Shown piece after piece: positions 1 through 64,000 of a stretch of 64,000 nucleotides of DNA (positions are counted from its first letter, which is position 1; each line of letters opens with the position of its first letter). A program made the translations under genes and the position numbers. The DNA comes from Caenorhabditis remanei (taxonomy: Eukaryota; Nematoda; Chromadorea; Rhabditida; Rhabditidae), in the NCBI RefSeq assembly GCF_010183535.1, contig NC_071328.1:15128001-15192000 (forward strand), given 5' to 3'. The notes under the pieces were generated by a model. It did not search any database. It had not been told where the DNA came from and was given only the letters and a program-made list of their open reading frames with translations.

Positions 1-19
1 GCAGTTACTGGGTGTCGTG

Positions 20-199
20 CAGAGTTGTCCGGAATCCGGATTCCGGAATTCCGGGTTTTTTTGACATCCCGGTTCCGGATTCCGGATTTCAAAAATTTGA
101 TTCCGATTCCGGATTCCGTATTCCGGAAAATCTAAAATCTCATTCCGGTTCCGGATTCCGGATTCCGGAAGCTTAAAAATGGCATTCTGTACAACTCTG
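20..199. mobile_element. hAT-like MITE built of CCGGATT words
   Basis: The ends are inverted (CAGAGTTGT and ACAACTCTG) and an 8-bp direct repeat GTGTCGTG lies immediately outside at 12-19 and 200-207, the duplication size typical of hAT transposons. The interior is almost entirely degenerate CCGGATT/TTCCGG words. No coding capacity. It sits in the intron upstream of the first visible palmitoyltransferase exon. The same TIR family recurs at 12914-13329. Confidence 0.75.
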
Positions 200-247
200 G
201 TGTCGTGCTAATAAATTAATAATAAACTATATATTTTTCTGTTTCAG

Positions 248-3200
248 AATATGGACAGTAATCCATGGTGTTGTGTTCAATGCTCTCCTACTCACAACAC
301 TAGTGGCACACACGAAAGCGATGACGTCAGATCCGGGAGTTGTACCCATTTCACAGTCAAAGTACGCCCCTTTTTCAACAATTTTTCACAGAAATCGGAG
401 AAAAAACGCGTCAAAAGCGCGCCAGTAATCTCAAAACCTATCAAAAATAGAGATTTTAGCACTGGAAACGCGTCAAAGGCACGCCAGACGATCTAAAAAC
501 GTCGAAAAATGGAATTGTTTGTTATAAGAGCGTCAAAGGCACGCCAGATAGTCAAAAATGACAGGTATCTTGAGAAAATCGCGTCAGAGGCACGCCAGAC
601 AGAAAATATTCCAAATTTTTGCGATTTTTTGTCGATTTTTTACGGGTTTTGGAGTGGAAAATTCACAAAAAACTTGAAAAACTTGTAAAAACGGTTTTCT
701 AGCTCAAATTTTCGCACAAATCGATCTTTTTACATCATCTGGCGCGTCGTTGGCGCGTTTTCTATCTTGTTTACAGTCTGGCGCGCTTTTGACGCTCTCA
801 AGACCGAAAATTGTATTTTTCGACGTTTTTAGACTATCTGGCGCGTCTCTGACGCGTTTTTCTCCGATTTTTACTTCTAAAAACGCGTCAAAGGCGCGCC
901 AGACACAAAAAATATACAAAATTCTCAAATTTGCGTGATTTTTCGTCAATTTTTCACAAAAACGCGCCAAAAGCGCGCCAGACAAAAAGTTTACCAACAA
1001 AAGTCAATAAAAACCCCTTTTTTAATCAAATTTCGCGATTTTTCATCAATTTCCACTAAAATTATAAATGAGCGTCAAAGGCGCGCCAGACAGTCAATTC
1101 GGCTCTAAAAACGCGTCTACGACACCCCAAGTACTCTTTTTTTTAGTAAAGTAATGAAAAATCGATATTTTAGCCAATTTTCTCGCTGAAAATTAGCTAA
1201 ATTTTCATCCAAAATATTGTCTGGGGCGTCGTTGACGCGTTTTCATCATTTGACGGTCTGGCGCACCTTTGATGCTTTTTTAAAATGGCTCAGTGGCGGA
1301 AAACAGAGAAAAACGCGTCAAAGGTGCGCCAGAAACATAAAAACCACTTTTTATCTCAAATTTTCGCGATTTTTCATCAATTTTCCACTAAAAATTCCAA
1401 TTCTTTCCATATATTTCTAGATCTCAAAAACCGTCGTCTCCAAACGGATTTTCAGCCAAAAATCGATATTTAAAGTCGAAATTTAAGATTTTAAGCCAGA
1501 TTTCGAAATTTCCACCCAAAATTTCATAATCTTAAGCCGAAAAACAAGATTTTCAAACATAATTCCAGATTTCCAGCTAAAAAACGACGTTTTGAGCCAA
1601 AATTTTGAAATTTTCAGATAAAATTACAGATTTTGAGCAAATTTTTTGAAGTTTTGAGCAAAATTCCATCATTTTCAGCCAAATATTGAACTTTTCTGGC
1701 GCGCCTTTGACGCGTTTCCAGAAGTCAATGGCTTTTCACATTCTGGCGCATCTTTGGCGCGTTTTCTACCTTTTGACGGTCTGGCGTGCTTTTGACGCGT
1801 TTTTCTGCAATTTTTGCTTCTAAAACGCGTCGAAGGTGCGCCACAAAGAAAAAAATCCCAAAATTTCGCGATTTTCTCGTCAATTTTTCCCAAAATTTTC
1901 CCATTTCTAGATCTCAAAAACCGTCTCCAAACGGTCAAGAATATTCATCAGATGAGGAGGATGAATCCGATGAGGAAGCGGCCTTCCACAGTGATCATCG
2001 ATTCAATCGACCATCGGCAACCGAATGGACAATGTGTACACGATGTGACTCGCTGCGACCACCGAGAGCACATCATTGTCGTGTCTGTAAACGGTGTATA
2101 CGAAAAATGGATCATCATTGTTAGTAATTAATATCGACTGAAAATGACTGAAAATTCGAAAGAAAACCGCCCAAAAATTGAGCTAAAACCGTTGAAAACA
2201 GTCCAAAATTGCCAAAAATTTGGGCAAATACTCATTTACTACCTACTCATTTACTACCAATTCCTCATTTACTACCTTACTCATTTACTACTTCAACTCA
2301 TTTACTACCATTTACTCATTTACTACCGTTTGCTCATTTACTACTTTTACTCATTTACTACCGTACTGCTCATTTACTACTTCACTTTTCACCATTCTCT
2401 TAGGCTTAGGTTTCTTAGAAATTCGGAAAACAATTGACAAATACGATTAATAACCGTTTTCGTCAACTTTTTCCAAATTTCTAAGAAACCTAAGCCTAAG
2501 AGAATGGTTAGAAGTGAATCCCAGCATATCGCTCTAAAGTAGTAAATGAGTAAAAAGTAGTAAATGAGTAATAGTAGTAAATGAGCAAACGGTAGTAAAT
2601 GAGTAAATGGTAGTAAAAGAGTAATGGTAGTAAATGAGTAAGGTAGTAAATGAGCAATTGGTAGTAAATGAGCAGGTAGTAAATGAGTATTTGCCAAAAA
2701 TTTGGGAAAATTTAGCTGAAAACGATCTAAATGCGTCAAAGGCGCGCCAGAGAGTCGAAAATGACAAAAATCGAAGAAAACGCGTCAAAGATACGCCTGA
2801 CAGTCAAAAAATTTCGAAAAATTGATTTTGGCGTCAGAGGCGCGCCAGACAGTCAATTTTGCTCTAAAACGCGTCAGAGGCGCGCCAGATATATCACAAT
2901 CGGCAGACATCTGTGAAAAACGCGTCAAATTTACGCCTGACAGTCAAAAAATCGAAATTTTGAGTTTGGTTACAAAAAATAGCGCCAAAGGCGCGCCAGA
3001 AAGTCAAATTTGCGCTATAAAACGCGTCAACGACACCCCAGATTATCTTTTTTCACTAAAATTATGAAAATTCGATATTTTATCCAATTTTTTCACTGAA
3101 AACTGGAAAAATACAGTTTTTAACGAAAAATAGCTGAAAACCGCGTCAACGATACGCCTGACAGTCAAAAATTGAGTTTGGACTATAGAAAAACGTCAAG

Positions 3201-6200
3201 GCGCGCCAGGCAGTCAATTTTGCTCTAAAAAACGCGTCAACTACACGCCAACTACCTCTTTTTATATTTTTTCGATATTTTATCCAATTATTTTTACTAA
3301 AAACTGAAAAGAACCAGTTTTTAATCGAAAAAATTCTGAAAAACGCGTCAACGACACGCCAGATTTCCAGTAAAAAACGCGTCATAGCTTAAAATAACTA
3401 AAAGCACGTCATAGGTACGCCTGACAGTCAAAAAATTTTCAGAAATTTGAGTCTCGGTCACAAAAGAGCGTCAAAGGTCAACGACACGCCAGATTTCCAC
3501 AGTCAAAAAAGTTGAATTTGAACTATAAAAGAGCGTCTACGGCGCGCCAGATAGTCATAATTGGCAGAAATCGGAGTAAAACGCGTCAACGACACGCCAG
3601 ATGAATCAAAATCATCAAAAATTGAAGAAAAACGCGCCGACGGCGCGCCAGATAGTCAATTTTGCTCTTAAAAATGCGTCAAAGGTACACCTGACAGTAA
3701 ATTTTTTTTGAAAAATTTAGTTTGAGCCATAAAAGAGCGCTGAAAGCGCGCCAGATTGTCAACTTTTCTCTAAAAAAAAACGCGTCAATCGATATTTTAT
3801 CCAATTGTTTTTACTAAAAACTGGAAAGAACCAGTTTTTAATCGAAAAATTCTGAAAAACGCGTCAACGACACGCCAGATTTCCAGTAAAACGCGTCAAA
3901 GGTACGCCTCACAATCAAAAATTTGAGTTTGGCCACAAAATAGCGTCAAAGGCGCGCCAGTCAATTTTGCACTGAAAAAACGCGTCAAAAGTACGCCTGA
4001 CAGCCAAGTATAGTGTCAAAGTCGCGCCAGACAGTCAATTTGCTCTGAGAAACGCGTAAAAGGCGCGTCAGAAAGTCAAAATATCTAAAAATTGAGCATG
4101 AGCTATAAAAGAGCGTCAAAGGCGCGCCAGATAATTCACAATTCAGCAGAAATCAAAGAAAAATGCGTCAAAGGCGCGCCAGATGGTCTGAAAACGTCGG
4201 AAAATAGAGTTTTCGGTCAAAAAAATGCGTCAAAGGCGCGCCAGATAGTCATAATTGGCAGAAATCGGAGTAAAACGCGTCAACGACACGCCAGACAGTC
4301 GATTTTCCTCTAAAAACGCGTCAACGACACGCCAGTTTCTTGCAGGTCCATGGGTGAACAATTGTGTGGGTGAATACAATCAAAAGTGGTTTCTCCAGTT
4401 CATTTTCTACGTTGGCGCCGCAAGTCTCTACTCGTTATTGTGAGTGAAAAAATAGTTGAAATTTATGGGTTTTTAGATGGAAAAAATGCTGAAAATGGTG
4501 GTTTTTCGACCTAAAAACTGGATTTTTGGGTCAGAAATACAGTTTCTAGATTGAAAAAGCACTATTTTTAGCATTTTTTATGTCTGAAAATCGTATTTTT
4601 CACTCAAAAATCACATTTTCAGCATCCTCTGCATATGCTGGGTGCATCACGACGCCTACGGCTCGACGGGTATCAAAAGTGTCCATGGAGAGACCGCCTA
4701 TCATGCGAAAGTGTACGTTTTCCCTTTTAAAACGCGTCAAAAGCGCGCCAGACAGTGAAGGAGTAGAAAACGCGTCAAAGACGCCCCAGATGTTCTACAA
4801 ACTCCGAAATGTTGAGTTTGGTTCAAAAAATAGCGTCAAAAGCGCCCCAGACAGTTAAAAATGGCAGAAATTGGAGAAAAAACGCGCCACAGGCACGCCA
4901 ATTTATCTCAAAATTCATCAAAAATAGAGGTTTCAGTGCTAGAAACGCGTCAAAGGCGCCCCAGACAATCAAAAGGTAGAAAACGCGCCAAAGATGCGCC
5001 AGCATGTTAAAAGCCATTGACTTCTGGAAACGCGTCACAGGCGCGCCAGAAAAAGTTCAATATTTGGCTGAAAATCTCGAATTTTTGCTCAAAACTTCAA
5101 AAATTTGACTGAAAATCTCGAATTTTAGCTGAAAATTTGAAATTTTAACGGGAATTTCGAGATTTGGCTTAAAATCTCGAATTTTTATCTAAAAATCTGA
5201 AAATTCGGCTGAAAATCTCGAATTTTTACTATAAAGTTCAATTTTCTGCTCCAAACTTTCAATTTTGGCTGAAAATCTGAAATTTTGTCTGAAAATCTCA
5301 AAAATTGCGGTAAAATACTGAGAATTTAGCTGAAAATCTGTGTTTTAACTGGAAATTTCAAATTTTGCCTAAAATTTTCATTCTTGTATGAATTTCTGCT
5401 GAAAATGATGAAATTTGGCTCAAAATGCTGAAATTTTGTCTGAAAATTTCCAAAAAATTTTTCAGCGTTCACTCGGTGATGCTCGCTATGGAAAGTGCAC
5501 TATTCGGCCTGTTTGTTCTCGCCGTTTCGTGTGATCAGGTAAGTGTTTTATGCGGCAAAATTGCAAAAAATAATTTTAATTTTGAAAAAAAAATTCAATT
5601 TTTTTTTTGATTTTTCAGAATTTTTTCTAATTTTGAATCATATTAAATCTCAAATTTTAGCTGAAAATCTCAAAATTTCGCTGAAAATTTCCGAAAGTTT
5701 TGAATTTTGGCGCCAATTTTCCAATTTTCAGCTCGGAGCAATCTTCACCGACGAGACGGCCGTGGAGGCGTGTCAACGACGGGGTCGCAATTATTTGGCC
5801 TCGTCGAGAAGGCCTCGGAATAGTAAAGTGGCAATGTTGAAACAAGTTTGTGGGCCCGGTAAGAGAATTTTTCCCTTTTTTTTTGCTGAAAACAGTCAAA
5901 AAACAAAAAATTACGCTTTAAAATGATAAAAAATGAGTTTAAAACCCTTCAAAACCTATATTTAGCTCTTAAAACCACCAAAAATCGTCCAACTGGCGCA
6001 GTGGGAATTCAGCCTGTCAATCTGACAACCAGGGTTCGAACCCCGCTTGCAACTTTTCTTTTTTGCATAGTTTTTTCTTAAAGTTAAGACATTTTATAGT
6101 GACGATAACTGCTTCAATCCCTATTTTTCGGGTTTTCAGGTGCCAAAACCCACTTTTCCGTGAAAAATTAGCAGAAAATGCCGAAAAACTGAAAATAACG

Positions 6201-7552
6201 CGCTGAAATTGAGAAAAATGAATTTAAAAACCTTGAATACCTATGTTTTGCTCTTAAAACCACCAAAATCATGTTTTTCAAAAAATCGTCCGAATGGCGC
6301 AGTGGGAATTCAGCCTGTCAATCTGACAACCAGGGTTCGAGCCCCGCCTGCAACTTTTCTTTTTTGCATTGTTTTTTCTTAAAGTTAAGACATTTTATAG
6401 TGACGATAACTGCTTCAAACCCTATTTTTCGGGTTTTCAGGTGCCAAAACCCACTATTCCGTGAAAAATGAGCGGAAAATGCCGAAAAACTGAAAATAAC
6501 GCGCTGAAATTGAGAAAAATGAGTTTAAAACCCTTGAAAACCTATGTTTTGCTCTTAAAACCACCAAAAATCATGTTTTTCAAAAAATCGTCCGAATGGC
6601 GCAGTGGGAATTCAGCCTGTCAATCTGACAACCAGGGTTCGAGCCCCGCCTGCAACTTTTCTTTTTTGCATTGTTTTTTCTTAAAGTTAAGACATTTTAT
6701 AGTGACGATAACTGCTTCAAACCCTATTTTTCGGGTTTTCAGGTGCCAAAACCCACTATTCCGTGAAAAATGAGCGGAAAATGCCGAAAAACTGAAAATA
6801 ACGCGCTGAAATTGAGAAAAATGAGTTTAAAACCCTCGAAAACCTATATTTTGCTATTAAAATCGCCAAAAATCGTGTTTTCCAAAAATCGTTCAAATGG
6901 CGCAGTGGGAATTCAGCCTGTCAATCTGACAACCAGGGTTCGAGCCCCGCCTACAACTTTTCTTTTTTGCATAGTTTTTTCTTCAAATTAACCGTGTTTT
7001 ACAGTGATGTTAGTTGCTTGAAACCACATTTTTCGAGTTTTTGAGTACTAAAATTCAACTTTTTTGCTGAAAACAGTCGAAAAACAAAAAATTACGCGTT
7101 GAAATTATGAAAAATGAATTTAAAACCCTTGAAAACCTATGTTTTGCTATTAAAACCACCAAAAATCGTGTTTTTCAAAAAATCGTCCGAATGGCGCAGT
7201 GGGATTTCTGCTGAAAATCGGGCTAGGAATCTGACAACCAGGGTTCGAACCCCGCCTGCAACTTTTCTTTTTTTCATTGTTTTTTCTTCAAATTAACCGT
7301 GTTTTACAGTGATGTTAGTTGCTTGAAACCACATTTTTCGAGTTTTTGAGTACTAAAATCCCGTTTTTTGGAATTTTAAAGGAGATTTTGAGTATTTTTG
7401 AAGCATTTTTTAAAATTTCCAGCAATTTCTAAACCTATATTTCCCTACTTCCAGGTCCAAAAATCCTATGGTTGGTTCCATGTGTAAATCCTCAAAAAGC
7501 GACGCCACGCTACCTTCGAACCCATCAACAACTCGCTCATTTCGATGTCTGA
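248..7552 (+). CDS. DHHC palmitoyltransferase, ZDHHC3/7-like (5' part outside the window)
   Basis: Exons 248-361, 1911-2119, 4346-4439, 4623-4712, 5466-5538, 5732-5858 and 7455-7552 join in frame with GT-AG introns to give about 267 residues and a TGA stop. The product is an integral membrane protein S-acyltransferase that moves palmitate to protein cysteines, usually at Golgi or plasma membrane. Exon 1 encodes a TM helix and the conserved loop ending TSDPGVVP. Exon 2 carries an acidic stretch then the zinc-binding cysteine-rich domain ([15 protein letters not shown], then [15 protein letters not shown]). The catalytic Cys of DHHC is split between exons 2 and 3, followed by [12 protein letters not shown]. 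Exons 3-5 give two more TM helices. Exon 6 has the IFTDETAVE stretch seen in the ZDHHC3/7 subgroup. The protein ends in FDV. The N-terminus with the first TM helix lies upstream. Introns 1, 2 and 6 are 1.5-2.2 kb of repeats; coding exons look undamaged. Confidence 0.9.
400..1860. repeat. Interspersed GCGTCAAAGGCGCGCCAGA repeats in intron 1
   Basis: The intron is studded with copies of a roughly 20-bp word combining ACGCGTC and GGCGCGCC, separated by about 30-60 bp of AT-rich sequence. Copies before about 600 and again from about 870 run in one orientation, while copies at about 735-860, 1222-1270 and 1695-1800 are inverted. Small ORFs here merely translate the repeat and are not genes. 1480-1680 is AT-rich filler of TTTTGAGC and TTTCAGCC type words. 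Confidence 0.85.
2212..2700. repeat. Large hairpin of ACTCATTTACTACC minisatellite
   Basis: The left arm (about 2212-2380) is a tandem run of a 12-16 bp ACTCATTTACTACC unit. The right arm (about 2535-2695) is the inverted counterpart, GGTAGTAAATGAGT. Inner flanks at about 2391-2435 and 2462-2510 are also mutually inverted and contain TTAGGCTTAGG and CCTAAGCCTAA. The outer edges (CCAAAAATTTGGG) match as well, so the whole block can fold as one stem-loop. It lies in intron 2 of the DHHC gene. Confidence 0.85.
2725..4340. repeat. Interspersed GCGTCAAAGGCGCGCCAGA repeats in intron 2
   Basis: About thirty degenerate copies of the word seen in intron 1, nearly all in one orientation, with alternating variants GCGTCAACGACACGCCAGA and GCGTCAAAGGTACGCCTGACAG. 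Spacing is irregular, about 40-70 bp, and the array runs to the acceptor of exon 3. More copies lie at 4730-5050 in intron 4. Open frames here are translations of the repeat. Confidence 0.85.
5926..7372 (+). repeat. Tandem array of five ~300-bp units, each with a tRNA-like core
   Basis: Units begin near 5930, 6217, 6518, 6819 and 7108, about 289-301 bp apart; units 2 and 3 are nearly identical. Each contains a perfect box A (TGGCGCAGTGGG), a box B (GGTTCGARCCCC) and a TTTTCTTTTTT run that could end Pol III transcription. Cores lie at about 5990-6062, 6290-6366, 6591-6667, 6892-6968 and 7190-7273. No acceptor stem or normal seven-base anticodon loop can be drawn, so these are tRNA-derived pseudogenes. 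The last core has a replaced anticodon region. The array fills intron 6 of the DHHC gene. Confidence 0.8.
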
Positions 7553-7641
7553 TTGGCTCCGCCCCCTTTTTTTCTGTTTTTTTTTCACAAAAATCTCTCT
7601 GAAATCCATACGGCTGCTTAATATTATTGAAATCTGTAAAA

Positions 7642-8566
7642 AAGGAGTCGTGGCCTAGGATCCGACATCTCGGTCATCGCTCGACACAGCTGGAAACGAG
7701 TGTTACCGTAATACATATTTTGGCGGGAAATTTGAAAATTTATCGATTTTCATCACATTTTATTAAAAAACATGAAAAAACTCGAAAATGTCGTCAAAAT
7801 TGACTCAGAAAGTCAATTTTTAGATTTTAAATGAAAAATCAGCAAAATCGGTCAGAAATTTGGGTTATTTCGATCTAAAAACCCAATTTTCATACCGATT
7901 TTGCTGATTTTTTATTCAAAATCTAAAAAATCTGACTTTTTGAGTCAATTTTGACAAAATTTTCGAGTTTTTTCATTTTTTTTTAAATAAAACCAGCCTG
8001 TCTCCCCCGCCTTCGGCGGTTGAGCCGGCTGGTCTCTCTTCATTCACGTGGTCATAGACTTTCGAATGTGCCCGCATGGCCGAGTGGTCTAAAGCGGCGG
8101 TCGTGTCTATAGCGCGCCAGTTCGGTTTTGCCCGCTGGCTCAGTTTCTCTTCTCTTTCCAAAACCGCTGCGGACAGTGCCTCAGACAGACAGACAAACAC
8201 CACTTGTCTTTTATATATATTATAAATTCACAACACTACGCCGCATGGCTTTAAAGGCGCATCCCATTTATTAGAAATTTCGCGGAATGGTCTCGTAGTT
8301 GAAAAAGATCAAATACCCTATTTTCGAGCTTTGCAGGTCTAAAAATAAATGCAAATAATGTTTTTCGCTTCGAGACCATTTTGACCAAATTAGAGGCGCC
8401 AAAAGCCATGCGGCGCAGTGTCGTGAATTTATAATAAGAATGATGTGATGAAAATCGATAAATTTTCAAATTTCCCGCCAAAATATGGATTACGGTAACA
8501 CTCGTTTCCAGCTGTGTCGAGTGGTGGCCGAGTTGTCGGATCCTAGGCCACGACTCTTTTTTCCCG
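7642..8566. mobile_element. Nested palindromic element with tRNA-like core
   Basis: The outer arms at about 7642-7765 and 8440-8566 are inverted copies (AGTCGTGGCCTAGGATCCGA, then CGAGTGTTACCGTAAT, then TTTTGGCGGGAAATTTGAAA). Inside are two further inverted pairs, 7770-7880 with 7885-7985 and 8228-8265 with 8395-8435. A tRNA-like piece with a good box A (TGGCCGAGTGGT) is at about 8070-8130, beside a GC-rich hairpin (CCAGCC with GGCTGG) at 7992-8030. No protein-coding capacity. A decayed arm recurs at about 14365-14445. Confidence 0.75.
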
Positions 8567-9200
8567 TTTTTTCACTTTTTTTACATTTGTAAATCAAAAT
8601 CATATAATTTATTCATGTCGTCTCCTCTTGTATAGTTTTACCCCGTCCCGTTTCTTGTATCAATTCCAGAATTTCAGATTTTTTTTCCATTTTTTTTGCT
8701 CCGCCTTCTTACCTCTCTCTCTCTCAACCCAATGTGATATATCAGAACAATCGATGGTGCCCATGAATTATTTTACTTTTTGTTTATTGATTCTTGTAGA
8801 TCAAATCCAGTTCTACATTTTTGTAATTGACAGTTTTTTGATAGCTCCGCCCACTTTTGAGATATGCGCCTTTAAAGTAGGATTACTGTCGTTTTTAACG
8901 CAAAAACGTAATTTTTACATCAAAATAACCCGAAAATCCCGTTTTTGACGTTAAAAACTACTCAAAACCTAATTTTTTATATCGGAAATCATATTTTTAG
9001 CAAAAATTAATTTTGGCCGAGTAGTTGTTGATCAAGGTAGACAACTATGACTATGAGAATGGGTACCAGGGTTCGATCCCTCTTGGGGTCAATTTTTTTG
9101 AATTTTTTATTGTTTCTGTTTTTGACTTATTTTATCTTGTAAATCAAAACTCGGGCTACAGTTTTGTAGTTGACAATTTTTTGATAGTCCCGCCCACTTT
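8567..9200. repeat. Repeat block with SINE-like tRNA module
   Basis: Two copies of a ~90-bp end sequence (TTGTAGATCAAA followed by AGCTCCGCCCACTTTTGAGA and GCGCCTTTAAAG) at 8799-8880 and 9140-9200 flank a tRNA-like module at about 9018-9092. The module has TTGGCCGAGTAG, then GGTTCGATCCC as box B, then a T-rich run. Related modules occur at 13868-13935, 15958-16035 and 62150-62222. No gene seen. Confidence 0.65.
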
Positions 9201-9204
9201 TGAG

Positions 9205-11800
9205 ATATGCTTGTGTCGATTTACGGGATTCTCGATTTTCGAAATTTTTTTTTATTTTTAAAGGCGCATTTAAAAATCAAAAAAAATTTCGAAAATCGAG
9301 AATCCCGTAAATCGACACAAGATCCCCGTAAATCTATAAAAAGGTTAATTTTTACTTTTTCCCAACGTTTTTTATTGTTCTTATGCTCAAAAAAAGCAAT
9401 TTTTAAGAATCTCGTAAATCCACCCCCCGTAAATCTATACTGAAATTTAAAACTTCTCAAATCGGCCTATTTTTGTCATTTTTGGCCATTTTAAGTATAA
9501 AAACGCAGAAAACCACCTTTTTTGGACAAAATTTTAAAAAATCGAAAAATTTGATTTTTACAGTTGTCAAGGCCCGGGCCGGCCCGGCAAGGCCCGAAGG
9601 CCCGGCTTCCACTGCCTTTTTCTGGTTTAATTGGCAAAAATTATATTTTTCTTGTAGATCAAAACCAGGGCTACATTTTTCTAGTTGACAACTTTTTGAT
9701 AGCTCCGCCCACTTTTGAGATATGCGCCTTTAAAGATTGCTTCACCCGATTTTTTGGTCAGTATAATATTAATTTCAAACAAAAAGTTCAAAAACTTCAT
9801 TCAATTACAAGAAAATATGGAATTTATGTTTCTTTGTAGCCAACATTTTGTCATTTTATCGAATCCAAAATGCAACGAAACAACGACGAGAAGACAATTC
9901 CATGACAACGGGTAGAGAATTCAGAATCTCAGAAATTTCAGGTTCTTGTCTGAAATATTGATTTTCTGGTATCTGATCAAAACTGCTTCTAGAAACTTAC
10001 TCATTTTGAAATATTTTTGAATGAATCCCCGGGGAACAGTAGAATCGATGGTGGTGATCGTCGTTGGAAGGGGGGTAATGAATAGGGATGGGATTGGAAA
10101 AGGGGGCGGGGCTAAGGAAAGGGTCAACGGGTCGAATGTCAGACACGTGGAATAGTTACAGGGATATTCACGTAAAATAAAATTTAATTTGAATACCAAA
10201 AAGTTAAAAAGAAAAATTTTTTTTCCAAAAATTTCTCTTTTGAGACATTTTTATGACTTCATTTTTATGTTTTGTCTATAATTAATTAAATTAATTTTGT
10301 AGATCAAAACTAAACCATCATTTTTGTAGTTGACAATTTTTTGATAACTCCGCCCACTTTTGAGATATGCACCTTCAAATAATGGGGTGTGGAGAGCGCG
10401 CCCTCAACATCACCTATCTTTAAAGGCGCATATCTCAAAAGTGGACGGAGTTATCAAAAAATTGTCAACGACAGAAATGGAGCCCTGGTTTTGATCTACA
10501 CAACCAACATGTCAAATGTCAGTATGACTAACACGTAGAATAATTACAAAAATTAAATAAAAATACTTTCTACGTGTTAGTGTTTCTGACATTTTGACCC
10601 GTTGACCCTTTCCTAGCCCCGCCCCCTTTTCCCATCCCATCCCTATTCATTACCCCCCTTTCGATGACAACCAACCATCGATTCTACTATTCCCCTGGAA
10701 TTGGTCAAAATGATTTCAAAATGAGTAAGTTTCTGAAGCAGTTTTGATCTACCCGATTAAAAATCAATATTTTAGACAAGAACCTGAAATTTCTGAGATT
10801 CTGAATTCTCTATCCGTTGTCATGGAATTGCCTTCTCGTCGTTGTCTCGTTGCATTGTTGGATTCGATAAAATGGCAAAATATTGGTTACAAAGAAACAT
10901 AAATTCCATATTTTCTTGCATTTAATAAAGTTTTTGAACTTTTTGTTTGAAATTAATATTATACTGACCAAAAAATCGGGTGAAGCAATCTTTAAAGGCG
11001 CATATCTCAAAAGTGGGCGGAGCTATCTGAAAGTTGTCAACTACAAAAATGAAGGTCAGGGTTTGATCTACAGAACCAATTAAGAAAATTCGGATTTTGA
11101 CACATCTGGACTCAATTACACCCCTTCAAAGTCCACCATTTTTCAGCATTTTATCCAATTTCCTCCCAAAAAAAATCATATTTTTCGATAGAATTTTGGA
11201 GTGTTGACATCAAAATTGAGTTTTTCAGCTGTTTTAACATCTGTTCTGTGTAAAAAAAACAGTGAAAATTGATTTTTGAGTTTTCAGTGTAGATTTACTT
11301 TGACGCGTTTATAGTTGCTGGCTTTTAAAAGCGCATACCTCAAAAGTGGGCGGAGCTATCAAAAAGTTGTCAACTACAAATATATAGCTCTATATTTGAT
11401 CTACAAGAAAAATATTGTTTTAGACTATTAAACCAGAACAGGACAGTGCAACGGAATCTCGAAAACCATAAAAATCAAAATTTTCATTTTCCAATTTTGT
11501 CCAAAAAGGTGGTTTTCGGCGTTTTTGTACTTAAAATGGCCAAAAATGACAAAAATAGGCCGATTTGAAAAATTTCGAATTTCAGCGTAGATTTACGGGG
11601 GGTGGATTTACGAGATTCTTAAAAATTGCCTTTTTTTGGACTGAAAATCACGATTTTGAGCATAAGAACAATAGAAAACGTTGGGAAAAAGTCGAAATTG
11701 TCATTGTTATAGATTTACGGGGATCTTGTGTCGATTTACGGGATTCTCGATTTTCGAAATTTTTTTTTGATTTTTAAAGGCGCATATCTCAAAAGTGGGC
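9205..11800. repeat. 2.6-kb composite inverted repeat
   Basis: The left half (9205-10200) and right half (10555-11800) are inverted relatives with several indels. Matching landmarks are the TTTACGGGGATC and TGTCGATTTACGGGATTCTC block (9213-9325 with 11705-11755), the TAGGCCGATTTG block (9455-9490 with 11525-11570), the GGGTGAAGCAATC block (9728-9745 with 10978-10992), and a GC-rich segment TAGCCCCGCCCCCTTTTCC (10091-10120 with 10610-10632). Partial copies lie at 14815-15720. Small mirrored ORFs (9715-9915 with 10810-11010) reflect the symmetry and are not supported as genes. 9557-9610 is a GGCCCG-rich insert. Confidence 0.7.
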
Positions 11801-11896
11801 GGGACTATCCAAAAGTTGTCAACTATAAAAATGTAGCCCTGGTTTTGCTCTACAAAAGTATTCTAATTTCGAAATTTTTCGAATTAGACTGGGTAC

Positions 11897-12329
11897 CAGG
11901 GACGAGCGGCAACGCAAAATTTCGGCAACCCGGCAATCCGGCAATTGCCGATTTCAAAAACCGGCAAATTTTCGGCAACTTTCGGCAACTTTCGGAAACA
12001 TGTAATAATAAGGGATTTTCCTAAGTCGGGAGAAAAAAATGCGAGCAAAGTACACATTATTTTGCCAGGGACAGTTGTTTTGACTAAATGAGAGCATTTT
12101 CCCTTTTTTTTGAAAAATATTCAAAAAATTCTATTAGAAACGCAATAAATATCGATTTTTGTATCAATTTTGTCGAATTCAGCCTGAAAATTAAACAGAT
12201 TTAGAATAAAAAAACTACAAAAAACATTGCCGAAAAAAAGTCGGCAACCCGGCAACGGCAATGCATTTTAAAAAAGTCGGCAATTCCGGCAATTCGGCAA
12301 CGCGGCAACGGCATTGCCGCTCGTCCCTG
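11897..12329. mobile_element. hAT-like MITE built of CCGGCAA words
   Basis: Inverted ends are CAGGGACGAGCGGCAA and TTGCCGCTCGTCCCTG. An exact 8-bp duplication CTGGGTAC lies outside at 11889-11896 and 12330-12337. The subterminal regions are runs of CGGCAA and CCGGCAA words and the middle is AT-rich. TIR start and duplication size fit hAT elements. Non-coding. Confidence 0.85.
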
Positions 12330-12706
12330 CTGGGTACTGTGACGGGCTCTTAAAGTTGACCGAAAAAAATCCTGGTGACTATTTTTAAACAACTATTTGA
12401 ACCTTGCAAACCAAACTAAAATCAACCTCCTCCCGACTACATTTTACTCCCTATGACATACACAATAATCATGTTTTCATGACAATTCCTTTTCCGCCGA
12501 TTATTTGTGTATTTAAATGTCGACATTTCACTGATAACGACCAAGTCATACCTATTGTTCTATTCGCCTACTACCCCATACTAATATTCTAAAATATAAG
12601 GACCAATATCAGAAGCTCCCGGGGGCCAAATAATTAACATAATTAATGACATTTCAGATTCTTTTCAAATTTTTTAAATTAAAAATCCTAAAATTAAATA
12701 ACTCAG

Positions 12707-15700
12707 GTCCTCCATGTGGTCCCCATCAAAACACCACTATTCTGTATGCTTACTCCACTGACATCGACTATGTGACATACTCATATGCTGCTTTGAATTT
12801 CAATAATTATGCATATTTGTATGCGACTATGGCAAACGTTCGTTTCGATACGAAGGTGGAAGAGGAGATTGAGTTTCATAAGAATTATAAGTGAGTCTTG
12901 GATTACTGTAGGCCAGAGTTGCGCGGAATTCCGATTTCCGACTTCCGGGCTGTTTTTCACTTCCGACTTCCGACTTCCGTTTTGAAAATTTTATCTCCGA
13001 CTTCCGTTTTCGGATGTTTACTTCCGACTTCCGTCATTCCATAATTGTAGAATTTCCGAAAAGTATATTTTGCAGAAATACAAGGAAAAATGGTTTAAAA
13101 GGACAGAAAATAGGCTTTTCTTCAGCCAAAAACTAATTTTTTACTGATTTTCGCGAATTTTATGAACTTTTTCTAGCAGTTTTTGAATCTTTGCGAAAAA
13201 ATCTAATACCGACTTCCGATTTCCAACTTCCGACTTCCGGGCGTTTTTCACTTCCGACTTCCGGCTTCCGGCTTCCGACTTCCGACTTCCGACTTCCGTT
13301 TTAGAGAAAACCACTTCCGCGCAACTCTGCTGTAGGCTTAGGGGTTACTGTAGTCCTACTATAAAAAGTATAAAATTGAACATACTTGTCAAGGCCCGGC
13401 CCGGTTCGGCTTCAAAAAATGACCTTGTTTTTCCTAATTTTTTTTATCGAAAATGTGACCTTTTTTTTTTTTTACTATTTTTCAGATTTCCTTCTAATTC
13501 TGAATCATAGTCGAAAATTTAACTTTTTCGCAAAAAAATTCAAAAAATTCGAAAAAATTTGACTTTCGCGCCAATTTGCCCGGGCCTTCGGGCCGGGCCC
13601 TGATTTCGCCGACAAGGCCGGCCGGGGCTTGACAACTATGAAATTGAAGAATTTATCCACTAGATAAAATAAACCAAAATCAAAAACATAAAAATCAAAA
13701 ATTCCAAAAATTGACCCTAAAGGAAAGCGCTCTGCTGTTTTGAAAGGCGCATATCTCAAAAGTGGGCGGAGCTATCGAAAAACTATCAACTGGAAAAATG
13801 TAGTCCTGGTTTAGATCTACAAGATAAAATAAATTCTTAGCAGAAAAAATCAAAAATTCACAAAAATTGACCCCAAGCGGGATCGAACCCTGGTATCCAT
13901 TCTCATAGTGGTGCACCTTGACCTTTTCGGCCAATTTAGCTAGAAATGTGGTTTCCGACATGGAAAATTGAGTTTTGAATAGTTTTTGACTTCAAAAATG
14001 GAATTTTTTGGTTATTTTGATGTAAAAATCACATTTTTTCGTGAAAAATGACTATTTTAGGAAATTTTCAACTTTAAAGGCGCATATCTCAAAAGTGGGC
14101 GGAGCTATCAAGAAGTCATTAACTACAAAAATGATATTAATTTTATGATCTACAAGATAGAATAAACCAAAAACAGTTTCCTACATGGAAAATCAAGTTT
14201 TGAGTAGTGTTTGACGTCAAAAATGGAATTTTTCGGTTTTTTTGATGTAAAAATCATGTTTTGGCGATATAAATGAAAAATTTACGCATTTTTTCTTCAA
14301 TTTCTGCGAATTTCCAACATACTTGTCTTACGGTAGGCTTACTGTAAGGTTGGGCGGTATAAAAAAAAGTCGACTGGTCCTGGATCCGTCAACTCGGATA
14401 TCGCTGTCCTGACAAATCGGAAAACGAGTGTTACCGTAATATTTTGAGAAGGGAAATTAGAATTTTAGTTTTTTTTTAAATTTTCATATCTAGCTCCGCC
14501 CACTTTTGAGGTATGCACCTTTAAAGATGCCTGTGGTGGTGAAACCCATGATCTGGTATTAATAATACAGTTTCGAATTTTCTACAGTAATGCTACAGTA
14601 AGTAGTAATACTACAATAAAAATTGAAAATAATTACAGCAGCCTGAACGCATCACTACTCGCCCATCAACCTGATCCAAAACTGGGATACGGAGACACAA
14701 CTACCGGAAGTGATGTTTACAATGTTTTGAAGGTTTGTAAAATGGCCTAGAGTTTCAAAATTTCAAAGTCAGGCCAACAGAAAATATGTTTCAAACCTAT
14801 AGCTACATTTTTGTAGTTGACAACTTTTTGATAGCTCCGCTCACTTTTGAGATATGCGTCTTTAAAAATCAAAAAAATTTCGAAAATCGAGAATTCCGTA
14901 AATCGACACAAGATCCCCGTAAATCTATAAAAATGACAATTTTGGCCTTTTCCCAACGTTTTCTATTGTTCTTATGCTCAAAATCGTGGTTTTCAGCCCA
15001 AAAAAGCAATTTTTAAGAATCTCGTAAATCCACCCCCCGTAAATCTACACTGAAATTTGAAATTTCTCAAATCGGCCTATTTTTGTCATTTTTGGCCATT
15101 TTAAGTATAAAAACGCCCACCTTTTTTGGACAAAATTGAAAAAATCGAAAAATTTGATTTTTATGGTTTTCGAGATTCCGTTACACTGCCATTTTCTGGT
15201 CTAAAACTATATTTTTCTTGTAGATCAAATATAGAACTACATTTTTGTAGTTGACAACTTTTTGATAGCTCCTCCCACTTTTGAGATATGCGCCTTTAAA
15301 AGTCAGCAACTATAAACACCACCGCTACTCTCGTAAATCTACACTGAAAACTCAAAAAATCAATTTTTACTGTTTTTTTACACAGAAAAGATGTAAAAAC
15401 AGCTGAAAAATTCAATTTTGATGTCAACACCTCAAAATTCTATCGAAAAATATGATTTTTTGGGAGAAAATTGGATAAAATGATGAAAAATGATAGACTT
15501 TGAAGGGGTGCAATTGAGTACAGACGTGCCGAAATCCGAATTTTCTTAATTGGTTCTGTAGATCAAAACCAGAGCTACATTTTTGTAGTTGACAACTTTC
15601 TGATAGCTCCGCCCATTTCTTGCAATATGCGCCTTTAAAGATTGCGTCTGTCCGATTTTTTGGTCAGTGTAATATTAATTTCAAACAAAAAACTTTAAAA

Positions 15701-17520
15701 GCTCATATATATTTTTCTTGTAGATCAAAACCAGGGCTACATTTTCGTAGTTGACAACTTTTTGATAGCTCCGCCTACTTTTGGGATATGCGTCTTTAAA
15801 TGTAACAGCAGAGGAGCTCGTGCACCATCTTCAAAAGCGCATATCTCAAAAGTGGGCGGAGCTATCAAAAAGTTGTCAACTACAAAAATGAAGCACTATT
15901 TTTGATTTGCAAGATAAAGTATATTAAAAACAACAAAAAAAATCGAAAACTAAAAAAAATTGACCCCAAGCGGGATCGAACGCTGGTACCCATTCGTATA
16001 GTGGTGCACCTGGACCAAGACCATCTCGGCCAAATTTGGATTTTGTTTAAAATGAGATTTCCAACATGGAAAATTAGGTTTCTAATAGCTTTTAACGTCA
16101 GAAATGGGAATTTCTGCTTATTTTGGTGTAAAAATCACATTTTGGAGTTAAAAATGACTAATTTAGGCAATTTCCAACTTTAAAAGTGCATATCTCAAAA
16201 GTGGGCGGAGCTATCCAAAAACTGTCAATTGCAAAAATGAAGGTCCGGGTCGGATCTACAATCTACTGTATTCCAGAAATTCCTCAACAACAAGCAAGCT
16301 TCGATATGTGGAGCCGAGATTTATATCGCAGTGAAACGTTATCCGACTGACTTGGATGTATCTGACATTGTAGCTCAACTACGTGCTAATCATATCATTG
16401 TGTATATTGCTGTGGACACTGTCTCATCAGGTGGCGGTACCAGCGCCGCGATTCTGTATGATACGGCAACTAAGACCAATGGATTGTGTCTTTTTGCGAC
16501 CGATTATGATCTTTCGGAAGTGAGTGTGGGGGTTACTGTAGTATTATTGCAGAGATCAACTACAAACTACAAATTTTTGGAAATGTTGGTCAGTGTAACT
16601 TTTTGGCCACTGTAAAACCACTAGCTCTGTTGTCTTACTGTAGTCCTGTCATCTAGAACTTTTGATTGCAGTAATACTGCAGTAAGGTTATAGTAAGAAC
16701 ACAGCACTGCCAAAAAAATCAATAAAATCGGTTTTTGCGGAGTTGAGCGAATTTGTTATTTCTGGTTTAACCTCTGACAGCCAAGTTACTTACAATGACA
16801 AAGTTACACTGACAAAGTTACACTGACAAACATTTCAAAAATGTGAAACTACTACAGTAATACTACAGTAATACTACAGTAAAAGATCTTAGTTAGGCTA
16901 CAATAACCTTACAGTAAGCCTACAGTAAGTCTTCCGTAAGACCTTAGTAAGGACTTAGTAAAATCACAGTAAAACTACAGTAACCCTATCCCTCACCCAT
17001 TCCAGGGTTTCTACTACATGACGTGGATGCTCGAGGAGCCCTACCAATTCATCGCTCACAACTATCTCGTCTCTGGCACCGGCCGAATCGAACTACCGCT
17101 CTTCAAGTCCCCAACTCCAGCGGGACATTTAGAAAGGGGGCGTGTCGCTATTACGGTTCAAAATCATTGTGAGTTACAGTACGCTAGAGATACAGTATGA
17201 CTTAAATACATTTTTTCCAGCCCTTGACGCTGATTTCATATCTGTAAACTATACAATCGCTAGCACAGATGGCGATATTGCCTACCAGTACCCGGGCTTC
17301 CAGGATAAGAAACTTTATGGAACCCAACAAACTGATTATGTGATTTTCAACTCGTCTCTAACCTATCGATGGACTATTGACTATAAATATAATGGTGGTG
17401 CACAACAAGTGATTCAGTGCAGGATGTATAGTAATTAGTGAGTTAATTGGGGGTGCTTGATAAAATGGATAATTGTAACTTTTCAGCTATCACGACTTTG
17501 TTACACTGCCGAATTACTAA
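12707..17520 (+). CDS. Nematode-specific secreted-type protein (VWA-like/DUF7154-like), 5' exons not identified
   Basis: Exons 12707-12890, 14639-14732, 16277-16519, 17006-17168, 17221-17437 and 17487-17520 join in frame, giving about 311 residues and ending NYYHDFVTLPNY with a TAA. I do not recognise a precise orthologue. The pattern resembles worm secreted proteins with a von Willebrand A-like fold (TTILYAYSTDIDYVTYSY early, LGYGDTTTGSDVYNVL in the middle, IYIAVKRYPTDLDVSDIVAQ then HIIVYIAVDT), followed by a beta-rich C-terminal domain; the DUF7154 assignment is from memory and tentative. The first visible exon begins in mid-codon, so a signal-peptide exon should lie upstream, but none could be picked out of the repeats. 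A TAG in frame at 17436-17438 is avoided by splicing at the GTGAGT from 17438. Introns of 1.5-1.7 kb carry repeat elements. Confidence 0.75.
12914..13329. mobile_element. hAT-like MITE built of CCGACTT words
   Basis: Inverted ends CAGAGTTGCGCGG and CCGCGCAACTCTG are flanked by an exact 8-bp duplication CTGTAGGC at 12906-12913 and 13330-13337. Both subterminal regions are runs of CCGACTT and CCGGCTT words around an AT-rich middle. It lies in the first visible intron of the gene at 12707-17520. Same TIR family as 20-199 and the remnant at 46836-47023. Confidence 0.85.
13385..13645. repeat. GGCCCG-rich inverted-repeat element
   Basis: The segment begins TTGTCAAGGCCCGG and ends with an inverted GGGCTTGACAA-like edge. 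The interior holds runs of GGCCCGG and GGCCTTCGGGCC words around AT-rich DNA. Related words recur at 9563-9605, 19727-19760 and 41846-41885, next to the shared phrase GGCTTCAAAAAATGACC. Non-coding. Confidence 0.6.
13738..16260. repeat. Cluster of CTTTAAAGGCGCATATCTC repeats with two tRNA-like modules
   Basis: At least eight copies of the ~90-bp sequence GCGCATATCTCAAAAGTGGG to TTGATCTACAAG occur on both strands here (for example 13743, 14075, 14510, 14850, 15290, 15620, 15790, 15838 and 16180). Two antisense tRNA-like modules (13868-13935 and 15958-16035) have a canonical box B read on the minus strand. 14815-15720 repeats part of the composite palindrome at 9205-11800. The exon 14639-14732 of the 12707-17520 gene lies inside this cluster. 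Confidence 0.7.
16610..17000. repeat. CTACAGTA-rich intronic DNA
   Basis: The intron carries many short words of the type CTACAGTAA and TTACACTGACAAAGTTA, a low-complexity texture common in Caenorhabditis non-coding DNA. Nothing else recognised. Confidence 0.6.
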
Positions 17521-17647
17521 TTATGATAAACGGTTAACTACTTTATAAAAATTCTTACCGTAAGCTTGTCTCTGAGATTAACTACCGTAATCCTCTTATA
17601 GGATTCCCCACCTACAGTAGTCTTTCCCTGTCTGAATATAGACTTCT

Positions 17648-17727
17648 TTCTTTCTGCTCTTTGATGTCTATTACTCACTCCTAGGCTCCGAAAAATTGGA
17701 AGATGATAATTAGTACATCACGCAAAT
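17648..17727. ncRNA. Candidate structured RNA, copy A (hairpin motif)
   Basis: About 75 bp containing TGATGTCTATTACTCACTCC and GATGATAATTAGTACATC can fold into a long bulged hairpin: the GATGT..CTA.TTA arm pairs with TAATTAGTACATC, and an inner CC/GG stem closes an A-rich loop. A similar block occurs at 18822-18900 and, inverted, at 62402-62480. Flanking DNA out to TTTTTGGACTTTTAATCAA is also shared with copy B. It could be a small Pol III-type RNA of stem-bulge kind or a 3' regulatory structure; no family was recognised with certainty. Confidence 0.4.
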
Positions 17728-18310
17728 GGCTAAAGAAGATTGTGCTCAATAACAAGAATTGCGAAGGGTGTCTAAACTTTTTGGACTTTTAATCAAGCAC
17801 TTTTATATTGCTTTCGTCACACGACACCTCGAAACCGAATAATGCTCTGAAAAAATTTGAGACACCCTTTTCACAGTACCGTAACTCTCGAAAGTGAGCA
17901 AACAAAAAACGATGTCGGAGCAATATATGGAGGTCCGACAGGTTCCCTCTTTGAAAATTGCAAAATTTCACCCCAATCTGGACCATCAATCATATAATCA
18001 GTTGTATCGGCTAGTGACGTCATTTTAGGTCTGAGTCCAAATGTCTCACGTGTTATAACTCAGTATGAAAACATGTCGTAACTTATTATGACTTGTCTTT
18101 TGGGAATTCAGGATTCAATCACAAGCTTTATAGAAATTAGGCACCGCCCTACTTTTCCAAGGTTCCTAGTCTCACTCTGTCTCCATTTTTTCTTTGAAAA
18201 CAACACTCGTATTCTATTCCTCTTTGACGTAAGGAATATTCGAAGGAATTAAGGTATGTTCACTGTGAGATCAAATTTTCAGAATTTTTCATCAAAAAAT
18301 CAATTTCCAG

Positions 18311-18595
18311 ATGCAACCCACAGCCAATCGCCGCATACCAGACGAATTGTGGTTCTCTGTCTCCTTTTCACTCGTCTTTATTGGCAGCATCCTCGCAATC
18401 GGTTACATCTTCTGTCGCATCATCTGCAGTGAATCAATGGGTAACTGTCAAATCATTAAGTGTATGTCCTACTGGCTCTTGCCGTACGGTCTATTGATTG
18501 TCATCTTCGTTGTCTTCGCCGTCTCTGTGACGAGATACGGGAGACCAAGAAAGCTCGTGGCCTACTTGGAGGGTGGCGGATGGATTGAGGAATAA
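18311..18595 (+). CDS. Small two-TM membrane protein, unknown function
   Basis: A 94-residue ORF starts at an ATG directly after an AATTTCCAG acceptor; an upstream 5' UTR exon probably ends at AAG before GTATGT near 18252. Two hydrophobic segments are clear: about residues 12-38 (LWFSVSFSLVFIGSILAIGY) and 53-72 (WLLPYGLLIVIFVVFAVSV). A Cys-containing loop lies between them and a short tail ends GGGWIEE. TAA stop at 18593-18595 and a plausible AATAAA near 18640. No family recognised. The neighbouring candidate RNA motifs on either side (17648 and 18822) suggest this gene lies between the two halves of a local duplication. Confidence 0.7.
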   Translation: MQPTANRRIPDELWFSVSFSLVFIGSILAIGYIFCRIICSESMGNCQIIKCMSYWLLPYGLLIVIFVVFAVSVTRYGRPRKLVAYLEGGGWIEE

Positions 18596-18821
18596 ATTAT
18601 TGTTTGTCTTGATATTGGAACACTTGGAATGCTACTATGAATAAACCAAATTTTTGTTTGAAAATCTTTTTTTTGGTAGATGTTGGGGCAACCACAAGAG
18701 TTTACACTGACCAAGAGTTTACAAAGACTAAGGTGATTGTAACTAGACTACCGTAATCCTCTGAGAAGATTCCTCCCGTACAGTAGTATCTTCCAGTGTA
18801 TACATAGGTTCCTCCATTTTT

Positions 18822-18900
18822 GCTATTTGATGCCTATTACTCACTCCTAGACTGAGAAAAACTCAGAAGCTGATAATTAGTACATCACTCACCTGACTAG
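18822..18900. ncRNA. Candidate structured RNA, copy B
   Basis: Diverged copy of the block at 17648-17727. The inner hairpin is CTGAG, AAAAA, CTCAG, a perfect five-pair stem where copy A has a shorter stem of different bases, which is the type of change expected if pairing is conserved. The 3' flank to about 18970 (AACTTTTTGGACTTTTAATCAA) is also duplicated. Confidence 0.4.
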
Positions 18901-19129
18901 ATGAGTGCTTCCTCAATAACAAGAATCACGACGGGTGACTAAACTTTTTGGACTTTTAATCAAATAATTTGTACTTTTATCTTTTGCAATAATAAGGAAG
19001 ATAAAAAACACGTAGAAAATTAAGTAGACGCCCGGAAAGGGAGATTGAACAAGTCTCACTGACAGAATTGAAATCGCTACCTGAGATTGATCTGAATCTC
19101 TAGGTATTAAAGGTTATAAATACGGACGA

Positions 19130-19640
19130 CTTCATGGAAAAGGCAGATGGGCGCGGGGCAGGAGGTGGGAGTTAAGAAGATTAGGAGAGACTGTGCTCGA
19201 TTGTACTTTGTACATCTCCCACTTTCTTTTCCCCGCTTCCATCGGATATGATTCATAGGCTTTTAGTCTTGAATCATTCTTTCTATCTGTTTTAATTGAA
19301 TTCTTTCACCCACACATTTCCTGTCTGGCTCCGCCTCTGACCAGTATAAAAGCACTGGCGAGAGCTTATCCTTTATCTTTTAATAAAGGTTTAATTACCC
19401 AAGTTTGAGGTGTTTCCTGTAATTGAAAGAGCACGTCCCTACCACTAACCAACGACTCAGCGCAGAGACCACTTGCCTGAATTCGGGCGGTATGGATGAG
19501 CGTGGTGGCAATAGGTGGTGCCGGTCCGACAGGTGCTCTACTTTCCTTCTGTTTACCTCTCATTTAATCCGGGTAAGTCATCAGTCATCCTGGTCATACG
19601 AATTTACAGCTAGAGAATGGCAACCGAAGTAAGGGAACTT
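19130..19640 (+). other. LTR-like or promoter-like segment containing exact SL1 leader
   Basis: The segment has a TATA box (AGTATAAAAG, 19343-19352) and AATAAA (19382-19387). Immediately after that comes an exact copy of the 22-nt Caenorhabditis SL1 spliced leader (19388-19409, GGTTTAATTACC to AAGTTTGAG), followed by GT. The following bases do not resemble the SL1 RNA intron-like half and no Sm site is evident. TATA plus AATAAA a short distance apart fits a solo LTR, but no clear ends or target duplication were found. No protein was supported. Confidence 0.5.
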
Positions 19641-20020
19641 TTTAAAACATTTAAAAAATATGGTCATTGTAAGTTACAGTGACCACGTGTAACACTTCCA
19701 ATTGTCAAAAAAAGATACTTGCAAATTTACGGCGGGGCCGAAGGCCCGGCTTCAAAAAAAGTACCTATTTTTTACCAAATTTTTAGAATTTTTTTGAAAT
19801 TTTATATTAAAAATTTCAATTTTTTGATGCATAACTATCGTTTGAATGAATTCTGAAGCATAGTCAAAAGTTCGACATTTTTGGCAAAAAATTCAAAAAA
19901 TTTTTTAAAAAAATGCAAAAATGTTATTCAAGACGCAATCTGTACGGAGATGTTTTCAGTGGAAGACACTGCTTTTGAATGTCAAGAGACCTCAAGCTTG
20001 AGAAGTTGTGTCATTTTATT
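19640..20020. repeat. Repeat remnants, no gene seen
   Basis: A GGCCCG-type fragment at 19727-19760 is followed by AT-rich filler (AAAATTTTT runs). Nothing coding recognised up to the target-site duplication at 20021. Confidence 0.5.
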
Positions 20021-20026
20021 AATATA
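20021..20026. repeat. Target-site duplication AATATA (left)
   Basis: AATATA directly precedes the palindrome terminus AGTAGTATGG; the same six bases follow the other terminus at 38756-38761. Six-base duplications are characteristic of Maverick/Polinton integration. Confidence 0.75.
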
Positions 20027-20029
20027 AGT

Positions 20030-21140
20030 AGTATGGTAGGTGAAATTTACCATGATGTCGTGAAATTTACCATGAGATTTTGTGAATGACGGCATTCGCG
20101 CTTGGCTTGAGACCGAAGGCTAGCCTGAGACTTGGCCAGAGTGAGAGCAAAACAGAGCCGAAAAATACGCTGAAGGTGCGCCAGATGATTGGACCTGTAG
20201 GGTCACATGGTAAAGTTCACGGTATCTAGCCTTCACTAAGCTATGAATTTCGCCATGAGATGCAAGGTGGCCATCCATAGGCACCCATATCAAAGGTTAG
20301 CCAGACCCGAGGTCAGAGGGAGAGCAAAAAGAAGCCAAAAATGTGCCGAAGGCGTGCAAGCAGGCCTGACCTATAGGGTCATATGGGCAAATTGACGACA
20401 TTCAGCCTAACATCGGGTGAAGGTAATTTTGCCATGAGGTGCTGAAAGACTAGCCACTGACAACCAGCTTTAAGGCACCATCAGGTTCTCAGGGGTTCAA
20501 AAACTAACCAGAGCGAAGTCACTCACAGAGCTAAAAAACGCGTCGAAGGCGAGCCATATGGGTAAATTACCGACATCTGAATCACCGGTTTTGTGGTGAT
20601 AATTCTACCATGAGATTGAAACATGACAAGAGCTCCAGGATCGAAACCTGACCAGAGCACGTCTTATGGCCGAATTTCACCACAAGATATAGCGTCTTAT
20701 GAGCGCCAGCAGGTAAGTTAAGAACCGTCTTTCAGTAGTGGTAGTTTCAGATTTGACCAAGACCTAAAGCCCATCAAGGTGAGTTCGCCTGTTTTTCTGG
20801 TGATAGTTTTCATACATAGCGGGTCTATGGGGTGATAATTGCACAATCAAAAACCAAATTCAAAATTTTTCTTTTCTATTGTCTCTCTGAGCTGTTAAGA
20901 ATTGGAGAGACCCACGCCTCACACAACCAGGCAAGGGTTGTGCGAGTTGAGGGCAAAGGTAATGGTGGTCATTGTCTTAGGCAGTTTTCGTCATTTTTAT
21001 GGCGCATATGTTGTGTAGAGAGCCACAAGCACATGCGATTTCAATAAAATTTCATTTGTTTTTCATTAATTATCAACATTTTTGCTGTTTTATTCTTTAA
21101 AAAAACCAAATTATAGGCAGAGGAAACGAACAGACAATAG
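20030..21140. repeat. Left subterminal repeat region of the palindrome
   Basis: Degenerate tandem units of about 170-190 bp share GTGAAATTTACCATGAGAT, a GCYGAAGGYGYGCCA word (20170, 20343, 20540), GACCTATAGGGTCATATGG and ACCAGAGC phrases. No protein coding was found; the frame at 20832-21047 opens only on GTG and is unsupported. Mirrored at 37642-38752. Confidence 0.7.
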
Positions 21141-21146
21141 CAATAT

Positions 21147-21702
21147 TTAGGCTTGAAGGGCTGCATCATTCGGTTGAGGAGAGATTGGCGATGGCGACTG
21201 TGGCAGGTTTTTACATGAAGAGCACGATGAGCTGAAAGATTTGAACAAATATTAACAAAGATAATGATAGTTACCTCGGAACTCTGGCAATAAACAGTTC
21301 AGAAATTGGATAGAAGCGGCCATACTTATCCTTCACAACAAATTGTTCATCAGTAATTTTACCCCTGCTCTGGGCGTTGGTATAGTTAAGCAAATTAACA
21401 CTGTCTTGAACAGAGGGAACTTCGCTTGGGCACTTGGGAATCACATCAGGCCATTCAATAATTCGACCGTCTTCTTTATAGAAAATGGCTTCATCTCTTG
21501 CCATTAGATCCATTGTGAATCGTACATGAGCAGTATGCTGCATGAGATTTGAGGGCACACACAAAGGACGATATCTTATTTCTCTGTAAGCACGAGCTAG
21601 TAGACGACGACTTGTATACTGTTTGTCTCGAATGTCCTGAAGAGGGTCCATGCAATTGCAGTTGTTACCATGGTTACCGGGTTGTTTCAAATCTTGAGGC
21701 AT
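21147..21702 (-). CDS. Small palindrome protein A (left copy), unknown function
   Basis: Two exons, 21275-21702 and 21147-21231 on the minus strand, give 170 residues starting MPQDLKQPGN and ending with a Ser/Pro/Gln-rich tail (LPQSPSPISP). A splice acceptor lies just upstream of the ATG, so there is probably a 5' UTR exon. AATAAA follows the stop by about 50 bp. The core resembles protein B of the same element: both have RPLC/LPLC, a DEAIFY/DQAVFY motif, a central region, then DxQxVV and a closing YPISELFIARVP/YPVSELFIVRVP motif. No known family recognised. Transcribed divergently from the polymerase, sharing a 367-bp intergenic region with a CRE-like palindrome. Confidence 0.75.
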
Positions 21703-21881
21703 TGTTGAAAATCTGTAAAAACAATTATAGAAAAGGAAGAGCCCAGAATAAGGTCACATACCACTATGCCGTAATAAATCACGAATGGCACGATTGTTTC
21801 ACGTGACGGTTGAAAATATTGAAATATAGAACGAGAGAGTACATAGAGAAGAGACGAAGAGAACAAAGAGTGGTTAGAGAA

Positions 21882-21897
21882 ATGATGACGTCATCAT
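21882..21897. promoter_or_regulatory. CRE-like 16-bp palindrome in bidirectional promoter (left)
   Basis: ATGATGACGTCATCAT is a perfect 16-bp palindrome with a TGACGTCA core, the site bound by CREB/ATF-type bZIP factors. It lies in the 367 bp between divergent protein A and the polymerase, so it could drive both. Mirror copy at 36885-36900. Confidence 0.5.
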
Positions 21898-22069
21898 CCA
21901 AAAAGTAACAGCTGACTTTCGTTGAGGGGGATTCGAGAAATTCATAATTTGGGGCTCATTTTCACATTTTTACCGGATGGTAAGTGGTGACCTATTTCTG
22001 AGCTCTCTTGTTTTTTCTCTTTCATTTCTTTTCTTCATTTTGTTCTATTCTTCAGCTTTTTTTTCAGTT

Positions 22070-25000
22070 ATGAAACGCAAAGCGCTCAACACTCACAATT
22101 CCCTAGGAGGACCACATCCACCAAGCAGACTTGAACCGAAGGCGAAAATGACAAAGAAAAAACCAAAAAGTCGATTAGTTGGAAAAGAAGAAGAAGAAAT
22201 CAAAGATCACCCAAGTATGGAAAGAATCGACCAGAGAAAAGATCAAAATCAACCATCAACCAGTTCACCTCAGAATCAAGGAGAATTTTCAGAAGAAAAG
22301 GAAAGACCTTCAAATGCTAAACAAGCCAGAATAGTTTCGAAGCAGAGACTGAAGCGTAAGTCATAATGTGGATATAAATAATTTTAATTATTCATTTCAG
22401 ATGGCAGGGGATCACGACGAAAAACACGATTCCGAGAATATGAAAGAAGCGAGACGTTTCCAACAGCCGAGGAAGAAGAGTTCTTCACAGAAAATGTGAT
22501 AACTTCTAATGAACCACACTTTCGCAGACACAATAACCAGTTTCTTATTTCGGATACGGTTAGGATGAAATTCACCAATCTTGATGAAGTTAAAGACAAC
22601 AAGATGCTTCATGTTCATGTGGCTAAACTTTTAGACATTTTTATCCGCAGAATGCTCAAAAAAGCTGGAGGAAATTTGAAAACAACCAAATATTGGCTTC
22701 AGTAAGTTTTTATAAGTTCCAATTTTTGCTGATGAGTAATTTTACAGATTGAACCATGATGGCTACACCGATAACGATGGCTTCTTCGTAACTCACAAAA
22801 CATATGCCGTGGCGGATGGAGGGGCTATCATGAATACAATAGCAAAACAAATGCAATCAAATAAAGAGCTACGTTTAGATGAAAGCTTTACTGTTGCTAT
22901 GAACGTTTTCAAGGATAAACAAGCACGACTACGAGGCCGGGGAACACATAATACTCGAAAAACTGATAAAATCGAAAAAATCAGAAAAGAAATATTGGTA
23001 AGGCATATTATCTTTTGTCAAATTATAATACTTTTCATAACAGAAACAACATTTTGGCGTTAGCCTCTGCAGGATTACGGGAATGAGTCATTGTCTACCA
23101 AAGGCACTTGCACTAGGAAAACTGGAAAGTGATATACAAACCACGACCAACGGAGACCAAAAACAGAAAATGGAAAAGTTTTATCGAAGTCTCGTAAGAC
23201 CAGAGGTACTCTTGACATTTGATTGCTTGTAATATGTGTTTTTACAGATAACGTTTACATTCAAAAGCGAAGTTCAAGGAAAACTTGCCAGACAGCTTTT
23301 GGCCGATGCAGGGATGGATGTGAACAAAGAGGAGCATGACCGAAAAGATCTTCAAGAGCTTGCAAAATATCTTTCAAACTATCAAATAATATTGTGGACA
23401 GCGAACAATCAACATGCCGTCCCAACTGAAGAAAAGCGATACAACCAGGATGGAGACGGGTTCATTGGATTATTTTATTATGAAGGTCATTATGAACACG
23501 TCACCCACACCAAAGGAAAACATGCATCAAGGTAAGCTACCATCTTATCCCAAAGAAGATGTTTTTCAGATTTTGTTTCCAATGCTCTACTTTCGACGAC
23601 GACCAGCACTACCGAAAATGTAAAGCCAAATGCAAGAGATGTGGCAGCACAGGATGCAAACACGAAGATGAGAACATTTATTGCAAAATTTGTAAAATTT
23701 ACTTTCGAAGTAAAAATTGTTTTGATGCCCATCTCACTGCACAATCAAAGAAGGGAATACCGCATTGCAAGAAATATAGCAGGTGACTAATCAATTTGAC
23801 CAACATTACTAAAGGCTTACAGATGCGAAAATTGTAATATAATTGATAGAGCAGAGAGGATCCGTGGAGAAACACACGTCTGTAAAGCAAAGGACTTCTG
23901 TTCTATATGCAGGGAGAAAGCATTGAAAGGACATACTTGTGCCCACCACGTCCCTGACGAGAAGGAAAAGTTGAAGAAGCGAGAAAACCAAACGCAATGG
24001 GCCATTATCGTCTATGATATGGAATGTATTGTGTCGGAGTCAGGAGAATTCAATGGTAAGGGACATCAACATTCAACGTTTAAATTCTTCTTTCAGGACA
24101 TGTTGAAAGAGGGCCTAAGCACAAACCCAACTTTATTTGCGTAAGAATGATTTGCAGTGATTGTCGAGGAGAGGCAGGATGTCAATTATGTTTTCAACCA
24201 TGGACCTACAGCTACAAGGATTTTCCGCCTTTCAAAAATAACAAACACGATTCTCCATTAGCTAGTTTTGCAGATTTCCTGCTACATAATCCGCGGGCAG
24301 CGGGTGCTTACATTATAGCACACAATGGTGGAAGGTATGTTTCAGTAATAAACTTTTTTCAATTTTCAGGAAATTTCCAGATATGACCATGTTATGTTGC
24401 TAGCAGAGCTCGATAGACAAGGAGGCACAAAGGCAAAAGAACCAAAAATTTTACTGAATGGAATGACAATCATTACGGCAGAGTTTGAATATGAAAAAAG
24501 AAAGCTGCATTTTCGTGATTCGTTTCAATACTTGCAAATGGGACTAGCCAAAATGCCTGGAGCTTTTGGCCTGGAGGGCGAGGCAAAGGGCTTTTTTCCT
24601 CATCTATACAACCATCCAGACAATTACAATAAGGAATTGAAGACTTTACCATCGAAAGAATACTATAGTCCACAATTCATGACACCATCCACAAGAAAGG
24701 AATTTGATGAGTGGTATGCCAAGTGCTATCATGATGGGTTCAAGCTACATGATGAGCTGCTAAAGTATTGCCAATCTGATGTACGTATTCTCACTTTAAC
24801 GTTGATGGCTTTCATACAGGTAAGTAGACAAGGTTTTTATGAAACACTTTCTTGTTTTACAGATGTGTGAATCAACTTTCAATGGCTGGAACCCAATTGT
24901 GAATGGATGTACGATAGCGTCCTATGTCATGTTCGTATTGAAGCACGAATACATAAAAAAGGGAGATGTCGGATATATTCCCGAGAACGGTTATGGGGGA

Positions 25001-27203
25001 GGAAACAATTCAATGTTAGCGTTAAAGTATCTCCAATGGCTGGAGAAAATTGATCCAGCACTACATTTGAAGTACAAATTACGTGGAGGAGAAGTCAAAA
25101 TTGAAGCAGATGGGCACTCTTACTATGCAGACGCTTTCAATGAGGCCACAAATGAAGTTTTTGAGGTATTTTTTTGTATACGAACCACTACCCACACACA
25201 CACACACACATTGACCCCAAGGAAAACTGAACCTCACAACAAGTGAGGCGAAGGAAGCCTTTTTTCTCTATATTGCTCCGAATAATAACAATTTTCATGT
25301 AATTTTTCAGATTTATGGATGTGTATGGCACGGGTGCCCGAAGTGTTATCCGGATCGTGACAAGAAATGTCCAATGAAACCCAACAAGACAATGGAAGAT
25401 TTGTATAAGGAAACCATAATGAGAGAAGAAGCTATTCAGAATGAGGGATTCAATATCAGTGCTGTTTGGGAATGTGAAATATACGAACAGATGGAGAAAG
25501 ATAGAGAGATGCAAAAATTCTTTGAACTGGTAAGTTGAAATCAATAATTAAAATGACTGAGTCGTTTTTAGAATAAGTACGACCAAAGGCTTAAGCCTCG
25601 TGAAGCATTATATGGAGGAAGAACACAAGCATTTCGTTCAATGGCAGCAGCATTCGACGATATGCTTCTGAGTTATTTTGATTTCAATAGCTTATACCCA
25701 TATCTTAATGCGGGAGGCACAGCTTACCCGCGAGGAAACCCTACTGTGGAGTTTGAAAACTTTCCCAGACTAGATGAACCGTTGAAACTGAAAGGTATGT
25801 CAACTTTTTTACCTTTTTATTAATAATTTCATTTTTTAGGAATTGTGTTTTGTGATGTTCTGCCCCCACAAGATGCAGCCATGGGATATTTACCTCAGAA
25901 AATAATGAAGAAGCTCATGTTTGTTCTATGTAGAACGTGTGCGAATGATCAGAATATTGAAGGAAAGTGTACACACACCAAGGTCTCTGAGCGATTTTTG
26001 ACCGGAGTATGGTGCACAGATGAACTGAATAAGGCCATTTCCAAAGGGTACAAGGTACTCAAGTACCACGAAATCTGGCATTGGCCAGAAGAGGCATGGG
26101 TCAAAGGAGGATTCTTTGCTGATTACATCAAGCCATTATTGAAATTGAAGCATGAAAGCAGTGGATGGCCAAAGGAAAACATGACAGATATGGAAAAGAA
26201 AGCATACATCTCAAGAATATGGGAGATGGATGGAGTCAAACTGGATCCCTCAAAAATTAAAAAGAACAAAGCATTGCGAAGCCTTTGCAAAATATTCCTA
26301 AACTCTGCCTGGGGTAAGTAGATATTTGTTATTTTCTAATGTTTTACTTTTCTTTTTTCAGGAAAGTTCGCACAAAATCCAATGAAGACCGAGACAAGAC
26401 TCGTCTACAACACTGATGGCCTTACAATGGCCAATTTTTTCAATGACCCCAATTTTGAACCGACAGGAATGCTTCCTTATGGAGAGCACAAGTATTTCAT
26501 ATCAAGAAGGCCCAAGAAAGATTTTCTCAAGGCATCACCATTTACAAATCTTGCTATCGCGGCAATCACAACATGTGCGGCCAGATTAAGACTTACTGAA
26601 GCTATAGAGAGAGTTGGAATAGAGAATATGATTTATTGTGGTAAGTGAATAAATGCTAGAAAGAATATAATTATCACGTTTTCAGATACCGACTCTGTGA
26701 TTTTCAAACAGAAGAAAGACAGCGACCCTCTGGGGGACCTCAAAGGAGACAATTTGGGCTACTTAACTAATGAAATTCCACAAGGGAATGAACTGGTTGA
26801 AGCCGTAGCGATGGCTCCAAAAGTTTATGCGTTGAAGATAAGACACAAGGATGGCAGCTACAACTATACAGTCAAAGCAAAAGGAATGTGTTTGAACAGT
26901 GGAAACACAGGAAGTATCAACTTTGACACTATGAAAGAGAGTGTGAGTATCAGATGCGTATTATTTTGGCAAACTTATTCTTTTCAGATGAATACATTTA
27001 TTCGAGATGGTATAGTAGCACCCATGGAGGGTGAGATGCTGACGTTCAAGAGAGGTGATAACGCGCTGGATGGTCTTTGGACATGCGCAATGAAGAAGCA
27101 ACTCAACCCAAGGATGGATAAGGGACACTATGTGGATGGCGTTGTAGCACCATTTGGGCAACTCCCAGGAAACATACAATTGATCAATGATTATCCTTTC
27201 TGA
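22070..27203 (+). CDS. Protein-primed family B DNA polymerase (left copy)
   Basis: Sixteen exons (22070-22355, 22401-22701, 22748-22997, 23044-23205, 23248-23531, 23570-23782, 23823-24055, 24097-24334, 24381-24819, 24863-25165, 25311-25529, 25572-25794, 25840-26313, 26362-26640, 26686-26942, 26988-27203) keep one frame and encode about 1458 residues. The N-terminus is basic and low-complexity, followed by an unassigned domain and a Cys/His-rich region (CKRCGSTGCKH, YCKICKIYF, CSICREKALKG). Exonuclease motifs follow: YDMEC (Exo I), AHNGGRYD (Exo II) and YCQSDVRIL (Exo III). Then come a GCVWHGCPKCYP motif and polymerase motifs A (DFNSLYP), B (KIFLNSAWGKF) and C (YCDTDSV). Order and motifs match the protein-primed DNA_pol_B_2 family found in Mavericks, adenoviruses and linear plasmids. 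All catalytic acids are present. It is longer than usual for the family because of the N-terminal extension. AATAAA follows the stop by about 8 bp. Start chosen as the first ATG after an acceptor; an ATG at 21977 is cut off by a donor. Confidence 0.9.
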
Positions 27204-27262
27204 CATTGTAAATAAATATTGAATATAATTTTTCGTGAATATAGGAATATTTGACAGCAATT

Positions 27263-27371
27263 TGTGCACAATTCAAACACAATTCAAACACAATTTGCAC
27301 AATCTTTGCACAATCTTTGCACAATCTTTGCACAATCTTTGCACAATTCAAACACAATTCAAACACAATCT
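27263..27371. repeat. Minisatellite of TTTGCACAATC and ATTCAAACACA units (left)
   Basis: Tandem 11-12 bp units TTTGCACAATC and AATTCAAACACA lie just after the polymerase poly(A) signal. The mirror array 31411-31519 has the same number and order of units. Confidence 0.85.
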
Positions 27372-28233
27372 TTACATGAAAAATTATACAGAAATCATTA
27401 ACTTTTCAGTTAAAACGTGAAAAAATATTGAAATTTTACCTGTAAACACACTAATATTCAAGTTTCCGAGGCCTGCATTTCAGAGGATCTGCAATATTTT
27501 ATAGGTATGGATAGATATTTCTGAACCGGGCACACATTTTCATCGATAGATGCAGATTTCTGGAGGCAAGAGGTGGCATTTTTGAAGGCCTAGTATACTT
27601 TTTAAGCACTGGGACACAGGTTATTGAGTCAGAAAGCTTACTTTTCATGTGCATTTACACTTTTTGAGAGCATATATGGTCACTTTGGAAGGGTTACTAT
27701 ACATTTTAAGCGCTGGCATGCACATTTTAGCTAATGATTATGTACATTTTAGCCAATGATTATGTACATTTTCAAAGTTCGCGCCTATGTAAAACCTAAT
27801 TTTCAATGGTAGACAATGCCTTGTTGTGATGGGGCCTCACGAAAAAACGCTGCTTTCTAGTAGAAAAATAGAAAAAATTACTGACATGAGCACTGTTTTC
27901 GAATTAATACTATTAATGTGATGGCGAAGCATAGGTATTGATGAGACTTTGATATGTGAAATTCACTATGCTGAGAAGAATCAGGCATATGTTTGAAGAA
28001 TGAGCACATATATTCCAAAGCAGAGGCCTGTCAACCCGTGTACATGCACATAAATCGCGCACAGACACATGTTCTGGGGGCGCGTAAGAACATTATTTAT
28101 GATGACTAGTCACATTTTGAGAAAAAATGGAGAAATTTTCGGCATTATTGCGTAAAGAATAGAACAATAACACAATTTTATTGACGAATTAAATAAAATC
28201 AGAAAAATAAGGAAAAAATATGTCACAACACAA
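27372..28233. other. Non-coding stretch between convergent genes (left arm)
   Basis: About 860 bp between the convergent polymerase and protein B. It contains short imperfect repeats (TATGTACATTTTAGCCAATGAT twice near 27735-27765) but no ORF or RNA gene that I can support. Mirrored at 30549-31410. Confidence 0.5.
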
Positions 28234-28947
28234 TTATTCATTCATTGATCTGACAATTGGTAGCATATTGTTCATCTCGTTCCGGAGCAACATGTCACGA
28301 GGGCGGTGAGCGCTACGAGGAATTGAAGCATCAGACGAAGGCGTAGACCATCTCATGCAGCTGTCTCGTTTCTTCTGAGCACGAACTTCTCTATCGCTTT
28401 GCATAGCCGCTGGTCTGTAACATGTTATGTATTGGAGGTGAAGAGAATGTTGGGGTTACCTTGGAACTCTGACAATGAACAACTCCGAAACAGGGTAAGC
28501 AGCACCACATCCATTGATCACGACATATTGATTGTCATCAATCTTATAGCACCATTTAGCCACAAAGTATTGGAAAAGGTTGAGGTTTCCCTGTCCACAT
28601 TGAACTTCTGTTGGCCGAAGTGGAGTTACATAACAACCAACCAAGACCTCCCCAGCTCGGCTGTAAAACACGGCTTGATCAGAAGTCAGTTGGTCCAAAC
28701 AACCACGAATGTATTCCAAATCTGTTCGGCGATTAACATCAGGACAAAGAGGAAGGTATCCAATTTTCTTTAAAGCGCAATACATCTTGTGAATTTCCTT
28801 GTAAGTGGATTGTTTGAATTCACGAAAACGATTCTCGCATACTTGATGGTTCAGCGTCTTTAAGTCGGAAGCATTGCTGTCTAGTTTGGGTGTCACATCT
28901 CTCAAATCTTCGCATTTATCGAAACCTTCGCACGAATCCGAATCCAT
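28234..28947 (-). CDS. Small palindrome protein B (left copy), unknown function
   Basis: Exons 28460-28947 and 28234-28414 on the minus strand encode about 222 residues. The frame extends ten codons further upstream only from a GTG, so the ATG giving MDSDSCEGFD is chosen. The acidic, Cys-containing N-terminus is followed by a helical stretch and the core shared with protein A (LPLC, DQAVFY, DDNQYVV, YPVSELFIVRVP). The basic tail (REVRAQKKRDSCMRW to PRSAHRPRDMLLRNEMNNML) could bind nucleic acid. AATAAA follows within about 60 bp. Convergent with the polymerase. No known family recognised. Confidence 0.75.
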
Positions 28948-29244
28948 AAAGTCACAATAAATTCCCACGAGAGCCACGAATATAGGTAACCTCTCTTGAT
29001 GGCGTCAAAATATAAGAATGAACAAAGTCAAAAAATGAAGAACTATAGGAGAGAGAGTGAGAGACGCAGAGAAAGAGACGCTGGGATACATACCTACATC
29101 ATAGCAAAATGTAAATCCTATAAGGCAATTCTTGATTTAGAAAATTTAAATTATATCTCCAAATTACTATTTTTCACATTATCCATTCTTTCATGTACTT
29201 TTAAAGAATTAAAATTTTTTTTTTTTATAATATTATTTCTATTT

Positions 29245-29439
29245 TTATTTTGAAAATTTCCCGGAAAATATCATACTTTCCCCATTTTCTTCAACACATT
29301 GAAATTGTTCACCAACTGACACATAACTGCGAGTAGATTGGAAAGAAGAATTCAGGGACGGGGACACGTCAGCTGTCATACGCAAATTTCCGGGTGTGTC
29401 ATTTTCTCCGAGGGCGTACGATAAATTCGGGTCTCTCAT
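29245..29439 (-). CDS. Truncated ORF reading from the central spacer into the left arm
   Basis: A 64-codon open frame begins with an ATG (MRDPNLSYALG) at the edge of the unpaired spacer and continues into the left arm, ending SMIFSGKFSK then TAA. About half lies in the single-copy 99 bp. Its composition looks protein-like, and it is on the same strand as protein B just downstream. It may be the 3' end of a gene otherwise lost when the palindrome formed, or a chance frame. No family recognised. Confidence 0.35.
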   Translation of the reverse strand: MRDPNLSYALGENDTPGNLRMTADVSPSLNSSFQSTRSYVSVGEQFQCVEENGESMIFSGKFSK

Positions 29440-29440
29440 C
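29342..29440. other. 99-bp unpaired spacer at the palindrome centre
   Basis: The left arm ends at CGAGTAGATTGG (to 29341) and the right arm begins CCAATCTACTCG (from 29441). The bases between do not pair with each other. This is the only part of the 18.7-kb element present once. Confidence 0.9.
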
Positions 29441-29834
29441 CCAATCTACTCGCAGTTATGTGTCAGTTGGTGAACAATTTCAATGTGTTGAAGAAAATGG
29501 GGAAAGTATGATATTTTCCGGGAAATTTTCAAAATAAAAATAGAAATAATATTATAAAAAAAAAAAATTTTAATTCTTTAAAAGTACATGAAAGAATGGA
29601 TAATGTGAAAAATAGTAATTTGGAGATATAATTTAAATTTTCTAAATCAAGAATTGCCTTATAGGATTTACATTTTGCTATGATGTAGGTATGTATCCCA
29701 GCGTCTCTTTCTCTGCGTCTCTCACTCTCTCTCCTATAGTTCTTCATTTTTTGACTTTGTTCATTCTTATATTTTGACGCCATCAAGAGAGGTTACCTAT
29801 ATTCGTGGCTCTCGTGGGAATTTATTGTGACTTT

Positions 29835-30548
29835 ATGGATTCGGATTCGTGCGAAGGTTTCGATAAATGCGAAGATTTGAGAGATGTGACACCCAAACTA
29901 GACAGCAATGCTTCCGACTTAAAGACGCTGAACCATCAAGTATGCGAGAATCGTTTTCGTGAATTCAAACAATCCACTTACAAGGAAATTCACAAGATGT
30001 ATTGCGCTTTAAAGAAAATTGGATACCTTCCTCTTTGTCCTGATGTTAATCGCCGAACAGATTTGGAATACATTCGTGGTTGTTTGGACCAACTGACTTC
30101 TGATCAAGCCGTGTTTTACAGCCGAGCTGGGGAGGTCTTGGTTGGTTGTTATGTAACTCCACTTCGGCCAACAGAAGTTCAATGTGGACAGGGAAACCTC
30201 AACCTTTTCCAATACTTTGTGGCTAAATGGTGCTATAAGATTGATGACAATCAATATGTCGTGATCAATGGATGTGGTGCTGCTTACCCTGTTTCGGAGT
30301 TGTTCATTGTCAGAGTTCCAAGGTAACCCCAACATTCTCTTCACCTCCAATACATAACATGTTACAGACCAGCGGCTATGCAAAGCGATAGAGAAGTTCG
30401 TGCTCAGAAGAAACGAGACAGCTGCATGAGATGGTCTACGCCTTCGTCTGATGCTTCAATTCCTCGTAGCGCTCACCGCCCTCGTGACATGTTGCTCCGG
30501 AACGAGATGAACAATATGCTACCAATTGTCAGATCAATGAATGAATAA
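29835..30548 (+). CDS. Small palindrome protein B (right copy)
   Basis: Exons 29835-30322 and 30368-30548 are the mirror of the left copy, with the same predicted protein of about 222 residues as far as I read it. It is transcribed away from the centre, head to head with its twin across the 99-bp spacer and short flanks, so the two share one central promoter region. AATAAA near 30600. Confidence 0.75.
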
Positions 30549-31410
30549 TTGTGTTGTGACATATTTTTTCCTTATTTTTCTGATTTTATTTAATTCGTCA
30601 ATAAAATTGTGTTATTGTTCTATTCTTTACGCAATAATGCCGAAAATTTCTCCATTTTTTCTCAAAATGTGACTAGTCATCATAAATAATGTTCTTACGC
30701 GCCCCCAGAACATGTGTCTGTGCGCGATTTATGTGCATGTACACGGGTTGACAGGCCTCTGCTTTGGAATATATGTGCTCATTCTTCAAACATATGCCTG
30801 ATTCTTCTCAGCATAGTGAATTTCACATATCAAAGTCTCATCAATACCTATGCTTCGCCATCACATTAATAGTATTAATTCGAAAACAGTGCTCATGTCA
30901 GTAATTTTTTCTATTTTTCTACTAGAAAGCAGCGTTTTTTCGTGAGGCCCCATCACAACAAGGCATTGTCTACCATTGAAAATTAGGTTTTACATAGGCG
31001 CGAACTTTGAAAATGTACATAATCATTGGCTAAAATGTACATAATCATTAGCTAAAATGTGCATGCCAGCGCTTAAAATGTATAGTAACCCTTCCAAAGT
31101 GACCATATATGCTCTCAAAAAGTGTAAATGCACATGAAAAGTAAGCTTTCTGACTCAATAACCTGTGTCCCAGTGCTTAAAAAGTATACTAGGCCTTCAA
31201 AAATGCCACCTCTTGCCTCCAGAAATCTGCATCTATCGATGAAAATGTGTGCCCGGTTCAGAAATATCTATCCATACCTATAAAATATTGCAGATCCTCT
31301 GAAATGCAGGCCTCGGAAACTTGAATATTAGTGTGTTTACAGGTAAAATTTCAATATTTTTTCACGTTTTAACTGAAAAGTTAATGATTTCTGTATAATT
31401 TTTCATGTAA
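30549..31410. other. Non-coding stretch between convergent genes (right arm)
   Basis: Mirror of 27372-28233. No gene or RNA recognised. Confidence 0.5.
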
Positions 31411-31519
31411 AGATTGTGTTTGAATTGTGTTTGAATTGTGCAAAGATTGTGCAAAGATTGTGCAAAGATTGTGCAAAGATTGTGCAAATTGTGTTTGAAT
31501 TGTGTTTGAATTGTGCACA
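31411..31519. repeat. Minisatellite of GATTGTGCAAA units (right)
   Basis: Mirror of the array at 27263-27371, with identical unit order and number. Confidence 0.85.
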
Positions 31520-31578
31520 AATTGCTGTCAAATATTCCTATATTCACGAAAAATTATATTCAATATTTATTTACAATG

Positions 31579-34500
31579 TCAGAAAGGATAATCATTGATC
31601 AATTGTATGTTTCCTGGGAGTTGCCCAAATGGTGCTACAACGCCATCCACATAGTGTCCCTTATCCATCCTTGGGTTGAGTTGCTTCTTCATTGCGCATG
31701 TCCAAAGACCATCCAGCGCGTTATCACCTCTCTTGAACGTCAGCATCTCACCCTCCATGGGTGCTACTATACCATCTCGAATAAATGTATTCATCTGAAA
31801 AGAATAAGTTTGCCAAAATAATACGCATCTGATACTCACACTCTCATTCATAGTGTCAAAGTTGATACTTCCTGTGTTTCCACTGTTCAAACACATTCCT
31901 TTTGCTTTGACTGTATAGTTGTAGCTGCCATCCTTGTGTCTTATCTTCAACGCATAAACTTTTGGAGCCATCGCTACGGCTTCAACCAGTTCATTCCCTT
32001 GTGGAATTTCATTAGTTAAGTAGCCCAAATTGTCTCCTTTGAGGTCCCCCAGAGGGTCGCTGTCTTTCTTCTGTTTGAAAATCACAGAGTCGGTATCTGA
32101 AAACGTGATAATTATATTCTTTCTAGCATTTATTCACTTACCACAATAAATCATATTCTCTATTCCAACTCTCTCTATAGCTTCAGTAAGTCTTAATCTG
32201 GCCGCACATGTTGTGATTGCCGCGATAGCAAGATTTGTAAATGGTGATGCCTTGAGAAAATCTTTCTTGGGCCTTCTTGATATGAAATACTTGTGCTCTC
32301 CATAAGGAAGCATTCCTGTCGGTTCAAAATTGGGGTCATTGAAAAAATTGGCCATTGTAAGGCCATCAGTGTTGTAGACGAGTCTTGTCTCGGTCTTCAT
32401 TGGATTTTGTGCGAACTTTCCTGAAAAAAGAAAAGTAAAACATTAGAAAATAACAAATATCTACTTACCCCAGGCAGAGTTTAGGAATATTTTGCAAAGG
32501 CTTCGCAATGCTTTGTTCTTTTTAATTTTTGAGGGATCCAGTTTGACTCCATCCATCTCCCATATTCTTGAGATGTATGCTTTCTTTTCCATATCTGTCA
32601 TGTTTTCCTTTGGCCATCCACTGCTTTCATGCTTCAATTTCAATAATGGCTTGATGTAATCAGCAAAGAATCCTCCTTTGACCCATGCCTCTTCTGGCCA
32701 ATGCCAGATTTCGTGGTACTTGAGTACCTTGTACCCTTTGGAAATGGCCTTATTCAGTTCATCTGTGCACCATACTCCGGTCAAAAATCGCTCAGAGACC
32801 TTGGTGTGTGTACACTTTCCTTCAATATTCTGATCATTCGCACACGTTCTACATAGAACAAACATGAGCTTCTTCATTATTTTCTGAGGTAAATATCCCA
32901 TGGCTGCATCTTGTGGGGGCAGAACATCACAAAACACAATTCCTAAAAAATGAAATTATTAATAAAAAGGTAAAAAAGTTGACATACCTTTCAGTTTCAA
33001 CGGTTCATCTAGTCTGGGAAAGTTTTCAAACTCCACAGTAGGGTTTCCTCGCGGGTAAGCTGTGCCTCCCGCATTAAGATATGGGTATAAGCTATTGAAA
33101 TCAAAATAACTCAGAAGCATATCGTCGAATGCTGCTGCCATTGAACGAAATGCTTGTGTTCTTCCTCCATATAATGCTTCACGAGGCTTAAGCCTTTGGT
33201 CGTACTTATTCTAAAAACGACTCAGTCATTTTAATTATTGATTTCAACTTACCAGTTCAAAGAATTTTTGCATCTCTCTATCTTTCTCCATCTGTTCGTA
33301 TATTTCACATTCCCAAACAGCACTGATATTGAATCCCTCATTCTGAATAGCTTCTTCTCTCATTATGGTTTCCTTATACAAATCTTCCATTGTCTTGTTG
33401 GGTTTCATTGGACATTTCTTGTCACGATCCGGATAACACTTCGGGCACCCGTGCCATACACATCCATAAATCTGAAAAATTACATGAAAATTGTTATTAT
33501 TCGGAGCAATATAGAGAAAAAAGGCTTCCTTCGCCTCACTTGTTGTGAGGTTCAGTTTTCCTTGGGGTCAATGTGTGTGTGTGTGTGTGGGTAGTGGTTC
33601 GTATACAAAAAAATACCTCAAAAACTTCATTTGTGGCCTCATTGAAAGCGTCTGCATAGTAAGAGTGCCCATCTGCTTCAATTTTGACTTCTCCTCCACG
33701 TAATTTGTACTTCAAATGTAGTGCTGGATCAATTTTCTCCAGCCATTGGAGATACTTTAACGCTAACATTGAATTGTTTCCTCCCCCATAACCGTTCTCG
33801 GGAATATATCCGACATCTCCCTTTTTTATGTATTCGTGCTTCAATACGAACATGACATAGGACGCTATCGTACATCCATTCACAATTGGGTTCCAGCCAT
33901 TGAAAGTTGATTCACACATCTGTAAAACAAGAAAGTGTTTCATAAAAACCTTGTCTACTTACCTGTATGAAAGCCATCAACGTTAAAGTGAGAATACGTA
34001 CATCAGATTGGCAATACTTTAGCAGCTCATCATGTAGCTTGAACCCATCATGATAGCACTTGGCATACCACTCATCAAATTCCTTTCTTGTGGATGGTGT
34101 CATGAATTGTGGACTATAGTATTCTTTCGATGGTAAAGTCTTCAATTCCTTATTGTAATTGTCTGGATGGTTGTATAGATGAGGAAAAAAGCCCTTTGCC
34201 TCGCCCTCCAGGCCAAAAGCTCCAGGCATTTTGGCTAGTCCCATTTGCAAGTATTGAAACGAATCACGAAAATGCAGCTTTCTTTTTTCATATTCAAACT
34301 CTGCCGTAATGATTGTCATTCCATTCAGTAAAATTTTTGGTTCTTTTGCCTTTGTGCCTCCTTGTCTATCGAGCTCTGCTAGCAACATAACATGGTCATA
34401 TCTGGAAATTTCCTGAAAATTGAAAAAAGTTTATTACTGAAACATACCTTCCACCATTGTGTGCTATAATGTAAGCACCCGCTGCCCGCGGATTATGTAG

Positions 34501-36712
34501 CAGGAAATCTGCAAAACTAGCTAATGGAGAATCGTGTTTGTTATTTTTGAAAGGCGGAAAATCCTTGTAGCTGTAGGTCCATGGTTGAAAACATAATTGA
34601 CATCCTGCCTCTCCTCGACAATCACTGCAAATCATTCTTACGCAAATAAAGTTGGGTTTGTGCTTAGGCCCTCTTTCAACATGTCCTGAAAGAAGAATTT
34701 AAACGTTGAATGTTGATGTCCCTTACCATTGAATTCTCCTGACTCCGACACAATACATTCCATATCATAGACGATAATGGCCCATTGCGTTTGGTTTTCT
34801 CGCTTCTTCAACTTTTCCTTCTCGTCAGGGACGTGGTGGGCACAAGTATGTCCTTTCAATGCTTTCTCCCTGCATATAGAACAGAAGTCCTTTGCTTTAC
34901 AGACGTGTGTTTCTCCACGGATCCTCTCTGCTCTATCAATTATATTACAATTTTCGCATCTGTAAGCCTTTAGTAATGTTGGTCAAATTGATTAGTCACC
35001 TGCTATATTTCTTGCAATGCGGTATTCCCTTCTTTGATTGTGCAGTGAGATGGGCATCAAAACAATTTTTACTTCGAAAGTAAATTTTACAAATTTTGCA
35101 ATAAATGTTCTCATCTTCGTGTTTGCATCCTGTGCTGCCACATCTCTTGCATTTGGCTTTACATTTTCGGTAGTGCTGGTCGTCGTCGAAAGTAGAGCAT
35201 TGGAAACAAAATCTGAAAAACATCTTCTTTGGGATAAGATGGTAGCTTACCTTGATGCATGTTTTCCTTTGGTGTGGGTGACGTGTTCATAATGACCTTC
35301 ATAATAAAATAATCCAATGAACCCGTCTCCATCCTGGTTGTATCGCTTTTCTTCAGTTGGGACGGCATGTTGATTGTTCGCTGTCCACAATATTATTTGA
35401 TAGTTTGAAAGATATTTTGCAAGCTCTTGAAGATCTTTTCGGTCATGCTCCTCTTTGTTCACATCCATCCCTGCATCGGCCAAAAGCTGTCTGGCAAGTT
35501 TTCCTTGAACTTCGCTTTTGAATGTAAACGTTATCTGTAAAAACACATATTACAAGCAATCAAATGTCAAGAGTACCTCTGGTCTTACGAGACTTCGATA
35601 AAACTTTTCCATTTTCTGTTTTTGGTCTCCGTTGGTCGTGGTTTGTATATCACTTTCCAGTTTTCCTAGTGCAAGTGCCTTTGGTAGACAATGACTCATT
35701 CCCGTAATCCTGCAGAGGCTAACGCCAAAATGTTGTTTCTGTTATGAAAAGTATTATAATTTGACAAAAGATAATATGCCTTACCAATATTTCTTTTCTG
35801 ATTTTTTCGATTTTATCAGTTTTTCGAGTATTATGTGTTCCCCGGCCTCGTAGTCGTGCTTGTTTATCCTTGAAAACGTTCATAGCAACAGTAAAGCTTT
35901 CATCTAAACGTAGCTCTTTATTTGATTGCATTTGTTTTGCTATTGTATTCATGATAGCCCCTCCATCCGCCACGGCATATGTTTTGTGAGTTACGAAGAA
36001 GCCATCGTTATCGGTGTAGCCATCATGGTTCAATCTGTAAAATTACTCATCAGCAAAAATTGGAACTTATAAAAACTTACTGAAGCCAATATTTGGTTGT
36101 TTTCAAATTTCCTCCAGCTTTTTTGAGCATTCTGCGGATAAAAATGTCTAAAAGTTTAGCCACATGAACATGAAGCATCTTGTTGTCTTTAACTTCATCA
36201 AGATTGGTGAATTTCATCCTAACCGTATCCGAAATAAGAAACTGGTTATTGTGTCTGCGAAAGTGTGGTTCATTAGAAGTTATCACATTTTCTGTGAAGA
36301 ACTCTTCTTCCTCGGCTGTTGGAAACGTCTCGCTTCTTTCATATTCTCGGAATCGTGTTTTTCGTCGTGATCCCCTGCCATCTGAAATGAATAATTAAAA
36401 TTATTTATATCCACATTATGACTTACGCTTCAGTCTCTGCTTCGAAACTATTCTGGCTTGTTTAGCATTTGAAGGTCTTTCCTTTTCTTCTGAAAATTCT
36501 CCTTGATTCTGAGGTGAACTGGTTGATGGTTGATTTTGATCTTTTCTCTGGTCGATTCTTTCCATACTTGGGTGATCTTTGATTTCTTCTTCTTCTTTTC
36601 CAACTAATCGACTTTTTGGTTTTTTCTTTGTCATTTTCGCCTTCGGTTCAAGTCTGCTTGGTGGATGTGGTCCTCCTAGGGAATTGTGAGTGTTGAGCGC
36701 TTTGCGTTTCAT
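31579..36712 (-). CDS. Protein-primed family B DNA polymerase (right copy)
   Basis: Mirror image of the left polymerase. Exon borders follow from 58782 minus the left coordinates, so the first exon is 36427-36712 and the last 31579-31794. All sixteen exons, splice sites and Exo I-III and Pol A-C motifs are intact here too. The only sequence difference I noticed is at 31846, where the codon for Lys in the left copy (26936) reads Asn (DTMNES instead of DTMKES), downstream of motif C. Both copies therefore look able to encode a full enzyme. Confidence 0.9.
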
Positions 36713-36884
36713 AACTGAAAAAAAAGCTGAAGAATAGAACAAAATGAAGAAAAGAAATGAAAGAGAAAAAACAAGAGAGCTCAGAAATAGGTCACCACTT
36801 ACCATCCGGTAAAAATGTGAAAATGAGCCCCAAATTATGAATTTCTCGAATCCCCCTCAACGAAAGTCAGCTGTTACTTTTTGG

Positions 36885-36900
36885 ATGATGACGTCATCAT
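36885..36900. promoter_or_regulatory. CRE-like 16-bp palindrome in bidirectional promoter (right)
   Basis: Mirror of 21882-21897, ATGATGACGTCATCAT, between the right polymerase start and protein A. Confidence 0.5.
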
Positions 36901-37079
36901 TTCTCTAACCACTCTTTGTTCTCTTCGTCTCTTCTCTATGTACTCTCTCGTTCTATATTTCAATATTTTCAACCGTCACGTGAAACAATCGTGCCATTCG
37001 TGATTTATTACGGCATAGTGGTATGTGACCTTATTCTGGGCTCTTCCTTTTCTATAATTGTTTTTACAGATTTTCAACA

Positions 37080-37635
37080 ATGCCTCAAGATTTGAAACAA
37101 CCCGGTAACCATGGTAACAACTGCAATTGCATGGACCCTCTTCAGGACATTCGAGACAAACAGTATACAAGTCGTCGTCTACTAGCTCGTGCTTACAGAG
37201 AAATAAGATATCGTCCTTTGTGTGTGCCCTCAAATCTCATGCAGCATACTGCTCATGTACGATTCACAATGGATCTAATGGCAAGAGATGAAGCCATTTT
37301 CTATAAAGAAGACGGTCGAATTATTGAATGGCCTGATGTGATTCCCAAGTGCCCAAGCGAAGTTCCCTCTGTTCAAGACAGTGTTAATTTGCTTAACTAT
37401 ACCAACGCCCAGAGCAGGGGTAAAATTACTGATGAACAATTTGTTGTGAAGGATAAGTATGGCCGCTTCTATCCAATTTCTGAACTGTTTATTGCCAGAG
37501 TTCCGAGGTAACTATCATTATCTTTGTTAATATTTGTTCAAATCTTTCAGCTCATCGTGCTCTTCATGTAAAAACCTGCCACAGTCGCCATCGCCAATCT
37601 CTCCTCAACCGAATGATGCAGCCCTTCAAGCCTAA
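37080..37635 (+). CDS. Small palindrome protein A (right copy)
   Basis: Exons 37080-37507 and 37551-37635 are the mirror of 21147-21702, with the same predicted 170 residues. The ATG is preceded by a TTTTTACAG acceptor ten bases upstream, implying a 5' UTR exon in the divergent promoter region. AATAAA at about 37688. Confidence 0.75.
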
Positions 37636-37641
37636 ATATTG

Positions 37642-38755
37642 CTATTGTCTGTTCGTTTCCTCTGCCTATAATTTGGTTTTTTTAAAGAATAAAACAGCAA
37701 AAATGTTGATAATTAATGAAAAACAAATGAAATTTTATTGAAATCGCATGTGCTTGTGGCTCTCTACACAACATATGCGCCATAAAAATGACGAAAACTG
37801 CCTAAGACAATGACCACCATTACCTTTGCCCTCAACTCGCACAACCCTTGCCTGGTTGTGTGAGGCGTGGGTCTCTCCAATTCTTAACAGCTCAGAGAGA
37901 CAATAGAAAAGAAAAATTTTGAATTTGGTTTTTGATTGTGCAATTATCACCCCATAGACCCGCTATGTATGAAAACTATCACCAGAAAAACAGGCGAACT
38001 CACCTTGATGGGCTTTAGGTCTTGGTCAAATCTGAAACTACCACTACTGAAAGACGGTTCTTAACTTACCTGCTGGCGCTCATAAGACGCTATATCTTGT
38101 GGTGAAATTCGGCCATAAGACGTGCTCTGGTCAGGTTTCGATCCTGGAGCTCTTGTCATGTTTCAATCTCATGGTAGAATTATCACCACAAAACCGGTGA
38201 TTCAGATGTCGGTAATTTACCCATATGGCTCGCCTTCGACGCGTTTTTTAGCTCTGTGAGTGACTTCGCTCTGGTTAGTTTTTGAACCCCTGAGAACCTG
38301 ATGGTGCCTTAAAGCTGGTTGTCAGTGGCTAGTCTTTCAGCACCTCATGGCAAAATTACCTTCACCCGATGTTAGGCTGAATGTCGTCAATTTGCCCATA
38401 TGACCCTATAGGTCAGGCCTGCTTGCACGCCTTCGGCACATTTTTGGCTTCTTTTTGCTCTCCCTCTGACCTCGGGTCTGGCTAACCTTTGATATGGGTG
38501 CCTATGGATGGCCACCTTGCATCTCATGGCGAAATTCATAGCTTAGTGAAGGCTAGATACCGTGAACTTTACCATGTGACCCTACAGGTCCAATCATCTG
38601 GCGCACCTTCAGCGTATTTTTCGGCTCTGTTTTGCTCTCACTCTGGCCAAGTCTCAGGCTAGCCTTCGGTCTCAAGCCAAGCGCGAATGCCGTCATTCAC
38701 AAAATCTCATGGTAAATTTCACGACATCATGGTAAATTTCACCTACCATACTACT
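37642..38755. repeat. Right subterminal repeat region of the palindrome
   Basis: Mirror of 20027-21140, with the same degenerate 170-190-bp units, ending CCATACTACT. Non-coding as far as can be seen. Confidence 0.7.
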
Positions 38756-38761
38756 AATATA
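38756..38761. repeat. Target-site duplication AATATA (right)
   Basis: Matches 20021-20026 exactly and abuts the right terminus. Confidence 0.75.
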
Positions 38762-38930
38762 AAAAGAATGATAACATAAGACCATAATAACCACAATCAA
38801 AGAAATCATAAAAGTGAAAAGATAGTAAAATTTCAAGAAACTTCCTTTAATACTGAGCTTCGAGCAAATGCGGCGGGGGCGCTAAAGAGATGTGCATGTA
38901 AAGGAATTTTAATATTAAATATTGTCGCGA

Positions 38931-40268
38931 CAAAAAAGTTCCGACATTTTTTACCTACGCGTGTTTGCGGACTTAGTGCTAAATTATTAAATTTTGCACT
39001 GACTAGGGAATGACTTACACATAGGTTGGAGATACACAACATGACCTATATCGCTGGAAAGCTGACGTTTCCCTGATTCCGAATCTATATTCAGTTTTTG
39101 CAGTGGCCCTCCCAGTTTTGAGAAATTTGGCTCCAAAGTTAGGGTAAATTTTAGCGCTCAAACTCGAGTTTCCAACCCGCTTGTTGCCCCAACACGTGAA
39201 CCCATTCGGAGGACAGTTAAATCAGCGGTTGAATGGTCGAGGGGATTACAGGTGTGGTAGTAGGTGGACACTCTATGGTTCGATTCTTTGCATTTTTTCC
39301 TTCTTTTTTACTTTTTTGTAATCCTCGTTTTTGGGTCCCATGGTCATCACAATGTGTCAGAATTCGGTTTTTGAAGCTTTTCGAGTCTATATTGACTTTC
39401 TGCGACGATTTAAGAACAATTATTTTTTTCAAGAAATTCAACTTTTCTGTGACCAAGTCCATGTTGGGCAGTCGGAATTTGTTTTTGAAAAAGTGTCGTT
39501 AAAAGTTAGAAAAACAATAGAAAATGCTATAGCAAGGTATAAAAAGTATTTTTCCAAAGTTTACTTGTCTTGTTACTCTGGTATATACTTTTTTGAAGAA
39601 ATTACTCTGCTTCTTATGCGCCCCCCGGTGATTCGAAGTTAAAGTCGTAGTGAAGATCTCTATCATGTAAACATGGTGGAATCTAATATCAAAACGCATT
39701 TTCTATTGTTTTTCTAACTTTTAACGACACTTTTTCAAAAAAAATTCCGACTGCCCAACATGGACTTGGTCACAGAAAAGTTGAATTTCTTGAAAATAAT
39801 AATTGTTCTTAAATCGTCGCAGAAAGTCAATATAGACTCGAAAAGCTTCAAAAACCGAATTCTGACACATTGTGATGACCATGGGACCCAAAAACGAGGA
39901 TTACAAAAAAGTAAAAAAGAAGGAAAAAATGCAAAGAATCGAACCATAGAGTTTCCACCTACTACCACACCTGTAATCCCCTCGACCATTCAACCGCTGA
40001 TTTAACTGTCCTCCGAATGGGTTCACGTGTTGGGGCAACAAGCGGGTTGGAAACTCGAGTTTGAGCGCTAAAATTTACCCTAACTTTGGAGCCGAATTTC
40101 TCAAAACTGGGAGGGCCACTGCAAAAACTGAATATAGATTCGGAATCAGGGAAACGTCAGCTTTCCAGCGATATAGGTCATGTTGTGTATCTCCAACCTA
40201 TGTGTAAGTCATTCCCTAGTGAGTCCGCAAACACGCGTCGGTAAAAAATGTCGGAACTTTTTTATTTC
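38931..40268. mobile_element. Inverted-repeat element, CTAGGGAATG family
   Basis: The arms at about 38935-39526 and 39696-40266 are inverted (mirrored pairs sum to 79222 over most of their length). They begin AAAAAGTTCCGACATTTTTTACC and include TGACCTATATCGCTGGAAAGCTGA. The left arm holds an extra ~30-bp insertion near 38974-39003 that is itself a hairpin (AGTGC and GCACT edges). Both arms carry a box-B-like GGTTCGATTC. Mirrored 81-codon frames are due to the symmetry and show no protein features. The right end stops 36 bp before the stop codon of the F-box gene at 40304-41374. Relatives at 60745-61640 and 62525-62835. Confidence 0.8.
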
Positions 40269-40303
40269 GATAATACAAGTCTTTTGCGAGATTCTGCACA
40301 CAA

Positions 40304-41374
40304 TCAATCAATAACTTTAAACTCAAAAGATATTTCGCCGCATTTTACGGTCGCCTTCCTTCCATCGCTTCTTTTCGTAATTTCAATAGTTTCAGATTGT
40401 TCGTTCAATTCAACCGTGCTGAAAAAACACATTTCGAAATTGAAAAAAAATGCATGATATACTAACCTGTACTCAACTCCTACCAAGACCTCACTCAAGT
40501 TGATCGGAGCTAAATACGAGCAAACTTCAAGCTGCTCCAGTCTCCAATCCGCCGAATCAATCCATTTTTCGATAAAAGTTTTTAGCATTACTGATATATT
40601 CGGGTACATATGCTTTTCTATGTTGACGGTAACCATTTTGCAGTTGGTGAAGTCTTCCAAATGCATCCAGTGACCATCGTCCACAATAAAATCCTCTACC
40701 TTGAAAAGATGCCGCTCGGTTCGGTACCGGAAATCCGAGGCGACTTTGCAATTCAGAGCGAGTCTAGGAATCTCTCTAAACTCATCTAGAATATATTTAT
40801 AGTTTTCCGGTGAAATAGATATTTCTCCTATTTCTATTGCGGCGACTCGATTCACACGTTTCACATGTTTTAAAACAGAAATCAAAAGCTTTTGACTGCA
40901 GCCTTCATCAAAAGAGACTTCCTGAATTGTTGGGTTGAAGACAAGTGCGAAATGAGACAACAAGAACTTGACCACCTTCTTCAACTCCTTCTCATCGCCC
41001 CGATAGGAAAAACTTCCAGAGTGTTGGGCTAGTTTCAACAAAAAAATACTGTTGATGTTAGGACCTTTGAATACAACTGGGTCCCAGCAATCCTTGTTGC
41101 CGAGTGCAATGTATATGTGTGAATACAACGAAAGTTGCATTTCGAATGAAATCGGCGAGAGAAGAGCTTGTATGATGTAGGCAGATTTTTTGGAAGTCAG
41201 GGATATGAGAAGTCTGAAAATAAAGAGACATTTTATTGTTACAGAGACAACTATGGTCAGTGTAATTATCAGTGTAAAAACTTACATTTCTCGTAGATGC
41301 ATGTATCCACTTATCTTTCTTAGTAGGACTGTTGGAAGCCGGAAAAGAGGAAGAGGTTTGGAGACTTCACTCAT
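40304..41374 (-). CDS. F-box/FBA2 protein 1 (fbxb-type)
   Basis: Exons 41286-41374, 40467-41213 and 40304-40418 encode 316 residues. Residues 1-45 form a worm F-box (PLPLFRLPTVLLRKISGYMH, then LLISLTSKKSAYI), which should bind Skp1-related adaptors of an SCF ubiquitin ligase. The rest is an FBA2-type substrate-binding region with the family hallmark DGHWMHLEDFTNCK and a C-terminal strand pair (EITKRSDGRKATVKC). All introns split the same codons as in the paralogues. The start matches the family start MSEVSKP. More diverged than the next two genes. The family upstream block lies at about 41430-41570. Confidence 0.88.
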
Positions 41375-41574
41375 AGTTCTGAAATGAGGGGACGGTTTGA
41401 AAGGAAGGGTAAAAGAACTGAAGTGGAAATGAACGTAATGGGTCTTGTGAGAGCAAGAGAGGAGGGATATATAACTGAATAGGCTGTGGATAGGCCCGCC
41501 CTCCTTCTATTTGTGTTTTCCAAGGCTAGTCGTGTAAAGGGGGACTAATCGTCTGTCACTGTCACTGCACCTGT

Positions 41575-42510
41575 CATTGTAATGATCTTATCTAAAGTAC
41601 TAATGAGTTGGTGAATAGCGAATGAGAATGAATGTTGGCGATGTTAGAAGACAAGATAAAATCGGATAAGTAGTGTCTGCTTTATAAGTAAAATTATTAT
41701 CTCTTTAGTTTTTTGATTATCAAAACAAATTCAACATTTAAACTTTATATTTCATTCAATTAATTATCTAAACAAAACTGTGAATATGATGGAGGTGCAA
41801 CAAGTTATTTAGTGTTTTATACAGTTGATAATTATCATAGTTATCAAGACCCGGGCCGGCCCGGCCCGAAGGCCCGGCTTCAAAAAATGACCTTTTTTTC
41901 CAAATTTTTCTGAAATTTTTTCAATTTTTCATCGAAAATTCTTCTAATTCTGAATGGTAGTCGAAAATTTGTACGATTTTTGAGCTGTCTACATATAACT
42001 ACTATAACTCTCTAGGAAGTGCCCGTACAGAAAAGTTGTCAACTACAAAAATGGAGTTCTACTCTTGGTCTGTCCGATCACATAAAAAGTTATTTTGTAA
42101 GATAGTTAGTTTTACTATGACACACTCTCAAAGTTGGGCATTTTCAACTGAAAAAGGCAAAACTTAATACAAAGAAGAAAATAGTGAAAATGTTTTCTAC
42201 GGTTTTTGGAAAAGACTGCGTCAATGCACGGGCAGCATACGATTAAACTGTTTGTCCACCTGCCTCACTAATTACTGAAGATCTTGTTTTCACTGCACCT
42301 GTCCCTGTAATTGTCTGTCTAAATGTGATAATTAGCCGAGTTATTTCTACAGTGACCCACAAAGTACATTGATCGAACGGTTGGCGATGTTAGAAGCCAT
42401 GGTAAAGAATGTCTGGAATTTGGACTTTGTTCAACTGTAGTGTCTGCTATATAAATAAAATTATTGTCTTTGTAGCTTTTTCATAACCAAAGCATTTCAA
42501 CTTTATTTAA
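41575..42510. other. Intergenic DNA with repeat fragments
   Basis: Contains a GGCCCG-type element fragment (41846-41990) and a diverged piece of the GTTGTCAACTACAAAAATG repeat (42030-42060), plus a decayed copy of the family upstream sequence (42290-42480). No gene seen. Confidence 0.5.
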
Positions 42511-42515
42511 AGCAA

Positions 42516-43603
42516 TCAATCAATAACTCTTAATTCAAAATACTCTAGTTTACATTTAACTAATGCCTTCTCTCTTCTTCTGGCAATTTCTACAATGTTA
42601 GAGTGTCCCATTTGTTTGGTTGTTCTGAAAATAGCTATAAATATTAAAGAAAGGGCGTAAAAACTAACATTTTCTCGATTCCGGTCAATAATAACTCGCT
42701 GAAATCGACTCCAACGCTACCTCCATTCACTTTAATGTATTGTAATCGACAATCCGTTTCGACCCATTTTTTCATAAGAGCTCTCAAGATTTCGCGCTTT
42801 TTATAATTCGGCTTCTGGTGCTCAACAAAGTGAATTTTGGGTTTTCTACTATCCGAGACAGTAACCTTCTTGCAATTCGAAAAGTCTTCCAAATGCATCC
42901 AACGACCGTCACTGACGCTGAAATCATCCACTTTGAAGTCAGGTCCAACACGGTACTCAAAATCCGAAGCCACTTTACAATGTATCAAGAGTTCAGTAGC
43001 TTCCTTACACTCCTCCAGGATAAATTTATAGTTTTCCGGTGACAAGTTCACTCGATGTAGTATTATTGATTTTTTCACAAGATTCAGTTGCTTCACTTGA
43101 TTTAACACAGCTATCACGAATTCTTGACTGTAAAATTTCTCAACGTGAATAGAGATTGTTGGTTTGAAAACGGTTGCAAATTGAGTTAACAGTAATTCAA
43201 CAGGCTCTTGCAAATGTGGCCCCGCCCATTGATAAGAGACGTCACGGGATGGTTGAGTAACTTGAAGTTGGAAAATATCGTGTTCTTTTTGGATTTTGAT
43301 TGTCACTGGATCCCATAGTCCATTTGAGTCAAAGAAAATTTCCGATTTTTCAGAAAACCTTATTTGTAAGTAGAAACAATTTAGTGGAAGAAGAGATTTC
43401 AAGATGTATGTTGACTTTTTGGAAGTCAGGGATATGAGAAGTCTGAAAATAAAGATAGTTTTTAATGCTACAGTGAAAACTATGGTCAGTGTAATTGTCA
43501 GAGTAAAAACTTACATTTCTCGTAGATGCATGTATCGACTTATCTTTGTTAGTGGAACAGCTGGGAGTCGGAAGAGAGCAAAAGGTTTGGAGACTTCACT
43601 CAT
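42516..43603 (-). CDS. F-box/FBA2 protein 2 (fbxb-type)
   Basis: Exons 43515-43603, 42669-43442 and 42516-42624 encode 323 residues: F-box at the N-terminus (MSEVSKPFALFRLPAVPLTK) and an FBA2 region with DGRWMHLEDFSNCKKVTV. Exon 3 has lost the usual CDGKK codons (EIARRREKALVKC), an in-frame deletion. The donor of exon 2 follows ATCGAGAAAAT instead of the usual GAGTATAG, but joining restores frame. Closest relative is the next gene, 44086-45151, with long identical stretches, so the pair is a recent tandem duplicate. Confidence 0.88.
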
Positions 43604-44085
43604 AGTTCTGAAATGAGGGGACAGTTTGAAAGAAACGGTAAAAGAACTGAAGTGAAAACGAATGTAATGCGTCTTGTGAGAGCAAGAGAAGAGCGCGTTG
43701 TGACGATGAGTAGGCTGTGTATAACCCCGTCTTCCGACTATTTGTGTTTCCCACAACTATTGTAAAGGGACTAATCGTCTGTCAATGTCCCTGCACCTGT
43801 CACTGGAGCCTCTAATGTGATAATGACTCTTCATTAATGAGATTACAATTAGTTTTAATCAGACGGGTTGCAGGTGGTGATGAGGACTAAGAGAAGACAT
43901 TGTAATGATCTTATCTAAAGTGCTAATGAGTTGGTGAACAGCGAATGAGGTTGGCGCTGTTAGAAGCCATGGTAAATAATGTCTGGAATTTGGACTTTTT
44001 TCAACTGTAGTGTCTTCTTTATAAGTAAAATTATTGTCTCTGTAGATTTTTCAAAACCAAAACATTTCAACTTTATTTAAAGCAA

Positions 44086-45151
44086 TCAATCAATAACTCT
44101 TAATTCAAAATACTCTAGTTTACATTTAACTAATGCCTTCTTCCCATCGTTTCTTCTGGTAATTTCAACAATGTGAGGTTCGCCTGTTTGTTTGGTTGTT
44201 CTGAAAATAGCTATAAACATTGAAGTAAGGGCGTCAAAACTAACATTTGCTCTATTCCGGCCAACAACTCGCTGAAATCGACTCTAACACTGTTTCCATT
44301 CACTTTAAGGTATTTTAATCGACAATCCGTTTCTATCCATTTTCGGATAAGAGCTCTCAGCACTTCGGGAGCTCTCAGCACATTAATAGAATTCGGATTC
44401 TCGTAAATGTTAATTGTCTTGCAGTTTGTAAAGTCTTCCAAATGCATCCAATGACCGTCACTGACACTGAAATGATCTACTCTGAAGTCAGGTCCTGCAC
44501 GGTACTCAAAATCAGGCGCCACTTTACAACGTAGCAAGAGTTCAGTAGCTTCCTTACACTCCTCCAAAATGTTTTTATAGTTTTCCGGTGACAAATTCAC
44601 TCGATGTAGTATTATCGATTTTTTCACAAGATTCAGTTGCTTCACTTGATTTATCACATCAATTACAAACTCTTGACTGTAAATTTTCTCAACGTGAATA
44701 GAGATTGTTGGGATGAAGACAGTAGCAAAATGAGTCAATAGTATTTTAACAGGCTCTTGCAATTGAAGCCCCGCCCACTGATAAGAGACGTCACCGGATG
44801 GTTGAGTTACTTGAAGTTGGAAAATATCGTGTTCTTTTTGGATTTTGATTGTCACTGGATCCCATAGTCCATTTGAGTCAAAGAAAATTTCCCTTCCAGC
44901 CAAAGAAAATCTCATTTGCAAGTAGAAGAAATTCAGTGGTAGAAGAGATTTCATGATGAACGCCGACTTTTTGGAAGCCAGGGATATGAGAAGTCTGAAT
45001 ATAAAGAGAGCTTTTAATGTTACAGTGAAAACTATGATCAGTGTAATCCCGTTAAAACTTACATCTCTCGTAGATGCATGTATTGACTTATCTTTGTTAG
45101 TGGGATAGCTGGGAGCCGGAAGAGAGGAATGGGTTTGGAGACTTCACTCAT
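44086..45151 (-). CDS. F-box/FBA2 protein 3 (fbxb-type)
   Basis: Exons 45063-45151, 44245-44994 and 44086-44200 encode 317 residues with N-terminal F-box (MSEVSKPIPLFRLPAIPLTK) and FBA2 hallmark DGHWMHLEDFTNCKTINIY. Exon 3 keeps RRNDGKKALVKC. Paralogous to 42516-43603 through coding and 3' flanking sequence. The upstream family block is present at about 45270-45300 and again, duplicated, further upstream. Confidence 0.88.
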
Positions 45152-45284
45152 AATACTGAAATTATGAGACTATTCGACAGGGAAGCCAAAAAAGAAACTG
45201 AAGTGAAAATGAATGTGTCTCGTCTTGTAAGAGCCAAAGGAGGAATATATGACTGTGAATAGGTTGCAAATAGATCCACTCTAT

Positions 45285-45885
45285 TGGTGTTTCCCCCAGA
45301 ACTAGTATCGTAAAGATTCTAAAGGAAAAGTGAAAAAACCGAAGTGAAAATGAATGTGTCACGTCTTGGGAAAGCGTGGAGGGGTGTGTGATTGAATAGG
45401 TGGCGGATAGGCCCACCCTCCGTCTATTTGTGCTTCCCACAACTAGTATTGTAAACGGACAAATCGTCTGTCAATGTCACTGCACCCGTCACTGCATCTG
45501 TCAATGTGCTAATTACCTAGGCTATCGATTGAGATCTCTTCCTACTGGTTGGCAAAAGCTGATGCAACAAATGAAGAACGGCCTGCTGCCTGTACAGTGA
45601 CACAAACCTTTTTCCTCACTAAGGAAGGTGGATGGAGTCAGTATGGAGATATGGGTCGTGACTAGAACGGGAATTTTGCGCTGATTTCAAATCTGTATTT
45701 CTGTATAGAGCCACTCTATTGGTGTTTCCCCCAGAACTAGTATCGTAAAGGTGCTAAAGGAAAAGTGAAAAAACCCAAGTGAAAATCAATGTGTTGCGTC
45801 TTGGGAGAGCGTGGAGGGGTGTGTGATTGAATAGGTGGCGGATAGGCCCACCCTCCGTCTATTTGTGTTTCCCCCACAACTACTC
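45285..45885 (-). promoter_or_regulatory. Two tandem orphan copies of the F-box upstream block
   Basis: Segments of ~170 bp at about 45285-45455 and 45715-45885 are near-identical: TTTCCCCCAGAACTAGTATCGTAAAG, then AAGTGAAAATGAATGTG, GAGGGGTGTGTGATTGAATAGG, and CCCACCCTCCGTCTATTTGTG (each quoted in part). Neither has an F-box exon directly downstream on the minus strand other than that of 44086-45151. 45455-45715 contains a CTGCCTGTACAGTGACACAA block also found at 53620. Confidence 0.6.
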
Positions 45886-46170
45886 TTGTAAAGGGACTAA
45901 TCGTCTGTCATTGTCACTGTACCTGTCACTGTAATAATCTTATCTAGAGTGCTAATGAGTTTAGATTTAATTAGGCGGAGAGCAGGTGGTAGTCACTGTA
46001 AGTGAATAGTGAATGTTGCTGGTGGTGTGAGCCTACGAAAAAGATCGAGGGTGCTTAGCACCCAGAAGCATAGCAAAGCCAATAAGCACGCGGTTTAGAG
46101 ACAGGACAGTGATTATAATAACAACTTCATTCAAGTGATATCATCCTTAACCCGATATAATTCAAAGCAA

Positions 46171-46834
46171 TCAATCAATAACTTTTAATTCAAAATGATC
46201 CCATCCACATTTAACTATTGCCTTCTTACCATCGCATCTTCTTGTGATTTCAACACTTTGAGAGTATTCCGTTTGTTCGGTTGTTCTGAAAAAAACACAT
46301 AATAATTCGAATAAACGCATGGAAATAAACCTATACTCGAATCCTGACAAAACCTGTCTGAAATCAATTTGAAGCCAACCTCCATACACTTCAAGGTACT
46401 CCACTCGACACTCCGACTCTATCCATTTTCTGATTAGAGCTCTCGGCACTTCAGGGTTTGCATACGTTTTTTGTTTGTGGTCATTCCTATGCAACACTGT
46501 TACTTTCTTGCAGTTCACGAAATCCTCCAAATGCATCCAATGACCGTCACTGACAAGGAAATCATCCACTTTGAACTCAGGCCCTACACGGTACTTGAAA
46601 TGTGCTGCGACTTCACAGAACAGAGAAAATTCGGGAACTTCTCTATGCATTTCCAAAATGTACTTATAACCTTCCGGTGAAATATTACCTGATAATATCT
46701 TTAGAGATGTTATCATAATACTCAGCTGCTTCACATGTTGCAGCACACGTATCACGAATTCTTGGCTGTAAGCTGTCACAAAATCAATAGATACTGTCGG
46801 GTTGAAAACGGTTGCAAAGTGAGTTAGCAGTTGT
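46171..46834 (-). pseudogene. F-box/FBA2 pseudogene 4, 5'-truncated
   Basis: The 3' part of exon 2 (46331-46834) and exon 3 (46171-46285) are intact, with FBA2 hallmark DGHWMHLEDFVNCKKVTV and EITRRCDGKKAIVKC. Homology stops abruptly at about 46834, where CCGACTT-word MITE sequence begins. The F-box exon and the first ~90 codons of exon 2 are missing, and the next sequence upstream belongs to the oppositely oriented gene at 47398. Confidence 0.85.
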
Positions 46835-46835
46835 T

Positions 46836-47023
46836 TTCTAAAACGGAAGTCGGAAGTCGGAAGTCGGAAGTAAATCTTCTGATCCGGAAGTCGGAAGTCG
46901 GAAGTAAAATTTCTAATCCGGAAGTCGGAAGTCGGAAGTAAAATTTCTAATCTGGTAGTCGGAAGTCGGAAGTCGGAAGTGATAAAATGCCCAGAAGTCG
47001 GAAGTCGGAATTCCGCGCAACTC
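46836..47023. mobile_element. Truncated CCGACTT-word MITE
   Basis: GGAAGTC words in several runs end with CCGCGCAACTCTG, the right TIR of the family at 12914-13329. The left TIR is missing and no target duplication is visible, suggesting a deletion that removed the MITE end together with the 5' half of the adjacent F-box gene. Confidence 0.75.
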
Positions 47024-47165
47024 TGCTGTACATGTCGCTGTACTCAACACTAATCTCATCGAGTCCTGAGTACCACCTGCTCTTTGTCTCATTCAAACTA
47101 AACTGATTAATAATGAGTCATTATCACATCAGATTGGGAGATTACAGTGACAGCTGCAGTGGCAG

Positions 47166-47345
47166 GTACACAGACGATTAGTCCCTTCACAAGACTAGTT
47201 GTGGGAAACACAAATAGACGGAGGGCGGGCATAACAGCCCTCCTCCTGTTGGCCCTCAAGATGGTACACTTCATTTCTTACTATTTAGTCACACAGACCT
47301 TCTCCTTTGCTCTCGCAAGACGCGACACATTCATTTTCACTCCCG
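47166..47345 (+). promoter_or_regulatory. Conserved F-box upstream block
   Basis: GTCCCTTCACAAGACTAGTT, then GGGAAACACAAATAGACGGA, and about 100 bp later CTCGCAAGACGCGACACATT. The same block, with spacing partly preserved, precedes most genes of this cluster (minus strand near 41500, 43740, 45420, 50730 and 59320; plus strand near 54390 and 55920). It is the best candidate for shared promoter sequence. No TATA box is obvious. Confidence 0.55.
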
Positions 47346-47397
47346 TTATTTTTGTCTTCCCCTCAAACCGTTTCATCCATCCCCTCATTCCAGAACT

Positions 47398-48444
47398 ATG
47401 AGTGAAGACTCCAAAGCTCTTCCTCTTTTCCGGCTCCCAACTATTCTTCTAAGAAAGATAAATCGATACATGGATCTACAAGAAATGTAAGTTTTAACTT
47501 TGACAATTACACTGGCCATTCTATTTTCAGACTTCTCATATCCCTGACTTCCAAAAAGTCGGCATACATCATGAAGTCTCTGCTACCACTGAATTGGTTC
47601 AACTTGAAACTTTCGTTTCATAGTGAAACAAGAATTGTCCTTGGCGCCAAGGGGACCTGGGATCGGGATCCAGTGACAATCAAAGGACAAAAGGATGGAT
47701 ATTTTTTCAAACTACAAGTAACACAACCATCCGGCGACGTCTCTTATCAGTGGGCGGGGCCTCAATTGCAAGAGGTAGTGAAGATACTGTTGACTCATTT
47801 TGCTACTGTCTTCAACCCAACAGTCTCTATTCACATTGATAAAGGTTACAGTCAAGAATTCGTGATGGGTGTGCTGAAACATGTGAAGCAGCTAAATTTA
47901 ATGATAACATCTCTAAAGATATTCACTCGTATTTCACCGGAAAGCTATAAATACATCCTGAACGAATGTAAAGAAATTTCCATGCTTTGGCTTTGTTGCA
48001 TTAGCTCGTCGGATATCGAGTACCGTGTTGGACCTGCCTTCATAGTAGATTATTTCCTTGTCAGTGACGGTCACTGGATGCATTTGGAGGATTTTTCGAA
48101 TTGCAAGAAGGTTGCTGTCTATAATCATAATCAACACAAACAACCAAAGTATGCGAACCCCGAAGTGCCAAGAGCTCTTGTCAGAAAATGGATAGAGTCG
48201 GAGTGTCAATTGGAGTATTTAAAACTTTCTTCATTTCCGGTTGAATTTGATTTCAGAGAGGTCTTGTCTGGACTAGAGTATAGGTTCGTCTTGATGCCCT
48301 TACTTCAATGTTTACAGTTTTTTTTTCAGAACAACCGAACAAACGGAATACTCTCACATTGTTGAAATCACCAGAAGATGCGATGGGAAGAAGGCAACAG
48401 TGAAGTGTGGAGAATTTGATTTTGTACTGAAAGTTATTGATTGA
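47398..48444 (+). CDS. F-box/FBA2 protein 5 (fbxb-type)
   Basis: Exons 47398-47486, 47531-48283 and 48330-48444 encode 318 residues. F-box MSEDSKALPLFRLPTILLRK, then LLISLTSKKSAYIMKSLLPL; FBA2 hallmark DGHWMHLEDFSNCKKVAVY; C-terminal EITRRCDGKKATVKC and KVID. All three exons and splice sites are intact, and the conserved upstream block sits 50-230 bp before the start. AATAAA shortly after the stop (48479). Confidence 0.9.
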
Positions 48445-49480
48445 TTGCTTGAACTTGTTTTAATAATTAATTGAATGAAATAAACATGAAATGCTGAATT
48501 CGTTTTGATTATCAGAAAGCTACAGAGACCATTATTCTACTCATCAAGCCGATTTTTGTGTCATTTTCAACCGGATATTGCCAATTTTGCACCAGAAACG
48601 CGTCTGAGGCACGCCAGTTTCTATTTCGACAGATATCAATGGTCAAAGTAATTGCTCGCAATTGTTGCCCTTTTCAGTGCAAACAGGAGAACTTTTTTAG
48701 CTGTTTACATAGACTGCCTGTAACTTCTTAGTTTGTGCTCGCACAAAAAAGTTGTCAACTACAAAAATGAAGCTCTACTTGTGATCTGTATAGTCCACTA
48801 AGAATAAATATTGAGAGACCACCAGGAAGGCTGTGTCACAGTCACAAAGTTGACCATTTTGTCGTTGGAAGCATGAAAAATAGGATGACTGAAGTTATTC
48901 AGAACAATGGAGGAGAGACCAGATATTGAATTGTGCATTGTTTTTTTTTTGTGTTTTTAAATAATCAATAATGTTTTGGAGCTCTTTCATACTAGTCATA
49001 TGCGTGTTTTTTGGGCGACCAAAAAAGGTTTTTTTGAGGTCACGTGCTCAGAAATAGGTATTTTTTTCTAGAAATTTATCTGTAGGGGTTTTTAAAGGTT
49101 TTGAATCGAACTGCATTCACAGTTTTTCCAGAACACATCCCATTTTCTCGGAACCTTCATTTTAGGGGGTGTCTTAAGATTATTGGACGCACTTTAGTCC
49201 AATGTGCTAATGAGTTTAGATTTTATAGTGTCTACGTAATAAACCAGTGTTTCTTAGCACCAAGAAGCATAGCAAAAACGGACACATGCAGGTCTATTAC
49301 CTGTGATTAAAATAAAAACTTCATTCGAGTGATAGCATACTTCATTCAATTAAATTTATACCATTGAACTATTAGTATTTATTCTGGTTAAAACAATATC
49401 AATATAAGGGAGAGGCTGAGAATGAATCCATCACGAGACCATTCAAAAAGTGGGTTAAGGTGAGAAATGCGGGGGAATAC
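48445..49480. other. Intergenic DNA, repeat fragments
   Basis: Contains a single GCGTCTGAGGCACGCCAG word (48601), a GTTGTCAACTACAAAAATGA repeat fragment (48751) and AT-rich unique DNA. No gene seen. Confidence 0.5.
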
Positions 49481-49482
49481 AT

Positions 49483-50550
49483 TCAACCATTAACTTTAAA
49501 TTCGAATCTGAATATTTCACATTTCACTGTTGCCTTCTTCCCATCGCATCTTCTGGTGATTTCAACACTTTGAGAGTGTTCCGTTTGTTCGGTTGTTCTG
49601 AAAAAAACATATGATAATTCGAGTAAACTCATAGAAACGAACCTATACTCGAGTCCTGACAAAGCCTTTCTGAAATCAATTTCAACCAAATATGCCCAAA
49701 CTTCAAGGTACTCCAATTGACAGTCAGACTCTATCCATTTTCTGATAAGAGCTCTCGGCACTTTGGGGTTAGCACACTTTAGTTGTTTGTGTTCACTCCT
49801 ATCATATACTTTAACCTTCTTGCAGTTTGAAAAGTCGTCCAAATGCATCCAATGACCGTCACTGACGTATAAATCATCCATTCTGAAGTCAGGTCCAGCA
49901 CGGTACTCGAAACCCGATTCGACTTTGCAAAAAAGCCAAAGTTCGGAGACTGCTCTACACTCTTCCAGGATGTATCTATAGTTTTCCGATGACAAGGAAC
50001 GTGTGGACAGCTTTATCGATTTTTTGACAAGATTCAACTGCTTTACGTGATTCATCACTTCCATCACAAATTCTTGATGACAAATTTTTCCAAATGTAAT
50101 AGAAATTGACGGATTGAAGACAAGCGCAAAGTGAGACAGCAGTGATTTTACAATGGCTTCTGAATCAGCACTCGACCATTGATGAATGATATCTTCATTA
50201 CGCTCAGCAATTTGTAATTCAAAAACATCTCCAGTTTTTTTACCTTTGACTATTACTGGAGCCCAGGGCCCTTTGACGCCAAGGAAAATATTTGATTCTT
50301 CAGAAAATGTGATGTTCAAAAAGAACCGGTTTGTTGGTAGTAGAGATCTCATAATGAATGCGGACTTTTTGGAAGCCAAGGATATCAGAAGTCTGAAAAA
50401 ATAGAAAGACTTTAATGTTATAGTAACAACTATGGTCAGTGTAATTGTCAGAGTAAAAACTTACATTTCTCGTAGATGCATGTATCGACTTATCTTTGTT
50501 AGTGGGATAGCTGGCAGCCGGAAGAGAGGAAGAGGTTTGGAGACTTCCAT
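49483..50550 (-). CDS. F-box/FBA2 protein 6 (fbxb-type)
   Basis: Exons 50465-50550, 49643-50392 and 49483-49597 encode 316 residues. The start is MEVSKPLPLFRLPAIPLTK, one codon shorter than its paralogues because the usual ATGAGT is altered and an adjacent ATG is used. FBA2 hallmark DGHWMHLDDFSNCKKVKVY; C-terminus EITRRCDGKKATVKC, ending KVNG. The upstream block is at about 50590-50760. Confidence 0.88.
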
Positions 50551-50970
50551 TGGTATTCTAGAATGAGGGGATTGGTCAAACGGTTTGAAAGGAAAGACAA
50601 AAAGAACTGAAGTGAAAATGAATGTGTCGCGCCTTGCAAGAGCAAAGAGGACTGTGTGAATGAATAGGAAAAAATAAAGTGTACCGTCTTGAGGGCCAAG
50701 GAGAAGGACTGTTAGGCCCGCCCTCCGTCTATTTGCGTTCAGTTGTCACTGTACCTGTCACTCTAACCTCTCATTGTAATGTGCTAATGAGGTTAGTTTT
50801 GATGAGACGGTGAGCAGGTGGTACTTAAGACTCAAAAAGGTTAGTATTGAGTACTGTCTGGTCTTCACCAAGACACGGGATCTAGCGAAGAGAGCGGCAA
50901 ACAAGAAGGAGAGGGACGAACTATCTGTCATATTTTTACAGTGACTTCCAACTTCCTGGTAAGAAATGTG

Positions 50971-52388
50971 GGCACTGTTCTAGAACGCCGGAACGAAAAG
51001 AAAAAATCCCGGAACGAAAAAAAAATCCCGGAACGAAAAAAAATCCCGGAACGAAAATAAAATCCCGGAACGAAAAAAAAATCCCGGAACGAAAAAAAAA
51101 TCCCGGAACGAAAAAAAAATCCCGGGACCAAAAAAAAATCCCGGAACCAAAATTTTAATTCTATTTTTTGAATTTTTGCGGAGATATAATGTTTCAGAGC
51201 ACCGAAAAGAGACTAAAAAGTCCAACTGCTAGTCAGTACGGGCCCAAAAGAGATACCAGTTCTGAGGAAGTGGTGCAAAGTCTTTAGTTGTGACGAGAAA
51301 GTTTTATGGAGGTTTGGTGGAAACCTGCCCCTCAACCATAAGGATGTTTCACTGACTGTTATCTGTGTATTGTGATCTCAAAGAGGCACACAAAAAGAGA
51401 TCGATAAACCTTCACTTTCCCATAACCGTTCCAGAAGAGCTCCTTCACAGAAGGTCCATTCCAGTGTGGTAGGTCAGATGGTTGTAATTTTCAGGAGTTT
51501 GATATCCAGAAAATGAGTTGTGAAGCAGTGAAGTTGTTGAAATTGTTTGAAATTTCAGCTGAAGTTGCTTGTCTGCTTCCTCCTATTAGGTGGGTTTGAC
51601 GTTGACATCTTGGCTCCTGAACCCTGGAATCGTTGACTTCTTGTTGATGAATACGATTAATCCTTAGCTATCCATGAGGTCGAGCTGAGGGACTGATGTT
51701 CCTGGCTTCCTCTCGTTGACTAACTGATCCATAACCTTACTGAAGATGATATGGGAAGTAGATGACATTTTCTTCCTGGCTTTCTTCCGTTGTTCGACGA
51801 ATCCTTGAATCCTCGAGACAAAGATGTGAATCGTGAATTGTCGTTGGGCTGTCTTCTGGTGATTGAAATGATTGATGAAGACATGAGACTTTAAATAGAC
51901 CTGTTAAAAAATTATTAAAGAATTGACTAGAAAAAGAAAGACTTGTTGACTTTTTAGCCAGAGTTTTCAAGTTCTTTGCCAACTGGATCTGAACTTGAAC
52001 CTGATTGTAACATTTTTGCTAAAAGTGGACATAAGATTCTGACTTAACGGGCAACCAGCTGATGACTTGCTGGTAAGACTTTGCACCACTTCCTCAGAAC
52101 TGGTATCTCTTTTGGGCCCGTACTGACTAGCAGTTGGACTTTTTAGTCTCTTTTCGGTGCTCTGAAACATTATATCTCCGCAAAAATTCAAAAAATAGAA
52201 TTAAAATTTTGGTTCCGGGATTTTTTTTTGGTCCCGGGATTTTTTTTTCGTTCCGGGATTTTTTTTTCGTTCCGGGATTTTTTTTTCGTTCCGGGATTTT
52301 ATTTTCGTTCCGGGATTTTTTTTCGTTCCGGGATTTTTTTTTCGTTCCGGGATTTTTTCTTTTCGTTCCGGCGTTCTAGAACAGTGCC
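50971..52388. mobile_element. Non-autonomous hAT-like element with 314-bp inverted arms
   Basis: Arms 50971-51284 and 52075-52388 are inverted and look identical (mirrored pairs sum to 103359). Exact 8-bp duplications GAAATGTG lie at 50963-50970 and 52389-52396. Each arm carries tandem copies of a CCCGGAACGAAAAAAAAAT-type unit. The 790-bp loop has no recognised gene; frames in it lack domain features. The right end lies 42 bp beyond the stop codon of the F-box gene at 52438-53438. Confidence 0.88.
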
Positions 52389-52437
52389 GAAATGTGAATA
52401 AAATTACAAGAGATCAACATTCATTTATTCAGAAAAA

Positions 52438-53438
52438 TCAATCAATAACAACATTAAACTGAAAATTCTTCTCGCCGCATTTCACAACAGCCTTCTTTCC
52501 ATCGCTTCTTCTGATAATTTCCACAGTTTGGTATGTAAAAAGCTTACGTACTAACGTATACTCTAGTCCAGTCAACACTCTTTCAAAGTCCGAACAAATT
52601 TTAAGTTGCTCCGGCAGACAATCATCCTCCGATTCAATCCATTTTCTGATAAGAGCTCTCAACACTTCGAGGTTGAAAAACTTTGGTTGCTTATGTTCAT
52701 TATTATTGTAGACAGTAACTTTCCTGCTGTTCGAAAAGTCTTCCAAATGCATCCAGTGACCGTCACCGACCACAAGTTGTTCTACCTTGAAGTCCGGTCC
52801 CGCACGGTACTGAAACTCCGGAGAGACTTTACAAAAAAGTCGAAGTTCCACGATATGTTTACACTCGTCCAGAACGAATTTATAGTTGGCAGGTAATAAA
52901 GATGACATTGATATATTCATCAACGTTTTCACTAGACCCAAATGCTTTACGTGATTCATCATTTCCATCATAAAGTTTTCACTGCAATCGTATCCAAAGT
53001 GAATAGCAATTGTTGGGTGAAATGCAATAGCGAAGTGGGAGATCAGTGATTTCACGGAACGATTTAACCGGAAATTAGGCCCCTCCCACTGAGAAATGAC
53101 ATCTCCGGACTGATTGAAGACTGGAATTCTGAAAAGTCCGGATTGTTCGAAAATTCTTATCAAAGTCCAGGGAGTTCTTGCATCGAAGTCGATAAAAATG
53201 CCGGTGATATCCCAAAAAATGGTTTGCAAGTTGATCGAATTTCGCGGGAGAATGGATCTCATGATGTATGCCGCCTTTTTGGAAGCCAGGGAGAGCAGAA
53301 GTCTGGAAATTTTGGAAAATTCGTTTTCGTGCCAGTGTAACCAGGGTAAACTCACATCGATGTTGAGACCATAAATCTTGTGATTATCTTCAAAGGTACA
53401 GCCGGCAGACGGAAGATTGGAAGCGGTTTGGGATCCAT
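52438..53438 (-). CDS. F-box/FBA2 protein 7 (fbxb-type), second intron absent
   Basis: Exons 53356-53438 and 52438-53302 encode 315 residues: F-box MDPKPLPIFRLPAVPLKIIT and LLLSLASKKAAYIMRS; FBA2 hallmark DGHWMHLEDFSNSRKVTVY; C-terminus EIIRRSDGKKAVVKC. The intron present in all paralogues after GAGTATAG is missing: a short stretch (GLEYTLVRKLFTYQTVEI) reads straight through, probably a partly deleted, exonised intron. The most diverged minus-strand member; its start also differs (MDPKP). Confidence 0.85.
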
Positions 53439-53614
53439 AGTTCTAACGGGACAAACGGGAAAATTGGGAAATATGATGACGAAGACGTCCGGACCTCGGA
53501 CCTCTATTTGCCTTTCCTATAGCTACTGGTCTTGAGGGGACAGATAAGTCTCTACACCGAGATCTCTGCCTAAATTGGAAAAGGACAAACAGATGGAACA
53601 AAAGAAGAACGGTC

Positions 53615-54000
53615 TGCTGCCTGTACAGTGACACAACCTTTTTCTTCACAATAAAAGTCTTTAGAGACCTAACATCGCCAACCCCATTAGCTATTTACCA
53701 ACTCATTAGCACTTCAGATAAGAACAGTGACAGGTATAGTGACTTTGAAAGACGGTTAGTCCCTTCACAAGAGTAGTTGTGGGAAACACAAATAGGCGGA
53801 GGGTGGGCCTATCCGCCACCGTCTCTAGACCCACCTCTCTTTCCCCCTGTCTGATCGAACTTTTTTTTGACTTCTCACCATTTGCCCTGCGCCCGCAGGC
53901 GCCTGTTTCTCTCACCCCCACACCAGTATATAAGGCCGAGTGCAAGCTCAATCAAGGCCGATCCACCTGACCCTAATTTGTTTTATTCCCCTTCATTTAT
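53615..54000 (+). promoter_or_regulatory. Orphan F-box upstream block followed by another promoter-like segment
   Basis: 53755-53830 is a copy of the upstream block (AGTTGTGGGAAACACAAATA, GGCGGAGGGTGGGCC), but no F-box exon follows. Instead a different sequence leads to CAGTATATAAGGCCGAG (53929-53945), a good TATA box. 53615-53650 repeats the CTGCCTGTACAGTGACACAA block of 45590. No ORF of note. Confidence 0.45.
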
Positions 54001-54534
54001 CCTTTCTTATGCCTATGTAAGCGCATTAGTGTAGTAATTAAATCTTAGTTTAGCGCTAAATGTTTTGTGGTTTAGTATAACACACAAAAACATAACTGTA
54101 TGCTATCACACGAATGAAGTTTTTATTATTATCACAGATAAGAGTCCTCCCTGTGTACTGAATGCTTATTCGTTTTGTTATGCTTACAGGTGCTACCCAT
54201 ACCCTGTTTTCGGTCGTTTTATAGGCTCACATCGTCAATCCGCTTTGCTGTTTTTCTAGGTCCTAAGTACCACCTTCTCTCCGTCTAAGCTTATTAATAA
54301 TGAATCATTGACACATTAGATTGGGAGATTACAGTGACAGGTACAGTGACAATGACAGACAATTAGACCCTTCATAAGACTAGCCATGGGAAACACAAAT
54401 AGACGGAGGGGAGGGGCCTATCCGCCACCTATTCACAGTCACATAGCCCACCGTCTTTACTCTCGCAAGACGCGACACATTTATTTCCACTTTAGTTCTC
54501 TTTTTCTTTCAAACCGTCCCCTCTTTCCAGCATT

Positions 54535-55608
54535 ATGAGTGTAGTCTCCAAACCTTTTCCTCTCTTCCGGCTCCCAGCAATCCCACTAAAAAAGATTAAT
54601 CGATACATGGATCTCGAAGACATGTAAGTTTTAATTAGCCGGTGAATTACACTGATAATTACACTGACCATAGTTGTCACTCTAACATTAAAAGTCCTTT
54701 TTTAGACTTCTGATATCAATGGCTTCCAAAAAATCGGCATTCATCATGAAATCTCTTCTACCACCAAATTGCTTCCACTTAGAATTCCAATTTTCTAAAA
54801 AATCGGAAATTTCTCTTGTCGCGAAGGGACTCTGGAAGCCAATGATAGTCAAATGTGAAAAAACTGGACAAATTTATGAATTAAAGATTGCTCAAGATAA
54901 TGGAGTTATCACTCATTGGTGTACGAGTCCAGATTTGGAAACCATAGTAAACGCAATGCTGTCTCACTTTGCAATTGTCTTCAACCCGACAATTTCTATT
55001 GACTTTGGAGAAATTTGTCATCAAGAATTCATGATGGGTGTGTTGAATCACGTGAAACAGTTGAATCTTGTCAAAAAATTGATTTACCTAACACCAGTTT
55101 TCATGTCATCGGAGAACTATGAACACATCCTGGAACAATGCAAGGAAGTTTCCGAACTTTGGCTTTTTTGCAAAGTCGCATCGGATTTCGTGTACCGTGC
55201 AGGTCCTGACTTCAGAATGGGTTATTTAAACGTCGAGGACGGCCACTGGATGCATTTGGAGGATTTTACAAACTGCAAGAGGGTATCAGTCTGGAATAGT
55301 AGTGGACACGAACAACCGAAGTATACTAACCCCGAAGTGTTGAGAGCTTTTATCAGAAAATGGATAGAGTCGGAGTGTCGATTACAGCACCTTGAAACGT
55401 ATGGAGGTCGGGTTCGAATTGATTTCAGAGAGATCTTGTCAGGACTCGAGTATAGGTTAGTTTTGATGCCCTCACTTCAATATTCATAGACTTTTTCAGA
55501 ACAATTGAACAATGGGAAAACACTTATAGTGTTGAAATCACAAGAAGATGCGATGGAAAGAAGGCAATAGTTACATTTGGAACATATAATTTTGAATTCT
55601 TAGTCTGA
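54535..55608 (+). CDS. F-box/FBA2 protein 8 (fbxb-type)
   Basis: Exons 54535-54623, 54706-55455 and 55500-55608 encode 315 residues with F-box MSVVSKPFPLFRLPAIPLKK and LLISMASKKSAFIMKSLLPP, FBA2 hallmark DGHWMHLEDFTNCKRVSVW, and EITRRCDGKKAIVTF. It ends FEFLV, two residues shorter than the paralogues. All splice sites intact. The upstream block is at 54360-54480. Confidence 0.88.
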
Positions 55609-56050
55609 TTGTTTTGACTTAAATTGAATTAAGTATACTGCCACTCGAATAAAGTTGTTATTATAATCACTGTCCTGCCTGTGCTTATCCGTTTTTTACG
55701 CTTTCCGGTGCTACTCATCACCTGCTTCCGGTCGTTTTGTAGGCTCGCATCATCAATCCGCTTTGCTTTTCTTTTTCCCAGGTTTTAAGTAGCCCCTGCT
55801 CTCCGCCTAAGCCCATTAATAATGAGCCATTAACACATTAGATTGGAAGATTATAGTGACAGGTACAGTGACAATGACAGATGATTAGACCATTTACAAT
55901 ACTAGTTGTGGGAAGCACAAATAGACGGAGGGTGGGCCTATCCGCCACCTTTTCACAGTCGCATAGCCCTCCGTCGCGCAAGACGCGACACATTTATCTC
56001 CAGTTTTGTTTTTTTTGCTTAAAAACCGTTTGACAAGTCCCCTCATTCCA
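55609..56050. other. Intergenic DNA with F-box upstream block
   Basis: Duplicated 3' and upstream sequence of the family, with the ACTAGTTGTGGGAAGCACAA block at about 55898-55990 preceding the damaged gene at 56055. Confidence 0.5.
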
Positions 56051-56054
56051 GTAC

Positions 56055-57325
56055 TATGAGTGAAGTCTCCAAGCCTCTTCCTCTCTTCCGTCTCCCAACT
56101 ATCCTATTACGAAAAATAAATCGATACTGTCACAGGCCAGTCTCTGACCTGTCTCGACTCTCTTTTCCTCGGGTTCTCTCTCGACTGAGATGACCGGCCG
56201 AGAGACCCTTTTCTCCTTTTTACATTTTAGTTTCTATTCAAAACTGGTGCGGGGGAAGGACGGCAAGTCCTTCTCCTTGCTATACCGGGAAATAAAGATT
56301 GCAATCTAAACTAAATGTACCTAAAACAGACAGAAATGTTAAAATACAGAGCAGGCGCAAGCTCGTATTTTACAATGCATGCATCTTGAAGAAATGTAAG
56401 TTTTAATTGTGCTACTGTAACTCTATAAATCCTATTTTTCAGATTCATGGTGTCCCTTGCTTCAAAAAAGTCGGCATACATCATTGGATCTCTTCTTCCA
56501 CCAAACCTGTTTGAATTAGAAATCAAACTTTTTAATGAATTGAAAGCTTCGGTCAACGTCGAAGGGCATTGGAATGATCCATTATTTATCAAAAGAAATG
56601 GTGTTTATAGTCGACCAGTTGCTCAACAGTTTTGTGACACCTGTTCTCAGTGGGCGGAGGGTGATTCGGTAAAATTAATGCTGACTCACTTGGCAATTGT
56701 CTTCAACCCGACAATTTCTATTGACTTTGGAAAAATTTGCGATCAAGAATTCGTAATGGAAGTGATGAATCTTGTGAAGCAGCTGAATCTCGTCAAAAAA
56801 TCTATCTATGTATCATGTGCTGCTCTGTCACCGGAAAACTATAAATACATCCTGGACGAGTGTAAAACCGTTCCCGAACTTTCTCTTTTCTGTGAAGTCC
56901 CCTCTGATTTCGAGTACCGTGCAGGACCAGACTTCAGAATGGATTTTTTTTCGTCAGTTACGGCCACTGGATGCATTTGGAAGACTTTTCAAACTGCAAG
57001 ACAGTTTATATACATCAGAAGCCGGATTATATTAATTTCGAAGCGCTGAAAGCTCTTATCAAAAAATGGATTGAGTCGGACTGTCGATTGGAGCACTTCA
57101 CAGTTTCTTCAATTCAGTCTACATTTCTTTTCAAATCGGTATTGGAAGAACTCGAATTGAGGTGTTTTCATACGTTTGTTACTATTTTCAATGTATTTCA
57201 GAATTTGATTAAGTTTAGAATTAAACCAGGCATTTCACGGTGCAGAAATTACCAGAAGATGCGATGGGAAGAAGGCAACAGTTACATGTGGAGCATATGA
57301 TTTTGAATTAAAAGTTATTGATTGA
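56055..57325 (+). pseudogene. F-box/FBA2 pseudogene 9, F-box exon split by an insertion
   Basis: Exon 1 starts normally (MSEVSKPLPLFRLPTILLRK) but after CGATAC, at about 56130, ~250 bp of foreign DNA interrupts it; the end of the exon (ATGCATCTTGAAGAAAT before GTAAG) resumes near 56378. The insertion brings an in-frame stop. Exon 2 (from 56443) is otherwise similar to its paralogues but has a one-base frame change in a T run near 56947, just before the TGGATGCATTTGGAAGACTT hallmark. Exon 3 follows to 57325. A shorter product from the ATG at 56447 would lack the F-box. Confidence 0.8.
56130..56377. mobile_element. ~250-bp insertion in F-box exon, possible solo LTR
   Basis: Begins TGTCACAGGCC and has TTTTACA near the end, so TG...CA borders are possible. 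It contains GGGAAATAAAGATTGC (poly(A) signal) and a GC-rich segment, as LTRs do. No clean target duplication was found, so the assignment is uncertain. Confidence 0.45.
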
Positions 57326-57479
57326 TTGCTTGAATTTGTTTCAATGATTAATTGAATGAAAGAAAGTTGAAATGTTGCAGATATTCTTTCAATGTTCTGA
57401 GTGCTTATCCCTCTGTTTTTATCTTGTCTTCTAACATCGCCAACCTCATTCTCTATTTACCATCTCATTAGCACCTTAC

Positions 57480-58125
57480 AATTAGATAAATACATCACAG
57501 AGGAAGGTGCAGTGACAGTGACGAACGATTAGTCCCATTACAATACTAGGCCTGGGAAACACAAATAGACGGAGGGTGGGCCTTTCCGACCTCAAGACGG
57601 CATAATGATTTCTGTTTTTGTCTTTTGCCGACTCCCCTTTCAAACCGTTTGGACCAGTCTTATTGGTGCTACTTGTCTTAAGAACTGGACCAAAAAAACT
57701 CAGTTCGCTATAGAGATCGTTACACTCACAGGTACAAAGACAACAGCAGACGATGACGGAGAGCAGGTGGTACTTATTGCTTAGAAAAGTAGTTACAAGA
57801 TACATTTGACTGTCCTGCGGGGGTTTTCCTTGCAGGAAAGAAGAAGCAAGATCACTGTAACTCCAGTTAAACTGACCATAGGTTGGCAACCCACACGGCT
57901 TGAAAACTTTGGTGAACAGTGCAAACCTGTCAATATGGTTATTCCGAAGTGTTTATTCCAAAAGTAAATGAGGCAGGCAATGTGAGCCAACGAAAAAGAA
58001 AAGTGGTAGTTAGTACCTGGAAGTATAGAAAAACGGATAAGCACTAGGTACACATGCAGAGCTCTTATCGGTGATTATAATAAAAACTTTATTAAAATGA
58101 TATCTTGCTTAATTTGATTAAGTTT
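57480..58125. other. Intergenic DNA with orphan upstream block
   Basis: An upstream block copy (AACACAAATAGACGGAGGGT) at about 57530-57600 has no F-box exon after it. The remainder is unique DNA; the 135-codon minus-strand frame at 57482-57889 translates the block and is not supported as a gene. Confidence 0.45.
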
Positions 58126-58132
58126 AGAACAT

Positions 58133-59209
58133 TCAACCAATAACTTTAAACTCGAATCTAAATTTTTCGCATTTCACTGTTGCCTTCTTCCCATCGCATT
58201 TTCTGGTAATTTCAACGCTATGAGAGTGTTCCGTTTGCTCGGTTGGTCTGAAAAAAAGATAATTAGACTAAACACATCAAAGTTAACCTATACTCTAGTC
58301 CAGTCAACACTTCTCTGAAATCGATTCCAACCCAATATGCACGAACTTCAAAGTACTCCAATTTACAGTCAGACTCTATCCATTTTCTGATTAGAGCTCT
58401 TGGCACTTCGGGGTTTGCATAGGTTAGTTGTTTGTGTTCACTACTATTCAGGACTGTAACCGTCCTGCAGTTCGAAAAGTCTTCCAAATGCATCCAGTGA
58501 CCGTCACTGATTAGTAAATCATCCACTCTCAAGCCAGGTCCAAGACGGTACTCAAAATCCGTTGTCACTTCGCAATAAAGCCAAAGTTTGGGAACTACTT
58601 TACATTCGTCCAGGATGCGTTTTTAGTTTTCCGGTGACATGGAAACTGCTGGTAGCTTTATCGACCTTTTGACAAGATTCAACTGCTTCACATGATTCAT
58701 CACACCCATCACAAATTCTTCACTGTAAACTTTCTCAAAGGAAATAGAGATTGTTGGGTTGAAGACAGTAGCAAAGTGAGTCAACGTTATATTTACTAGC
58801 TCTTGCAATTGAGGCTCCTCCCACTGATAAGAGACATCACCGGAGGGTTCAGTTACTTGTAGTTTATAAAACTTTTCAAGTTGTCGACCTTTGGTTATCA
58901 CTGGATCCCAGAGCTCCTTCGTGCGAAGGACAATCTTGATAATATAATCACTATAATTACTATAGAACGAAAGTTTCAAGTCAAACCAGTTTGGTGGTAG
59001 AAGAGATCTCATGATGTACGCCGACTTTTTGGAAGACAGAGATATCAGAAGTCTGAAAATAAAGAAAAGTTATAATGTTACAGTGACAACTATGGTCAGT
59101 GTAGTCCCGTTAAAACTTACATTTCTTGTAGACCCATGTATCGATTTATCTTTGTTAGGGGGACAACTGGGAGACGGAAAAGAGGAAGAGGTTTGGAAAG
59201 TTCACTCAT
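58133..59209 (-). pseudogene. F-box/FBA2 gene 10 with in-frame nonsense codon
   Basis: Exons 59121-59209, 58288-59052 and 58133-58247 align with the family: F-box MSELSKPLPLFRLPVVPLTK; FBA2 hallmark DGHWMHLEDFSNCRTVTVL; EITRRCDGKKA-type end (RKCDGKKATVKC). A single TAA (58623-58625) replaces the conserved Tyr codon after SPEN, with the frame open on both sides and no other damage seen. It may be a young pseudogene, an allele, or a truncated protein of about 165 residues. Confidence 0.8.
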
Positions 59210-59543
59210 AGTTCTGGAATGAGGGAACTGGTCAAACCGTTTTGAAAATGAGTCGACAAGAGAAAATAACAAAAATCAATATACCGTCTTGAGGTCGGAT
59301 AGGTACACCCTCCGTCTATATGTGTTTCCCACAACTACTCTTGTGAAGGGACTAATCGTCTGTGTACCTGTCATTGCACCTGTCACTATAATCTCTAAAG
59401 GTGAATAGCAAATGCGCTTGGCGATGTTAGATGTTAGATGGCGGCAAAATAAATGACATTGTGAGATCCGCACTTTTATCGATTTTTGATCTTTTTTTCT
59501 CATATTTCCTAGTCAGGTTAGTGTAACCCCTTGTTCCAGAACT

Positions 59544-60669
59544 ATGACCGGATTCCCACTCTTCAGGCTGCCTGCTGTACCACTAAGAGTAATCACAAGA
59601 GAACTGGCTTTTCATGAGATGTAAGTGTTATCAAGGAACCTACACTGACGATAATTATTCTATTATAGTCACTGTAACTACGGTCACTGCAATTATGGTC
59701 ACTATGGTCACTGTAACTATGGTCACTGTAACTGGTCACTGTAACTATGGTCATTGTACCTCATTTCAGACTTGTCCTATCCCACGCCTCCAGAAAGTCG
59801 GCGTACATCATACGATCCCTTCTCCCACGGAATGTGTTCCACTTGCGGCTATCTCTCTGGCACGAAACGAAAATAATTTTTGATTCTAAGGGTACCTGGA
59901 ATACTGTAATCAATACTGTAATCAATACCATTGGTCAGAATTGTGACTTATGCGTTGCCAATTGTCGGTGGGCGGGGTCTAACCTGCAAGAGGCGCTGAA
60001 ATCTTTGTTGTCCCACTTTGCGATGACCTTCAACCCAATAATCAGTTTAAACTTTGGATATGGTTGCGATGAAGAGTGTGTGATGGCTGTACTGAATCAT
60101 ATGGAGCACCTGAACCTCTCCAAAAAATCGATACAGATATCTACGAAACTTTTCTCACCGAAAAACTACAAATACCTTCTGGAGCAATGGAAGGAGGTCT
60201 CTGAACTTTTTGTTTTCTGTAAAATTGCACCGGATTTTAAGTATAGAGCAGTGGCTGAATTTGAAATTGATGATTTCCATGTTGATGATGCTCATTGGGT
60301 TTATTTGGAAGATTTCATCAACTGTAGAAAGTTTTCAGTCTTTAATCAAAGTAGACGCCGGGATTTCAGATGTGCTAAGCCAGAAGTGATTAGAGAGTTC
60401 ATTACAAAATGGATCGAATCAAATAGCCGACTGGAACACCTTGAAATATTCTCGGATCCCGTTGAAATGAATTTTGAAGGAATACTTTCAGGATTAGAAT
60501 ATAGGTGAGTATTATAGATAAACGTTCAATTTTTAACAGATATTTTTCCAGACCGGTAGAATCAAAAGTGTCTCACTATCAGATTGTGGAAATTACCAGA
60601 AGATGCGACGGGAAGAAAGCGACTGTTAAACGTGGTGAATATAGTCTTGAATTGAAAGTTATTGAATAA
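59544..60669 (+). CDS. F-box/FBA2 protein 11 (divergent fbxb-type)
   Basis: Exons 59544-59620, 59770-60504 and 60552-60669 encode 309 residues. Short start MTGFPLFRLPAVPLRVITRE, then LVLSHASRKSAYIIRSLLPR; the FBA2 hallmark is altered to DAHWVYLEDFINCRKFSVF; C-terminus EITRRCDGKKATVKRGEYS, ending KVIE. Intron positions are the family's. No damage seen. Intron 1 holds a GGTCACTGTAACTAT tandem repeat (59675-59755). The most diverged intact member of the cluster. Confidence 0.87.
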
Positions 60670-60744
60670 AATTATAAAATTACTGGGGTTGCAATAAACT
60701 TTTGATTTTCAAAAAGAATTACAAATCTGTAAAGCTTACTTACT

Positions 60745-61640
60745 AGGGAAGGCCTCCAGGTGACCGTGGAGTAGCGCACAAAATCGGACGAGTTGGGACG
60801 TCCCGCGTCCCCGTCCCGCGCGTCCCGGATTGTCATAAAACGGTTAAAAAATAAACGTATATTTTTGAAACTTTGGGAATCGCGTCCCCAGCTGTGTCTT
60901 CAGATTCTGTGAAAGTGTCACTATTCTCCGACAAAAACTGACAGTTTCCAAAATTCCCGGAAAAAAGTGGGACGTCCCATTGCGAGCGCTACCGCGAAGT
61001 TATGGGTCGTGACCTATATCATTGGAAAGCTGATTCCAAATATACATTCACTTTTTGCCCTCGACGCCTGTAATTCGAGAAAAAGGGTAGGGTGTGAGTT
61101 CGGTTCCCGACCACGCCAAATTTTTTTGCTTTTTTTTTGTAATGAACTTTTCAGACTCTCTAACCAAATCTGTCTCACTTTTTCAAGGTTTTGATAATGT
61201 TTTATTGATTTTCATGTAAATGTAAACTATTTGAAACAAAAATAACGAGGAAATTTTCGACCATCAAATGACGGACAAATTTTTGAAATTTTTTAAAAGT
61301 AGTTATTTTTACATGAAAACCAATAAAACATTATCCAAACCTTGAAAAAGTGAGACAGATTTGGTTAGAGAGTCTGAAAAGTTCATTACAAAAAAAAGCA
61401 AAAAAATTGCCGTCGTCGGGGGACCGAACCCACTACCACCTACGTCACGCCGCCGATATTTTTAACACGTCGGTAATGACTTGTCAGGGGTCCAAACTTT
61501 GACCTCGTTTTTCTCGAATACCAGGCCTCGAGGGCAAAAAGTGAATATATATTTGGAATCAGCGTTTTCTCTTCTTTCCAATGATATAGGTCACGACCCA
61601 TAACTCCGCGGTCACCTGGAGGCTTTCTCTAGTCAGAAAG
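60745..61640. mobile_element. Inverted-repeat element, CTAGGGAA family, with internal insertion
   Basis: Arms 60745-61210 and about 61300-61640 are inverted (CTAGGGAAGGCCTCCAGGTGACC with GGTCACCTGGAGGC and CTCTAGT; GACCTATATCATTGGAAAGC with its complement). Both arms carry a tRNA box-B-like GTTCGGTTCCCGA at about 61098 and 61420. The left arm is interrupted at about 60773-60990 by a GGGACGTCCCGCG-rich element with AGCGC/GCGCT ends and a diverged ~10-bp duplication (ACCGTGGAGT and ACCGCGAAGT). No coding. Confidence 0.75.
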
Positions 61641-61650
61641 AGTGCTAATT

Positions 61651-61725
61651 AAGAGAAAATGCAACGGGAAGAATGCGATAGTTCATTGTGAGACATTTAG
61701 GTTCATATTGAAAGTTATTGATTAA
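61651..61725 (+). pseudogene. 3' fragment of an F-box/FBA2 gene
   Basis: A 24-codon open stretch encodes KRKCNGKNAIVHC followed by FRFILKVID and TAA, matching exon 3 of the family. The inverted-repeat element ends just upstream (about 61640), and the gene body is missing, so the element or a linked deletion cut it off. Confidence 0.75.
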
Positions 61726-61899
61726 ATGTTAACCAGCTACCGTCCCCCGAACCCCGCTCATTTTCATTTCAAGGACCTCTCCGCCTGCTCTGGAGAAGCT
61801 AATCCGTTCCGTTTATTTTTTGGAGGTCCCCTAATCCTTGTTGTGCCACCATCGGCTCTTCCTTTTACTTGCATTCTTTATTTGCAACCATTTTCTTTT

Positions 61900-62225
61900 T
61901 TGCTTCTAATTTTTTTTGGAATGTTATATATTTGTGCAGATCTAATTCAGGGCGACGTTTTTGTAGTTGACAACCCTTTGATAACTCCGCCCACTTTTGA
62001 GATATGCGCCTTTAAAGGTGAAAGCTACCTTAATTAGTCATTTTTAACGCCGAACGTCAAAATAACCGGAAAATTTCATGTCTGACGTAAAAAACTATTC
62101 AGAACTTAATTTTCTATGTCGAAATCCAGAGTTTTAGCAAATATTCGGCCAAGACGGTCTAGGTCAAGGGGGACCACTATGAGAATGGGTGCCAGGGTTC
62201 GATCCCGCTTGGGGTCGATTTTTGG
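61900..62225 (+). repeat. Repeat block with SINE-like tRNA module
   Basis: The GACAACCCTTTGATAACTCC and GAGATATGCGCCTTTAAAGG end sequence (61960-62020) is followed by a tRNA-like module at 62150-62222 (TTCGGCCAAGACGGTC, GGTTCGATCCCGC, then GATTTTTGG). Same arrangement as 8799-9092. Confidence 0.65.
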
Positions 62226-62401
62226 AATTTTTTTTTCTCTCTTTAGTGTATGTTGTCGCGTAAACATGCGCATTTAAATAAAAGTGCAACTTACTAAAAA
62301 ATTATTTGTAAATCTAATGTAAAAAGTGCAATTTCTCCTCAAGTAAAGCACAACAATTAGTAATCCTTCATAATTTTTGTCAGAATTTTTTGTTTTTGAT
62401 T

Positions 62402-62480
62402 CGGCACATGCACTAATTATCATCATTCGAATTTTCGAGAGCCTCGTTATGAGTAATAGGCAGCAAAGAGCAGAAATGGG
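62402..62480. ncRNA. Candidate structured RNA, copy C
   Basis: The reverse complement matches copies A and B (CTGCTCTTTGCTGCCTATTA and GATGATAATTAGTGCATG). The outer stem changes from TGT/ACA in copy A to TGC/GCA here, a compensatory change; the inner hairpin is TCGAA/TTCGA. Flanks are not shared with A and B. Confidence 0.4.
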
Positions 62481-62524
62481 GGATCAGGAGATTAAGTCCT
62501 GAGGAATCGAGAGATACACTGACT

Positions 62525-62835
62525 AACTAGGGAATATTGTAGGTGGGATATCAAGTTATAGCATGTGACCTATATAACTGGAATGCTGAAAAAACGCTGA
62601 TTCCAATTAAATATAAAGTTTCTGTTTTTGAGGCCTGGTATTCTAGAAAACACAAGGTCAAAGTTTTGACAAATGACAAATGTACACGCAATTTTCGCGT
62701 GTTCAAACTTTGACCTTGTTTTTCTTGAATACCAGACCTCGAGGGCAAAAACTGAATACATATTTGGAATCAGCGTTTTCTAAGCTTTCTAATGGTATAT
62801 GTCACATGCTATAACTCCATACCCTACCTACAAAT
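62525..62835. mobile_element. Short inverted-repeat element, CTAGGGAA family
   Basis: Arms 62525-62670 and 62690-62835 are inverted: ATAGCATGTGACCTATATAA with its complement, GCTGATTCCAA with TTGGAATCAGC, and AAGGTCAAAGTTTTGAC with its complement. A compact relative of 38931-40268 and 60745-61640 without the tRNA-like part. Confidence 0.75.
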
Positions 62836-62839
62836 TTTC

Positions 62840-63240
62840 CTACATTCTGCACTATTACCGCCTAAACATCTGGACAGATCTTAAACACCACCTCCACCAG
62901 AATCCCATTGAATTCTAACCTGACATAGGTTACAATGACGAAGAATTACACTGATCAAACACACATTTTCAACAATTATTTTTTATTCACAACAGAATAA
63001 ATAATAAGATAAAGAGGGGGAAAACACAAATCATGGGGCCGGTGGGTGAGTACTAGTCATTGGCGGAAAATTCAAATTTCAATATTTTCAATTCGACTTT
63101 TTACTGTGGCATTTTGATACGCAGCTTAATCAACCATCAAAAAATGATCTTTATTTGGAATTTCGCGCTAAAATGTTTACGGATCTCAATAGAGCGATTT
63201 AATTTTTTTTTCAGTACTAACCCCTAGACCCCGTGACATA
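62840..63240. other. Intergenic DNA, nothing recognised
   Basis: AT-rich DNA between the inverted-repeat element and the minus-strand gene end at 63246. No ORF, repeat family or RNA recognised. Confidence 0.4.
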
Positions 63241-63245
63241 TAGAA

Positions 63246-63470
63246 TTATCCCTTATATCCAATATTGCTCGGCTTTATCGGCATGTCCTTGTCAACGCGA
63301 AGGGTACAGATGATGACGAAAACAATGTAAAAGACAACAATTCCGACCATGACGATCCACAATAAGCGGTCCGGTTGTTCCTCCTCTTCTTGCTGTTGTC
63401 GGATTTCCCGCTGTTGCAGGACTTGTCGGCGGATACCCATGTTCCGGAATACCTGGGCGGGGTTGACCAT
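63246..63470 (-). CDS. Small single-TM protein, unknown function (5' part uncertain)
   Basis: A 74-codon exon starts at an ATG directly after a TATTATTCCAG acceptor and ends YKG and TAA. It has a charged, Gln/Glu-rich helix (QQREIRQQQEEEEQ), a hydrophobic segment at about residues 36-59 (LLWIVMVGIVVFYIVFVIIC), then a short positively charged tail. An upstream exon may end at the donor near 63904 (CTGAAG before GTATGT), joining in frame, with the gene continuing beyond the window. No family recognised. A repeat fragment (63505-63570) lies in the putative intron. Confidence 0.6.
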   Translation of the reverse strand: MVNPAQVFRNMGIRRQVLQQREIRQQQEEEEQPDRLLWIVMVGIVVFYIVFVIICTLRVDKDMPIKPSNIGYKG

Positions 63471-64000
63471 CTGGAATAATATAACTTTGTAGATGACGTC
63501 TAGAGCCTCATTTTTGTAGTTTACAACTTTTCGATAGCTCCGCTCACTTTTGAGATATGCGCTTTTAAAAGTTACACTGACAAAAAGTTACACTGACAAA
63601 AAGTTACACTGACCAACAGTGGAAACATCGGTTTACGATGACTGGAACACAACGCAGGTACTAACATTATTTGCTCAAAAATCCTACTGAGCCATAGACT
63701 CACTTTTTGAAAAATTGGGAAAATTCTGTTTCAGATGGATTTAATTTCATTTTCTAACAATTTAAAGCCTAAAAACGGTTTTAGAAACCTAATATTCACT
63801 TTTGAAATAACCTAGAGAGAGTGAGAGAGCGCAGAGAAGCAAGAGTTTAAAGGCGTAACCTTAGATTTCATCTACAAACGAAGCATCCCCACTAAACATA
63901 CCTTCAGGTTCCTTTGAGCTTTTGAACGGAGAGCGAAAAAAGGACGTGTGGTTTCCAAAAGGAAAATATAGACGGAATGACAATTATATCTGGAATCTAT
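63471..64000. other. Putative intron and upstream exon of the small TM gene
   Basis: Contains the GTAGTTTACAACTTTTCGAT and GAGATATGCGCTTTTAAAAG repeat and TTACACTGACAAAAAG tandem words (63575-63625). A possible coding exon on the minus strand ends at 63904. Nothing firm. Confidence 0.35.

Follow-up and report, generated by a model that had tools for sequence, protein, structure and literature searches.

Polintons/Mavericks are flanked by a 6-bp target-site duplication, and what is known of their replication in animals has mostly been deduced from genome sequences. Symmetric defective adenovirus genomes are protein-primed linear DNAs that carry one end of the genome at both termini and need a helper; they are transient products of culture that do not integrate, and we know of no evidence for lasting lineages, or for selection on PolB, among them. 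Adeno-associated virus (AAV) replicates by a rolling hairpin, not by protein priming. The palindromes of mammalian sex chromosomes have large arms that are >99.9% identical and undergo concerted evolution.

Polintons/Mavericks are described as 15–20 kb in size (PMC4028283), and all Polintons are described as encoding an RVE integrase (PMC4642659). The 5'-SBG genomes of AAV are reported to be self-complementary inverted dimers of one end, which have lost the other half and occur beside intact genomes, and template switching has been proposed for AAV nonunit genomes (PMC8235507).

Here we describe a palindrome, E1, and its relatives in the Caenorhabditis remanei PX506 assembly. They share with Mavericks a protein-primed PolB, inverted termini and a 6-bp duplication, and also the size range described for them (PMC4028283). 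They differ in that neither an RVE integrase nor a nearby ATPase match was detected, and whereas the terminal repeats of Mavericks are short, the whole element here is one palindrome. Like AAV snapback subgenomes, as reported (PMC8235507), they are inverted dimers of one end that coexist with relatives bearing the lost half; those, however, are particles in a stock, whereas the C. remanei palindromes are lineages that integrate and transpose. The symmetric defective genomes of adenovirus resemble them in the inverted duplication of one end and in protein priming. Mammalian sex-chromosome palindromes are unlike E1 in being immobile and in lacking a target duplication and replication genes. A search of titles and abstract openings in the CC0, CC BY and CC BY-SA part of PubMed Central found no paper on palindromic Mavericks, a result that describes this part of the literature and is not a claim of absence from print.

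Results

The window, a stretch of 64,000 nucleotides, contains E1 at 20027–38755, in which a 99-bp asymmetric spacer separates two arms of 9,315 bp that differ at a single position. All of these dimensions were measured anew and agreed with the original prediction of an 18.7-kb near-perfect palindrome with 9,315-bp arms, a 99-bp spacer and flanking AATATA; the self-alignment that it had proposed as a check, carried out as a repeat search of the window, returned the identical palindrome. Both termini read AGTAGTATGG, and the inverted repeats are the whole arms, reaching the centre. The target-site duplication is exactly 6 bp and no longer, and beyond it the two flanks showed no complementarity. 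The spacer showed no self-complementarity, and a tRNA scan found no tRNA. The features of E1 are as follows.

20021..20026, no strand: left target-site duplication, AATATA
20027..29341, + strand: left arm, 9,315 bp
21271..21702, - strand: left copy of gene A, 143 aa; paralogous to gene B and aligned to P0001 at 35% identity
22070..27203, + strand: PolB, left copy, with short introns; collinear with Caenorhabditis PolBs, PF03175
26936, + strand: sole difference between the arms, A here and T at the mirrored position 31846; Lys versus Asn in PolB as judged by eye
28456..28977, - strand: gene B, left copy, 173 aa
29245..29445, - strand: open frame in the spacer that continues into the left arm; coding signal weak (p 0.076 for the spacer, 0.030 for the arm end)
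29342..29440, no strand: central asymmetric spacer, 99 bp, 49% GC; homologous to the E2 centre
29441..38755, - strand: right arm, 9,315 bp
29805..30326, + strand: gene B, right copy
31579..36712, - strand: PolB, right copy, placed by mirror coordinates from 22070–27203; second PF03175 match
37080..37511, + strand: gene A, right copy
38756..38761, no strand: right target-site duplication, AATATA

Each arm carries one intron-containing PolB gene of the protein-primed family and two small paralogous genes, A and B. Neither copy of PolB is a single open frame, since the longest ORF per arm (ATG, GTG or TTG start) spans only 173 aa. Collinear exons matched residues 1–1396 of the C. remanei PolB CRE_07890 (window 22070–26939) and the PolBs of C. 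nigoni and C. brenneri through their C-terminal ends (window 27200). Other Caenorhabditis PolBs were the nearest relatives, and PF03175 was matched by 4/6 exon pieces submitted one by one. Judging from this collinearity, the PolB genes are probably complete, and the two complete polymerase genes originally predicted stand if read as intron-containing genes. Protein priming is likely from family membership, and motifs picked out by eye were taken to be those of the exonuclease and polymerase.

A 222-aa C. remanei protein (P0001; source name GCK72_003248) was 100% identical over 94% of gene B, and its structure model was of low confidence (mean pLDDT 50.4). Pfam searches with genes A and B, including the right copy of gene B, returned no family above the cut-off. 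Both genes are common to members of the PolB clade 93–100% identical to E1, and gene B matches in E9, E10 and E11 had the same mirror sums as the PolB matches of these elements. A search with the frame at 29245..29445 found neither a homologue nor a parent protein. Apart from PolB, Pfam scans of the E1 arm, six-frame scans included, detected none of the Maverick domains, with no hit to an integrase, packaging ATPase, protease or capsid family. Whole-frame scans of this type are weak negatives, because those of the E3 arm gave no match at all and missed its PolB as well; the genome searches for integrase and rve, presented below, are better negatives.

Inward mirrored pairs recurred in the genome. 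Among the PF03175 matches listed (131 rows), 38 of at least 76 PolB copies formed 19 inward, exactly mirrored pairs, and every PolB pair less than 20 kb apart (19/19) was inward with a single mirror sum; further matches included same-strand PolB pairs and one inward pair without mirroring. Eight elements, E1–E8, were read end to end, and all were palindromic, each a self-complementary dimer of one end. Their arms were 99.94–100% identical over the outer 9.3–9.8 kb, with spacers of 98–321 bp; arm identity in the inner 1.1 kb of E7 was 98.6%. Perfect 6-bp duplications, as in Mavericks and all different, flanked 7 of the 10 loci tested, E1 included. Those at the other six loci were as follows.

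E2: TGAATG
E3: GTCATT
E4: ATCGGA
E5: TGAGAT
E7: CTCCAT
E9: GATGAC

The probability of seven such duplications arising by chance in the nine loci that are not fold-back contigs was about 1.6e−23. No 6-bp duplication was found at the remaining three of the 10 loci, namely E6, which adjoins a run of N, E8, whose left flank equals that of E5 over 1,500 bp (99.7%), and the unplaced contig C108, which folds back with its own flank included. Another contig, C40, was mirrored across about 89 kb.

The centres of E1 and E2 are homologous (17/99 spacer columns differ) and another homologous centre is common to E3–E8, the spacer of E6 being the exact reverse complement of that of E5. Elements with a homologous centre occur at different sites, and the palindrome is therefore a mobile unit. 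The genome-wide search proposed with the original prediction has thus yielded further copies with different duplications, and the view of E1 as a head-to-head dimer inserted as one unit, with a distinct architecture, gains support from the duplications and homologous centres of the other loci. Beyond what could be known from the one locus, the class is widespread and occurs in several PolB lineages, with arms identical while elements diverge. Viral-contig searches with the E1 terminus, spacer and a PolB exon returned no relatives, in collections that possibly exclude records of this genome.

Arms within a copy remained nearly identical while copies diverged. Comparison of E3 with E4 gave 279 differing sites where the arms agree versus 1 where they disagree, and the full set of six values (agree/disagree) was 72/0, 279/1, 210/1, 279/0, 0/0 and 1088/1. 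The PolB dN/dS was 0.08–0.18 in five comparisons among E3, E4, E5 and E7, elements whose centres are homologous, indicating that palindrome PolB is under purifying selection.

In a genome search that scores only the best candidates, and with all of its 118 matches used, a Maverick integrase lay within 8 kb of 23/38 unpaired PolB copies versus 0/38 paired copies, a contrast that does not amount to 19 independent observations because 12/19 pairs share one PolB clade (93–100% identity to E1 PolB). The same search placed no integrase in the PolB interval of any of the 19 palindromes or less than 6 kb outside it (0/19), and the 150 rve matches of a second search, which likewise scores only the best candidates, all fell outside these intervals and their 6-kb surroundings. 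The palindromes therefore lack a detected RVE integrase in the element, and the ‘half-length’ element of the original prediction is borne out, as none of the 19 pairs showed the gene that lies near many unpaired copies. In 15 unpaired copies the integrase was convergent and 0.8–2.4 kb off the nearest PolB match; 15/38 unpaired copies had no integrase nearby either. Genome-wide, the packaging ATPase Pox_A32 was matched only twice, on C6 and on C122, and neither match lay close to any of the 19 palindromes.

The PolB tree scattered the palindromes, and three adjoined integrase-bearing copies, so that relatives with the lost half coexist in this genome: E13 lay beside INT_C4_1.95, E14 with INT_C6 and INT_C159, and E17 with INT_C1. 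The mirror centre of E13 is at about 5481722 on C2 and that of E14 at about 3923443 on C4, and the integrase-bearing copies close to these two are located at 1.95 Mb on C4, at 16.5 Mb on C6 and on C159. The palindrome and integrase labels required five changes, at least four of them forced by well-supported branches; shuffled labels needed equally many (mean 5.5), and the changes have no direction, with several forks open. The E17 PolB piece had 99% protein identity to three integrase-bearing copies. E17 came nearest to a comparison with an intact parent: against the integrase of a relative, it gave two aligned pieces only (79% and 89%), around a missing rve core. The symmetry of E17 begins within the retrieved stretch (16885580), and its outer ends therefore cannot be taken as termini.

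Discussion

E1 joins two inverted copies of the PolB end of a Maverick, and the terminus of that end is present on both sides of the element. We consider it probable, at roughly two in three, that the palindromes are snap-back satellites of Mavericks, formed by repeated fold-back in protein-primed replication and integrated in trans; we infer both the fold-back and the trans steps. During strand-displacement, protein-primed synthesis, a strand ending slightly past PolB would fold back and be extended on itself as far as the end that carries its terminal protein. Replication starting from the single origin would then convert this hairpin to a linear, symmetric duplex whose two ends each bear an origin and an integrase site, and the integrase of intact Mavericks could insert this duplex in trans. 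The missing integrase would make such helper functions necessary. Because a single strand of the palindrome is self-complementary, it may form a hairpin in each cycle, with one arm serving to correct or template the other; this would account for the concerted evolution of the arms as well as for their differing more towards the centre.

The same structure might have arisen after integration, if the integrase half of an ordinary Maverick was lost and its PolB half was then copied to the other side during repair, either through break-induced replication or through gene conversion starting at the terminal repeat, with chromosomal gene conversion maintaining the arms. Other chromosomal palindromes are homogenised by gene conversion, which would equally hold these arms identical, and 6-bp duplications with near-identical arms are expected here too. 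We nevertheless regard this route as unlikely: it still requires the palindromes to be mobile, as homologous centres (E1/E2; E3, E4, E5 and E7) lie at different sites with different duplications, and it calls for tracts of more than 9 kb ending in non-homology, in several lineages and at the PolB end every time, although a PolB-based search is blind to other ends. An origin in a single old, self-sufficient Maverick family, with half-element terminal repeats and an integrase that is too diverged to be recognised or has been replaced, would need the palindrome to arise only once, and fits the concentration of 12/19 pairs in one clade, the purifying selection on PolB and the genes A and B common to these members. 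It appears improbable in view of the at least four forced label changes, the close sister relationship of palindromes to integrase-bearing copies (99% for E17), and the failure of both the E1 arm Pfam scans, themselves weak, and the integrase and rve genome searches to find an integrase.

Missed-adapter or fold-back reads, or mis-joins, are a very improbable source of the class as a whole. The common left flank of E8 and E5, the fold-back of C108 with its flank and the 89-kb mirror of C40 do look wrong, and the artefact reading is retained for C108 and C40, and possibly for E6 and E8. Such errors would mirror the flanks and leave no target duplication, whereas the flanks differ and seven loci have an exact duplication; centres are also common to several loci and the arms hold hundreds of element-specific sites. 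For E1 an artefact was rejected on its exact duplication, unlike flanks, asymmetric spacer and lack of adapter, the longest word shared by the spacer and a SMRTbell adapter query being 7 nt.

Returning to snap-back satellites, many such derivatives, some near-identical in PolB to integrase-bearing relatives, would serve as a fossil record of replication by protein priming, making its mechanism testable at base level. At 18–22 kb these palindromes are an assembler hazard and may be overlooked in other genomes. They also suggest that DNA elements which are self-complementary can endure while their two arms evolve as a unit, and raise the question whether intact Mavericks and satellites are linked by parasitism or by RNAi silencing. 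More tentatively, and with somewhat less than even odds, palindromic Mavericks may be lasting self-complementary satellites, made repeatedly and replicating as a lineage of their own, in which the hairpin proofreads the arms, PolB is selected and hairpin RNA possibly feeds RNAi against intact Mavericks. Should transcription of the inward PolB genes run across the centre, it would give a long hairpin RNA that could feed nematode RNAi in this way.

Structure of the palindromic element

Self-comparison of the window and independent repeat finding bore out the original prediction of a near-perfect palindrome at 20027-38755 (element E1), with 9,315-bp arms, a 99-bp spacer and AATATA on either side. 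The arms differ at a single position (26936), the ends read AGTAGTATGG, and the duplication is exactly 6 bp, the flanks beyond it being unrelated to each other. No self-complementarity or adapter likeness was detected in the spacer by self-comparison and adapter comparison, and the window contains no N. Read by eye, the lone mismatch changes lysine to asparagine in one copy of the protein-primed DNA polymerase B (PolB) gene.

Features of the E1 arm and spacer (window coordinates)
Outer arm end, ~1.2 kb; no listed gene
21271-21702, minus strand; gene A
22070-27203, plus strand; PolB gene with short introns
Between PolB and gene B, ~1 kb; stretch with 11-bp tandem repeats
28456-28977, minus strand; gene B, between the repeat stretch and the spacer
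29342-29440, 99 bp; spacer between the arms

Four of the six PolB exon pieces matched PF03175, and the exons are collinear with those of Caenorhabditis PolBs. Genes A and B are paralogues, and the gene B product, across 94% of its length, is 100% identical to the C. remanei protein GCK72_003248. A six-frame Pfam scan of the arm (X at stops, E 0.1) returned PolB, a sub-threshold zinc finger and no further domain.

Other repeats lie nearby. Inverted repeats occur at 38998-40224, ~240 bp right of the palindrome (494-nt arms, 99%, 239 nt apart), and at 50966-52393 (319-nt arms, 99%, with 19-bp tandem units inside). A tandem repeat at 5980-7346 (301-bp unit, 4.5 copies) carries in its unit what we read as a tRNA-like B-box word, and ARAGORN found no tRNA there. 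Diverged repeat copies with open frames are arrayed on both strands across 40000-60500, and one of these frames has a sub-threshold match to FBA_2 (F-box-associated; 20.9 bits, cut-off 22).

Mirrored PolB pairs recur across the genome

The window corresponds to C1:15128001-15192000 of the 130.5-Mb assembly. A PF03175 search of this assembly gave 131 matches from the best 91 of 322 candidates, corresponding to at least 76 PolB copies. Among the matches listed, all 19 pairs less than 20 kb apart faced inward, with identical matches and a single mirror sum per pair. Eight elements were read from end to end, and a ninth, E9, at both termini.

Directly read elements (C, contig) and their target-site duplications
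E1, window 20027-38755; spacer 99 bp; palindrome end to end; AATATA
E2, C4:1871588-1890422; spacer 98 bp; palindrome end to end; TGAATG
E3, C4:23979960-24001323; spacer 217 bp; palindrome end to end; GTCATT
E4, C4:8485808-8507558; spacer 298 bp; palindrome end to end; ATCGGA
E5, C4:23723550-23745255; spacer 321 bp; palindrome end to end; TGAGAT
E6, C4:5186589-about 5208289; spacer 321 bp; palindrome, last right-hand bases differ from the terminus; none
E7, C3:4626444-4648192; spacer 321 bp; palindrome end to end; CTCCAT
E8, C2:1156706-1178411; spacer 321 bp; palindrome end to end; none
E9, C5:8366671-8388029; both termini read; GATGAC

Arm identity in E1-E8 was 99.94-100% across the outer 9.3-9.8 kb (98.6% in the inner 1.1 kb of E7). 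Each of the E4-E8 spacers can pair imperfectly with itself (81-89% across about 240 bp), and no comparable match was found in those of E1 and E3. Mirror symmetry extended across all 3,510 bp compared in E16 (99.97%) and across 2,660 of 3,465 bp in E17 (99.89%; symmetry sets in within the stretch compared). Gene B matches share mirror sums with the respective PolB matches in E9, E10 and E11, as does an inner match in E14; the remaining pairs are known from mirrored PolB coordinates only.

Further copies with different 6-bp duplications, which the original prediction proposed to search for, were found: seven of the ten loci tested had perfect and distinct duplications. The three without were E6, which abuts a stretch of N at its right end; E8, which has the same left flank as E5; and C108, an unplaced contig that looks like an artefact because its fold-back takes in the flank.

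Single-piece PolB searches gave match positions for 11 further pairs that face inward, belong to a distant PolB type and have matches separated by 7-9 kb (C4:20226974, C6:4854975, C5:13473516, C5:4400468, C98:242652, C5:20643191, C1:15592501, C4:13673673, C6:5205294, C6:9370653 and C2:3229103). These are possibly another palindromic family; the C98 pair has an integrase (rve) match within 6 kb. An inner-arm piece of E17 retrieved two more mirrored loci, on C5 around 21377822 (21371701-21383943) and C3 around 13401020 (13394900-13407140), with near-identical offsets from their centres, broken integrase pieces in mirror and kinship to the E17 centre. Other arrangements also exist: copies neighbour each other on the same strand at C6:184858/199201 and C4:21041197/21047079, and two unlike copies face inward at C4:24290615/24304963.

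Apparent single arms with terminus, gene A, PolB and gene B were seen at C4:20267977-20277742 and C2:14878614-14888374, with no mirror partner detected. On contig C40, PolB and integrase matches mirror around ~100909 with PolB copies ~89 kb apart, a pattern that would fit either an extensive inverted duplication or a fold-back introduced by the assembly.

Palindromes move as units and their arms evolve in concert

The whole palindrome is the mobile unit. The centres of E1 and E2 are homologous, their spacers differing at 17 of 99 columns; E3-E8 share a second homologous centre, in which E5 equals E8, E7 is 94% identical, E4 about 84%, and E3 matches over about half its length. Both E1 versus E2 and E3/E4/E5/E7 occupy different sites with different duplications. 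The E6 spacer is the exact reverse complement of that of E5/E8, as expected of a symmetric element that has no direction of its own, though E6 is among the loci with a doubtful end.

In the outer 6 kb, sites at which arms agree within each element but elements differ were scored against sites at which arms disagree. The counts were 72 to 0 (E1/E2), 279 to 1 (E3/E4), 210 to 1 (E3/E5), 279 to 0 (E4/E5), 0 to 0 (E5/E7) and 1088 to 1 (E1/E3); over their inner 260 bp, E1/E2 gave 31 to 0. If the centres of E1/E2 and of E3-E8 are shared by descent, as their homologous spacers suggest, the arms changed together in the palindromic state. Since E1 and E2 are unevenly similar along the arm (99.6-99.8% over arm positions 3001-7000, 85.8% near the centre), arm parts may also have been exchanged between elements.

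Gene B points toward the outer end in E1/E2 and toward the centre in E3-E8, mirrored on both arms; such a symmetric inversion needs a re-formed palindrome or arm homogenisation.

Integrase and ATPase were not found at the palindromes

The Maverick integrase of C1:13.16 Mb, used as query, gave 118 rows from the best 116 of 185 candidates. Among the matches listed, integrase lay within 8 kb of 23/38 unpaired PolB copies versus 0/38 paired copies (for 0/19 pairs versus 23/38 copies, Fisher P = 5e-6, the observations being non-independent as 12 of the 19 pairs belong to the PolB clade of E1). Of the 23, 15 had the integrase in convergent orientation, 0.8-2.4 kb away from the closest PolB match, and eight had it on the same strand; the other 15 unpaired copies also had no listed integrase within 8 kb. 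Of 150 listed rve matches, none fell in the 19 palindromic PolB intervals or in the 6 kb on either side of them, and the packaging ATPase model Pox_A32 had none near palindromes, its two genome-wide matches both lying elsewhere.

Palindromes appear to have arisen repeatedly

A PolB tree was built from a 150-residue piece in an alignment of 27 rows and 151 columns, of which 10 rows came from palindromes and 7 from integrase-bearing copies. The palindrome label changed five times, at least four forced by well-supported branches. E13 was sister to one integrase-bearing copy (97/92), E14 grouped with two (98/96) and E17 with one (100/99), and E1-E5, E7, the C. remanei protein CRE_07890 and one C. 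brenneri PolB formed a group with weaker support (81/91). Shuffled labels gave a mean of 5.5 changes, about as many as observed, so the label is scattered, not clustered. Palindromes appear from these sequences to have arisen more than once. Tree changes carry no direction; because loss is simpler than gain, we infer a passage from integrase-bearing elements to palindromes and not the reverse. The E17 PolB piece shares 99% protein identity with three integrase-bearing copies and 97.8% DNA identity with one, and its centre retains two stretches like the integrase of its lineage (79%, 89%), the catalytic rve core between them missing.

PolB is constrained

The dN/dS of PolB was 0.10-0.11 for E1 versus E3/E4/E5/E7 (dS about 0.5) and 0.08-0.18 in five comparisons among E3, E4, E5 and E7, with one stop in the E3 comparisons and the first exon excluded, no open frame being found in the span used. 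These values point to constraint on PolB. Gene A was less constrained in most comparisons (0.31-0.80; 0.05 for E3/E5) and gene B mixed (0.07-0.57). Relatives of gene A or B were found mostly within the PolB clade of E1, with weak or partial matches on integrase-bearing C43 (two), C6 (two) and C2 (one).

Proposed origin and placement

For an inverted dimer that recurs, moves as a unit, evolves in concert and keeps its PolB constrained, and in which no integrase was found, fold-back followed by integration in trans is the most likely account. A displaced or broken strand bearing the PolB-end origin would fold back shortly past PolB, prime itself and be extended back to its terminus. Protein-primed initiation from the one end of this hairpin would then open it into a symmetric duplex, usable at both ends, which the integrase of intact Mavericks would insert. 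Hairpins in later cycles would allow one arm to correct the other.

Among the open-access papers listed in literature searches, we found no description of palindromic Mavericks. As described in PMC8235507, AAV snapback genomes are self-complementary dimers of one genome end with helper-dependent replication and a proposed dsRNA effect, and on that description they are the nearest documented analogue that we found. Polintons by rule encode both a protein-primed polymerase and an RVE integrase (PMC4642659), whereas integrase was not found in the palindromes; by this rule they are Polinton derivatives and not full Polintons. Because both PolB genes face the centre, read-through would yield hairpin RNA, and a dsRNA effect like that proposed for AAV might conceivably operate in C. 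remanei. The palindromes have the appearance of snapback satellites belonging to an integrating element with protein-primed replication.
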